Virus record (IMG/VR): IMGVR_UViG_3300020478_000024 | Coordinates: 1 to 38,239 of that record | Strand: one strand, 5' to 3' | DNA from: a virus | DNA length: 38,239 bases | Shown here: positions 1-38,239 of the stretch, piece by piece | Layout: every line of letters begins with the position of its first letter | Numbering within the stretch: position 1 is the stretch's first letter | The notes under the pieces: generated by a model | What the model was told of the DNA's origin: nothing | Databases searched by the model: none | The model's input: the letters and a program-made list of their open reading frames with translations, nothing else | Made by a program: the position numbers and the translations under genes

Positions 1-781
1 TACCGATACCAGCCCTCTGTGCAACGTATTTGCCAATAGCCACATCAGAACTAAAGATACTATCGAGGGTGTCATCAGAATCAACCAAAACACAAGATGC
101 AAATTGACGAATTGGGGTCCGTACCCCCGCCATGACTGGGGTTGGGATGTTGATTCGGTGTCGGGAGATTGCGTCATAATACTTTCTAATAAATTCTAAA
201 CGATTGGAGAGAGAATATTCAGCGAACAATGTCACTGCTATCATCATATACATGTACTGTGGAGTCTCAAAGACTTCACCTGTACTTCTGTCTTGTACGA
301 GGTATTTATCAACCACTTGCCGAAGGCCAGCATATGTAAACAAATAGTCACGATCATGATCGATCCATGAATTTATTTGATACCACTCTTCCTCGGTATA
401 CTTGTCTAATACCTCTTCATCATAAACTTTATTGACTGTAGCATTGTAGGCAGCAACATCAAATATAGATGGCATACCATCCTTCCACACATTCTTATTA
501 AATGCTTGCTTACGTGTAGCAAATAATAACAAACGTGCTGCTACGAATTGGTAGTTAGGATTATCTAATGTAATTAAATCATTAGCAGATCTTACTAATA
601 TTTCTTGGATATCTTCTGTCCGAATACCATCAAAAAATTGTAGTCCACTGTTAATTTCTACTTGACTAGCAGATACTCCTGCTAATCCTTCACAGGCATC
701 TTCAACCATCCTGTGAACCTTATCCAAATTAAGCGTTTCAATATGTCCGTCTCTCTTCTCTACCTTAATACCGTTGCTCAT
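1..781 (-). CDS. nrdA: Ribonucleoside-diphosphate reductase alpha subunit, N-terminal part (cut by window edge)
   Basis: Class I ribonucleotide reductase large subunit, which reduces ribonucleoside diphosphates to deoxy forms for phage DNA synthesis. Only the first 260 residues are in the window; the C-terminus lies beyond base 1. The N-terminus (about residues 1-90, beginning MSNGIKVEKRDG) looks like an ATP-cone allosteric domain. The motif PTPVMAGVRTP followed by RQFASCVL contains Cys230, which matches the conserved active-site cysteine near position 225 of E. coli NrdA. The ATG overlaps the primase stop as ATGA, so translation is probably coupled to gp61. The nrdB partner is expected beyond the edge. 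Family assignment is sure; the allosteric domain is read from the N-terminal pattern. Confidence 0.95.
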   Translation of the reverse strand, partial: MSNGIKVEKRDGHIETLNLDKVHRMVEDACEGLAGVSASQVEINSGLQFFDGIRTEDIQEILVRSANDLITLDNPNYQFVAARLLLFATRKQAFNKNVWKDGMPSIFDVAAYNATVNKVYDEEVLDKYTEEEWYQINSWIDHDRDYLFTYAGLRQVVDKYLVQDRSTGEVFETPQYMYMMIAVTLFAEYSLSNRLEFIRKYYDAISRHRINIPTPVMAGVRTPIRQFASCVLVDSDDTLDSIFSSDVAIGKYVAQRAGIG

Positions 782-1773
782 ATCTTTTTCCAGGTGTTTA
801 ATTTGAGGTTTGCTTCTAATCCAGAGAAGGTATTTGATTCTACTATAGACTGAACATTATGTCCAGCAAGAACCATATCATTTATATCTTTTTGTTTTAT
901 ATCAGATGGCCAGATTACAACAGCTTGCTTGGTGGAGACAGTAGTCTGTATACGTTTGACGATTTCTGGGTTTCTTGGTTCGTTATCATATACCCACACA
1001 GGGCTGCTAATCCCGACACCATCAACATGAATATCAGCTCCGCACATAGCAATCGAGTTGCGAATGAACGTTGAGTCAAAAGGTCCTTCGACGATGTATA
1101 CTGGGTGTAGTCTGTTGATTGTTTCAAGTCCATATAATTTAGGGTGGTCATCATCTAACATCACTGTGATGTATCTCATATTTGTATTTGGTGACAAGGA
1201 CCTGCCTTGGAAACCAAACAACTCATTGTCAACCGTATACATTGGTATAATAATACGTGGATTATCTCCTCGCATATCATCAAATGTTTTCTTTAAAGAG
1301 TTAGTCCACTCCTTAAACCTCTCGGCATAATAGAAGCGATCTAGGTCTTTTATCTTACGGTTTTCTAGATATAATCTTGCTGGATGTGATTTATTTAGAT
1401 CAGATATCTTTGGTAAATCAATGATGATTTTCTTCTTTTTAAAGACAGGTTCTTTAAAGTCAAACACTGGATCTGGTGTCTGTGTTTTCTTACCAGTTAG
1501 TCCAGCACTATATCTCTCCATGAGATACTGATCATAAAGTATCTTATTCTGATCCTTTAGAAAATTTGTAAATGTTCTACCAACGCCACAATTGTGACAT
1601 TTATAAACATAATCATTTTTCACCCTGAAGATATATCCACGAGCTTTATTCTTCCTCTTCTGTGAGTCACCACAGTAAGGGCATCGAAAGTTATATAAAT
1701 CCTTCTTCTTCTGACTAAATCTATCTAACCCAGCAGAAGCAAGACTAACATACTTTGCATCAATATAACTCAT
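778..1773 (-). CDS. 61: DNA primase, T4 gp61-like
   Basis: Primase subunit of the phage primosome; it makes RNA primers for lagging-strand synthesis together with gp41 helicase. The 331-residue protein starts with a zinc-binding module (Cys31-x2-Cys34 and Cys59-x2-Cys62), as in DnaG-type primases. It carries a TOPRIM core with VEGPFDS at 228-234 and an acidic YDNE motif at 262-265. Length is close to T4 gp61 (342). It lies just upstream of nrdA and overlaps it by 4 bases, so both are probably on one transcript from the TTGACA/TATACT promoter at 1796-1824. No clear Shine-Dalgarno precedes the ATG; a perfect 6-bp hairpin (1781-1796) sits about 7 bases upstream instead. Confidence 0.95.
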   Translation of the reverse strand: MSYIDAKYVSLASAGLDRFSQKKKDLYNFRCPYCGDSQKRKNKARGYIFRVKNDYVYKCHNCGVGRTFTNFLKDQNKILYDQYLMERYSAGLTGKKTQTPDPVFDFKEPVFKKKKIIIDLPKISDLNKSHPARLYLENRKIKDLDRFYYAERFKEWTNSLKKTFDDMRGDNPRIIIPMYTVDNELFGFQGRSLSPNTNMRYITVMLDDDHPKLYGLETINRLHPVYIVEGPFDSTFIRNSIAMCGADIHVDGVGISSPVWVYDNEPRNPEIVKRIQTTVSTKQAVVIWPSDIKQKDINDMVLAGHNVQSIVESNTFSGLEANLKLNTWKKI

Positions 1774-1780
1774 AAACGAT

Positions 1781-1796
1781 TGTGTCCAGAGACACA
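1781..1796 (-). promoter_or_regulatory. Inverted repeat at the primase promoter start site
   Basis: TGTGTC and GACACA form a perfect 6-bp dyad with a 4-base loop. It abuts the -10 box and spans the expected transcription start, and ends 7 bases before the primase ATG. It has no T-tract, so it is not an intrinsic terminator. It could be an operator or an mRNA 5'-end hairpin; the sequence alone cannot decide. Confidence 0.5.
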
Positions 1797-1824
1797 GTAT
1801 ATCAGTTTACTTCGCTTGTGTCAA
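1796..1824 (-). promoter_or_regulatory. Host sigma70-type promoter for primase and nrdA
   Basis: On the minus strand TTGACA (1824-1819) is followed by exactly 17 bases and TATACT (1801-1796). This is a full consensus -35 and a 5/6 match at -10. Transcription would start near 1789 and read into gp61 and nrdA. The same hexamer pair and spacing recurs upstream of gp55. It overlaps the C-terminal codons of the coiled-coil gene upstream. Confidence 0.8.
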
Positions 1825-2184
1825 GGGTGCCTGTTGTACAGGTGGCATAAGAGTGGACATTACTCTTTGTCCTGGGACCGAAACGATGAAAGATATAACA
1901 GCAAGACCACCAAAAATAGTCCACATTTTCTTTTCCATGACCCGAAGACGCTGGTCAACCTTTCTAATATCTCTTTCACAACCTGCCTTAATTAATTCTG
2001 CTTCTCTATTTAACGCACGATGAAGACTCTCTATCTTCTCGAAGAGAACAGCATCTATCCTATCTTGTTTGTCTAATTTTTCGTCATGAACGGCCAGTAA
2101 CTGACCCATCTTCATGGAATTTTCCTGGAGAGACTCGACTACTTTCTCTAATCTCTCAAGGATAGCTGAATTAACGTCGTCCAT
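1807..2184 (-). CDS. Small coiled-coil protein with C-terminal membrane segment
   Basis: 125 residues, not recognised by name. Residues 1-85 are rich in heptad-like charged and leucine residues, typical of a coiled coil. A hydrophobic helix follows (about 90-104, including WTIFGGLAVISFIVSV) and then a short Pro/Gln-rich tail. This layout resembles small phage XhlA-type or holin-associated proteins, in which a coiled coil is anchored by one membrane helix. A lysis role is only a possibility; no endolysin lies nearby. A second, shorter protein of the same plan is encoded at 16596-16799. The stop precedes the primase ATG by 33 bases, and the primase promoter overlaps the last codons. Confidence 0.75.
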   Translation of the reverse strand: MDDVNSAILERLEKVVESLQENSMKMGQLLAVHDEKLDKQDRIDAVLFEKIESLHRALNREAELIKAGCERDIRKVDQRLRVMEKKMWTIFGGLAVISFIVSVPGQRVMSTLMPPVQQAPLTQAK

Positions 2185-2193
2185 ACATAGGTT

Positions 2194-2466
2194 CTACTGG
2201 GAACTGCGGATAGCAAAGTCAAGAGCACTTTGATAAGTTGCAGCATCCTTGTTAAGTAGAGCTTGGAACTGTGTTTTGTGAGTGTCGTCTAGTTGCCCGT
2301 AACAGGCAGCAATTCTTTTAGCAGAGAAGTTATCAAGATTCTGTTCTGTTCCATCATCAAATTTTATTTTAGCGAACGATGCTTCTCCTGCTGGATTTAG
2401 TTCGCTGGTTGCTACCTCTAAAGCAACCTTAACAACGTCATCATATGTTGCAGTATTTTCTGTCAT
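2194..2466 (-). CDS. Possible in-frame internal translation product (90 residues)
   Basis: An ATG at 2466 in the same frame as the 257-residue gene is preceded by AAGGTG at a suitable distance. The product would begin MTENTATYDDVV and match the well-folded-looking C-terminal part of the long protein. Composition changes sharply at this point, from strongly basic to mildly acidic. This supports either a domain border or a separately translated short form. It is an alternative start, not an additional locus. Confidence 0.4.
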   Translation of the reverse strand: MTENTATYDDVVKVALEVATSELNPAGEASFAKIKFDDGTEQNLDNFSAKRIAACYGQLDDTHKTQFQALLNKDAATYQSALDFAIRSSQ

Positions 2467-2967
2467 AATTTCACCTTCAGTTGGTTCATAAGAATTTTTT
2501 TGTGTCGATGCTTTCTTTGTCTGATCTTGTGCTTTCTTCTTAAAATCTGACATACGTGCTCTCATGAGAACATTCATCTCATCAGACTTATCACGCATAC
2601 TTTTCTTTGCTTCATCTCTCTTCTTCTGAAGACCCTTTGCACGCTTAAGCTTCTTCATCTGATGAATCTGCTTCTGGGCACGTTCAGTTTCCGTTGGTGC
2701 CTTCTCTGCAATAGGTTCGATAGATTCTATATCGACCCTCGCTGTATATCCAGCAGGTATAGTTTCTTCTTTCTTCATCTTTCTTTTGTTAATACGAGAG
2801 AGCATAGTTTTAGCACCTTTGGTGCGACCGTCTACCTTGTCTTGATTCTTCTTTTTATATTTACGATGAGATGCTGTGTTAACAAACACAAACGCTGGTG
2901 GCATGGATAGATGTGCTCCATTACCAGCAATCATTTCATTCATATTTGATTCAGTTGTTGTAGACAT
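2194..2967 (-). CDS. Basic, lysine-rich protein of unknown function
   Basis: 257 residues, no family recognised. The N-terminal two thirds (to about residue 160) are very basic and low in complexity, with runs of Lys, Arg, Met and Gln, and look like a coiled or disordered nucleic-acid-binding region. Residues 168-257 differ: acidic, with alternating hydrophobics, and probably folded. An internal ATG at 2466 opens this second part and has a good Shine-Dalgarno (GAAGGTGAAATT before ATG), so a separate 90-residue product is possible. The ATG at 2967 lies inside the preceding gene, overlapping it by 28 bases. A late virion or core-associated role would fit its neighbours but is a guess. Confidence 0.7.
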   Translation of the reverse strand: MSTTTESNMNEMIAGNGAHLSMPPAFVFVNTASHRKYKKKNQDKVDGRTKGAKTMLSRINKRKMKKEETIPAGYTARVDIESIEPIAEKAPTETERAQKQIHQMKKLKRAKGLQKKRDEAKKSMRDKSDEMNVLMRARMSDFKKKAQDQTKKASTQKNSYEPTEGEIMTENTATYDDVVKVALEVATSELNPAGEASFAKIKFDDGTEQNLDNFSAKRIAACYGQLDDTHKTQFQALLNKDAATYQSALDFAIRSSQ

Positions 2968-3296
2968 TCTTGATCAATATCCTTTTTAAGTGAATCGGGT
3001 AAACGATTTAATGCCAACATGAATGCTTTCAGTGCTGGCCAATGCGTTGCCTCTATCTTATAAAAAAGTAGAGGTGTCGCTGCATCATCAAATACATTAT
3101 ACATGACAATGATATGGTTAAGAATCAAGTGAGTTTTCAATTCATTATGAGTTTCATAACGACGGAATAATCTCTTGATATATTTAATCTTATTCAGATC
3201 TTTTTCAAAATCCTCATAAGTAACAGAGTTTGGATTATTATAATTTTTAATAGCAAACATTAACCAATTGCTTGGTGTCAACTCATCAAAATTCAT
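2940..3296 (-). CDS. Conserved-looking phage protein of unknown function
   Basis: 118 residues beginning MNFDELTPSNWLMFAIKNY. The sequence is mostly helical in pattern with many aromatic and charged residues. There is no signal peptide, membrane segment or metal motif. It resembles short uncharacterised proteins common in marine T4-like phages, but I cannot assign a function. It overlaps the following basic-protein gene by 28 bases and lies 7 bases downstream of the Ig-domain protein gene, so it is probably part of the same late transcript. Confidence 0.7.
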   Translation of the reverse strand: MNFDELTPSNWLMFAIKNYNNPNSVTYEDFEKDLNKIKYIKRLFRRYETHNELKTHLILNHIIVMYNVFDDAATPLLFYKIEATHWPALKAFMLALNRLPDSLKKDIDQECLQQLNQI

Positions 3297-3303
3297 TTAT
3301 ACA

Positions 3304-4101
3304 TTAAGTAACTGTGAGTGTAGCGGCACTTGAGACAACCTCAATAGCACCTCCAGTTGTACCGACCTTAACTCGGAACTGTTTCTGATCATCACCAGCA
3401 ACAACTGCTGCAGTCTCATGACTTGCACCTGTTTCACCAGAAATATCAGAGAAGGAAGCACCTTCATCTGTACTGATCTGCCACTGATAGGTAAGTGAAC
3501 CAGCACCAGTCTTGGAAGCAGTAACGCTGATTGTTGCTGTGTTAGAACCATTCGCCTCAACAGAAACATTAGCAGGTTGTGTACCAATGGTTACTGCAGA
3601 TGCTGAATCTCCAGCAACAAGGTCATCAGTAAAGTCACCACTAATAGCAGATCCATCTTTATAAGATGCAATCAATTCTGACTTATGGCGAGTAGTACCA
3701 GCAGTATCTGTGTATGTCCTGTATGCCCACCATCCAGGACTACTAATACCACGTGATTTGTTAGTAGAGAGTTGTGCTTCAGCAAGACTTACAGCAACAA
3801 TCTGTGTATCCACAGAAGATTGATGGTCTGTAGCACGTGTCAGAACAAAATCAGACAGTGCTTTTGGTGCTGTGCGACGTTTGGCACCCGATAGAGAAGC
3901 ATCAGTTGCTCCAGCATATTTCTGACCAAGTGTGATGGTAGTACCATCAACAGACTTAACGTAATACGACACATTGTTAAGAACAATGATGTCACCACCT
4001 GCAATGGCATCAGCAGCATTCCTAGTTACTGCAGCAGAATCATTAGTGACTGCTACGTCATTAGCGAATGTTGCGCTATCAATGGATCCAAGTATGGGCA
4101 T
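3304..4101 (-). CDS. Virion-type protein with C-terminal Ig-like domain
   Basis: 265 residues. Residues 1 to about 165 are an unfamiliar domain rich in Ala, Thr, Ser and Asp. Residues from about 170 to 265 form an Ig-like fold typical of phage surface proteins: the segment around ITIGTQPANVSVEANG, then SLTYQWQISTDEG, then a C-terminal strand ending in AATLTVT. The central YQWQ tryptophan is diagnostic of this Ig class. Such domains decorate capsids, tails or fibres and bind weakly to surfaces. A TATAAATA late promoter lies 28 bases upstream of the ATG, which supports a late structural role. Its place in the particle is unknown. Confidence 0.8.
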   Translation of the reverse strand: MPILGSIDSATFANDVAVTNDSAAVTRNAADAIAGGDIIVLNNVSYYVKSVDGTTITLGQKYAGATDASLSGAKRRTAPKALSDFVLTRATDHQSSVDTQIVAVSLAEAQLSTNKSRGISSPGWWAYRTYTDTAGTTRHKSELIASYKDGSAISGDFTDDLVAGDSASAVTIGTQPANVSVEANGSNTATISVTASKTGAGSLTYQWQISTDEGASFSDISGETGASHETAAVVAGDDQKQFRVKVGTTGGAIEVVSSAATLTVT

Positions 4102-4128
4102 GGCTCTCTACTCTTTAATTTCTATCAG

Positions 4129-4136
4129 TATTTATA
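4129..4136 (-). promoter_or_regulatory. Late promoter TATAAATA inside a hairpin
   Basis: TATAAATA on the minus strand, the T4-type late -10 element read by gp55, sits 28 bases upstream of the Ig-domain protein. It lies within a perfect 7-bp inverted repeat (AGTATTT at 4127-4133 and AAATACT at 4138-4144, 4-base loop). It follows directly on the stop of the upstream 74-residue gene. Confidence 0.75.
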
Positions 4137-4142
4137 AAAATA

Positions 4143-4367
4143 CTATGAGCTCACAAAATCATCAGCTTTCACTTCACGATTACGAATCGCTTTTGCTACT
4201 TGCTCAAACAACTGATCATCTACGTCAGTCTTGGTAGACTTAACTGCTTTAGCAAGTACTCGTAGACAAATCTCAATCAATCTATCACCGATTGCTGCAT
4301 CCGTAGGAATAGCATCGACAGCATCCTTAATAATCCTTGATGCTAAAGGAAGTAATGTTCTTAACAT
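4143..4367 (-). CDS. Small helical protein of unknown function
   Basis: 74 residues, beginning MLRTLLPLASRIIKDAV. It appears all-helical and amphipathic, with an acidic stretch TDVDDQLFEQV and no membrane helix or metal motif. I do not recognise a family. A GATAAATA late-type element lies 22 bases upstream of the ATG. It is placed between the 40-residue small frame and the Ig-domain virion protein, so late expression is likely. Confidence 0.65.
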   Translation of the reverse strand: MLRTLLPLASRIIKDAVDAIPTDAAIGDRLIEICLRVLAKAVKSTKTDVDDQLFEQVAKAIRNREVKADDFVSS

Positions 4368-4389
4368 GATAATATATCAAAGGTAAAAT

Positions 4390-4397
4390 TATTTATC
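4390..4397 (-). promoter_or_regulatory. Possible late promoter GATAAATA
   Basis: GATAAATA on the minus strand, one base off TATAAATA, 22 bases before the ATG of the 74-residue gene. The spacing suits a late promoter. The same octamer also occurs inside coding genes of this AT-rich window, so a chance match is possible. Confidence 0.45.
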
Positions 4398-4515
4398 GGT
4401 CGAGTTTTCGGATAGGTTTATCCTTACTCTGCGACTTTAACGCTTTTAGAATGTACTTTTTATTCTTCTTGACGGCTTTCTCTCCCTCTCGCTCACTGTC
4501 AAAAATATCTGGCAT
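4393..4515 (-). CDS. Putative 40-residue basic protein
   Basis: A short frame (MPDIFDSEREGEKAVKKN then a Lys-rich tail ending RKLDR) fills the otherwise empty gap between two genes. It starts 20 bases after the zinc-knuckle protein stop. It is strongly charged, with 12 lysines. No good Shine-Dalgarno is visible. Its compact fit in the gap and clean codon pattern favour a real gene, but its length makes this uncertain. Confidence 0.5.
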   Translation of the reverse strand: MPDIFDSEREGEKAVKKNKKYILKALKSQSKDKPIRKLDR

Positions 4516-4535
4516 GATCTCAAGAGTAGCCGACT

Positions 4536-5183
4536 TTACTTTTTTCCTTCTTTCTTCTCCTTGACCTTCTTACTATACTCAAGAAGTCTACTTGTTTTCT
4601 TATGTTGCTCGTTCAACTTAACACCATGTACTTTATAATTGGTTTCAGTAAGTTGACCAAGGAAAGTTAAACTTTCAGAAACTCTATTCCAGTGATACTC
4701 TTCACACTTTTCTTTAGATGCTTTGCAATCTTCTGTTAGATGATCTCCACCACACTTCTTACAAACTCCTTTAGCTTCAACAGCAGGTTCTACTTCTTCT
4801 TTAGCAACCTTGGTTACGTCCCTAATAGTAGCACCATGTGACTGCTTAACACCAGCACCAACACGGAGATCTACAGCAGGATCAGGTGCTCCAGCACCTT
4901 TCTTTACATCGTTAGGAGCAGTCTCATCTTTAACACCCAACTCTGGAATGATAGGAATCTCTTTAGACTCATCATTCTCTGGTCCAGGAACAGTACCAAT
5001 TGCAGTAGTAAATGTACTGAATGATCCACCACCCTGCTTTTGCTCTGCAGGAATGCCATCTTCAGTTAAGGGATCGGACTGTTGAAATCCGCTTCCACCC
5101 ATCCACTGACCATAGGATTCAATCAGTGCTTTCGAGTAATCGTCATCGTGTTGAACACTGTTGACTGGTTTTTGCCTTTCCAT
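4536..5183 (-). CDS. Putative virion-associated protein with zinc-knuckle-like motif
   Basis: 215 residues, unrecognised by name. Residues 1 to about 135 look disordered, rich in Gly, Pro, Asp and Glu. A cysteine-histidine cluster follows, CKKCGGDHLTEDC (C-x2-C-x3-H-x4-C), close to a zinc knuckle but with one residue fewer than the retroviral spacing. The tail (about 160-215) is a Lys-rich helix. It could bind nucleic acid or act as a scaffold. A TATAAATA late promoter lies 31 bases upstream of the ATG, inside the previous gene. The ATG overlaps that gene by 41 bases. Confidence 0.7.
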   Translation of the reverse strand: MERQKPVNSVQHDDDYSKALIESYGQWMGGSGFQQSDPLTEDGIPAEQKQGGGSFSTFTTAIGTVPGPENDESKEIPIIPELGVKDETAPNDVKKGAGAPDPAVDLRVGAGVKQSHGATIRDVTKVAKEEVEPAVEAKGVCKKCGGDHLTEDCKASKEKCEEYHWNRVSESLTFLGQLTETNYKVHGVKLNEQHKKTSRLLEYSKKVKEKKEGKK

Positions 5184-5436
5184 GTGTAAAGAAGATCGTA
5201 CTTTTTCTGTCTTTATTTATATCCTCTCTTAAATTGAGCAATCTGATATCCTTAATCCATGCCCTAAACATGTCTCCATACTCCGAAATACAGATGACAT
5301 AATTACCACCTATACGATGGATCTTACCCTTGTCACCAGTATGAGCTGACATAATTTGATCACCAACTTTAAAGACTTCTTCATGTCTAACCTGTTGACG
5401 CAGTGCTTCTTCACGTATCTTTTTAAAGTTCTTCAT
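5143..5436 (-). CDS. Small protein with KOW-like beta segment
   Basis: 97 residues. Residues 20-70 (VFKVGDQIMSAHTGDKGKIHRIGGNYV) resemble a KOW or SH3-like barrel as found in ribosomal proteins and NusG; the motif GDKGKIHRIGG is the key. The C-terminus is basic and variable. The ATG has a good Shine-Dalgarno (AAGGA, 8-10 bases upstream). It follows the ligase/HIGH fusion gene by 1 base and overlaps the next gene by 41 bases. RNA or protein binding is inferred from the barrel only. Confidence 0.65.
   Translation of the reverse strand: MKNFKKIREEALRQQVRHEEVFKVGDQIMSAHTGDKGKIHRIGGNYVICISEYGDMFRAWIKDIRLLNLREDINKDRKSTIFFTHGKAKTSQQCSTR
5214..5221 (-). promoter_or_regulatory. Late promoter TATAAATA for the zinc-knuckle protein
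   Basis: A perfect T4-type late octamer on the minus strand, 31 bases before the ATG at 5183. It lies within the 3' part of the 97-residue gene, so the downstream gene can be expressed late independently of upstream transcription. Confidence 0.65.
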
Positions 5437-5437
5437 T

Positions 5438-7297
5438 TTATTTTCCTTTATAGGTTGGAGGTATATATTGTTGTAGTTCTTTCATAAATTTCTTTTTATC
5501 AGCTTCTGATAATCCTTCAATGTTACTAGCAAAATTTTTATAATCTCCTGTTGCTGCATAAATTCTTTGTTTTGTACCTTTTACTCCTTCTAGTCTATCA
5601 CCAGAACTCCTTATCTCAAAAGTAAAAAAGGTATAATCCCATGGTGGTATACCATTATACCTCGGCAAATAATTATTCCACGTATTATAATCCTCAAGAC
5701 CAGCAAGAAAAATTACATGACGATAACCCTGCATCATTAATTCTGCTAGCATATTCTTTGGTAACCTATGACCACCAAATATCTTATTTGGATGTCTACT
5801 ACCAAACATCTTAACCATCCAATATAACTTTCTATCTGGTGGTAATGGATCAGTACCCTGCTTTTCTTTATAGTTACTATCTGATTGATGTTTCTGTGCA
5901 AGATAAACTCTATAATCATGAGCACCTTCTTGTTGTGCTACCCTCTTACACTCATCAAGGTTAGCAAGATGTCCTTTTGTAGGTGGTTGAAACCTACCAA
6001 ATGATATAACTATTTTCTTTCCAGGATAACCCTTGTATTGAGAGTATACTAGAGATGAAATTCTCTCATCTACAGGTTTTTTAGGTCTATTTCCACCTGC
6101 CATGAAATTATTTTTAGAGAACTCAAGACGGTTAACTAACTTAACCATGTTACCATCTCTATGTAAGACATACCCTTCTGGATTAGTCACCTCATACTTA
6201 TTATCTTTCAAAACAAAGGTACGAAACTTCTCAAGAGGATCTAACTTCTTAACGATCTGCAATTTTAAATTTTGAATCAACCTATAAAGGTTTATCATTG
6301 ACTTAAATTTAGCAGTATTCTCCATCAAATATTCCATACCAGATTTAACTATTGCTAACTTTGAAGCAACAGTTTTTGCTTGCTTACCTTTTATAATTTC
6401 TTTCTCTACAGAGAGATAATAAAAATTAAGCAGACCCTGCATAGTATCATCAACTTTTGTAGTCACCTTATCATGTGATATCTCATGGTTAAAATACTTC
6501 TTAACGTATGGTGCCACATGATACTTACTATCACCTGTCGGACTACCTTGTCCACCACCAGATAACACAAGTTCATCTAGAAAATCACCACACCTCCTAC
6601 ATTCTTGATCAATTTTAGTAACAGTAGCATCAAAATCTCTCTCTTCTTGTGGTGTTAAACCAACGTTATGCATTGGAGTATCATTATCAATGTTAACTAC
6701 ATCTTTAGACTGACCTAATTTCTCTCCAATACCTGGTCTTGCTATCATTGTAGGAAGATCATCACCCGTATAATGAGTATGAAATACTATTCCCATCTGG
6801 GATCCATTTATATTCTTACCAATCTCATGATCTGTAGGAATAGCATATGCAATTGTATTTGGTTTAAACACATGCATATTATGACCATGAATTCTCTCTG
6901 TTTTTAAGTCAGATTTAGTGTACAAAAGGTCACCTTGTAACACACCTGTAATCCCTAACTTGGGAAGGTGTCTCAAACATATCTTTAATTTCTCTGCTAG
7001 GTCTGGTATCTCACCGTAGTAAGAATCTACTCCACTTTCAGACACTGCAGCCTTTGGAAAATCTTTATTGAATACAGATTTCGTACCAACAAAAAATAAT
7101 TTAGTAATAGGATCAACACCACATACTACAGCAGGTTTACCATCCCATTTGGTCTGTATATATGACGTTCCTGAACACCCTAACATTTGTCGAAGTTCTT
7201 TAAGATCACCAACAATTCTCTTACAACCCTCAACTCCATAGTTAAGCATCTCATCCTCAAGATGTTCTAAATGTTTTAGCTTTTCTATGTTTGCCAT
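5438..7297 (-). CDS. Fusion: ligase-like nucleotidyltransferase plus HIGH-motif adenylyl/cytidylyltransferase
   Basis: 619 residues with two apparent enzymes. Residues 1 to about 400 carry covalent nucleotidyltransferase (DNA/RNA ligase) signatures: motif I KWDG at 50-53 with Lys50 as the candidate AMP acceptor, a motif III-like GVLQGDLLY at 118-126, motif IV EGYVL at 374-378, and motif V VKLVNR at 385-390. A long insertion separates III from IV. Residues about 428-619 begin ISFGRFQPPTKGH, a T/HxGH motif typical of NMN adenylyltransferase and phosphocholine cytidylyltransferase. Together this suggests nucleotidyl transfer in RNA or NAD metabolism, but the substrate is unknown. Motifs are seen directly; the fold and chemistry are inferred. 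The TAATG junction couples it to the preceding 514-residue gene. Confidence 0.85.
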   Translation of the reverse strand: MANIEKLKHLEHLEDEMLNYGVEGCKRIVGDLKELRQMLGCSGTSYIQTKWDGKPAVVCGVDPITKLFFVGTKSVFNKDFPKAAVSESGVDSYYGEIPDLAEKLKICLRHLPKLGITGVLQGDLLYTKSDLKTERIHGHNMHVFKPNTIAYAIPTDHEIGKNINGSQMGIVFHTHYTGDDLPTMIARPGIGEKLGQSKDVVNIDNDTPMHNVGLTPQEERDFDATVTKIDQECRRCGDFLDELVLSGGGQGSPTGDSKYHVAPYVKKYFNHEISHDKVTTKVDDTMQGLLNFYYLSVEKEIIKGKQAKTVASKLAIVKSGMEYLMENTAKFKSMINLYRLIQNLKLQIVKKLDPLEKFRTFVLKDNKYEVTNPEGYVLHRDGNMVKLVNRLEFSKNNFMAGGNRPKKPVDERISSLVYSQYKGYPGKKIVISFGRFQPPTKGHLANLDECKRVAQQEGAHDYRVYLAQKHQSDSNYKEKQGTDPLPPDRKLYWMVKMFGSRHPNKIFGGHRLPKNMLAELMMQGYRHVIFLAGLEDYNTWNNYLPRYNGIPPWDYTFFTFEIRSSGDRLEGVKGTKQRIYAATGDYKNFASNIEGLSEADKKKFMKELQQYIPPTYKGK

Positions 7298-8841
7298 TAG
7301 TATATCTTAACGAATAGAGATGACTTATCTAGTTGTGAACTAGCATACAAATAAAGAGATTGTACTATTTGATCTGCATGTTCGGGATTATCCCCCAATG
7401 CTTTCAAGAAACGCAATCCATTCAATTTACTATACCTCCACTCCTGTTCCTTTTGAGAAATCTCAAATGTATACTGATCTCTATCCTTGATAATAGAATC
7501 TCCCTTTTGAATATTCTGTGCACCAAAATCTATTAAAAGATCAACAATCTCTTTTGTAATCTTATTAGCTTGTGGACCTTTTTTAGCACATTCTGAATGG
7601 AAAGTTTGGTTTTTCCATGGGAAAGCATTTTTTCCTGTTATCGTATTAACTATGTTAGCAACTTGCTCACCTCCAACACGACCATGTGCTGCTGTTGCTC
7701 CCTTGAGTTCTATCTGCCACGATGCCTTCTTACCACCAAAGTTTCTACACTGGAATTTATCATAGAATCCAGAACTATAATACAAATAAAAGTCAATAGG
7801 ATTTGCTCCTCTATTCTCAAAGAATAATTGATACCCACCTTGTTGATTTTTATTAATAAACTTTATAGATTTAGCAGCATCCTTCCTATCTTGTGATGAT
7901 CCAGCATTAAGTATAGAAAAGTTAGCATTAGCACCAAGTTTCTTTAAAGAAATACCAACCAATGTTGCATCTGATATTTTATTTGTTGTGATTGTACCAG
8001 CAAGTTTTAAAATGTAATCATTTACATCATCAATAAACGGCTTGGAATCAAGATCAGATGTAAAACCATCAACTGACATCCACACATCAGCAGGATTCCA
8101 CTTATCCTCGGAAACACCACCAATTTCACTCTTTACCCTATTATATGCTTTCGATAAACTACCTTTAACAGTCTTTTGACCATCAATATCCTTACCACGA
8201 TAGAATATAACATTACCAGTACCCTTCATCGTCACACGTTGATGAAGTCTATTTGCTCCAGCACAATGAGATACGTGCCAAAGCATATCAGGAACCCCTA
8301 TCCTTTCCTTACTCTTATCAAGTCTACAATAGTTAAATGCTTCATTCCAATGGTCCTCACTAATACCTAGTTCAGGATCTAAATCTGCCTTAATAACATT
8401 ATAACGTAGTGAAGCATACACAGCAAAAGTACATTCATTAATAGCAGTTTGTGCTGCACCACCACCAGACCCACCACTCTTTAGTGGTTTTACATATATA
8501 CGAAATATTTTTTCAGTCGTACCTACTGTAACAGGAATATCAATTTGCCTGTCTGGAGTACCTTCAAGAAAACTATACTTTGACTTACCCTGATTCCAAT
8601 TACTTACAGTCTTCTCTACTAAAGCACTCTTAATATTATTAACTGCTCTAGTTCTTTCTGCTTCTGGTACTTCTACCTTCAAACCAAGAATTATCTTCTT
8701 TCCACTCTTGGGATCTGCTACATTATTAATACTAAAAGATAGGTAGTTATATCCTTCACCAATAAGACAATCAGTTACATCGGTGGCTCTTCTAACCCAA
8801 TTACCAGTTAATATACCCCACTCTGTTTGTTTCTTGGCCAT
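7297..8841 (-). CDS. Large protein of unknown function, possible PD-(D/E)XK-like nuclease
   Basis: 514 residues from the ATG at 8841; the preceding in-frame TTG would add one residue. Features include KPLKSGGSGGGAAQTAINE (119-137), KWNPADVW (247-254) and GISLKK (296-301). The last two, P-A-D followed about 45 residues later by S-L-K, resemble the PD...(D/E/S)xK metal site of restriction-type nucleases, with Glu137 a candidate further acidic residue. The C-terminal third is helical. This is a motif reading, not an established family match. The gene is coupled to the ligase/HIGH fusion by TAATG, suggesting a joint role in nucleic-acid end processing, DNA uptake control or repair. No signal peptide or membrane helix is seen. 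Confidence 0.7.
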   Translation of the reverse strand: MAKKQTEWGILTGNWVRRATDVTDCLIGEGYNYLSFSINNVADPKSGKKIILGLKVEVPEAERTRAVNNIKSALVEKTVSNWNQGKSKYSFLEGTPDRQIDIPVTVGTTEKIFRIYVKPLKSGGSGGGAAQTAINECTFAVYASLRYNVIKADLDPELGISEDHWNEAFNYCRLDKSKERIGVPDMLWHVSHCAGANRLHQRVTMKGTGNVIFYRGKDIDGQKTVKGSLSKAYNRVKSEIGGVSEDKWNPADVWMSVDGFTSDLDSKPFIDDVNDYILKLAGTITTNKISDATLVGISLKKLGANANFSILNAGSSQDRKDAAKSIKFINKNQQGGYQLFFENRGANPIDFYLYYSSGFYDKFQCRNFGGKKASWQIELKGATAAHGRVGGEQVANIVNTITGKNAFPWKNQTFHSECAKKGPQANKITKEIVDLLIDFGAQNIQKGDSIIKDRDQYTFEISQKEQEWRYSKLNGLRFLKALGDNPEHADQIVQSLYLYASSQLDKSSLFVKIY

Positions 8842-8866
8842 CAAACAAAAGAATACTTTCTCTTAT

Positions 8867-9058
8867 TTAGATTACCATACCATGTTCTTCCCGTAATATC
8901 TTCTTGTAAGGACCACCAGGATTAGCATCTCTGACTTCCTTAACCAACTTAATCTTCTCATATAATGGAGCAACCAATGGTTCACCTACGTTCTTACGTG
9001 ACTTCCATAGTTGTGTCACGATAACTTCTAATTCTATATCATCAATTGGTAGTTCCAT
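8867..9058 (-). CDS. Small protein of unknown function (63 residues)
   Basis: Begins MELPIDDIELEVIVTQLWKSRK and is mostly helical and charged, ending in EEHGMVI. It overlaps the previous 70-residue gene by 17 bases and precedes the 514-residue gene by 25 bases. No known motif is visible. Its tight packing on the coding strand supports a real gene. Confidence 0.65.
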   Translation of the reverse strand: MELPIDDIELEVIVTQLWKSRKNVGEPLVAPLYEKIKLVKEVRDANPGGPYKKILREEHGMVI

Positions 9059-9254
9059 GTGGCTCCATCTTTATAAATTGTTCATTGGTATTGTAATACA
9101 ATTTGTAGTTTCTTGTATTCACATAATACCCAACGATCTCATCACCATCACAGTGCCACCCATATCCAGTTACAGGTTCCCTGACACCATCTATTGTCAA
9201 TCCTTTGTTAGGGTTGTTCAAATAAGAATGATATCTCTCATCAAGATTAATCAT
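9042..9254 (-). CDS. Small Tyr/Asn-rich protein of unknown function (70 residues)
   Basis: MINLDERYHSYLNNPN opening, then GYGWHCDGDEIVGYYVNT and a beta-rich tail. It is rich in Tyr, Asn and Gly and looks like a small beta domain. No catalytic or metal motif is clear. The ATG overlaps the MazG stop as ATGA, and its end overlaps the next small gene by 17 bases, so it is part of the MazG-proximal operon. Confidence 0.65.
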   Translation of the reverse strand: MINLDERYHSYLNNPNKGLTIDGVREPVTGYGWHCDGDEIVGYYVNTRNYKLYYNTNEQFIKMEPHGTTN

Positions 9255-9655
9255 CTATCTCCCACTTGCCTACATTCACTAAAGTGTACATTAAACTCAC
9301 CGCCAGGATACCTAGACCTTAACTTGGTTATATTTCTCTCGATAACCTCATCAAAATCAACCTCTAATGCCATGCAAGCTTGGGCCACATACCACATAAC
9401 ATCACCCAACTCAATAATAAGATGCTCTCTATTATCATCGGTCCATGGTTTGCCTTGAAATACCATCTTCTTAACGATCTCAAGGAACTCACCAGATTCA
9501 GCAGCAAGCCCAACACCAGCAGTGGTAAGACGCTCAATATTGGCACCCTCTCTATCAAGTTCACCAATACGGTCAGCAAAATCGACAAAATTGGTTGAAG
9601 CATCCGAAGTAACAGCGGATACAAATTCTTCATATTTCTTGAAATTTACGGTCAT
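9251..9655 (-). CDS. mazG: MazG-like nucleotide pyrophosphohydrolase
   Basis: 134 residues of the all-alpha NTP pyrophosphohydrolase (MazG/dUTPase-type) superfamily. The metal-binding pattern is ExxE at 53-56 (AAESGEFLEIVKK) and ExxD at 82-85 (ELGDVMWYVAQ). Cyanophage MazG homologues are common. They were proposed to alter host (p)ppGpp or to trim nucleotides, and biochemical work points more to dGTP/dCTP hydrolysis; the substrate cannot be read from sequence. The ATG overlaps the gp41 stop as ATGA. Placing it directly behind the helicase fits a role in nucleotide recycling for phage DNA synthesis. Confidence 0.85.
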   Translation of the reverse strand: MTVNFKKYEEFVSAVTSDASTNFVDFADRIGELDREGANIERLTTAGVGLAAESGEFLEIVKKMVFQGKPWTDDNREHLIIELGDVMWYVAQACMALEVDFDEVIERNITKLRSRYPGGEFNVHFSECRQVGDR

Positions 9656-11043
9656 ATCACGAATGCATTAAATTTACTTTTACGATCACTGACTGGTGAC
9701 ACAGGTTGTTCTAAAACCTCTTCACTCTCGTCAGGTGTTATCTCTGAATCATCCACATTATACAACTTCATCTTGGATCTGTCAATCCCTACAGTGAATT
9801 TTCTATAATATGTAGGATCATTGTAACGGTTCTTCAACTGTTTAACCATGATCCTTCCAGACTGTTCTAATTCCTCACTACTTACCAAAGCAAACATAAA
9901 ATCAGCAGTAGCAGGAAGTCCAAACGATTCAGATGTATCTTCCAAACTTGGATCACTGCTACCAAAACCTGCTCTAGTAGTTTGAGTAGCAGATATAACA
10001 GGAATGTTATGTTCTACTGCTAGACCACGCAATTCTTCTGCAATCGCCTTCACATATGTATAAGAATTAACAATAGATCCTCTGTATCTAGAACTTGCAC
10101 ATATGTTAAGGTAATCAACAAAAATAATATCTGGTTTGAAATCTTTCTTCAACTGAAGATCAGACAATAATGCCTTAAAATGACCAGCATGAGCACTAGC
10201 AGTAGGATATTCTTTAATGATCATCTTACCTTCAGTCTTCCTACCAATCTCTCTAACCCTAGAGTTAAATAACTGCTCTGGTATAGTAGCAATATCCTTG
10301 ATATTTACATTCAATAGGTTAGCATCTATTCTTTCTGCGATCTTTTCCTCTGCCATCTCAAGTGTGATGTAGAGTACGTTCTTTCCTTGTGACAAACAAC
10401 CACTAGCCATGTGACACATGAACAGAGACTTACCAACACCAGTACCAGCAAGGGCAATGTTGAGAGTTTTGTTAGGTATTCCACCTTTGGTCACCAAATT
10501 AAATTTATCTAAATCAAAAGGAATTTTTGTCTCATCCTTATGGTAATATTCATAGCGTTTTTCAGCACTATCTACGTAATCATGTCCAATATATTCATCA
10601 AATGATACTGCCAATGCATCCTGTAGGATACTAGGGATAGCATCTGTAGTTAACTTCTCATCATTACCATCAGCAATCTTGATAGACTGCAATAAAGCAT
10701 TATAAACAGCACGTTCTTGACACCATTTCTCTGTAGTATCAAGCAACCACTCCTGATCAGGTAATGCTGGATCTTCTTTATTAATCCTATTATATTCTTC
10801 TACTTTAACAGAAGACTGTTGGAATTGTTCCTCACTTAAATCTGATCTCTTACCTAACCCAACGTTAACAACTTCTGCTGTAGGAACTGTGTCATATTTT
10901 ACAGAAAAATCCTGTATCTCTTCAAATATTGCTCTCTCTGACTGGTCATCAAAATACTCTGGTTTAAGAAACGGAACTACCTTACGAAAATACTCCTCAC
11001 TGAACAGAAGATGTCGTAAGATAGTACTTTCAACCTTATCCAT
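9652..11043 (-). CDS. 41: Replicative DNA helicase, T4 gp41-like
   Basis: 463-residue DnaB-family hexameric helicase that unwinds the fork 5' to 3' and recruits gp61 primase. The N-terminal domain (1 to about 175) is followed by the RecA-like motor. Walker A is AGTGVGKS at 199-206; Walker B is in [12 protein letters not shown]. An SATQTTR segment resembles the DNA-binding loop region after the sensor motif. The length matches T4 gp41 (475). The ATG overlaps the uvsX stop by 8 bases, and the stop overlaps mazG by 4, indicating one operon from gp43 onward. Confidence 0.95.
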
Positions 11044-12046
11044 ACTTAAACTCCTTGCTAGCAGTCTCGTCTAGTGCTTGTAGTACTTGGTCAGTAAAAT
11101 ACTCGTGTGGTTTTGCCAGTATGTGTTTGGCATAGACCTTCTTTCCATTGATTTCGTATCTTCCTGCAACGTTTTTCCATAGTCCTGCAGTCTCACCAAG
11201 TTCCAACAGACCATAGTAACGCTCAAGACCACGATGATCAAAAAATAAACGAGTTTCGACTTTAGATCCTTCACGACTTAAACGGGACTTTTTCGCCTCA
11301 CATTTAATAATGTTTCCGACCAAATCGGTTCCTTCTTTTTCTTTTTTCTTCGAGAGATATACAATCGTGCTAGCACTATACTTAAGGCCAGAACCCCCGC
11401 CCATCTCTTTTGTAGGTACATACGAGCCAACAACATCATAGGTATGGTTTGTTACTATCATGGGTATATTTGCCTTACCTAATTTCAAGGTAAGAATTCT
11501 AAAACAAGACTTAACAAGTTGTGCTTTAGTCATGTCACGAACATTTTTGTCATCCGAGGCATCTTGTACCTCTTTATTAGTCGCTAGCATGCCGAGAGAG
11601 TCCAGCACAAACATGAGAGGTTTCCTCTCTTCCTTGGGCTGCTCTAGGTATTTATCTATGACTCTGACTGCCTGGGTTCTAAATTCTTCAATAGTATTGA
11701 CAGGAAAAATTACTAACCTTTTGGAATCGATACCCCTTGTCTCAACCATTTCTTTAGAGATGGCAGATTCAGTTTCAAAATAAACGACTCCAGCATCAGG
11801 ATGGGTATCAAGAAAATGCCTAACCACAGAAAGACAAAAGAAAGTCTTCCCAGTCCCAGTTTCTCCAGCAAGTGCCGTAATCTTATTAGAGGGAAGTCCT
11901 CCGAAAATAGAACCACTGACCAGGGCATTAAATATATAACTTCCAGTATCAATGAAAGACTCAACGTCACCAGCAGCAATACCATCAGCAGCGATAGAAG
12001 CATATTCATTCTTACTATCCTTGATTACTTGTTGTAAAAAATCCAT
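11036..12046 (-). CDS. uvsX: RecA-like recombinase UvsX
   Basis: 336-residue strand-exchange ATPase that forms filaments on single-stranded DNA and drives recombination-dependent replication with UvsY. Walker A is GETGTGKT at 61-68; Walker B is in [25 protein letters not shown] segment corresponds to the DNA-binding L2 region. It is shorter than T4 UvsX (391). It begins 1 base after the gp43 stop and overlaps gp41, so polymerase, recombinase and helicase are co-expressed. Confidence 0.95.
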
Positions 12047-12047
12047 A

Positions 12048-14570
12048 TTAATTTAAAAATTGTAACAACGACACCTTCCTCTCGGAATCCCAACCTATAC
12101 ATTGTAGCACATTATGTAGTGGTTCGTAAAAAGACTTCTCAAATTGTCGTGAATAGTCAATATACTTTTCCAGATTAAATTCTGTAGGGATACGACCCAT
12201 AAAGGACACCACATTCTGCATGAATGGATTAGGCATCCGAAGATATATAAATTTAATCTTTTCTCCCTCTTGTATGGACGCATATTTATGTGTCACATCA
12301 TGCTTTCTAACATAAAAATTATAAAGCAAGGCACCACGTACATGAATAGGAGTACCCTTAACAAATATATCAGAATTACTCCTATATTTGTCTAAACCAT
12401 TAACACCACGTGGAAATGCAATGTCAGCATAGTCCTGCCTTCTGGTTTCCTCCTTTACTTTATCAATATACTGTAGGATATCATCATTATTACCTGTAAT
12501 AATAATCTTAAATGCATCTACAAGTCTATCTCTAAAGTATTGTGGGGTAGATGATCGTTGAGTCTCTAGTCCCATGATTTTCATCTTGGGTTTCTCGTAT
12601 CTTACACCCTCACTATCCCATACGTCAAGGATATATCTCTTTTTGGCAGTCCAAATACCTTTAGAAGCAATGTTCTCTCGTTTCATGACCATCTTCTGGT
12701 CATAAGCATTCAGGTAACTCGCCAATTCTTGGTAAGAACTCTCAATATACTTCTCAAATTCCAGATTACAGATCTTATCAAGGAACGAAACAACGCTTTC
12801 ATCAGTTTTCTCTCTCCCCTCGTATACAGATTTAACCAAAGGACCCAAATTAAGGTACATGGAATCAGTATCTGAAGCAATAACATAATCTTCTCCATCA
12901 GTTTTGAGTATCTTATTCAGATACGCATTCATCTTATCACCAATCCACCTGATAGATAACTGTCCTGATGTGGTAATTGCTTCTGCAATCTCCAAACGAT
13001 AGTATCTAAAATGCTCATTACCAATGGCACCATAAGCACTGTTCAACTGGATCTTTCTTGCCATCTGGATGTTATTACACCTGGCAATTTCCTTCTTTAA
13101 TTCGACACTAGGATTCTTCTCATAAGCTTGCTTTGCTTTGAGCATCTTCTTCTTATAGATGGTACGTTCTTCGTAAATTTTCTCCATAAGTTTAGGAAGA
13201 AAACCCTGAAATGTTGTGTCATATAACGTACCATTAGCACATACAGTACATCCCTTTAGATCACCTAGCGGTTCCTGTTTGTAAAGTAACCGTTCAATTG
13301 ATGCACTGGGGCGTTTTCTCGGCAGCAGGGTCTCTGGCGAGAGATTGTACTGCATGATGAGATGAGGATACAGACTATTAAGGTCGAAACTAACGACCCA
13401 ATCGTAAATACCTGGGATCGGTTCTTTGACATAAGCTCCTACATACTGACTGTTTTTCTCCGCTTGCTTTTTTGGTGGAATTACTACGTTTTGCCTTGCA
13501 AGATAAACATATATGATGTTATCCCACATTCTAACCTGTGAATATACATCCTCAAAATTAACCTTGGCATCATATGCCATAGTAATGGCAAGTTCCAAGA
13601 GTTTCATCTTATCATCTAGTAGATCAACTAGACGAACGTCATGGATGTTATACTCTACAAACTTTTCCCAATCATTATCATAAAATTCTTTAAAAGTATC
13701 ATGCTCCGAATGATCAAGTTTCTTTTGTCCTAGTTCAACAAATGCAATATGGTCTAAACGATAGGACTCTTGATTGGTATATGTAAACTTCTTATATAAC
13801 TCTAGATAATCTAGGACGGCAATACCAGTAATATCATAAGCAATATTCTTTCTACCTTTGATATATATCTCCCTAAAGTAAATATTCTTCCAGGGTGAAA
13901 TTAATCTTGATTCTTTCTCTCCTACAATCCTATTAATCCTACGAATAATATAGGGCATATCAAATAACTGCACATTCCATCCAGTAATTACATCTGGATA
14001 GTTTGTGGACCACCAATGAATGAATGCCTTAAGCATCCCTTCCTCGGTATTAAAATGCATGTACCTAACATCACCATCAATACCATCCCTGGCATTGTGA
14101 TCATAAGCACGTGTACCAAAAACAGATATCAATCCAGAATATGAATCTTTGATACTAATAAGTAAAATCTCTTGGTCAGCACTCTCGATATCAGGGAACC
14201 CATTCTCTGCCCCTGTCTCAATATCAAGTGTAAAGACACGTATCAAATTAAAATCATATTCCATATCCTCATCAGGATACTCTTCAAAGATATACTGATT
14301 AAGATATCTAGTCTGACCACAGATATCAAAATCAGGTATACCCCTATGATCTTCTATAAAAGTCTTGGCATCCCTAATAGATCCCTGTTTTACAGCACGA
14401 ACACTCTTTCCATCTAAAGTCTTCCATGCAACACCAGAAGGTTTTCCTTTAGTTGCTGGAAGATATAGTGTTGGATTGAAATTTACCTTGTCATTAAAAG
14501 CATTACCATTTTCATAACCACGAACGAGAACTGCATTACCTGCTTGCTCTACACTGGTATAAAACTTCAT
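12048..14570 (-). CDS. 43: DNA polymerase, T4 gp43-like family B
   Basis: 840-residue replicative polymerase with 3'-5' proofreading. Exonuclease residues are Asp116/Glu118 (TLDIETG), then WNVQLFDMP around 199-206 and YNIHD at 307-311. Polymerase motif A is SFDLNSLYP (Asp396), motif [10 protein letters not shown] at 506-514, motif C DTDS at 567-570. The C-terminal peptide ending VSLLQFLN is a likely sliding-clamp binding tail. Slightly shorter than T4 gp43 (898), with no intein or split seen. Its ATG overlaps the preceding Sm-like gene stop as TAATG. In T4, RegA and gp43 itself regulate translation of this message; no RNA hairpin operator is clear here. Confidence 0.97.
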
Positions 14571-14806
14571 TAGTCATTATATAATTTAAGGATTTCATCA
14601 TCAGGTTCTGCTATTACAAAAATATCAGTTGACCTGACTGCAATCTCCTCATCTTTTGAATAAGGAGGATAATTGATCAATTCACGATCATCAGTTATCT
14701 CACATGGAGATTTTAACACACAGTCTGGGTCACCAAGTTCAACCCCTGGGATCTCTTCAATTTCTGAAATGATCCACTTACCATCAAGTCGTAGTATCTT
14801 TATCAT
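14570..14806 (-). CDS. Sm-like protein A
   Basis: 78 residues. It shares a pattern with three other proteins in this window: a first strand (LRLDGKWIISEIEEI), a Cys/Val strand before Pro (CVLKSPCEI), an aromatic-proline-aromatic PPYS, then IFVIAEPDDEILKLY. This alternating beta pattern fits the Sm/Lsm fold; a structure of a Sm-like protein of probable cyanophage origin has been described. Sm proteins form rings and bind RNA, so RNA chaperoning or regulation is possible. It lies directly before gp43 (TAATG) and overlaps the previous Sm-like gene by 23 bases. Function is inferred from fold only. Confidence 0.7.
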   Translation of the reverse strand: MIKILRLDGKWIISEIEEIPGVELGDPDCVLKSPCEITDDRELINYPPYSKDEEIAVRSTDIFVIAEPDDEILKLYND

Positions 14807-15377
14807 CTCGTGTCATATCAAGCATTTCTCTATCAGGATCTACACTGCCATCAGGCATGACTGAATCCTCTGGATACTGGATACCAGGAATAGAATTATC
14901 ATGTTGATTAGGATCATTAAATTCTTCTGGAGGAACATAATTAGGATCATCCATAGGAACTCCACCTGGAGCAATCCCTTGCTCTCCTGGTTTAAACCCT
15001 GTTCCAGCAGGTACAACACCTGTTTCAGCAGCAGCAGGAACTGCTTGCTGTTGAGTTGCTGATTGTTCTGCAGCAACTGCCTGTTCAACAGTCTGTGCAT
15101 ATGCCTGTGACAATCCAGGATCAGCAGTACCAACTGCCATCACTGATGCAAAAGGAATCTTGAATTGAGTGTCCGAAGAATAAGGAAGCCACTTACTAAA
15201 ACGTACCTGAACTTCCTGGTTGACAACTGCTTGATCAGTTGATTCAACATTTAAATTATATGGACGTACAAACATCAGACATACTGGTTTGCCATCCTCT
15301 TTATTATCTTCACGGACCTCTTGAAGGTCCGTGATCACACGTTCTCCTGACTGGAGAACAACAATTGCTATAGCCAT
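14784..15377 (-). CDS. Sm-like protein B with Pro/Gln-rich tail
   Basis: 197 residues. Residues 1 to about 95 match the Sm-like pattern: VVLQSGERVITDLQEV, VCLMFVRPYNL, WLPYSSD, then VMAVGTADPGLSQAY. Residues about 100-197 form a long low-complexity tail rich in Gln, Ala, Pro, Gly and then Asp, probably disordered. Such a tail on an Sm-like core could recruit partners or RNA, as with the C-terminal tail of Hfq. A promoter region with both host-type and late-type elements lies upstream (15401-15429). Its end overlaps Sm-like protein A by 23 bases. Confidence 0.75.
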   Translation of the reverse strand: MAIAIVVLQSGERVITDLQEVREDNKEDGKPVCLMFVRPYNLNVESTDQAVVNQEVQVRFSKWLPYSSDTQFKIPFASVMAVGTADPGLSQAYAQTVEQAVAAEQSATQQQAVPAAAETGVVPAGTGFKPGEQGIAPGGVPMDDPNYVPPEEFNDPNQHDNSIPGIQYPEDSVMPDGSVDPDREMLDMTRDDKDTTT

Positions 15378-15400
15378 CTATTCGCCTTCGGTTTGAGTGT

Positions 15401-15429
15401 ATTGTATCATGTCCTATTTATTCTGTCAA
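15401..15429 (-). promoter_or_regulatory. Host sigma70-type promoter for the Sm-like/polymerase operon
   Basis: TTGACA at 15429-15424 on the minus strand, 17 bases, then TACAAT at 15406-15401 (5/6). It would start transcription about 15394, leaving a short leader before the ATG at 15377. It probably drives both Sm-like genes, gp43, uvsX and gp41. A late octamer (15415-15422) is embedded in its spacer. Confidence 0.75.
15415..15422 (-). promoter_or_regulatory. Late-type AATAAATA within the host-type promoter
   Basis: AATAAATA on the minus strand lies between the -35 and -10 boxes of the host-type promoter at 15401-15429 and 38 bases before the Sm-like ATG. It would allow the same gene set to stay on when gp55-directed transcription takes over. 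It also overlaps the stop region of hsp20. Confidence 0.5.
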
Positions 15430-15873
15430 CAGGACTTTTTCCTTTTTCCCAGGAAGTGCCTCGTTGATCGAGTAAGTGATCTTACGTTGGTGCTCTGGAA
15501 TAATTTTTTCCAGTCTAACACTCAATAGACCATCTTGGAATGAAACGTCAGAAACCTTAACATCATCACCTAACTGCCATGTGTTAGTGAATGCACGTTT
15601 TGATAGTCCTTGATGAAGATATGTTACCTGTTCCCTTGCACCTGTCTTTGTTTTAGATGCGACCTTAAGTACGTTTGTCTCTGTTTCTACTACTATCTCA
15701 TCCTTACTGAAACCTGCGAGAGCAATTTCGATTTCAAAAGTTGTGTTATCGTGCTTGATGAGATTGTATGGTGGGTAGCTCACATTGTGTGAACTCATTG
15801 ACTCTAGACGATGAAAAATATCATCCAAGCCAACATTGAAAGGGGAATAAACATCCCATGCGAGATTAGTCAT
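15418..15873 (-). CDS. hsp20: Small heat shock protein Hsp20
   Basis: 151-residue alpha-crystallin-type chaperone of the IbpA family, which holds unfolding proteins in a refoldable state without ATP. The alpha-crystallin domain spans about residues 38-135: FEIEIALAGFSKDEIVVETE, YLHQGLSKRAF, then the SVRLEKIIPEHQRK region. Hsp20 is a core gene in marine T4-like cyanophages and may protect capsid or host proteins during infection. A good AGGAG lies upstream of the ATG. A late octamer and a complex inverted repeat (15892-15948) lie in the leader. Confidence 0.95.
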   Translation of the reverse strand: MTNLAWDVYSPFNVGLDDIFHRLESMSSHNVSYPPYNLIKHDNTTFEIEIALAGFSKDEIVVETETNVLKVASKTKTGAREQVTYLHQGLSKRAFTNTWQLGDDVKVSDVSFQDGLLSVRLEKIIPEHQRKITYSINEALPGKKEKVLLTE

Positions 15874-15891
15874 TATTCTAGCTCCTATTAA

Positions 15892-15948
15892 GCGAGTTTG
15901 TTTGTGTGGACCCGTTAGGCATCCACCATTATTTATTAAACAAACTGC
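15892..15948 (-). promoter_or_regulatory. Inverted repeat in the hsp20 leader enclosing a late promoter
   Basis: AGTTTGTTT (15895-15903) and AAACAAACT (15938-15946) are perfect 9-bp arms, extendable by GC/GC with one bulge. Inside is a second dyad, GTGGA (15906-15910) and TCCAC (15922-15926). The late octamer (15930-15937) lies between the arms. A run of seven T follows on the plus strand (15949-15955), so on that strand it looks like an intrinsic terminator. On the minus strand, early read-through RNA would form the stem while late-initiated RNA would lack one arm. Confidence 0.6.
15930..15937 (-). promoter_or_regulatory. Late promoter AATAAATA for hsp20
   Basis: AATAAATA on the minus strand, 56 bases before the hsp20 ATG. 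It lies inside the long inverted repeat of the leader. The RNA would begin around 15924. Confidence 0.6.
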
Positions 15949-15964
15949 TTTTTTTAAGGTGCGG

Positions 15965-16366
15965 TTACTCCCACCGTGTACATACTAGTTCAACTGCCTG
16001 GTCTACTGGATTAACATACTGTTCAGCAATCTGAAATCCTTCCTGCTTAACTGCAGAAACAACACTAGTCAATGCATACTGTTGTGTAAGTTTCTTAATG
16101 AACATCTCAACAGGAACATTAAGATCCCATGTCTGCTCATCTACAACCATCTCAAAACACTCTTCTTCCTGGTTCCACTTAAATCCAACCTTACCATTAA
16201 CACTAGTAAAATCCACAGGAACATCAGGATGACCCTTTGCATGTTGAGCATCAGCAACAACCATAACCTGTTGTTCCTGTACGGTATCATACTGGAGTGA
16301 TTTTAATGCCTCAACTATGTGCTCTTGATCATGTAATTTGGTCTTAATGCAACTAAAGTGGGACAT
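15965..16366 (-). CDS. DUF1257 (Ycf35) family protein
   Basis: 133 residues: MSHFSCIKTKLHDQEHIVEAL opening and the closing VELVCTRWE are typical of Ycf35, a conserved cyanobacterial and plastid protein of unknown function. There is no membrane helix. In cyanobacteria ycf35 is often next to a DUF2997 gene; here the same pair is present in the same order, overlapping by 14 bases, which suggests a block acquired from a host. A role in iron, ferredoxin or photosystem maintenance has been suggested from context but is unproven. Confidence 0.85.
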   Translation of the reverse strand: MSHFSCIKTKLHDQEHIVEALKSLQYDTVQEQQVMVVADAQHAKGHPDVPVDFTSVNGKVGFKWNQEEECFEMVVDEQTWDLNVPVEMFIKKLTQQYALTSVVSAVKQEGFQIAEQYVNPVDQAVELVCTRWE

Positions 16367-16562
16367 TGTTCTCTTGATTTAGTACTACTTGTTCTTGTGA
16401 TGAGTACCTATCAGCAGTAGGTTCTCTATACTGCAACTGCCCAAGTGCCTTCTCAATATTCTCCGTCAGAAGTTCACATGAAGGACCAGTACATCCCTCT
16501 ACGATCTCTTCTACAATACCATCTTGACGAATACGAAACTTGATAGTCTGTTGATGTGCCAT
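16353..16562 (-). CDS. DUF2997 family protein
   Basis: 69 residues from the ATG at 16562, chosen because the family begins near MAHQQTIKFRIRQDGIVEE; an upstream GTG at 16574 would add four residues. The motif EEIVEGCTGPSC is the family hallmark, with two Cys that may bind a metal or form a disulphide. It precedes and overlaps the Ycf35-type gene, as in cyanobacteria. Neither start has a strong Shine-Dalgarno. Confidence 0.8.
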   Translation of the reverse strand: MAHQQTIKFRIRQDGIVEEIVEGCTGPSCELLTENIEKALGQLQYREPTADRYSSQEQVVLNQENNVPL

Positions 16563-16595
16563 TTGATACACCACAAGGTCTATCTATTTAGTTAA

Positions 16596-16799
16596 TTACA
16601 AGTAAGCTTTGCTGATATTAGTGAGAAATCCTACCACAGTAACACCAGCAGCCAGTACTGCTGCGGCACCAATGACCCATTTCTCAACTACTTTTAATCT
16701 CTCACGAAGCTCTTCTTGCTTCTCTTCTAATCGCTCTATTTTTAAAGCCATTACTGTCAGTCTGGTCTCCTGACTAGCATCTAATGATAATTCAGTCAT
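16596..16799 (-). CDS. Small coiled-coil protein with C-terminal membrane segment
   Basis: 67 residues. Residues 1-43 are a Glu/Lys/Arg/Leu-rich coiled coil (KIERLEEKQEELRERLKVVEK) and residues about 45-62 a hydrophobic helix (WVIGAAAVLAAGVTVVGFL). It matches the layout of XhlA-like small membrane proteins and of the larger gene at 1807-2184. It begins 2 bases after the RegA stop, so it is probably expressed with the early block. Function unknown. Confidence 0.75.
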   Translation of the reverse strand: MTELSLDASQETRLTVMALKIERLEEKQEELRERLKVVEKWVIGAAAVLAAGVTVVGFLTNISKAYL

Positions 16800-16801
16800 A
16801 G

Positions 16802-17224
16802 TTATACAGTAGTTTTTTTACGTCCAATATTGTACTTGCTCTCAAGTGTCCATTCGTCTTTGTCTTTAAACGACAACACTTTGATCTGATTCAATGGTGC
16901 AATGTCTTCAATAGATTTAGCTTCCACCACTGACACTAGGCCCCAATCAGACAATAGTTGTGCTATTCTATTACGACGCTGAACATCATTGACAGTAAGA
17001 TTAGTCTTCTTACCATCTAATGCAAACAATTCTTTAAAATGAACGATATAATATCTACCTTGCTTATGTAAGATATGACATGATTGATATAACTTACGCT
17101 CTTTACGTGAAGCAACACCTATACGTGTTAATGTCTCACGTACCTTGAGAAAATCGTCTGGTTCCGAGAGACTGACCTCTACCATATCCGATGGCTGCCA
17201 ATCAATTTCAATTTCAGTAGTCAT
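16802..17224 (-). CDS. regA: Translational repressor RegA
   Basis: 140-residue RNA-binding protein that represses early phage mRNAs by covering their start regions, including replication genes in T4. The central region VASRKERKLYQSCHILHKQGRYYIVHFKELF and the helix VNDVQRRNRIAQLLSDWGL are characteristic. It is longer than T4 RegA (122), mostly at the C-terminus. A clear Shine-Dalgarno (AAAGGCGGG) precedes the ATG. Its place between gp62 and the route to gp43 is the same as in T4. Confidence 0.95.
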   Translation of the reverse strand: MTTEIEIDWQPSDMVEVSLSEPDDFLKVRETLTRIGVASRKERKLYQSCHILHKQGRYYIVHFKELFALDGKKTNLTVNDVQRRNRIAQLLSDWGLVSVVEAKSIEDIAPLNQIKVLSFKDKDEWTLESKYNIGRKKTTV

Positions 17225-17226
17225 CT

Positions 17227-17625
17227 TTACCCGCCTTTATCTAATAGTAATTTTATTTTATCAAGTTGGGATTTTGTGAGAATCCTCAAGGCGGCGATAG
17301 CTTTATTATGACTATATCCATAATATTCTTTCACCAATTCAAGGTGCACAAGAGAGTCCCTCTTGACCCAAGGAGATGATCGCTTCCTTGGCTTCAAACT
17401 ATTTAGGTAAAAATCGTATTGCATCTTCTTGTCAAGATCATAATACCTATTCATTTCATTAGCATATAAAATGCTATCTAAATGTCCTGATAATATCTTG
17501 TTAATCATCCATGGAGGATATTCTTTAATCCGATCCCGATCATCATCATAAAGACTCTGTTTGGATTGATTTATACTATACAATATATCCTTAAGTTCAG
17601 CACTCTTACGTTCTTTTCGATTCAT
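17227..17625 (-). CDS. 62: Clamp loader small subunit, T4 gp62-like
   Basis: 132 residues; forms the clamp loader with gp44 and helps place the gp45 ring on DNA. The order 45-44-(inserts)-62-regA-43 matches T4. Shorter than T4 gp62 (187), with the conserved core EYPPWMINKILSGHLDS and the Lys/Arg stretch around LKPRKRSSPW. The gene overlaps the upstream 48-residue gene as ATGA and ends 2 bases before regA. The short length is usual for cyanophage versions, as far as I recall. Confidence 0.85.
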   Translation of the reverse strand: MNRKERKSAELKDILYSINQSKQSLYDDDRDRIKEYPPWMINKILSGHLDSILYANEMNRYYDLDKKMQYDFYLNSLKPRKRSSPWVKRDSLVHLELVKEYYGYSHNKAIAALRILTKSQLDKIKLLLDKGG

Positions 17626-17768
17626 GTATCAAATTTGGCATTCACACCAATCACTTTAGCATGTGGATTCCTAACGAGAGCGACCTCTCTCGCTTCCTGG
17701 TAGTTACGTGCTTCAACAAACTCACTATAGACCTTGCCAGCTACGTAAAGTTTTACTTCACACTTCAT
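17622..17768 (-). CDS. 48-residue conserved-looking microprotein
   Basis: Begins MKCEVKLYVAGKVYSEFV, then EARNYQEAREVALVRN and ends AKVIGVNAKFDT. This alternating beta-alpha-beta pattern suggests a small folded domain. The start overlaps the Dam stop by 11 bases, and its stop overlaps the gp62 ATG as ATGA, so it bridges the two genes translationally. No function is known to me. The overlap at both ends and the regular codon use support a real gene. Confidence 0.75.
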   Translation of the reverse strand: MKCEVKLYVAGKVYSEFVEARNYQEAREVALVRNPHAKVIGVNAKFDT

Positions 17769-18642
17769 AATTAAAGATGACGAGTTCGTCCCTGGTTGCT
17801 TGTTCCTTATTATACTCCCCTGTGGACCTCATGGTGTAAGTGTGTGCAAAATTATCAACTGTCCACTTGGTTGGATCCCTGAACCTATCCTTGACCAACT
17901 GCTCATCATTGTATGAGATCAATAGTTTTGCTTGACAGGTGTTACATCTGTTAGCAAACTCATCATGATCAAAATCCCTGTGATATGACCCTCTCTTACC
18001 ATAAAGATTGTCCTCAATATCATATGGAGGATCAAGATAAATGAATACATCTGGATCATTAATCAGATGTTCTGCATAATTATGATTTGAAAATCTCCAA
18101 TTCTTTATAATCTTTGCATACTCTGGCAATCTTTCCATACCTTTAACTGACCAATTAGATACAGATGCCTGTTTAGAGAATGATGATGCTTCAGTGAGAC
18201 CAGAAAAAGAACACTTGTTTACAATATAAAAAGCGACAGCCTTATGAAAACAACTAGGCATCTGCTGTGAATCAAGATCATCCTTTAGTTTATCAAATAA
18301 TTTTTTCGCTGGATACTCAAAATTCTTATCTTTCTTCTGTGCTGGAGTAGGATCTGGATACTGATTCTTATAAAACAGCAACTGATTATGCAATCCTTCT
18401 GGATTTGTTTGAAGAATCTGCCAGAAATTAATCAAAGCAGGATACAAATCATTAACCCAAATCTTAAGATGTGGATAACGTTTAGCAACTTCTAGTGCTA
18501 CTGAACCCCCACCAAGAAATAACTCACGATACTCTTTTGCCTGGGAAAGGTCTGGGAGGAATTGCAACAGTTTGCTTACTGCTCTGCTCTTCCCTCCTGG
18601 GTAACGTAGAGGGGTCTTCAGTGATTTGATAGTTCGAGCCAT
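17758..18642 (-). CDS. dam: DNA adenine N6-methyltransferase, Dam-like
   Basis: 294-residue D12-class methyltransferase that transfers a methyl group from AdoMet to adenine N6, probably in GATC-type sites. The AdoMet-binding segments are LRYPGGKSRA (12-21) and LFLGGGS (41-47); the catalytic DPPY is at 204-207. Expected role: protection from host restriction or marking phage DNA. It starts inside the upstream 86-residue gene with a 119-base overlap; no strong Shine-Dalgarno is visible, so its expression may rely on translation of that gene. Specificity is inferred, not read from the sequence. Confidence 0.9.
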   Translation of the reverse strand: MARTIKSLKTPLRYPGGKSRAVSKLLQFLPDLSQAKEYRELFLGGGSVALEVAKRYPHLKIWVNDLYPALINFWQILQTNPEGLHNQLLFYKNQYPDPTPAQKKDKNFEYPAKKLFDKLKDDLDSQQMPSCFHKAVAFYIVNKCSFSGLTEASSFSKQASVSNWSVKGMERLPEYAKIIKNWRFSNHNYAEHLINDPDVFIYLDPPYDIEDNLYGKRGSYHRDFDHDEFANRCNTCQAKLLISYNDEQLVKDRFRDPTKWTVDNFAHTYTMRSTGEYNKEQATRDELVIFNYEV

Positions 18643-18784
18643 GGTATTTTAAATATTCTCTAAAAGTGTACTTCATTTGTTTCATAGTCATACCACAATG
18701 AGCAGCTGCTGCTGGGATATTCATTGTAGCATGATATAATGCTTCATTTGCTTCCTGAACTAATTCAGGAGTTGGTTTTGTCAT
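18524..18784 (-). CDS. Small helix-turn-helix-like protein
   Basis: 86 residues. Residues 5-45 (ELVQEANEALYHATMNIPAAAAHCGMTMKQMKYTFREYL) look like a helix-turn-helix, with AAAAHCGM-TMKQMKYTF as turn and recognition helices. The C-terminal 40 residues are basic and Pro-rich and overlap the first codons of dam in another frame. The start overlaps the upstream Sm-like gene stop as TAATG. DNA binding, possibly autoregulation of this small cluster, is inferred from the helix pattern only. Confidence 0.65.
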   Translation of the reverse strand: MTKPTPELVQEANEALYHATMNIPAAAAHCGMTMKQMKYTFREYLKYHGSNYQITEDPSTLPRREEQSSKQTVAIPPRPFPGKRVS

Positions 18785-19074
18785 TAGTAAATGATACCTT
18801 TCTTTGGTGTAATTACTGTAGAAAATAATGCTTCATATTGTTCTGTAATACCAGCATTAGGTTGAGCAATGTAAAGAACATGACTCATCTGTATTGATAA
18901 CTCTTGTTTCTCCTCAAGTAATGGTGACCATGGAGCAAATCCAATCTTCCCTTCACCTGCAGGTACAGCAACAATAGGATCAGTAACAGTTATATAATCT
19001 TCTTCAATGGAAACGACATTACAAATAACGTCTTCACCACTTGAAACTCTAACCAATCTTGTATCTCTTTCCAT
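18784..19074 (-). CDS. Sm-like protein C
   Basis: 96 residues: RVSSGEDVICNVVSIEEDYI, VTDPIVAV, APWSPLLEEKQELSIQMSHVLYIAQPNAGITEQY. This matches the pattern of the other three Sm-like proteins in this window. The Shine-Dalgarno AGAGGA lies before the ATG. It follows gp44 by 9 bases and overlaps the HTH-like gene by TAATG. RNA binding or clamp-loader-linked regulation is only a suggestion. Confidence 0.75.
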   Translation of the reverse strand: MERDTRLVRVSSGEDVICNVVSIEEDYITVTDPIVAVPAGEGKIGFAPWSPLLEEKQELSIQMSHVLYIAQPNAGITEQYEALFSTVITPKKGIIY

Positions 19075-19083
19075 TTAATCCTC

Positions 19084-20031
19084 TTATTTAAATTCACAAC
19101 TCATCATGATCTCGGTGAGACATGCAAGCATATTTATCTCTTGATCAGCAACCTGATCTATCAATGCCTGATATTTAGCTAGTATTAATACTGCTTCAGG
19201 AATAGATGTCTTCTTTAAAGTTTCGTATAAAGAATTGTAAATCTTCCTTATGACAAGATAAGGATCATTGGTCATATTATCTACAACCCACTTCTTTACA
19301 ACAGTAAACTCCTTTGCCTTCAATGATTTCATAAGATCATCCAACTCAATGTCAGAAATATCAACCAAAATAGCAGAATCAATATGCCCATTAACAGCAT
19401 GTCTCTGTGCTTCATTGATTAATCTACGCCAGTCAGGATAATACCTACTAATAAGTTTTAAAACAATAGCAGGATCATATCTAATATCATTTTCAGCAAG
19501 AATGAACTGCAGTCTTTTAAAGAATGCTGCTTGCATCAATGGTTTATCACCTGTCCTAATCCTAAAATCAACCACTGTACATCTAGAATGTAGAGGTTCA
19601 ATAATTCTATTAGGAAAATTACATGTGAAAATAAACCTACAGTTCTCATAGAACTCTTCGATAAAAGTTCTCAAAGACAACTGTACATCACTAGAAGTGT
19701 TGTCTGCTTCATCAATAATAACCACCTTGGTGGATTTATTATTAGTTAATGATACAGTAGATGCAAATTTACGTATCCGTATCCTTACAGTATCAAGAAA
19801 TCTACCCTCATCAGATCCATTAACAACAATATATGAAGCACCAACCTCCTCACATAGTGCTTTTGCAACAGTAGTCTTTCCTACTCCAGCAGCACCACAT
19901 AACATTAAATTTGGTACTTCACCTTGCTCAACAAAACCATTAAAGGTTTCATGGATGGAAGATGGAAGAATGCATTCTTGAACAGTTTTAGGACGGTACT
20001 CCTCAACCCACAAGAATTTTCTATTTGCCAT
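19084..20031 (-). CDS. 44: Clamp loader ATPase, T4 gp44-like
   Basis: 315-residue AAA+ ATPase that opens and loads the gp45 clamp with gp62. Walker A is GAAGVGKT at 46-53, Walker B IIDEAD at 105-110, and the SRC motif that contacts the neighbouring subunit is at 149-151. It matches T4 gp44 (319). It begins directly after the gp45 stop (the ATG follows without a spacer). Confidence 0.95.
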   Translation of the reverse strand: MANRKFLWVEEYRPKTVQECILPSSIHETFNGFVEQGEVPNLMLCGAAGVGKTTVAKALCEEVGASYIVVNGSDEGRFLDTVRIRIRKFASTVSLTNNKSTKVVIIDEADNTSSDVQLSLRTFIEEFYENCRFIFTCNFPNRIIEPLHSRCTVVDFRIRTGDKPLMQAAFFKRLQFILAENDIRYDPAIVLKLISRYYPDWRRLINEAQRHAVNGHIDSAILVDISDIELDDLMKSLKAKEFTVVKKWVVDNMTNDPYLVIRKIYNSLYETLKKTSIPEAVLILAKYQALIDQVADQEINMLACLTEIMMSCEFK

Positions 20032-20709
20032 CTATTGGGGCTCCAAAGCAACATAGTATTTAAGTGGAAGACGTTTATGTGTCCATTCTGTAATCAACTT
20101 ATCAGAAATACGAACATCATAATCACCTTGGTGTAACCTAACATTCTCCATTTTCATGGAACACTTGAATGGTTTGGTAGATTCCCCCTTTACCTTAACA
20201 CTGTAAAGATTACAAGTGTCATCTTCTTTGTCACACAGATTAATATTAACTTCATCTGCTTGACCATCTTTAACTTCAAACTCTAGGTCTGGTAAACTAA
20301 AAACTCTAGCAGCATCTTGAAGTTTTTTCAATTCCTCTACAGAAACAGTGAATGACATGTCAGCACCTGGGAAGTTAACTTCCTTTTCTGGTGCTGCTTT
20401 AATAGTAATCTCTGGATTTGAGAAATAATATTTGACACTAGAATTTGGACCAAGGATAGTCATATAAGACTCATTGGAAAATTCAATTACAGGATTATCA
20501 AACAATGACAACCCACTTAAAAGAACTCCAAGATCATAGATTCCAAATGTCTGTGGAAATACTTCTTCACATTGGTATTGTGCAATAGCATTTTCACCAA
20601 CACTAATAGTTTTTAATACACTACCAGAACGAATCAAAATAGAATCATTAATAGTATTAAAGTTTTTTAGTATTTCCTGTGTTTGTTTTGATAGTATAAC
20701 TGTGCTCAT
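20032..20709 (-). CDS. 45: Sliding clamp, T4 gp45-like
   Basis: 225 residues; a trimeric processivity ring for gp43 that also activates late transcription through gp55. The PCNA-like fold is recognised from order and length (T4 228) and segments such as LSKQTQEILKNF and SIRSGSV/LKTISV-like strands; the DUF3310 gene overlaps its start by ATGA. The gene order 46-(small)-45-44-62-regA is T4-like. I recognise it mainly by context and by the N- and C-terminal strands. Confidence 0.9.
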   Translation of the reverse strand: MSTVILSKQTQEILKNFNTINDSILIRSGSVLKTISVGENAIAQYQCEEVFPQTFGIYDLGVLLSGLSLFDNPVIEFSNESYMTILGPNSSVKYYFSNPEITIKAAPEKEVNFPGADMSFTVSVEELKKLQDAARVFSLPDLEFEVKDGQADEVNINLCDKEDDTCNLYSVKVKGESTKPFKCSMKMENVRLHQGDYDVRISDKLITEWTHKRLPLKYYVALEPQ

Positions 20710-21047
20710 TTGTCATAATCAACGGTGAATGATGTATCTCCAGTTTGAAGAGACTGCGCTCTAGCAGTCTTATCATTGAAGTGTAGGAGCAGCATACCAT
20801 AATGGATAATCTTTATGATATCCTTACGTGCTGTTCCCTTTCGATCATACCTAGATGCATACTTAAGGACATTACTCCTACAGAATGCTTCAGCGTCACC
20901 AACAGAATCGATCAAGTCCAGTGTCTGAACTCCACCTGTACTGTAGTGACCACGATAGGTATTGCTGATGTAGTCTGAAATCTCTTGCAAGATTTCTGTC
21001 TCATTATATTTGTTAGTCAATATGCCATACGTATTCAATATCATCAT
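20706..21047 (-). CDS. DUF3310 domain protein
   Basis: 113 residues from the ATG at 21047; a TTG at 21074 would add nine residues, and a second ATG follows at 21044. The pattern VQTLDLIDSVGDAEAFCRSNVLKYASRYDRKG is the DUF3310 hallmark, found in many phages and fused to nucleotide kinase in T7 gp1.7. It may act in nucleotide metabolism or as a partner of a replication protein. The end overlaps gp45 as ATGA. A TTGACG-N17-TATCAT promoter-like pair lies at the upstream edge. Confidence 0.8.
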   Translation of the reverse strand: MMILNTYGILTNKYNETEILQEISDYISNTYRGHYSTGGVQTLDLIDSVGDAEAFCRSNVLKYASRYDRKGTARKDIIKIIHYGMLLLHFNDKTARAQSLQTGDTSFTVDYDK

Positions 21048-21246
21048 GATAGCATTCAAAGACGTTTCCGTCAAGGTCCACCATTACAATTCGGTGCCTG
21101 GGACTGGCAGGGTTGCCACGATCTCCAATAATCTTAACAGATCTACCATCCTTCAACCTAACAACGTGACCCATATATTCATGTTCTGTAACTGCTGTTC
21201 CAGATAAGGTCATTTTAGTATGAAGGGTCTCCTGGTATGTCGTCAT
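21013..21246 (-). CDS. Small beta-rich protein of unknown function (77 residues)
   Basis: Begins MTTYQETLHTKMTLSG; the core HVVRLKDGRSVKIIGDRGNP then RIVMVDLDGNVFECYHDD looks like a small beta barrel, similar in pattern to SH3-like domains. It overlaps the 79-residue gene by 32 bases and the DUF3310 gene by about 35 bases. No catalytic motif is seen. Confidence 0.7.
   Translation of the reverse strand: MTTYQETLHTKMTLSGTAVTEHEYMGHVVRLKDGRSVKIIGDRGNPASPRHRIVMVDLDGNVFECYHDDIEYVWHID
21047..21075 (-). promoter_or_regulatory. Possible host-type promoter upstream of gp45
   Basis: TTGACG (5/6) at about 21075-21070, 17 bases, then TATCAT (5/6) ending near 21047 on the minus strand. It would serve gp45, gp44 and later genes; the transcript would start inside the DUF3310 gene. 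It lies inside coding sequence, so it may be coincidental. Confidence 0.35.
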
Positions 21247-21454
21247 CTGCTACTTCTGTTGTTTTTTCTTGTGTTAAATCATCATCTTCTGTGTCGTCAT
21301 CAAGTTTTGTAAACTCCAACTGATCAAAGAAGAATCCTGTTCCTTTAAGGAACTCTTCCATCTTTTCAACTACATGTGGTAAAAAGATACCTTCAAACTC
21401 CATAGTAGTTTTACAGTTATCCTCATCTACACATGTAAATGTCCACTGTGCCAT
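21215..21454 (-). CDS. Small acidic protein of unknown function (79 residues)
   Basis: MAQWTFTCVDEDNCKTTMEFE opening with two Cys, a central VVEKMEEFLKGTGFFFDQ helix and a very acidic tail (DDDTEDDDLTQ). It is probably a soluble regulator or an adaptor. It begins 55 bases after the gp46 stop. A weak promoter-like TTGCGA-N17-TAGTAT pair lies in that gap. Function unknown. Confidence 0.65.
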   Translation of the reverse strand: MAQWTFTCVDEDNCKTTMEFEGIFLPHVVEKMEEFLKGTGFFFDQLEFTKLDDDTEDDDLTQEKTTEVADDDIPGDPSY

Positions 21455-21509
21455 AATAATTTATCGAACGTGTGTATACTACCATAGTTCATATGAGTTC
21501 GCAACAGTT
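21455..21509 (-). promoter_or_regulatory. Intergenic gap with weak promoter-like pair
   Basis: Between the gp46 stop and the 79-residue gene. On the minus strand TTGCGA, 17 bases, then TAGTAT, each a 4/6 match. It could start transcription of the gp45-44-62 block, but the match is weak. Confidence 0.3.
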
Positions 21510-23198
21510 CTAGTCCACTTGTAGAACTGACTCCCTCATAACACTATAATTCTTAACCTTATCAACATACAGGGTCCTATCGAACTTACCTTCAAGAGTT
21601 TCCTTGTGACTTATGACAAATATATTTGTGTTTTCATCAAAGTTACGTAGGATCCATCCCAGTTCACTAGTACCACCCTGATCTAAAGACCCATCAAAGA
21701 TTTCATCGAGGATGAGTATATTAGTATCGACGCTATTTTTAAGTTTAGCGATAGAACGCCAAGTAAGCAACAAAGCGATATCAATCCTAGCCTTTTCTCC
21801 CTCGCTGAAAGATTCATAAGAGAAGGAGTCTCTATATCTGGACTTGATAGTTTCTTCAAAGTTCTCGTCGAGGTTGAAATTGACATAAAATTCTAAATTT
21901 TGTAAGTGTTGATTAATAAGTTTATTCATCACAGGAAGATAACGCTTAATAATTCTTGTCTTAATACCGTTATCTTTCAGTAATAATGTAGCAGCAAGAA
22001 GAGTATTCCTCTCTTCCTTCATAGCAGAGATTAGTTTCTTTGTTCCCTGATACTCACTCTCAAGATTAGATAGTTTATTCTCTGCCTCTACAGTATCATT
22101 CTTTTCATTTTGTAACTTCTCTATGTCACGTAAAAACTCCTGCACTTGTCTCTGAAGACTAGTGATAGAAGAATTCTTTTTTGATATTGATAGATCAAGA
22201 TTACGATAAACAAAATCACTTCGTTCTGCTTCTTCAATAGCAACATCCATTTCTTCAAATCCAACTTGAAGTATCTTAATGTCTTCCATTATAGAAGCAA
22301 GTTTACTATCCTTCAACTCTTCATTGATTGATTGTCCACACGTAGGACATTCAGTATTATCACTAAAGAACTTATGTTGTTTCTGATGTGAAGAAAACTT
22401 CTGATGTATCTTACCCTTCAAGGTATTTAATTTCTTTAACTTCTCACTAGCACCTTCTTCCTTATCTCTTCTTTCAATGAGTTCTAAAACTCCCTTCTCC
22501 ATTGTTTCAATCTCTTCCATGAGAGATTTAACTTTAGTATGTTTCTCTGCTATAGTATCTTCATTCTTTTGTTCAATAGTATTAATGAATTCCTTCTGCA
22601 TAGAAATCTTTTCTTCAAGAAGGTTTACATTATACTCAACATCTTTAAACTCATCATTACATGTTCTAACTTTATCCTTCAACAATGTATTCATAACAGA
22701 GAAGATATTAATATCAAGTATATCTTCAATGATTTCTCTACGTTGCGTTGCTGGCAAACGCATGAATGGAACAAATGTACTAGATCCTAACACCACGATT
22801 TGGGTGAAAGACTTGTAATTCATCTTAAGAATATTCTGTTCTAGATTCTTTTGTGAATCATTAACATTACTAGATTGATCTAGCATCACATCGTTCTGCC
22901 AAATCTCTAATACATTTGGTTTGATTCCTCTTATAATTTTAAACCTATTTGGTCCCTTACTGAACTCAATCTCTACAACACAATCTTTCTCATTGATGCT
23001 ATTAACAAGCATCGGTTTATTGATCTTCCTAAACGGTTTACCAAACAACGAAAAGGTCAACGCATCTAAAATGGTTGACTTGCCAGCACCATTAGTACCG
23101 ACAATGAGATTTGTCTTGGCACCTTGGAGATCTATTTCAGTAAATACATTCCCCGTCGAAAGAAAATTCCTCCATCGGAGCTTCTCAAATCTAATCAT
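21510..23198 (-). CDS. 46: Recombination nuclease ATPase subunit, T4 gp46-like (Rad50/SbcC)
   Basis: 562-residue SMC-like ATPase; with gp47 it resects double-strand ends for recombination-dependent replication and degrades host DNA. Walker A is GTNGAGKS at 34-41; a zinc hook CPTC at 284-287 sits in the middle of long coiled coils; the ABC signature FSEGEKARID and Walker B TNILILDEIFDG are near the end. Length matches T4 gp46 (560). The ATG overlaps the DUF3110 gene stop as ATGA. Confidence 0.96.
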   Translation of the reverse strand: MIRFEKLRWRNFLSTGNVFTEIDLQGAKTNLIVGTNGAGKSTILDALTFSLFGKPFRKINKPMLVNSINEKDCVVEIEFSKGPNRFKIIRGIKPNVLEIWQNDVMLDQSSNVNDSQKNLEQNILKMNYKSFTQIVVLGSSTFVPFMRLPATQRREIIEDILDINIFSVMNTLLKDKVRTCNDEFKDVEYNVNLLEEKISMQKEFINTIEQKNEDTIAEKHTKVKSLMEEIETMEKGVLELIERRDKEEGASEKLKKLNTLKGKIHQKFSSHQKQHKFFSDNTECPTCGQSINEELKDSKLASIMEDIKILQVGFEEMDVAIEEAERSDFVYRNLDLSISKKNSSITSLQRQVQEFLRDIEKLQNEKNDTVEAENKLSNLESEYQGTKKLISAMKEERNTLLAATLLLKDNGIKTRIIKRYLPVMNKLINQHLQNLEFYVNFNLDENFEETIKSRYRDSFSYESFSEGEKARIDIALLLTWRSIAKLKNSVDTNILILDEIFDGSLDQGGTSELGWILRNFDENTNIFVISHKETLEGKFDRTLYVDKVKNYSVMRESVLQVD

Positions 23199-23464
23199 TC
23201 AATGTCAAAGGGAGGGATCATCATATCGTCAACGGTTATTATAACACACTTTTGGTTTCTTTCATTACATGCTGTAACGATTTGTTCCATAGGAACCTCA
23301 ACGATCTGAAGAGGTGGATTATTTGCTTCTGCTTCTAGTTGTATATGATATCTTAACATGTCATCCTCATTCTCAAAAATGGGAATTACATGCTCACCAG
23401 AATTTTGATCGATCACAGAAAACACTCCTTCTGGACGACCGATTAAAGTGAGAATGTAGGACAT
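23195..23464 (-). CDS. DUF3110 family protein between gp47 and gp46
   Basis: 89 residues: YILTLIGRPEGVFSVIDQNSGEHVIPIFENEDDMLRYHIQLEAE, then PPLQIVEVPMEQIVTACNERNQKC. This is the DUF3110 pattern, known from cyanobacteria and plants. It is linked to both nuclease genes by TAATG (from gp47) and ATGA (to gp46), so it is translated with the complex. It may be a small accessory subunit or a host-derived passenger; function is unknown. Confidence 0.8.
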   Translation of the reverse strand: MSYILTLIGRPEGVFSVIDQNSGEHVIPIFENEDDMLRYHIQLEAEANNPPLQIVEVPMEQIVTACNERNQKCVIITVDDMMIPPFDIE

Positions 23465-24507
23465 TAGACCATTTCACAACTTTCAATATATAGGGTTCTC
23501 ATCACCTGTTTTAATTGTTTCTTGTCTACGGTCATCTCTACCTCATCAATATATTCATTAAGTAATGTCAAGGTATCCTTCACCTCTACAGATGCATCTC
23601 CTTCAGAGACATCATCATCTATCAAAGTCTCTACAACTTTAATATCATGTGCTCCTGCAATGTAAAGACGATCCAGCATCTCATCAAATTTCTCATAGTC
23701 TCTCTTCTCTTCAACTACAATTTTAATATAAGTATCCTTATACTGATCATAATCTATACTCATGTCTCCATTGACATCATTATAGAATATTTTCTTAAAA
23801 ATTTTATATGGATTCTTGATCCAGGTCAACTTCAAAGACTCTGTATCGAATAAATGGAACCCACGAGGATCGTTATAATCGTTCCAGAACATCTCATAAG
23901 GGTTTCCAAGGTACGTTACATTACCTTTACGTGACTTATGATGGTAATGACCAGAGAAGACCTTCCTGAAGCGTTTAAGGAGGGTTGGTGACATACCATA
24001 CCCCATCATCCCAGGAACCATTTCAAATCCTTCTAGTTCGAGATGTCCCATTGCAATTTCTGCATCAGAATTCTCCATCAACTCAATACTCTCTTTACGA
24101 TTCTGTGAGTTAATCCAAGGGAGTAATGCTATCTTACGTCCATCAACTGTAATGTGACATGGTTTAGAATAAACTTTTATATTTGGAAACTCATTCAACA
24201 ATAGAGACGGAGAATTAACATCGTTAGTGTTTTTATAATAGGCACAATGATTGCCAATAACCATATGGACAGTAATGCCCATATCTTCCAAGCGTTGAAA
24301 ATAATTAGTGCGGATCCGATTCCAAACATTATAGTCAATCCCCTTTCTCTGATCAAAAGTATCACCAAGATCTATTACAGTCTTGATCTTCTTCTTATTT
24401 AATGTGGGAAAGAAAACATCATCATAAAACTTCAGGAAAAAATTCCAGAAGTTAATATTACCCTTCCTACCATCCAAGTGTTGATCTGTAATAATTGCTA
24501 CTGTCAT
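23464..24507 (-). CDS. 47: Recombination nuclease subunit, T4 gp47-like (Mre11/SbcD)
   Basis: 347-residue metallophosphoesterase nuclease. Metal-binding motifs: Asp8 and His10 (TDQH), Asp49 (IDLGDTFDQR), GNH at 85-87, His155 (GHLE) and GHYHH at 186-190, all as in Mre11. It works with gp46. Length matches T4 gp47 (339). Its stop codon overlaps the DUF3110 start. Confidence 0.96.
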   Translation of the reverse strand: MTVAIITDQHLDGRKGNINFWNFFLKFYDDVFFPTLNKKKIKTVIDLGDTFDQRKGIDYNVWNRIRTNYFQRLEDMGITVHMVIGNHCAYYKNTNDVNSPSLLLNEFPNIKVYSKPCHITVDGRKIALLPWINSQNRKESIELMENSDAEIAMGHLELEGFEMVPGMMGYGMSPTLLKRFRKVFSGHYHHKSRKGNVTYLGNPYEMFWNDYNDPRGFHLFDTESLKLTWIKNPYKIFKKIFYNDVNGDMSIDYDQYKDTYIKIVVEEKRDYEKFDEMLDRLYIAGAHDIKVVETLIDDDVSEGDASVEVKDTLTLLNEYIDEVEMTVDKKQLKQVMRTLYIESCEMV

Positions 24508-24689
24508 TTTGGTAGAACACCACCTTCAGACAGATCTTTAATAGGAAATGTAATCATCTTCTCCCATGGTGATAAATTATCAAATAATACTGCTGCCTTA
24601 TCTCCACTGATACGTTGAACAAATCCAACATACCCTCTGTAGATAGAAGTTTCATCAATCACTGTCACTGTCGTTCCTGGTAAGATCAT
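24504..24689 (-). CDS. Small KOW/SH3-like protein
   Basis: 61 residues from the ATG at 24689. I chose this start because AAGGA lies before it; an upstream in-frame start at 24761 would add 24 residues that overlap the neighbouring gene. The sequence ILPGTTVTVIDETSIYRGYVGFVQRISGDKAAVLFDNLSPW looks like a KOW or SH3 barrel. Its end overlaps gp47 as ATGA. It could bind RNA or the recombination nuclease; this is a guess. Confidence 0.6.
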   Translation of the reverse strand: MILPGTTVTVIDETSIYRGYVGFVQRISGDKAAVLFDNLSPWEKMITFPIKDLSEGGVLPK

Positions 24690-25077
24690 TATCCTTTCTT
24701 CTAGGTACTTGTATTGTCCATGCTCCACCTTCAAGATCAACCATCTCAAACTCGGAAGCATTCTTCTTTCTTTGTTTCTCTTCTTTCTCTCTTTCTACCA
24801 ACTCTTTCTCACGTCCAGGTTCAGGTTGAATCTCACCATAGTGTTTATCTGTCCAGATTTCTGGATGCTCATGACAATCAAAGAACTCTAGGATACTAGA
24901 GTCAACCATATGATAAAGAGTATCCCATGTTAATGTACTACGCAGTTTCTCTGCTATGTAATCAATCTGATTCTCTGACATAGAGACATCATCATCTTTA
25001 AACAGATACTCACCTCTTACTGCTACCAACTCATTCAAGTTAATGAGTATAGAGTTGTCATTATAAATGGCTCTCAT
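24655..25077 (-). CDS. Protein of unknown function next to gp55
   Basis: 140 residues. Residues 1-60 (MRAIYNDNSILINLNELVAVRG) look like a beta-alpha domain; residues 85-140 are charged, with a Glu/Lys-rich helix (EREKEEKQRKK) and an Asp/Ser-rich tail. The start overlaps the gp55 stop as ATGA and the end overlaps the KOW-like gene by 35 bases. No family is recognised. Confidence 0.65.
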   Translation of the reverse strand: MRAIYNDNSILINLNELVAVRGEYLFKDDDVSMSENQIDYIAEKLRSTLTWDTLYHMVDSSILEFFDCHEHPEIWTDKHYGEIQPEPGREKELVEREKEEKQRKKNASEFEMVDLEGGAWTIQVPRRKDNDLTRNDSDSD

Positions 25078-25568
25078 CGATTGTTCATCCTCGTTTCTAT
25101 ATTTTCTTTTATGCTACCCATGTCTGAATAAGACTGATTCATACCTGCCATATCACCTTCATAAGTTTCAGTGTACATGACCTCTTGATACCCAGACTTC
25201 TCTAGGATCTTACTCTTAATTTCTAACTGACGCTTCTCTTTCTGTATTCTTCTTAAGAAAGCGTAATATATGATCTGGGTGAAATAAGCAAAAGGATTAG
25301 ATGATTTCTCTGGATTAAAGTTATCAATATATTGCAAGCAGTTCTCAATGCCATCACAAATCATATCTTCCCTGAACATATAGTTCACGAAGTTTGGCTT
25401 GTATGATAGATGTGTAGCAATCTTTAAAAAGCAGTCACCAATATAGTTTGGAACACGTGGTTTATCCTTACCACCAAGAGAAGCACGAGCAACCTTTCCT
25501 TTATAAGCAACTATAGCCTCTAGAAACTCTCGGTTATTTACATAGTACTCGGTCTTTGCTTTTGCCAT
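25074..25568 (-). CDS. 55: Late-transcription sigma factor, T4 gp55-like
   Basis: 164 residues; binds host RNA polymerase and directs it to late promoters (TATAAATA-type) together with the gp45 clamp. The region NPFAYFTQIIYYAFLRRIQK (about 91-110) corresponds to sigma region 2 that melts and reads the -10 element. T4 gp55 has 185 residues. A near-perfect host-type promoter (25595-25623) lies immediately upstream and makes it an early gene. Confidence 0.92.
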   Translation of the reverse strand: MAKAKTEYYVNNREFLEAIVAYKGKVARASLGGKDKPRVPNYIGDCFLKIATHLSYKPNFVNYMFREDMICDGIENCLQYIDNFNPEKSSNPFAYFTQIIYYAFLRRIQKEKRQLEIKSKILEKSGYQEVMYTETYEGDMAGMNQSYSDMGSIKENIETRMNNR

Positions 25569-25594
25569 GCATCTTAATCTTTTTTGCTAACGGT

Positions 25595-25623
25595 AGTATA
25601 GTATAAAATACTTGTTTTGTCAA
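25595..25623 (-). promoter_or_regulatory. Strong host sigma70-type promoter for gp55
   Basis: TTGACA at 25623-25618 on the minus strand, 17 bases, TATACT at 25600-25595: the same pair and spacing as the primase promoter. The predicted start leaves a leader of only about 20 bases before the ATG at 25568. Confidence 0.85.
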
Positions 25624-25629
25624 CGGGGC

Positions 25630-25658
25630 TTGACAACCCCAAACAAACCTAGTACAAT
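25630..25658 (+). promoter_or_regulatory. Divergent host sigma70-type promoter
   Basis: TTGACA at 25630-25635 on the plus strand, 17 bases, then TACAAT at 25653-25658. It points toward the Sm-like gene at 25698-26096 and uvsW, opposite to all genes here, so it would make an antisense or small RNA. A dyad (GGGG..TTGACAA..CCCC, 25625-25640) covers its -35 box. Confidence 0.6.
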
Positions 25659-25697
25659 AACTCTGTCAAGGGTTCAGGGATAAGTCTCTAGAAACTT

Positions 25698-26096
25698 TTA
25701 GCTGTTATTAAAGATCTTCTCCAACATAATTTTTGTTTGTTTAACAGATCCTAGGTATCCCATCTGTTTAGTAAGACCTTTACCATTAACATTAGTAGGT
25801 ATTTCACCATCTAATTCAAGATGCTTTTCATAGAAGTGTGCTATCTTTTTATCTAATTCTGTTATAGTAACTACTTGTTTCATTTTAACTACAAACATAG
25901 TTTCATATGTAGCAGTCATCCATTCTTTTAAATGAAATCCTTCTATAGCCCTATTACCTCTTTTCTGGATAATACGTTCTACAATCATAGGATTATCAAC
26001 CAATAAAGAATCTTCATCTGGCATGTAAGAAACTTTAGCAATAAGTTCTTCACCAGTTACTAACTTTAAAGTTGCATAGAATTCTTCTTCCATCAT
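25698..26096 (-). CDS. Sm-like protein D
   Basis: 132 residues. The core ATLKLVTGEELIAKVSYMP, LLVDNPMIVERI, then EWMTATYETMFVVKMKQVV matches the other Sm-like proteins, with a longer C-terminal helical extension (ELDKKIAHFYEKHLELDGE). The start overlaps the UvsW stop: ATGATG with TGA. This paralogue lies about 10 kb from the other three, next to gp55. RNA binding is inferred from the fold. Confidence 0.65.
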   Translation of the reverse strand: MMEEEFYATLKLVTGEELIAKVSYMPDEDSLLVDNPMIVERIIQKRGNRAIEGFHLKEWMTATYETMFVVKMKQVVTITELDKKIAHFYEKHLELDGEIPTNVNGKGLTKQMGYLGSVKQTKIMLEKIFNNS

Positions 26097-27559
26097 GTAT
26101 CTAATAAGTTAACCTTAATAATTTCATATTTAAAATTCTCTTCCTGGTATATCCTTAAACGTTCTTCTAAATGCTTTAATGTATAATTATCCCTACGTCC
26201 TGATATATCATCTGCAATATCATATAGAGTAGCAATATGTTTACCTTCTCCTTTACGAAGGACCCTACCTATAGATTGGAGGTTACGAATTCTAGATTTG
26301 GATGGGGATGCAAATATAATGTTATGTAATCTTTTGATGTTAATCCCTGTAGAGAAGGTGCCATACGAAGCAATGATAATAGCATTGTCTTCGCTCTCGG
26401 TTAAAGATCTGACTTCCTCCCTATCAGTGACATCGGTAGATCCATGTACTATAAACACTTTACGTGTCTTTCCCACAGAACTATTTATTAAATCATAAAG
26501 AGGTTCACCATGTTTTTCTACATAGTTGTATAAGACTAGAGTATTCCCTTCAAGATCATTAACTAGATTCTTAATAAGGTTATTTCTCTTTTCATTTTCT
26601 ACAAGATATTCCATCTCGGAATGATAGTCAGGAAAGTATTTGTAAGTATGTTCACACAACAATACTTTTATTCTAAATTTAGAAAGATGACCTTTCTTGA
26701 TTAGAGTATCAGTTTTAGTTACTTCTGAACATGGACCAAACAATCCCTCCAGTACCCATTTATGTGTCTTACTTCCAGATAGTGTACCAGTAAAACCGTA
26801 CCTAAACTTTGCATTATGAAGTTTTGTCATAATACCTGTTAAAGATTTTGCTTGAAACAGGTGTGCTTCGTCACCTATCACACAATCAATGTCATCAAAA
26901 TATCTTTTAGGAAATTTATAGATTGATTGCCACGTAGATATGATAATATGCTTATCAGTATGCCTATCCTTACCACCATATATCTTATGAACATATTCTT
27001 CAGCATTCCAACCGTAGCTACTAAAGTCCTTGACCATTTGTTCCACGAGGGACGTAGTAGGTACGATGATGAGCGTCTTCTTGTTGGAGGCGCAATAATA
27101 TCTGACTATGGAGTATATCATAAGAGACTTCCCAGACCCCGTTGGAGAAAGAAATAGTCCTCTGTTATCTTTTAATGCTTTATAGACAGTGAAGTACTGA
27201 TAGTCTCTTGGTTTGACCTTACAAACCTTATTCATAAAAGCTGCAACACCCTTTGGTGTAATAAAACTATTCTTGACTTCTAGATTTCCATACCAATCAC
27301 TTTTATTATATGATATTGTATATCTTCTCTCTGCACACCAGTCTTTTACATGTTTAAGTAAACCATTATACATCACACCTGTAGCAGGAGAGTATAGATG
27401 GATCATCCCATCCCAATACTTGTACCTAGCTTGTCTTTTTAAATACTTTGCGTCTGGAAGTTCAAATGAAAAATAATCTGCTAACTCATGATGGACATAT
27501 TGCTCGCAGTCAATTTTCATATTGACTTCATTCCTTTTGGTGATGATGAGATGAGACAT
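26093..27559 (-). CDS. uvsW: Recombination helicase UvsW
   Basis: 488-residue superfamily 2 helicase that unwinds branched DNA and R-loops and helps switch from origin to recombination-dependent replication. Motif I PTGSGKS at 139-145, DEAH at 230-233, FTGT at 256-259, motif VI QSIGRVLRKG at 428-437. Length matches T4 UvsW (about 500). The start overlaps the uvsY stop (TAATG), so the recombination mediator and the helicase are co-translated. Confidence 0.95.
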   Translation of the reverse strand: MSHLIITKRNEVNMKIDCEQYVHHELADYFSFELPDAKYLKRQARYKYWDGMIHLYSPATGVMYNGLLKHVKDWCAERRYTISYNKSDWYGNLEVKNSFITPKGVAAFMNKVCKVKPRDYQYFTVYKALKDNRGLFLSPTGSGKSLMIYSIVRYYCASNKKTLIIVPTTSLVEQMVKDFSSYGWNAEEYVHKIYGGKDRHTDKHIIISTWQSIYKFPKRYFDDIDCVIGDEAHLFQAKSLTGIMTKLHNAKFRYGFTGTLSGSKTHKWVLEGLFGPCSEVTKTDTLIKKGHLSKFRIKVLLCEHTYKYFPDYHSEMEYLVENEKRNNLIKNLVNDLEGNTLVLYNYVEKHGEPLYDLINSSVGKTRKVFIVHGSTDVTDREEVRSLTESEDNAIIIASYGTFSTGINIKRLHNIIFASPSKSRIRNLQSIGRVLRKGEGKHIATLYDIADDISGRRDNYTLKHLEERLRIYQEENFKYEIIKVNLLDT

Positions 27560-28035
27560 TACGTACTCCCATTAATAAATTTCTCCCATTCAATGGCACT
27601 CTTGATTGCAAACCCTCTATTAGATACTTGCTTCATTACCTGATCTAGGAAATAGAGCATCTGATCTACAAACTTAATCTTTGCTTCTAGATTAATAAGG
27701 TCCTCGTCTCCTTCGAGGTATATTTTCATTTTGTCTTGAGTCTTTATACTATTACCAAATGGTTTTTCAGCATATACTCTTGCGTCAGCTTCTCCTCCAT
27801 AGTACTCACGCTTCTCCTTAACCATTTTCCTGTATTCAAACTCAAGAGAGGTTTTGATCTGTGAAATGTCAGTATAATGGTTTAGATATTTATTATGCTG
27901 AAAAGGAATTTCCAGCGCAAGTTTAGCAAGGTCTTCCGAATACTCCTTGTTCTTAAACTGGAAGTTTATTTCGGCATCCCCTGCCCAGGTTTCTTTAATT
28001 TTTTCAAAGCGATGATGTAGTTGGGTTATGTTCAT
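27559..28035 (-). CDS. uvsY: Recombination mediator UvsY
   Basis: 158 residues; loads UvsX onto gp32-coated single-stranded DNA. The helical pattern EIPFQHNKYLNHYTDISQ and YRKMVKEKREYYGG matches UvsY, and its position beside uvsW fits T4-like cyanophages. T4 UvsY has 137 residues. Stop and start overlap the neighbours by TAATG and ATGA. Confidence 0.9.
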   Translation of the reverse strand: MNITQLHHRFEKIKETWAGDAEINFQFKNKEYSEDLAKLALEIPFQHNKYLNHYTDISQIKTSLEFEYRKMVKEKREYYGGEADARVYAEKPFGNSIKTQDKMKIYLEGDEDLINLEAKIKFVDQMLYFLDQVMKQVSNRGFAIKSAIEWEKFINGST

Positions 28036-28547
28036 TTAATAATTTTAAAGTTCTTATCACGTATAGTATATTTGAAATATTTGAATGTTACATTTGCAGT
28101 AAAGAATTCTATATCATTAACTGTAGCATCAAATGATATATCAGTCAAACTGACTGGAAATAACCTCTCAAAGTCTATGTAAAATATAGGAACGAATGAG
28201 GAAGACTGCACTTCTAACTGTGCTCTGGAGTATTCTACACCTCCCTCTTGATGTTCTTCTGCTCCTCCATTCTGTTTAATCCAATTCCATATAGAGGTGT
28301 AATTCATTAGATCTTCATCTATAATAAATGAAACTACAAAATCTCCATAAGTTACACCACCACCAGGGATGATAGGATACTCACGAAACCTTGTAGCTAC
28401 TTCAGTAAATGGCATTTGAACATCAGGTATGTTCGCTCGTTGGCAAAAGAAATCCGTACCTTCAAACTTCTCCAGTTTCATTTTGAAACCAGTAGGTGTT
28501 AAAAAGTTTCTATTTTTAGGTTGTTCTTTATACCAATCAGCAGTCAC
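28032..28547 (-). CDS. Tail-tube-like structural protein (gp19/gp54-type)
   Basis: 171 residues, starting with GTG. The pattern KMKLEKFEGTDFFCQRANIPDVQMPF and GDFVVSFIIDEDLMNYTSIWNWIKQ resembles the T4 gp19 tail-tube fold, like the gp19 gene at 34456-35076. A second tube-type protein is expected in myoviruses at the baseplate-tube junction (gp54) or the tube terminus (gp3), so such a role is likely. A GATAAATA late-type element lies 23-30 bases upstream. It overlaps uvsY by ATGA. Confidence 0.75.
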   Translation of the reverse strand: MTADWYKEQPKNRNFLTPTGFKMKLEKFEGTDFFCQRANIPDVQMPFTEVATRFREYPIIPGGGVTYGDFVVSFIIDEDLMNYTSIWNWIKQNGGAEEHQEGGVEYSRAQLEVQSSSFVPIFYIDFERLFPVSLTDISFDATVNDIEFFTANVTFKYFKYTIRDKNFKIIK

Positions 28548-28568
28548 GTCAACTTCCCAAGCTTTCTA

Positions 28569-28835
28569 CTATTTATCTGGGCTCGTCTGGTGTGTATAAT
28601 TGTAATCCGTAATCATTGCAAACAATTTCGTATGCAAATGTCTTAAATATTGTTGCTCTACATCAGGTCTTGATGGAAATGATGGCCACTGTTCTAGAAA
28701 GAAACACACGCAATTGTATAGTAATCTCGTTTCTTTAATTCCCATTTCTGATACACAACGCCAAGACTCATCATCTACTGGAGGAATCCAAACAGGTTCC
28801 TCTTGATCATCTGGGTTGTTGCTGTAAACGGTCAT
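28569..28835 (-). CDS. Small protein of unknown function (88 residues)
   Basis: Begins MTVYSNNPDDQEEPVWIPPVDDESW and ends HQTSPDK. It has several Trp, Tyr and Cys residues and an amphipathic helix LLYNCVCFFLEQWPSF. No membrane helix is long enough. Start overlaps the preceding 86-residue gene as ATGA. Late structural or regulatory role cannot be decided. Confidence 0.65.
   Translation of the reverse strand: MTVYSNNPDDQEEPVWIPPVDDESWRCVSEMGIKETRLLYNCVCFFLEQWPSFPSRPDVEQQYLRHLHTKLFAMITDYNYTHQTSPDK
28570..28577 (-). promoter_or_regulatory. Possible late promoter for the tube-like protein
   Basis: GATAAATA on the minus strand, 23 bases before the GTG start. It overlaps the stop of the 88-residue gene. 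The same octamer occurs inside genes, so it is only a candidate. Confidence 0.45.
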
Positions 28836-29092
28836 GCTTCAACTGCATTATTGTCCTTATCATGTCGTTGATAAGCAGCAGGTGTTCGTGTACTATTGTC
28901 TGCTTTCCTTGCTTGATATGTACCAGGTGTTCTTGTGCTATTGTCTGCTTTACGTGCCTGGTAATCAGCGTTCCAATCTTTCCAAGAGACAGTACTCCAA
29001 CCCTCGTCGTCTCCAGAATAAAGTGATTTACTTACACTTCCTGGTTGAGGATCAGATTCTGTATTATTAGATTCGTGTCTTTTATAAGTCAT
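28832..29092 (-). CDS. Small repeat-containing hydrophilic protein
   Basis: 86 residues. Two 15-residue repeats, YQARKADNSTRTPGT (44-58) and YQARKADNSTRTPAA (59-73), are followed by a partial YQRHDKDNN; the N-terminus TYKRHESNN resembles the partial copy. The protein is basic, lacks hydrophobic core and is probably disordered. The gene begins 14 bases past the gp23 terminator, so it relies on read-through or an unseen promoter. A weak CTAAATAG lies right before the ATG. Confidence 0.7.
   Translation of the reverse strand: MTYKRHESNNTESDPQPGSVSKSLYSGDDEGWSTVSWKDWNADYQARKADNSTRTPGTYQARKADNSTRTPAAYQRHDKDNNAVEA
28874..28963 (-). repeat. Two tandem 45-base repeats within the 86-residue gene
   Basis: Repeat 1 is 28919-28963 and repeat 2 is 28874-28918. 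Base differences between them are mostly at third codon positions, while 13 of 15 residues are identical. This suggests the protein repeat is under selection rather than a recent DNA duplication. Confidence 0.8.
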
Positions 29093-29105
29093 AATACTAT
29101 TTAGA

Positions 29106-29135
29106 CAAAAAAAAGAGAGTCCCGAAGGACTCTCT
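29106..29135 (-). terminator. Intrinsic terminator after gp23
   Basis: On the minus strand AGAGAGTCC, UUCG-type loop (TTCG), GGACTCTCT, then a run of eight T. The 9-bp stem is perfect (29127-29135 with 29114-29122). It lies 23 bases after the gp23 stop and is the clearest terminator in the window. Confidence 0.93.
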
Positions 29136-29158
29136 TGGTGTGCGAATGTGAACTTGAA

Positions 29159-30580
29159 TCACATGAGGTTTGTAACTTGAACACGACGATAGTACATGTT
29201 GGCATTTGCTGTAAGCGTTTCTCCATCTGGAGTGCCGTTGTATGCACCATTCGTGGTAACGTATGGGTTGGATACCATGCCGTAACGTGTCTTGAAACCA
29301 ATCTTCGGTTGGAAGGTATTGGGATCAATAGAACGGACCATCTGTAGGGGAACATATGGGCAGTAGAATAGTCCTGCGTCATATGGGGAAGTACCCTTGT
29401 ATCCAATAACGTAGTAATGCTTGTCGGACAAGTTAGCAGCATATGGGTCAACGTAGACCTTAATGCGACCGTTGATTGTACCAACCGCAAGGTTACCAGT
29501 GTCATCAACCTGACCGATGGAAGGACCACCAGCACCATTAAGTCCACTGCTATAGTCGAGAACTCCTGCCATAGCCAAAGCACTTGCAACGTCTGCAGAG
29601 CAGATGAGGAAGTTACCCTTTCCACGACGAGTCTCTTGGGCAATAGCGTTAGCGTCACGCTCTACCTGATAAAGAAGACCCTTGAATTTCTCAACAGACC
29701 ACCGACCGTTGCTGTCAACGTCGAGATCAAAGATGCCAGCATTGGCAACGTTGTTTTGTGCGCCCTTCTTGGCGACTGTATAGACTGTACGAACAACTTC
29801 ACGGTTGATTTCAGCGAGAACCTCACTAGACAGAATGTTAGCGAGTTCCTGCTCGGCATCTAGACCATGAATTGCTTTCAAGTCTTGAGCAAGTTCTAGA
29901 GTGTACTCTGCTTTGAGTGCCCTGGACTTTGCAGTCACAGAAGTCTTCTCAATGCTGAATGACATCTCACGGAACAGTGAGTCAGACTCACCCATTTTTT
30001 CTAGGTTCTCCCTAGTCATACCATGAGCAACTTCGTAAGTTCCAGCAGTGCTGTCATTTAGAAGTGCAGGGTTATTACCATCGGAAGTACCATTACCAGA
30101 AGCTGATGTACCAGCACCTGTACGAACGGCATAAGATCCTGCTGTATCTCCGTCATCATCTGCAGAGAATCCAGTATCTGGTTCGTTGAATAGTGCTTCC
30201 TCTCCGTCTTGCTTCTCGTAGCGAGAACGCATAGCGAAGATCAGTCCTGTAGGACCACTCATTGGTTGAACGCCACATACGTCATATGCCATAAGGTTAG
30301 GCATAGCACGACGAACGAGGCTAATAAGGACAGGATCGAAACCTGCCAAGCCAGCTGTATTGGAACTACCCAATGCAGATCCAGCGGGAGATACAGTACC
30401 AGCACCAAGTGCGTTTACTGCTACCTCATTAAGCATGCCACGCTCTTCACGCATGGAACGCTCTTGATTTTCCAAAAGAACTGCGGTCACTGACTTCTTA
30501 TAGCGATCTCCTACTTCAGGAGCTCCCTCATGATTGAGAACAGGTGCCCACTTCTCTTGGAGTTTTTCTGCGTTAAACAT
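29159..30580 (-). CDS. 23: Major capsid protein precursor, T4 gp23-like
   Basis: 473-residue HK97-fold capsid subunit. The N-terminal arm (about 1-55) is expected to be removed by gp21 protease; LNE at 50-52 fits the L/I-x-E cleavage pattern, with VAVNALG after it. Core segments such as DPVLISLVRRAMPNLMAYDVCGVQPM and YFNGTPDGE-like C-terminal strands match marine gp23. Length is near T4 gp23 (521), as usual slightly shorter in cyanophages. No perfect late octamer lies directly upstream, so it is probably transcribed from the gp22 promoter. A strong terminator follows. Confidence 0.95.
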   Translation of the reverse strand: MFNAEKLQEKWAPVLNHEGAPEVGDRYKKSVTAVLLENQERSMREERGMLNEVAVNALGAGTVSPAGSALGSSNTAGLAGFDPVLISLVRRAMPNLMAYDVCGVQPMSGPTGLIFAMRSRYEKQDGEEALFNEPDTGFSADDDGDTAGSYAVRTGAGTSASGNGTSDGNNPALLNDSTAGTYEVAHGMTRENLEKMGESDSLFREMSFSIEKTSVTAKSRALKAEYTLELAQDLKAIHGLDAEQELANILSSEVLAEINREVVRTVYTVAKKGAQNNVANAGIFDLDVDSNGRWSVEKFKGLLYQVERDANAIAQETRRGKGNFLICSADVASALAMAGVLDYSSGLNGAGGPSIGQVDDTGNLAVGTINGRIKVYVDPYAANLSDKHYYVIGYKGTSPYDAGLFYCPYVPLQMVRSIDPNTFQPKIGFKTRYGMVSNPYVTTNGAYNGTPDGETLTANANMYYRRVQVTNLM

Positions 30581-30610
30581 TTTTTTACTCTAAAGAAAGT
30601 GTGTTATGAT

Positions 30611-31795
30611 CTAGGTTTGTTGCCACCTTTCGATTGCAGTCATATAAGCAGCCATTGCTGGTGCCAATGTCTCATCTACTGGTGCCTCATCACTTGCTTC
30701 GGCAGCGGGTGCCTTTGGTGAAGCAGGGAAATAGGACTCACGAAGAGTCTTGAGTTTTTCAGCGAATTTCTCCTCTGTATCAAACTCAACTGCCTCTGCC
30801 AATTTAGCAAGCTTATCTGCCTGGGTATCTGCTAGTCCTTCTGAAATATTTTTCAGAACAACTGTACGTGCAGATTCATTCAGACGCTTATTAATTTCCA
30901 CATTGCGCTCAATCTGTTCATTAAGACGCTCTTCCATCTTACGAAGATCTTCTGTCAAACCCTCAACAACTTCAACTTTGTCGTCGGGGATATTAATATA
31001 ATGCTCGTTAAAGAGATTCTTAAGACCTGAAATGAAATCTTCTGTGATTTCGTTCCTGATTCCACGGTCTATAGCGATCTGGTTCTCTTCTAACCAGTTC
31101 TGAACGGCGTACTTACATGTACCGTTCACTTCCTCGGCAAGTTCCTTCTTAATCTCTACGGACTTTGCTTCGAGTTGTGTCTTAAACTGCTCCTCAAGTT
31201 TCGCCCATTCTTCATTTAACTTGGACTTAACGGCAGCTTCAAAGATTGTTTTTGCTTTTTCTTTGAACTCTTCAGTGAGTTCTGTTCCTTCTGTCAATGC
31301 GTCAACATCAGAGGACATGTCAACTTCTTCAAACGAAGGCTTGATAGGATACTGTACATCAGGACCTGTTGTTGTTCCATGAGTAATGCTGTGATTGAAC
31401 TTGGGTTCAGAACCAGCAGGCTCATCTTTACCAGAACCATTAGCACGTTGTTGGGGATCACCAGATACTGCAGAAATAGGGGCTGATGCTTTAGCACCTG
31501 GATTATCTTCACCTTCCTCATTACCATCTGGTACAGGACCACCGTTGTCAGTAATAGATTGTCCTGCTTGAGCAACATTAGTACTCAAATCTGCTGCATG
31601 TCCAGTGCGTCCTTCGGGAGCACCTGCAGCACCATTCACGGCACCTTTAGTTTGTGAGTTAGCGTGATAAGAATCACCACCAGGAATGATAGTAGCTGCA
31701 ATAGATCCCATCGGTTCTTGTCCAAGAGTTTCGGCAAGTTCTTTGTGAGATTCAGTTACAAACTCCTCAAACTTTTCGTTTAGCATATCTGACAT
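30611..31795 (-). CDS. 22: Prohead core scaffold, T4 gp22-like
   Basis: 394 residues; the acidic, coiled-coil core on which the prohead shell assembles and which gp21 degrades. Residues 1-150 are Gly/Pro/Asn-rich and flexible, 160-330 strongly helical with heptads (KSVEIKKELAEEV, EERLNEQIERNVEINKRL). It sits between gp21 and gp23 as in T4. Longer than T4 gp22 (269), mainly in the N-terminal linker. A TATAAATA late promoter lies 41-48 bases before the ATG, with AAGGGG as Shine-Dalgarno. Confidence 0.85.
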   Translation of the reverse strand: MSDMLNEKFEEFVTESHKELAETLGQEPMGSIAATIIPGGDSYHANSQTKGAVNGAAGAPEGRTGHAADLSTNVAQAGQSITDNGGPVPDGNEEGEDNPGAKASAPISAVSGDPQQRANGSGKDEPAGSEPKFNHSITHGTTTGPDVQYPIKPSFEEVDMSSDVDALTEGTELTEEFKEKAKTIFEAAVKSKLNEEWAKLEEQFKTQLEAKSVEIKKELAEEVNGTCKYAVQNWLEENQIAIDRGIRNEITEDFISGLKNLFNEHYINIPDDKVEVVEGLTEDLRKMEERLNEQIERNVEINKRLNESARTVVLKNISEGLADTQADKLAKLAEAVEFDTEEKFAEKLKTLRESYFPASPKAPAAEASDEAPVDETLAPAMAAYMTAIERWQQT

Positions 31796-31835
31796 TTGAG
31801 TTTCCCCTTAAATTATTCTGATAATTATCTGTTTT

Positions 31836-31843
31836 TATTTATA
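31836..31843 (-). promoter_or_regulatory. Late promoter TATAAATA for gp22-gp23
   Basis: Perfect octamer on the minus strand, 41 bases before the gp22 ATG and just after the gp21 stop. Between it and the ATG lies a GATAATTATC palindrome. It probably also supplies gp23. Confidence 0.85.
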
Positions 31844-31845
31844 AA

Positions 31846-32490
31846 TCATAGAGTTGTTAGGAAGTGTTCAAAGACTTTAAGAGTCTTTTCTTCCAATTCA
31901 CTCTTTGATGCTTGACTGATAGCCTGGTGGTATTTAGCAACAGTAGTTTCTTTTAAAATACCATTGTTCCACACCCACTCTTTACCTTCCATGATTCCAT
32001 TAACGAATGCATCAGGTGCAGATGGGTCTGCTACTATATCAGCAGCAGTGGCAAGCATAAAGTCATCCATAACATAGGCAACACCCTCTTGCTTATCAAG
32101 AGTACCCATGCCTCTAGAAGAAACACCGAGTTTCACTCCTTCACCTAATAGTGACTTGGCAATCTTGCCATTAGGAGTGTCAAGTATTTGTGCTTTACCG
32201 ATGAAGTTATTACCTTCTGCTTCTAGTTTAGTAATCCTGTGAGACACACGATCTAGATTTACAGTAGGACCATCGGGGTGACCTAATTCACCCAGAGCAC
32301 GACCTGGTTTAATGTATTCTTCATTATATCTTTTTACCTCATTTTCGAGAACCTTAAAAGGATAAATCCTTCCATTGCGATTCTTCACTTCAGATTGGAG
32401 GAAGACACCTTCAATGTAAAGTCTCTTTTGTCCATCCTGTTCTTCGGTGAGGACCTCAATATTTTCAATGCTCTCGGTAATAAGTTTCAT
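31846..32490 (-). CDS. 21: Prohead protease, T4 gp21-like
   Basis: 214-residue serine protease of the herpesvirus-assemblin-like class that cleaves gp22, gp23 and itself during head maturation. The conserved region NRNGRIYPFKVLENEVKRY, His71 in ELGHPDG and the serine motif VSSRGMG at 123-129 match gp21. Close to T4 gp21 (212). The ATG overlaps the upstream 66-residue gene as ATGA. Confidence 0.94.
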   Translation of the reverse strand: MKLITESIENIEVLTEEQDGQKRLYIEGVFLQSEVKNRNGRIYPFKVLENEVKRYNEEYIKPGRALGELGHPDGPTVNLDRVSHRITKLEAEGNNFIGKAQILDTPNGKIAKSLLGEGVKLGVSSRGMGTLDKQEGVAYVMDDFMLATAADIVADPSAPDAFVNGIMEGKEWVWNNGILKETTVAKYHQAISQASKSELEEKTLKVFEHFLTTL

Positions 32491-32687
32491 TCTTCTTTAG
32501 GTTGAGATTCCGATGTAGGTTCATCAAAATATGATGACGCTACGGTTTGTTTATATGTATCAATGACATCTGATGCTTTTGCATAAAGATAATCATTTAT
32601 CTTATCCAATGCTTCTGATCTTTTCTTATCAGCAAGCAGATCAACAATGTCAACCAATTCAGACTCTAGTGGTGGTGTTGTATCCAT
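32487..32687 (-). CDS. Small prohead core protein in the gp67/gp68 position
   Basis: 66 residues, acidic and helical (SELVDIVDLLADKKRSEALDKINDY) with a Glu/Pro/Ser tail. In T4 gp67 and gp68 lie between gp20 and gp21 and shape the prohead core. This gene takes their place but sequence similarity is too low to say which one. It overlaps gp21 by ATGA. Confidence 0.7.
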   Translation of the reverse strand: MDTTPPLESELVDIVDLLADKKRSEALDKINDYLYAKASDVIDTYKQTVASSYFDEPTSESQPKEE

Positions 32688-32708
32688 AATATTTTTCAGT
32701 TATACGAA

Positions 32709-34421
32709 CTATTTAGTTGATGTGGTTGCTTTAGGCTTTGGTGCTGCCTTAATTTTTTGTAGTTCTTTCTTATGATCATCATCTGATTGTGCCTTATCAA
32801 TAGCAGCTTGATCTGCTTGAGACTGTGCTTCTATCTCTGGTGCGAAAGCATCGTTCTGACGATCCATCATATCAAAACTAGTTACATCAACAGGATTCAA
32901 TGCCAAACCAGTATCGATATCCTGCTTCATCTGTTTATCAATTTCCTTGTACTCTTTATCAGTTTGCTGTAGAACTTCACGACGTAGATATTCTGTAGAG
33001 AAGTACTTACCAACAAATGGATCCATCTGTGTAACAAGATTAATTCTTGCCAACATCAACTCTTGTGCTTTGAGTTCATTGAAATGATTATCAAAGAGGA
33101 AGTCATATTGGATATGCTCTTCCATATCATCCCAGTCTTCTGGAGCGATGATACCCTTAAGGATCAGTTGAGTCTTTAAGATATCATGGAAGAGTGCAGA
33201 AAATCTCTTACGGAGCCTACCAATAAACTTGGAGAACTTGAGTTCATCCCGAAGTATTTCAGTAGTCTTCCCAAGATTAAAAGCTTTATTATCGTCAGTG
33301 AGGCGACTAGGAGGAAGGTTGAGCGAGTTATATAACTTCTTCCTAAAGTACTCAACGTCTTTAAGTTCTCCAAGGTTTTGTCCTCCAGGTAATGTTGAAA
33401 TTTCAGTTCCTCTACCACCCTCTCTACGAGGTAACCAGAAATCCTCAAGCATACTCATATGCTTTTTATCATCTCTGATCTCACCAGTGTTAGCATCATA
33501 TACTAACTTATTACGATAACGTGCCATCACGTCACGTAGATACTGTTCTGCTTTTACCTTGGGTAAATTGCCGACATCGATGTAGAAGATCCTGCGTTCA
33601 GGTGCCCTTGAAAGCCTGTATATAACTAGGCTGTCCTCAATCATTCGCAATTGATTAAGTGACTTAATCGCCTTATGTAAAAAACTTAAAGTATACTTCT
33701 TATTCAGGTCTGTTACACCAGAATTAGCAGTAGAAATTGAATCATATGCTATCTTAATTCCTTCAGATGTTGAAAAATCTGATGCAGAATTAGATGGCAT
33801 CGTCAAAGAACCAGAGAATCCTCTTGGTTTATAAATGTAATACTCTACATAATTACCCCAATCATACTCTAATGCAGTACCTTTGAGTAGATGTGGATCT
33901 TTAACTTCGTCTGGACCCTTTATTTTTTGTCTTACTTTACGAATCTTGAGAGGGTCGATGTATCTTAACTCAAGAATACCCTGCTTGGGATTTTCTAAAT
34001 CTATTACTTTGTGGTAGTATGTTCTACCATCTACATACCATGATCTAATAATTTGATGTGCACTCTTATCAAAGGTTAACATCTTTAGGATGTTATCAAA
34101 TTCATCACGAATCTTCTTCTTTATATTAGCACCACAATCTAAATTAGATAATTCTATTTCTACAGGTGAATCATCTGCATCACTTACAACAAACTCATTA
34201 ATAATTTCATCAATTGCAGTGTCTACTTCAGGATGAAGTGACATATCTCTGTATCTTTTAATGAGTTCATACTCATTTTGAGATACACCTTCAACGTCAA
34301 CATATGTACCAAAATAACCACCTGCTACGGTGGCTACAGCATCATCACTGTTGGGGGGAATAGGTGATTGACCTTTTGGTTCCCCCCTTTTATTAATTAA
34401 AAATCCAAACAGTTGACTCAT
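32709..34421 (-). CDS. 20: Portal vertex protein, T4 gp20-like
   Basis: 570 residues; twelve copies form the ring through which DNA is packaged and the tail is joined. The central region YIDPLKIRKVRQKIKGPDEVKD and DDKKHMSMLEDFWLPRREGGRGTEISTLPGGQNLG are signature gp20 segments. Slightly longer than T4 gp20 (524). A late promoter (34450-34457) lies 29-36 bases upstream of the ATG. gp20 is a common marker gene for cyanomyoviruses. Confidence 0.96.
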   Translation of the reverse strand: MSQLFGFLINKRGEPKGQSPIPPNSDDAVATVAGGYFGTYVDVEGVSQNEYELIKRYRDMSLHPEVDTAIDEIINEFVVSDADDSPVEIELSNLDCGANIKKKIRDEFDNILKMLTFDKSAHQIIRSWYVDGRTYYHKVIDLENPKQGILELRYIDPLKIRKVRQKIKGPDEVKDPHLLKGTALEYDWGNYVEYYIYKPRGFSGSLTMPSNSASDFSTSEGIKIAYDSISTANSGVTDLNKKYTLSFLHKAIKSLNQLRMIEDSLVIYRLSRAPERRIFYIDVGNLPKVKAEQYLRDVMARYRNKLVYDANTGEIRDDKKHMSMLEDFWLPRREGGRGTEISTLPGGQNLGELKDVEYFRKKLYNSLNLPPSRLTDDNKAFNLGKTTEILRDELKFSKFIGRLRKRFSALFHDILKTQLILKGIIAPEDWDDMEEHIQYDFLFDNHFNELKAQELMLARINLVTQMDPFVGKYFSTEYLRREVLQQTDKEYKEIDKQMKQDIDTGLALNPVDVTSFDMMDRQNDAFAPEIEAQSQADQAAIDKAQSDDDHKKELQKIKAAPKPKATTSTK

Positions 34422-34449
34422 AACAGTAATCTATACCTTGAGATACTAC

Positions 34450-34457
34450 TATTTATT
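34450..34457 (-). promoter_or_regulatory. Late promoter AATAAATA for gp20
   Basis: AATAAATA on the minus strand, 29 bases before the gp20 ATG; it overlaps the gp19 stop codon, so the portal gene can be made independently of the tail-tube gene. Confidence 0.75.
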
Positions 34458-35076
34458 AGGTCTCAATTGAGGTGGTATTTGCGTTGATAGCGACGGTTGC
34501 GTTCAAGTTTGCTTCTGGTGTACCAGGTGAAGTCCAGTAGGAATACTGGAATTCAACAGAGAATTCTTCGATCTGGTCATTGCTATCATAAGCAAGATCG
34601 ATTTGAGAAACATTAGTTGGGAATGCATGAAGTAAATCATACTGTCGAAGAACAGAACCACTCTCCGAATTATCCTTACGCATTTGCTTAACTTTAAGCG
34701 TTGCCATATATCCTCTATCACTATTAGTAGGAACAAATAGTGGAGAATTGTTTGTTTCGTGAGTATTGATTTGTTCCAACCACTTCTCGAAGTAGGAACG
34801 AATCTTGAAGTCCTTGTCGTTAAAGAAGGTAGCAGTCCATGTATCGAAGGTACGATCACCAGCGATTTTAACTGTCCTTCCACGGAAAGGTACTTCAATA
34901 ACTCCAATGTTTGATGCTGGAAGAGCAGTAGACTTACAAAGTAAGTTTACTAGATCTTTGTTATCACCTTCTGGCTTATTGTTCAGGGTTGATGGCCAAT
35001 TGACATCAACCACAAACATATTTGGCTTAACGCCTTCACCAATTTTAGTGAGAAAATTGTTTAACTTGGTTGTCAT
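34456..35076 (-). CDS. 19: Tail tube protein, T4 gp19-like
   Basis: 206 residues; stacked hexamers form the inner tail tube. Segments STALPASNIGVIEVPFRGRTVKIAGDRTFDTW and FFNDKDFKIRSYFEKWLEQINTHE are typical of the gp19 family. Longer than T4 gp19 (163). Shine-Dalgarno AGAGGT before the ATG. It lies between sheath and portal genes, as in T4. Confidence 0.94.
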   Translation of the reverse strand: MTTKLNNFLTKIGEGVKPNMFVVDVNWPSTLNNKPEGDNKDLVNLLCKSTALPASNIGVIEVPFRGRTVKIAGDRTFDTWTATFFNDKDFKIRSYFEKWLEQINTHETNNSPLFVPTNSDRGYMATLKVKQMRKDNSESGSVLRQYDLLHAFPTNVSQIDLAYDSNDQIEEFSVEFQYSYWTSPGTPEANLNATVAINANTTSIET

Positions 35077-35096
35077 TTTAGATTACCTCTTTATTA

Positions 35097-37535
35097 TCAT
35101 CGACCAACTACTTCAGCAAACGAGACCCCAGTCTTGGTTGCAGTGAAAGTAACTGTGATGTAGTTGATAGAACGGGTTGGTTTGACGAATAGTTCAGCAA
35201 CGAATTCGTTACGGTCAATTACGTCAGGGGTGTTATTAGAATCATCACATACCACGAGGAAATCAGTAACGCCACGACGAGCAAGTACTTCAGACAAGTA
35301 AGAATTTACTGCGCTGGAGAAAGATGCTCTTGTTGTCGAGTCATTTTGTTCAAAGAGAACTGCTTTTGCTAGATCACCAACTCTCTTCTCAAGATTGAGG
35401 AAGAGACGGCGAACATTAATCCTATCGAAAGCAGATGGTGAAGATAGTGCAGTCTTATCACCGAATAGTGTAACTCCACTACCAGGGAAGACAACAACTG
35501 GATTAATTCTTGATTGATAGAGTTCGTCTCTATCTGCCTTGCTTGGGTTATATGCAAGTTTAATTGCATTACGTAGTGAACCACGGTTAACACCAGCAGG
35601 TGAGTACCAATCATCCAGAACGGAAGATGTACTTACACATAGACCAGCAATGTCACCGTTGCAAGGAATATAACGATACTTGTCGTTAAAACGATCATAG
35701 TAATACTTGTATCCACTATCGAATACAGCGTATGAACTTGATGTCATACCACTGAAGAATGCGAGAGTGTTTTCTTTTTGTTGTTGAGCAGAAAGTGTAC
35801 CTGCTGTACCAACCTGATTAGATTTATGAGGTGATACAAAAGCAACACAGTCTTTACGTGCAGCAGCAATAGAAATAATCTTATTTGCTTTTGCTTTGGT
35901 GTTCTCGATAGTATCTCTTGATCCACCCATTAGAATGAAATCAACATCTACTGTCTCTGTATCAGAGAATGATTCAAATGCTTCTTCAATTTCTGATGCA
36001 CTGTAATCATAATCATCAGCACCACCACCAAGAGTGGTTTCTTCTTTTCCAGAAAGTTGGAAACTGGATCCAGAAGGAGCACCAGCAGAACCAGCCTCAA
36101 GACCCCATGCTATACCAGCACCAGCAGAACTTGGATTAATAGTACCTGTTGTATTAGTACCAGTAAAGAGGAATGTTGATTGTGCGTTAACTACATCCTT
36201 AAGATGGTTAGCACTACCTTCAGTACTCTTGGCATCAGTTAGTTTAGATACATAGAGGATTCTTTCCAGAACTGTGTTAGCAGCACCACTGTAATTACCA
36301 GATGTGTCGATAACAGCAACGTGAACTTCATCATATTTAATGCCTTTACCAGCAGCATATTGAGATGTTCCAGGACGTGGACCAATAGAACCAAGATTCA
36401 ATCCTGTAGATCCAATCTCTGTGTTAGTATACCAATCTTTTACAGAAGTTAGACTAATAGTAGTATCAACAACAGTGCCAACATCGAATGTAGCATCTGC
36501 AGATCCACCTGTAATTGTGATGGTATCACCAGCAACATATCCAGTACCACCATCAGCAATAGTAACTCCAGTAACAGGACCTTCAACAGTATCAACTACG
36601 AAAGATGCTGTTCCAGAACCACCATCAATTAATACAGTATCACCAACTGTATATCCTACACCAGCATCAACAATTGTAATACCAGTTACAGCACCACCAG
36701 TAGCAACTACGTTAACAGTACAACCAACACCAGTACCTCCTGGAGATTGAGTTGTCTGGTTATTAGCAGTAACGTAAGCAGTACCTTGAACACCAGGAGT
36801 AATTGTAAGAATAGAACCTTGATTAACTGTTGTATTAACTGTCAATCCAGTACCTGTTCCTCCTGTTGTTGCAACAGCAGTTCCATTTTGGTATGTAGCA
36901 CCACCAGCAATTGCTGTAGCACCAGAAACAACACCAGTGTCAGGAGAATCTAGACTATCGGAAGTTGTTAGTCGTCTGGTTGGGTCATCCAAAACGATAG
37001 ATGCTGTGGTTCCTGAAAGACTTGCGACAATACCAGTACCACCAGTTCCAGAGAAAGTAAGTGTATCACCTACAGCTAATCCAGCAGGAGCAGCGTTAAA
37101 TGTTACGATTTGGTCAGGACCACGGTCAACAACTACAACCAGTAGATCGTTTGCCCATGCTCCAGGTGTTCTTCCTACGAGATAATTTCCATTCCCGTTA
37201 CCAGCATTCCAGTCATCGTCATTCTTGACAAGTACGTTAGCTGCTGAAGTACCATTAGCACTTTTAATGTCAGCTGTTAAAGCTCTGGTTACTGCTAACC
37301 TACCGCCGTAATTCAGGAATTCTGAAGCAACAAACCAGTCTTCTGCATTAGATTCAGATGGAGCACCAAAGACCGATAATAGATCTTTCTGCGAAGCAAC
37401 GTTAACTACCGTTCCAATAGGACCCTTTTGGAAGGTAGAAGCATGTGCTGCAGTGATTTGTGATGCGCCAACAATAATAGCGTTCGATAGGTCACGTTCC
37501 TTAAGAACAATTCCAGGCGAGACTTGACTTGCCAT
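35097..37535 (-). CDS. 18: Contractile tail sheath, T4 gp18-like, with large insertion
   Basis: 812 residues from the ATG at 37535, chosen because AGGAG lies 8 bases upstream; an upstream start at 37559 would add eight residues. The N-terminal part (SPGIVLKERDLSN) and the C-terminal part (FDRINVRRLFLNLEKRVGDLA, SINYITVTFTATKTGVSFAEVVGR) match gp18. Residues about 140-365 form an insertion rich in Gly, Thr and Val with repeats such as GVTIADGGTGYVAGDTITITGG. This insertion makes the protein longer than T4 gp18 (659) and would protrude from the sheath surface. A late promoter lies upstream. Confidence 0.93.
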   Translation of the reverse strand: MASQVSPGIVLKERDLSNAIIVGASQITAAHASTFQKGPIGTVVNVASQKDLLSVFGAPSESNAEDWFVASEFLNYGGRLAVTRALTADIKSANGTSAANVLVKNDDDWNAGNGNGNYLVGRTPGAWANDLLVVVVDRGPDQIVTFNAAPAGLAVGDTLTFSGTGGTGIVASLSGTTASIVLDDPTRRLTTSDSLDSPDTGVVSGATAIAGGATYQNGTAVATTGGTGTGLTVNTTVNQGSILTITPGVQGTAYVTANNQTTQSPGGTGVGCTVNVVATGGAVTGITIVDAGVGYTVGDTVLIDGGSGTASFVVDTVEGPVTGVTIADGGTGYVAGDTITITGGSADATFDVGTVVDTTISLTSVKDWYTNTEIGSTGLNLGSIGPRPGTSQYAAGKGIKYDEVHVAVIDTSGNYSGAANTVLERILYVSKLTDAKSTEGSANHLKDVVNAQSTFLFTGTNTTGTINPSSAGAGIAWGLEAGSAGAPSGSSFQLSGKEETTLGGGADDYDYSASEIEEAFESFSDTETVDVDFILMGGSRDTIENTKAKANKIISIAAARKDCVAFVSPHKSNQVGTAGTLSAQQQKENTLAFFSGMTSSSYAVFDSGYKYYYDRFNDKYRYIPCNGDIAGLCVSTSSVLDDWYSPAGVNRGSLRNAIKLAYNPSKADRDELYQSRINPVVVFPGSGVTLFGDKTALSSPSAFDRINVRRLFLNLEKRVGDLAKAVLFEQNDSTTRASFSSAVNSYLSEVLARRGVTDFLVVCDDSNNTPDVIDRNEFVAELFVKPTRSINYITVTFTATKTGVSFAEVVGR
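36501..36695 (-). repeat. Degenerate tandem repeat inside gp18 insertion
   Basis: Two copies of an about 30-residue unit of the type VTG-(I/V)-TI-x-D-(A/G)-G-x-GY-x2-GDT-x-(L/I)-I-x-GG, at about 36606-36695 and 36501-36581. Earlier Gly/Thr-rich stretches of the insertion may be more degenerate copies. The pattern suggests a beta-solenoid-like decoration domain. Confidence 0.7.
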
Positions 37536-37573
37536 GTTTTTCTCCTCTTGGTATACCAATATTAATCTAGAAT

Positions 37574-37581
37574 TATTTATT
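37574..37581 (-). promoter_or_regulatory. Late promoter AATAAATA for gp18-gp19
   Basis: AATAAATA on the minus strand, 39 bases before the gp18 ATG, flanked by AGAAT (37569-37573) and ATTCT (37579-37583), a 5-bp dyad overlapping the octamer. Confidence 0.75.
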
Positions 37582-37599
37582 CTTTTGTTGACTTACAGT

Positions 37600-38239
37600 C
37601 TAATATGGCATCATATAAGAAACATCTTCTTGCGTCTCACCATACTCCCAAAGTGATCCATCATCTACAAATCCTTCATCACCTTCAAGACCTGTTGTTA
37701 TGAATCCGAAAGGTGCCATGTCTTGTTCTATCTGATTTCTTTGCTCATCATATATCCTTTGACGAACATCATTATCCGTCATTTCTTTAAAATATTCTTG
37801 CTGTACTAACCAAGCAAAGATAACCATACACATTACAAGGTCATCATGGAATCCCTCGTCTGCTTCAAAACATTGTTTCTTCTGAATAAACGTAGTAAGT
37901 TCTGCAATGATTTCATAATCATTAAAGATTAATTTATCATCCTCAACAATCTGCTTTAGGTTAGCACATCCTTGTTTCTTAACAGTGATACTCATCTTAA
38001 CACCAAGTTGTGTTTTGGTTCCAGAGAATCCTTGTCCTATAATTTGTCCTGCTCTACCTCTCATAGCAGACATCAAGACATTAGGATATTCTAAATCATA
38101 ATTTAAGATAGATGCTACTGTATCACCAACATCATTAACTTCACATAACACCCATGCGTTATTATATGCTCGTGCTACATCGTTAATAACATTAGGAAAT
38201 AGCATAGGTTTAATTTCATTGTTCCTAAACTTTCCTACT
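37600..38239 (-). CDS. 17: Terminase large subunit, C-terminal part (cut by window edge), T4 gp17-like
   Basis: The frame stays open to the window end (KFRNNEIKP before MLFPNVINDVARAYN), so this is the C-terminal nuclease domain of the packaging motor. Residues EVNDVGD hold a candidate metal-binding acid matching T4 Glu458 and GFHDDLVMCMVIFAWL holds the aspartate matching T4 Asp542 of the RNase H-like nuclease. The ATPase part lies outside the window. Next downstream is gp18, as in T4. Confidence 0.93.
   Translation of the reverse strand, partial: VGKFRNNEIKPMLFPNVINDVARAYNNAWVLCEVNDVGDTVASILNYDLEYPNVLMSAMRGRAGQIIGQGFSGTKTQLGVKMSITVKKQGCANLKQIVEDDKLIFNDYEIIAELTTFIQKKQCFEADEGFHDDLVMCMVIFAWLVQQEYFKEMTDNDVRQRIYDEQRNQIEQDMAPFGFITTGLEGDEGFVDDGSLWEYGETQEDVSYMMPY

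Follow-up and report, generated by a model that had tools for sequence, protein, structure and literature searches.

Among solved structures, the closest counterpart of the phage proteins considered here is PDB entry 3by7, deposited as Sm/LSm-like protein JCVI_PEP_1096686650277, an experimental structure with five chains. The protein is reportedly a homopentamer of putative cyanophage origin, and a nucleic-acid-binding role is said to have been suggested for it. A five-fold putative Sm-like protein is the building block of a designed particle, TIP60 (PMC12389965). In enterobacteria, Rof (YaeO) is a small Sm-like protein that inhibits Rho by obstructing its binding of RNA (PMC11018626). Cyanobacterial Hfq, also Sm-like, does not bind RNA and works with pilus proteins by protein contact (PMC10989914, a review); thus, the Sm fold alone need not mean RNA binding. 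Further, hfq is absent from most sequenced Prochlorococcus strains (PMC2518516). Phage T4 encodes UvsW.1 directly after uvsW, and this protein has been described as trihelical (PMC7824862). A literature search with most subscription journals outside it returned nothing on DUF6561, PF16243, PF20198 or phage-encoded Hfq, and no paper describing a set of several such paralogues in one phage.

The window, i.e. the whole stretch of DNA that was analysed, is a 38,239-base IMG/VR record with a T4-like gene order, and its relatives are Kyanoviridae marine cyanophages and single-cell marine virus contigs. The sequence-only reading had proposed four Sm-like paralogues within it, and all four are open frames on the minus strand with exactly the coordinates it gave. 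Gene A (14570..14806, minus strand; 78 aa) is an Sm-like protein in its minimal version, while gene B (14784..15377, minus strand; 197 aa) encodes an Sm-like core of approximately residues 1-99 followed by an acidic tail. Gene C (18784..19074, minus strand; 96 aa), also Sm-like, lies directly downstream of gp44, and gene D (25698..26096, minus strand; 132 aa) combines an Sm-like domain with a C-terminal extension ending in a helix. Values of dN/dS against the nearest relatives (0.15-0.47 for the four genes) indicate purifying selection. A profile of the superfamily, derived from relatives of the four genes together and therefore including them, found exactly these four places and no fifth Sm-like gene in the window at E-values up to 10.

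Pfam assigns A and B to PF20198 (DUF6561; E-values of 1.6e-22 and 2.2e-6, both over the cut-off) and D to PF16243 (Sm_like; 2.7e-11, over the cut-off). The DUF6561 model scores C at 0.018, which is sub-threshold, and D also scores weakly with it. Each protein falls into one clear PHROG family (A 483, B 431, C 527 and D 471), and each of these families also hits further proteins of the set. In profile-profile comparisons of the four families, built from IMG/VR relatives, five of the six pairs were significant (C-D 3e-8, B-D 5e-8, B-C 4e-7, A-C 5e-7 and A-B 6e-5), and the direct A-D comparison reached only 0.037. The SGE-x-VI pattern from which the paralogy was originally proposed holds in part: on these comparisons the common pattern of the four is homology and not chance, although A lacks SGE and reads DGKWII. 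The evidence says that PF20198, PF16243 and PHROGs 483, 431, 527 and 471 are one superfamily, even though the libraries keep them separate and give no function beyond the 'methylamine utilization' label of PHROG 471.

It could be argued that the four are unrelated small beta-barrels, alike by composition and short motifs, as the A, B and D families are only 17-24% identical to C and the A-D comparison is weak. However, this is scarcely credible in view of the number of significant profile pairs, the match of all four profiles to 3by7 and the fold shared by the models of B and D. Profile E-values to 3by7 were 9.3e-18 for C, 2.8e-7 for D, 5e-6 for B and 5e-4 for A, and a phmmer comparison of C alone with 3by7 gave 4.4e-8. 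For each family profile, 3by7 is the best solved match or is approximately tied with fusions built from it; with the D profile, TIP60 is marginally ahead (1.4e-7 versus 2.8e-7 for 3by7). Such TIP60 matches are not independent of 3by7, since TIP60 contains that protein, aligned to the same residues.

AlphaFold modelling of the B core (pLDDT 86) and D (pLDDT 76, with a well-predicted core of about 76-94) gave the same strand order in both, with a short helical turn ahead of the final strand and a C-terminal helix. Both models have the strongly bent sheet of five strands, including this turn, that characterises the Sm/LSm/Hfq superfamily. The N-terminal helix that precedes strand 1 in that superfamily is absent from both; strand 1 comes first and the helix follows the last strand. 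A Foldseek search of the PDB placed 3by7 first for both models with a probability of 1.00 (TM-score on the target up to 0.91 for B and 0.88 for D), and after 3by7 and the TIP60 fusions came spliceosomal Sm/LSm proteins and Lsm rings. A search of predicted viral structures with the B model returned many cyanophage proteins, one of them from S-CAM3 and named 'Sm-like domain-containing', as well as proteins of Burkholderia, Ralstonia, Agrobacterium, Sinorhizobium and Stenotrophomonas phages. Thus, the predicted fold of the B core and of D is that of 3by7, and A and C probably adopt it too, given their homology to 3by7. On the profile matches to 3by7, the profile pairs and the B and D models, different folds for the four were rejected. 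The claim of four Sm-like paralogues is therefore borne out by the Pfam, PHROG, profile-profile and fold searches: the profile comparison that the sequence-only reading had proposed agrees with it, and the models, which that reading held could count against it by placing the proteins in different folds, are both 3by7-like.

The four genes keep fixed company. In the window, A abuts gp43, C follows gp44 and D lies between uvsW and gp55, and the same order is found in relatives; the polymerase, clamp-loader and late sigma factor genes named earlier as neighbours are indeed there. In 72 of 74 loci gp43 comes next after A, and the two overlap by 4 nt in 57 of these 72 and by 1 nt, as in the window, in nine; at least 65 of 73 loci have B directly before A; and D stands directly after uvsW in 42 of 42 loci and before gp55 in 39 of 42, although the loci counted overlap in ancestry and these counts are not independent. 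C lies after gp44 in 21 loci; in 65 it comes after gp43 instead, which is a distinct arrangement. In the window, the TAA stop of A shares 1 nt with the start of gp43 (TAATG), the 3' end of B overlaps A by 23 bp, which is the commonest B-A spacing in relatives, and D overlaps the end of uvsW by 4 nt. The B-A overlap and the TAATG at the A/gp43 junction suggest that these genes may be translationally coupled. A promoter-like site just upstream of B-A-gp43 (15401..15429, minus strand; TTGACA-17-TACAAT with an extended TG) matches 11 of 12 consensus positions in a consensus scan, and is weak, as such sites are about as frequent in shuffled sequence as in the window. Broad synteny is common to the replication genes of T4-like phages, and T4 itself lacks these proteins yet replicates. 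Adjacency of genes is no proof of working together.

In searches with PF20198 and the superfamily profile, each of the nine complete Kyanoviridae isolates checked (Syn1, S-CAM3, S-PM2, P-TIM40, P-RSM4, P-SSM2, ACG-2014f, Syn2 and S-RIM2) proved to carry A, B and D, and four (S-CAM3, ACG-2014f, Syn2 and S-RIM2) also had C. The same searches found no member of the family in T4 or KVP40; pelagiphage HTVC008M has one. By tblastn, C matched 351 and D 419 phage records, nearly all of them from cyanophages. These results show the set to be typical of T4-like cyanophages (Kyanoviridae) and not peculiar to this phage. A scan of genome contigs for a cellular source, using the family C peptide pattern only, gave a single match, on a contig from a 'Planctomycetaceae' MAG. 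This contig looks like misbinned phage, as gp44, gp62, RegA, hsp20 and gp43 lie beside the gene, and a cellular source was rejected on that account.

In a maximum-likelihood tree, A (support 99/98), D (93/87) and C together with 3by7 (82/80) form separate groups that hold distant isolates, whereas B is not resolved as one group and A falls among B lineages; with few columns and midpoint rooting, only the main grouping of this tree is safe. The tree gives A, C and D as probable ancient lineages. An additional tandem copy of B was seen in two metagenomic phages, in the order B-B-A-gp43 (L010 and L011). Taken together, A-D almost certainly belong to a single phage-specific Sm-like family, normal in Kyanoviridae, within which the four diverged anciently, each being fixed beside a core gene.

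The tail of B (residues 100-197, 98 aa) contains 13 Pro, 12 Asp, 10 Ala, 9 Gly and 7 Gln residues. It had been likened to the Gln/Pro tail of an expanded Hfq. An acidic, low-complexity tail is present; however, it is Pro/Asp/Ala-rich and not Gln-rich, and most relatives of B have a shorter one (family median length 137 aa). Within the otherwise variable tail lies the motif A-A-E-T-G-V-V-P (15009..15032, minus strand). A motif of this kind, A-A-E/D-T-G-F/V/M-V-P (A..TG.VP), occurs in 20 of 27 distinct B homologues and may be a docking motif.

The main rival to a role in protein contacts is that A-D are Hfq-like RNA-binding rings. Such rings would bind transcripts of phage or host, either in the pore or on one face, and would regulate how replication and late mRNAs are translated or how stable they are; in part they would stand in for an RNA chaperone missing from the host. 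Several observations accord with it: the Sm fold itself, true Sm/LSm proteins coming next after 3by7 in the fold search; RegA, an mRNA-binding repressor, encoded nearby in the window; and the suggestion of nucleic-acid binding reportedly made by the authors of 3by7. The host facts cut both ways. The example of cyanobacterial Hfq indicates that an Sm fold can exist without RNA binding; at the same time, hosts in which Hfq is missing or does not bind RNA have a gap that a chaperone brought by the phage would close. However, all four proteins are acidic (pI 4.13 for A, 4.06 for B, 4.48 for C and 5.66 for D; family medians 4.2-4.9), whereas RegA, gp62, gp55 and UvsW of the same window, which act on nucleic acid, have a pI of 8.6-9.5. 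This argues against, without deciding, Hfq-like binding of U-rich or A-rich RNA.

The residues point the same way. In an alignment guided by the strands of the models, from which the Sm2 positions were inferred, with the loop-3 part judged by eye, the Sm1/Sm2 motifs (Asp..Asn in loop 3 and Arg-Gly in loop 5) are not found in A-D. The Arg-Gly position is occupied by Arg-Ser in A (Arg in 26 of 32 sequences, Ser in 32 of 32) and by Pro-Phe in B, and is variable in C and D. A alone keeps the Arg, which, followed by its invariant Ser, could be an RNA contact. None of the four matched the Pfam LSM or Hfq models. The acidic pI and the missing Sm1/Sm2 RNA-binding residues favour protein contacts over an RNA-lined pore, and the Hfq-like reading of the whole set is doubtful. 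An RNA-regulation network, as proposed by the sequence-only reading, is accordingly not supported. A more elaborate form, in which a mixed A/B ring and the C and D rings would bind phage RNA and tie together polymerase, clamp-loader and late-transcription output in hosts where Hfq is absent or not RNA-binding, is less probable still.

A lesser rival is that A-D are acidic nucleic-acid mimics directed against RNA- or DNA-binding proteins of the host, which they would block much as, in enterobacteria, the RNA site of Rho is blocked by Rof. Small size and acidity (78 aa and pI 4.1 in the case of A), together with the Sm fold, fit such a role. However, cyanobacteria are not known to have Rho, and another target would be needed. 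Moreover, the strictness of the synteny and the overlap of genes at gp43, uvsW and gp44 point to a role alongside the phage's proteins more than to a loosely placed host-takeover factor, and the blocking of host factors appears improbable.

Protein contacts within the phage's own machinery are the preferred reading. One phage-specific Sm-like gene may have been duplicated early in T4-like marine phages, its copies settling beside gp43, gp44 and uvsW. Each protein would form a small ring through its Sm core, by analogy with 3by7, and the rings would serve as accessory or adaptor factors produced alongside the proteins of replication, recombination and late transcription, their surfaces and tails being specialised for different partners. 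A and B, whose genes overlap one another and also that of the DNA polymerase, would act at the gp43 step. Contact with nucleic acid would be possible but secondary. Mixed A/B rings are conceivable, since the two genes are adjacent and overlapping; as a hint of the mixed rings raised by the sequence-only reading, the B-A pair is suggestive only. The adaptor-ring mechanism is advanced tentatively, at somewhat under an even chance. As a whole, an Sm-like family acting through accessory or adaptor rings is the best explanation, and our confidence in it is evenly balanced.

Recognition of the four as one family has practical value. Their relatives are currently labelled as hypothetical, DUF6561 or 'methylamine utilization', and one-family recognition gives them a common name and corrects what is likely a misannotation ('methylamine utilization', PHROG 471). 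Three to four conserved Sm-fold paralogues, syntenic with replication and late-transcription genes, appear to be standard equipment of abundant ocean phages.

Compared with known systems, D occupies the same position as T4 UvsW.1, directly after uvsW; however, by model and profile D is a beta barrel, and its identity with the trihelical UvsW.1 (PMC7824862) was ruled out. Rof resembles A-D as a small Sm-fold protein and itself acts by protein contact, although no sequence match between Rof and A-D was found. Sm, LSm and Hfq proteins belong to the same fold class, the eukaryotic Sm/LSm chains being the nearest matches after 3by7 and TIP60, but A-D are acidic, lack the Sm1/Sm2 motifs and, in the B and D models, carry the helix at the C-terminus and not at the N-terminus. 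The 3by7 protein is an orphan, a single metagenomic protein whose five chains are experimental, whereas the window has four paralogues, including B with its long acidic tail and D with its C-terminal extension; by profile and fold it is of the same family as A-D, and in the tree it groups with C.

Orthologues of gene D, the Sm-like gene lying between uvsW and gp55, carry the label 'methylamine utilization' in databases (PHROG 471; Syn1_130, PRSM4_149 and P-TIM40 AU107_gp144 in GenBank, among others). In contrast to this name, gene D is Sm-like both by profile and by fold, and the name therefore appears to be a propagated error.

A comparison of gene neighbourhoods revealed that two metagenomic phages (L010:7178-8255 and L011:263-1430) have two B-type genes in tandem, the additional copy being diverged. 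The resulting order, B-B-A-gp43, thus places one extra Sm-like paralogue next to gp43 in these phages. A C-type gene is also present on L208 (NHBP01000076.1), filed as a Planctomycetaceae MAG contig. As this contig also encodes gp44, gp62, RegA, hsp20 and gp43, it seems to be a piece of phage DNA that was misbinned.

Two other small proteins of the window (5143-5436 and 21013-21246, both minus strand) read by eye like small beta barrels of the KOW/SH3-like type; neither had a match in the Pfam search, and their membership of the Sm-like family was rejected by profile.

Adjoining minus-strand genes of two function-unknown families, DUF1257 (7.9e-18) and DUF2997 (1.2e-15), occupy 15965-16574 between hsp20 and RegA, and a DUF3110 protein (23195-23464, minus strand) is encoded between gp46 and gp47. 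An 85-aa ORF at 24504-24761 (minus strand), flanked by gp55 and gp47, matched NdhS (Pfam PF11623, 1.2e-18) above the Pfam cut-off and encodes a phage-borne protein resembling subunit S of the NDH-1 complex.

Follow-up and report, generated by a model that had tools for sequence, protein, structure and literature searches.

Gene expression in cyanophages is known mostly from coding-strand profiles. In phage T4 the middle promoters carry a MotA box instead of a −35 box, and to our knowledge T4's MotA and AsiA are absent from T4-like cyanophages. Expression of the T4 helicase UvsW is driven by a late promoter, and the enzyme unwinds R-loops at origins (PMC3016281). Among elements that read backwards over neighbouring genes, lambda pO also affects replication through interference with opposing transcription (PMC3985674), and CfrI, as cited in PMC5931967, is an antisense RNA of the psbA region of cyanophage S-PM2. 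Here we describe a conserved, predicted antisense promoter at the border of the replication genes of T4-like cyanophages, together with a palindromic motif at its start site. The site was found in a 38,239-nucleotide stretch of viral DNA, referred to below as the window, and was compared with related loci.

Results

The window belongs to a T4-like cyanomyovirus genome. The minus strand carries, in order, genes for the tail sheath, portal, scaffold, major head protein, a tail-tube-family protein, UvsY, UvsW and an Sm-like protein, and then gp55, gp47, gp46 (assigned by position, from relatives), the sliding clamp, clamp loader, DNA polymerase, UvsX and helicase. Around the site these are gp55, the late sigma factor (25074–25568, minus strand; PHROG 234, 5.6e-67), the Sm-like gene (25698–26096, minus; PHROG 471), the helicase gene uvsW (26093–27559, minus; DNA helicase PHROG 16, 1.9e-117, and given the name UvsW at the equivalent position in annotated relatives) and the recombination mediator gene uvsY (27559–28035, minus; PHROG 231). 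The Sm-like gene bears the label 'methylamine utilization' in many cyanophages, yet it has an Sm-like domain by both Pfam (PF16243 Sm_like, 2.7e-11) and a profile match to PDB 3by7 (1.2e-7). The Sm-like gene and gp55 are separated by 129 bp (25569–25697), and this gap is the border between a structural/uvsY–uvsW–Sm-like block and a replication block, both on the minus strand; the equivalent gap in P-HM1 likewise divides structural from replication genes.

Elsewhere in the window, a strong intrinsic terminator (29113–29136, minus strand; 10-bp stem and T-run) lies just 3′ of the major head protein gene and would fix the 5′ limit of the uvsY–uvsW–Sm-like unit. All ten matches to HATAAATA, which resembles T4 late promoters, are on the minus coding strand, and their number is at chance level. 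Directly before an Hsp20 gene (15873–15418, minus; Pfam HSP20, 8e-15) is a below-threshold match to the Rfam RNA thermometer ROSE_3 (15868–15928, minus; 27.2 bits against a cut-off of 43); if the match is true, this phage small heat-shock gene would have a heat-sensing leader, which would be of interest.

The gap holds a pair of predicted promoters placed back to back. On the plus strand, TTGACA (25630–25635) and TACAAT (25653–25658) are separated by 17 nt, and on the minus strand gp55 is preceded by TTGACA-N17-TATACT (25595–25623; −35 at 25623–25618, −10 at 25600–25595). Each matches the consensus at 11 of 12 positions, and they are the top two of 49 sigma70-like sites between 20 and 32 kb; the plus-strand site has the −35 TTGACA, 16–18 nt spacer and −10 TAnnnT of a sigma70 (group 1 sigma) promoter. 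Taken alone, the window contains six TTGACA-N16-18-TAnnnT matches against 2.8 expected, and 9 of 100 shuffles reach six, so the pattern in a single window could be due to chance; its significance comes from conservation in relatives. The initial annotation had reported both box pairs, named the adjacent gene Sm-like and placed all other genes on the minus strand. Each description agrees with what we find, the last of them for every open reading frame of at least 150 aa outside 21.5–28.9 kb and for every identified gene inside that stretch.

The comparison set consisted of 80 gp55 loci from IMG/VR (gp55 identity 62–91%) and 12 isolate or single-cell loci, giving 93 loci with the window. In all 92 relatives examined the corresponding position, between the Sm-like gene and gp55, is occupied by a plus-strand promoter aimed away from gp55. 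With the window counted, TTGACA is exact in 91 of the 93 loci, a −10 TAnnnT is present in all 93, and the spacing is 17 nt in 89. Twenty-eight loci were taken as gp55-divergent representatives (less than 85% gp55 identity), and 26 of these have an exact TTGACA-N16-18-TAnnnT, where 200 shuffles gave a mean of 0.15 and a maximum of 2; the two others are each off by one base (TTGACG and TTGCCA). Within the loci of the representatives, antisense consensus matches cluster at the border site only. The promoter is kept in the isolates Syn9, S-PM2, P-SSM2, P-HM1, Syn30 and the freshwater S-CRM01, with predicted starts on the antisense strand, which is the minus strand of these records, at about 123698 (Syn9), 84439 (S-PM2), 124805 (P-SSM2) and 116774 (P-HM1). 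At a spacing of 17 the antisense strand of Syn9, S-RIM8, S-PRM1, Syn30 and ACG-2014d has no other exact consensus promoter; with 16–18 allowed, the number rises to 3–14, this one included. Neither the gene order nor the promoter element was found in the other T4-like phages RB9, Skers and two Vibrio phages. Judged from these sequence comparisons, the predicted plus-strand promoter beside gp55 is real and not a chance match.

On the gp55 strand, an exact consensus is present in 10 of the 28 representatives, and across the loci the gp55 promoter often combines an extended −10 with a −35 that is weaker and variable. In several lineages TTGTCAA supplies −35 bases common to both strands, and the plus-strand box could be kept as a by-product, because gp55's promoter needs the same bases, with plus-strand transcription as noise. 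We consider this most improbable, since conservation extends to the −10 box, the spacer length and the start site of the plus strand, and since it holds where the gp55 promoter has a separate −35 or, as in S-CRM01, sits about 190 nt away from the antisense promoter. In the lineages with a common TTGTCAA, conservation of the −35 box is nevertheless partly shared with gp55, and this counts against the explanation that we prefer, an antisense switch under phage control (see Discussion).

In every locus a TG follows the −10 box, by 7 nt (84 of 93) or 8 nt (9 of 93), with the T at −1 in all 93. This is the expected T(−1)G(+1), and the predicted start in the window is the G at 25665 on the plus strand. 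The predicted start usually lies 8–54 nt past the Sm-like stop codon and is aimed into the Sm-like gene. As the genes on both sides are on the minus strand, a plus-strand transcript would run antisense to both the Sm-like gene and uvsW, along a predicted path of 25665–27559.

Spanning the start is a motif, AACTCTGTCAAGGGTT (−6 to +10; 25659–25674, plus strand), which is an imperfect, operator-like palindrome; the gp55 promoter in the window lacks it. Positions −6..−2 show partial complementarity to +4..+8, and the two halves covary (AACTC/GGGTT, AACAG/CTGTT, AACCT/AGGTT, AACCG/CGGTT, CTTAG/CTAAG). Among the 28 representatives the covariation of the arms has a z of 5.5, as high as in none of 1,000 shuffles, and relatedness inflates such z-scores. 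An RNA hairpin was also considered: the arms fold on the plus strand as RNA, but the 5′ arm is upstream of the predicted start, and G-U pair counts favour neither strand beyond random expectation. Because of the position of its 5′ half, the motif is read as a DNA operator.

The first ~12 nt of the predicted transcript are conserved, and this 5′ end, GUCAAGGGUUCA, could be the seed with which a discrete small regulatory RNA acts on other mRNAs; some relatives (L004, for example) have an AT-rich hairpin and T-run 40–70 nt downstream. We regard such an RNA as quite unlikely. Most representatives are without a terminator, and no plus-strand intrinsic terminator downstream is conserved among them; the Rfam search gave no family at the promoter site, and a second copy of the seed was not found in the window. 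Moreover, the co-evolving motif includes −6..−1, which would not be transcribed, and this argues that selection acts on the DNA. The check on conservation proposed by the initial annotation was borne out, with plus-strand boxes in every relative that are stricter than gp55's own, and its antisense target, the Sm-like gene and uvsW, was right. Its alternative of a small RNA is, from the sequence comparisons, not supported, and it missed the operator-like start-site motif that other promoters of the same genome also carry.

The same motif recurs at other promoters in related genomes. An IMG/VR scan that used just the promoter and the 5′ half returned 91 gp55 sites and about 20 others before small genes, encoding a RusA-like resolvase, a GIY-YIG-like protein and PHROG 507; the 3′ half is mostly present at these sites too. 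Scanning again for the AACCTT variant gave further sites before PHROG 718 and 627 with the matching 3′ half AGAGGTT, and a scan with the AACAGT variant found no dyad-bearing sites outside gp55. The composite element is a sense promoter about 15–65 nt ahead of most of the small phage genes that follow such sites (RusA-like resolvase, GIY-YIG-like, PHROG 507 and 718; loci L166, L170, L185, L196, L137, L225, L160, L292 and L328). Most complete genomes examined have one or two extra motif sites, mostly ordinary promoters before small genes. At one locus (L510; G006:C1:90578-90636) there is a second divergent promoter pair, whose motif-bearing member is antisense and points into a gene that looks like a 2OG-Fe(II) oxygenase.

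Copies within a genome are of the same variant: AACAC in Syn9, AACAA in ACG-2014d, AACCT in S-RIM12, AACTCTGCC in S-PRM1 and AACTC..GGGTTCATGAG in S-PM2. The best match scored 12.07 to a genome's own motif and 10.54 to the motifs of others (0 of 5,000 permutations), and the test with second sites picked by gene (PHROG 718, six genomes) gave 1 of 720 permutations, the relatedness of the genomes being only partly removed in both. Concordance is confined to −6..+10 and absent from the spacer and downstream DNA, a comparison that is partly circular because the sites were picked by similarity; the two permutation tests avoid this circularity. As in an operator, then, a palindromic motif lies at several promoters of one genome, and the sharing of variants within genomes points to a putative phage-encoded DNA-binding regulator. 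S-RIM8, S-PRM1, Syn30 and S-PM2 all have WH7803 as recorded host yet carry different variants, which makes a host factor unlikely. The sharing was seen in related genomes, the window record being 38 kb; no clear second site was found in P-HM1, S-CRM01 and genome G007, which counts against the preferred explanation, as do the terminator result above and the incomplete removal of relatedness.

Two roles for the antisense promoter that turn on the act of transcription were weighed against these data. Outgoing polymerases might collide with read-through from the structural genes and uvsW and so keep late transcription off the gp55–replication block, the RNA itself having no role. This would suit a promoter placed exactly at the block border with no conserved terminator downstream, and lambda pO owes part of its effect to direct polymerase interference with pR (PMC3985674); we nevertheless think it unlikely, as it leaves unexplained a co-evolving start-site motif that is common to sense promoters. 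The transcript might instead form an R-loop, as at T4 oriF and oriG, so that leading-strand synthesis starts near uvsY–uvsW. T4 oriF is at uvsY and needs transcription from a promoter, and R-loops of this kind are removed by UvsW (PMC3016281). But ordinary genes elsewhere are driven by promoters of this type, GC skew in the window keeps its sign at the site (itself weak evidence), and we hold such priming to be very unlikely.

Discussion

The explanation we prefer, which we rate as close to an even call but on the lower side of it, is that the sigma70-type promoter is an early antisense switch at the block border under phage control, by which Sm-like/uvsW mRNA would be held down until gp55 takes over and a regulator closes the promoter. 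Early in infection, host RNA polymerase would fire both ways, from the antisense promoter and the divergent gp55 promoter, and the antisense arm would run into the Sm-like gene and uvsW, holding down their mRNA by collision, by RNA pairing or by both. Next, gp55 would redirect polymerase to late promoters, and a putative phage DNA-binding protein would occupy the palindromic start-site motif and close the antisense promoter. As T4 UvsW is late and removes origin R-loops, its early expression may be unwelcome, and early silencing would make sense; the late timing of uvsW in cyanophages is carried over from T4 by analogy.

A wider proposal, which we offer tentatively and with some doubt, is that a small regulon, diversifying fast, is common to T4-like cyanophages. 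Two or three strong early promoters would each have a palindrome, centred on the start, to which a putative phage-encoded regulator binds; one of these promoters would always be the antisense one at the gp55/Sm-like–uvsW border, where it would time the early-to-late switch. A control element of this kind, an antisense promoter present in every relative examined with a start-site motif that co-varies among promoters of one genome, would be specific and easy to test.

Of known systems, lambda pO comes closest to such a backward-facing promoter beside replication genes (PMC3985674). Like the predicted cyanophage promoter, it stands where the replication genes begin, faces back over the gene upstream (cII in lambda) and is antisense to that gene's 3′ end. 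The lambda OOP RNA is short and terminated, whereas no conserved terminator was found among the cyanophage representatives; lambda is also temperate and unrelated, and nothing links the cyanophage site to an origin. CfrI, as far as it is described in the citing source, is likewise an antisense RNA (here predicted) in a T4-like cyanophage, but belongs to another locus and is tied to psbA and a homing endonuclease. With the T4 middle promoters at the R-loop origins oriF and oriG the site has in common a host-sigma −10 box near uvsY and a setting of uvsW and R-loop biology; it differs in its nearly invariant TTGACA where those promoters have a MotA box. The early sigma70 promoters of T4 and cyanophages have the same architecture of a −35 box, 17 nt and a −10 box, and the antisense promoter described here differs from them in pointing against genes and in bearing a palindromic start-site motif.
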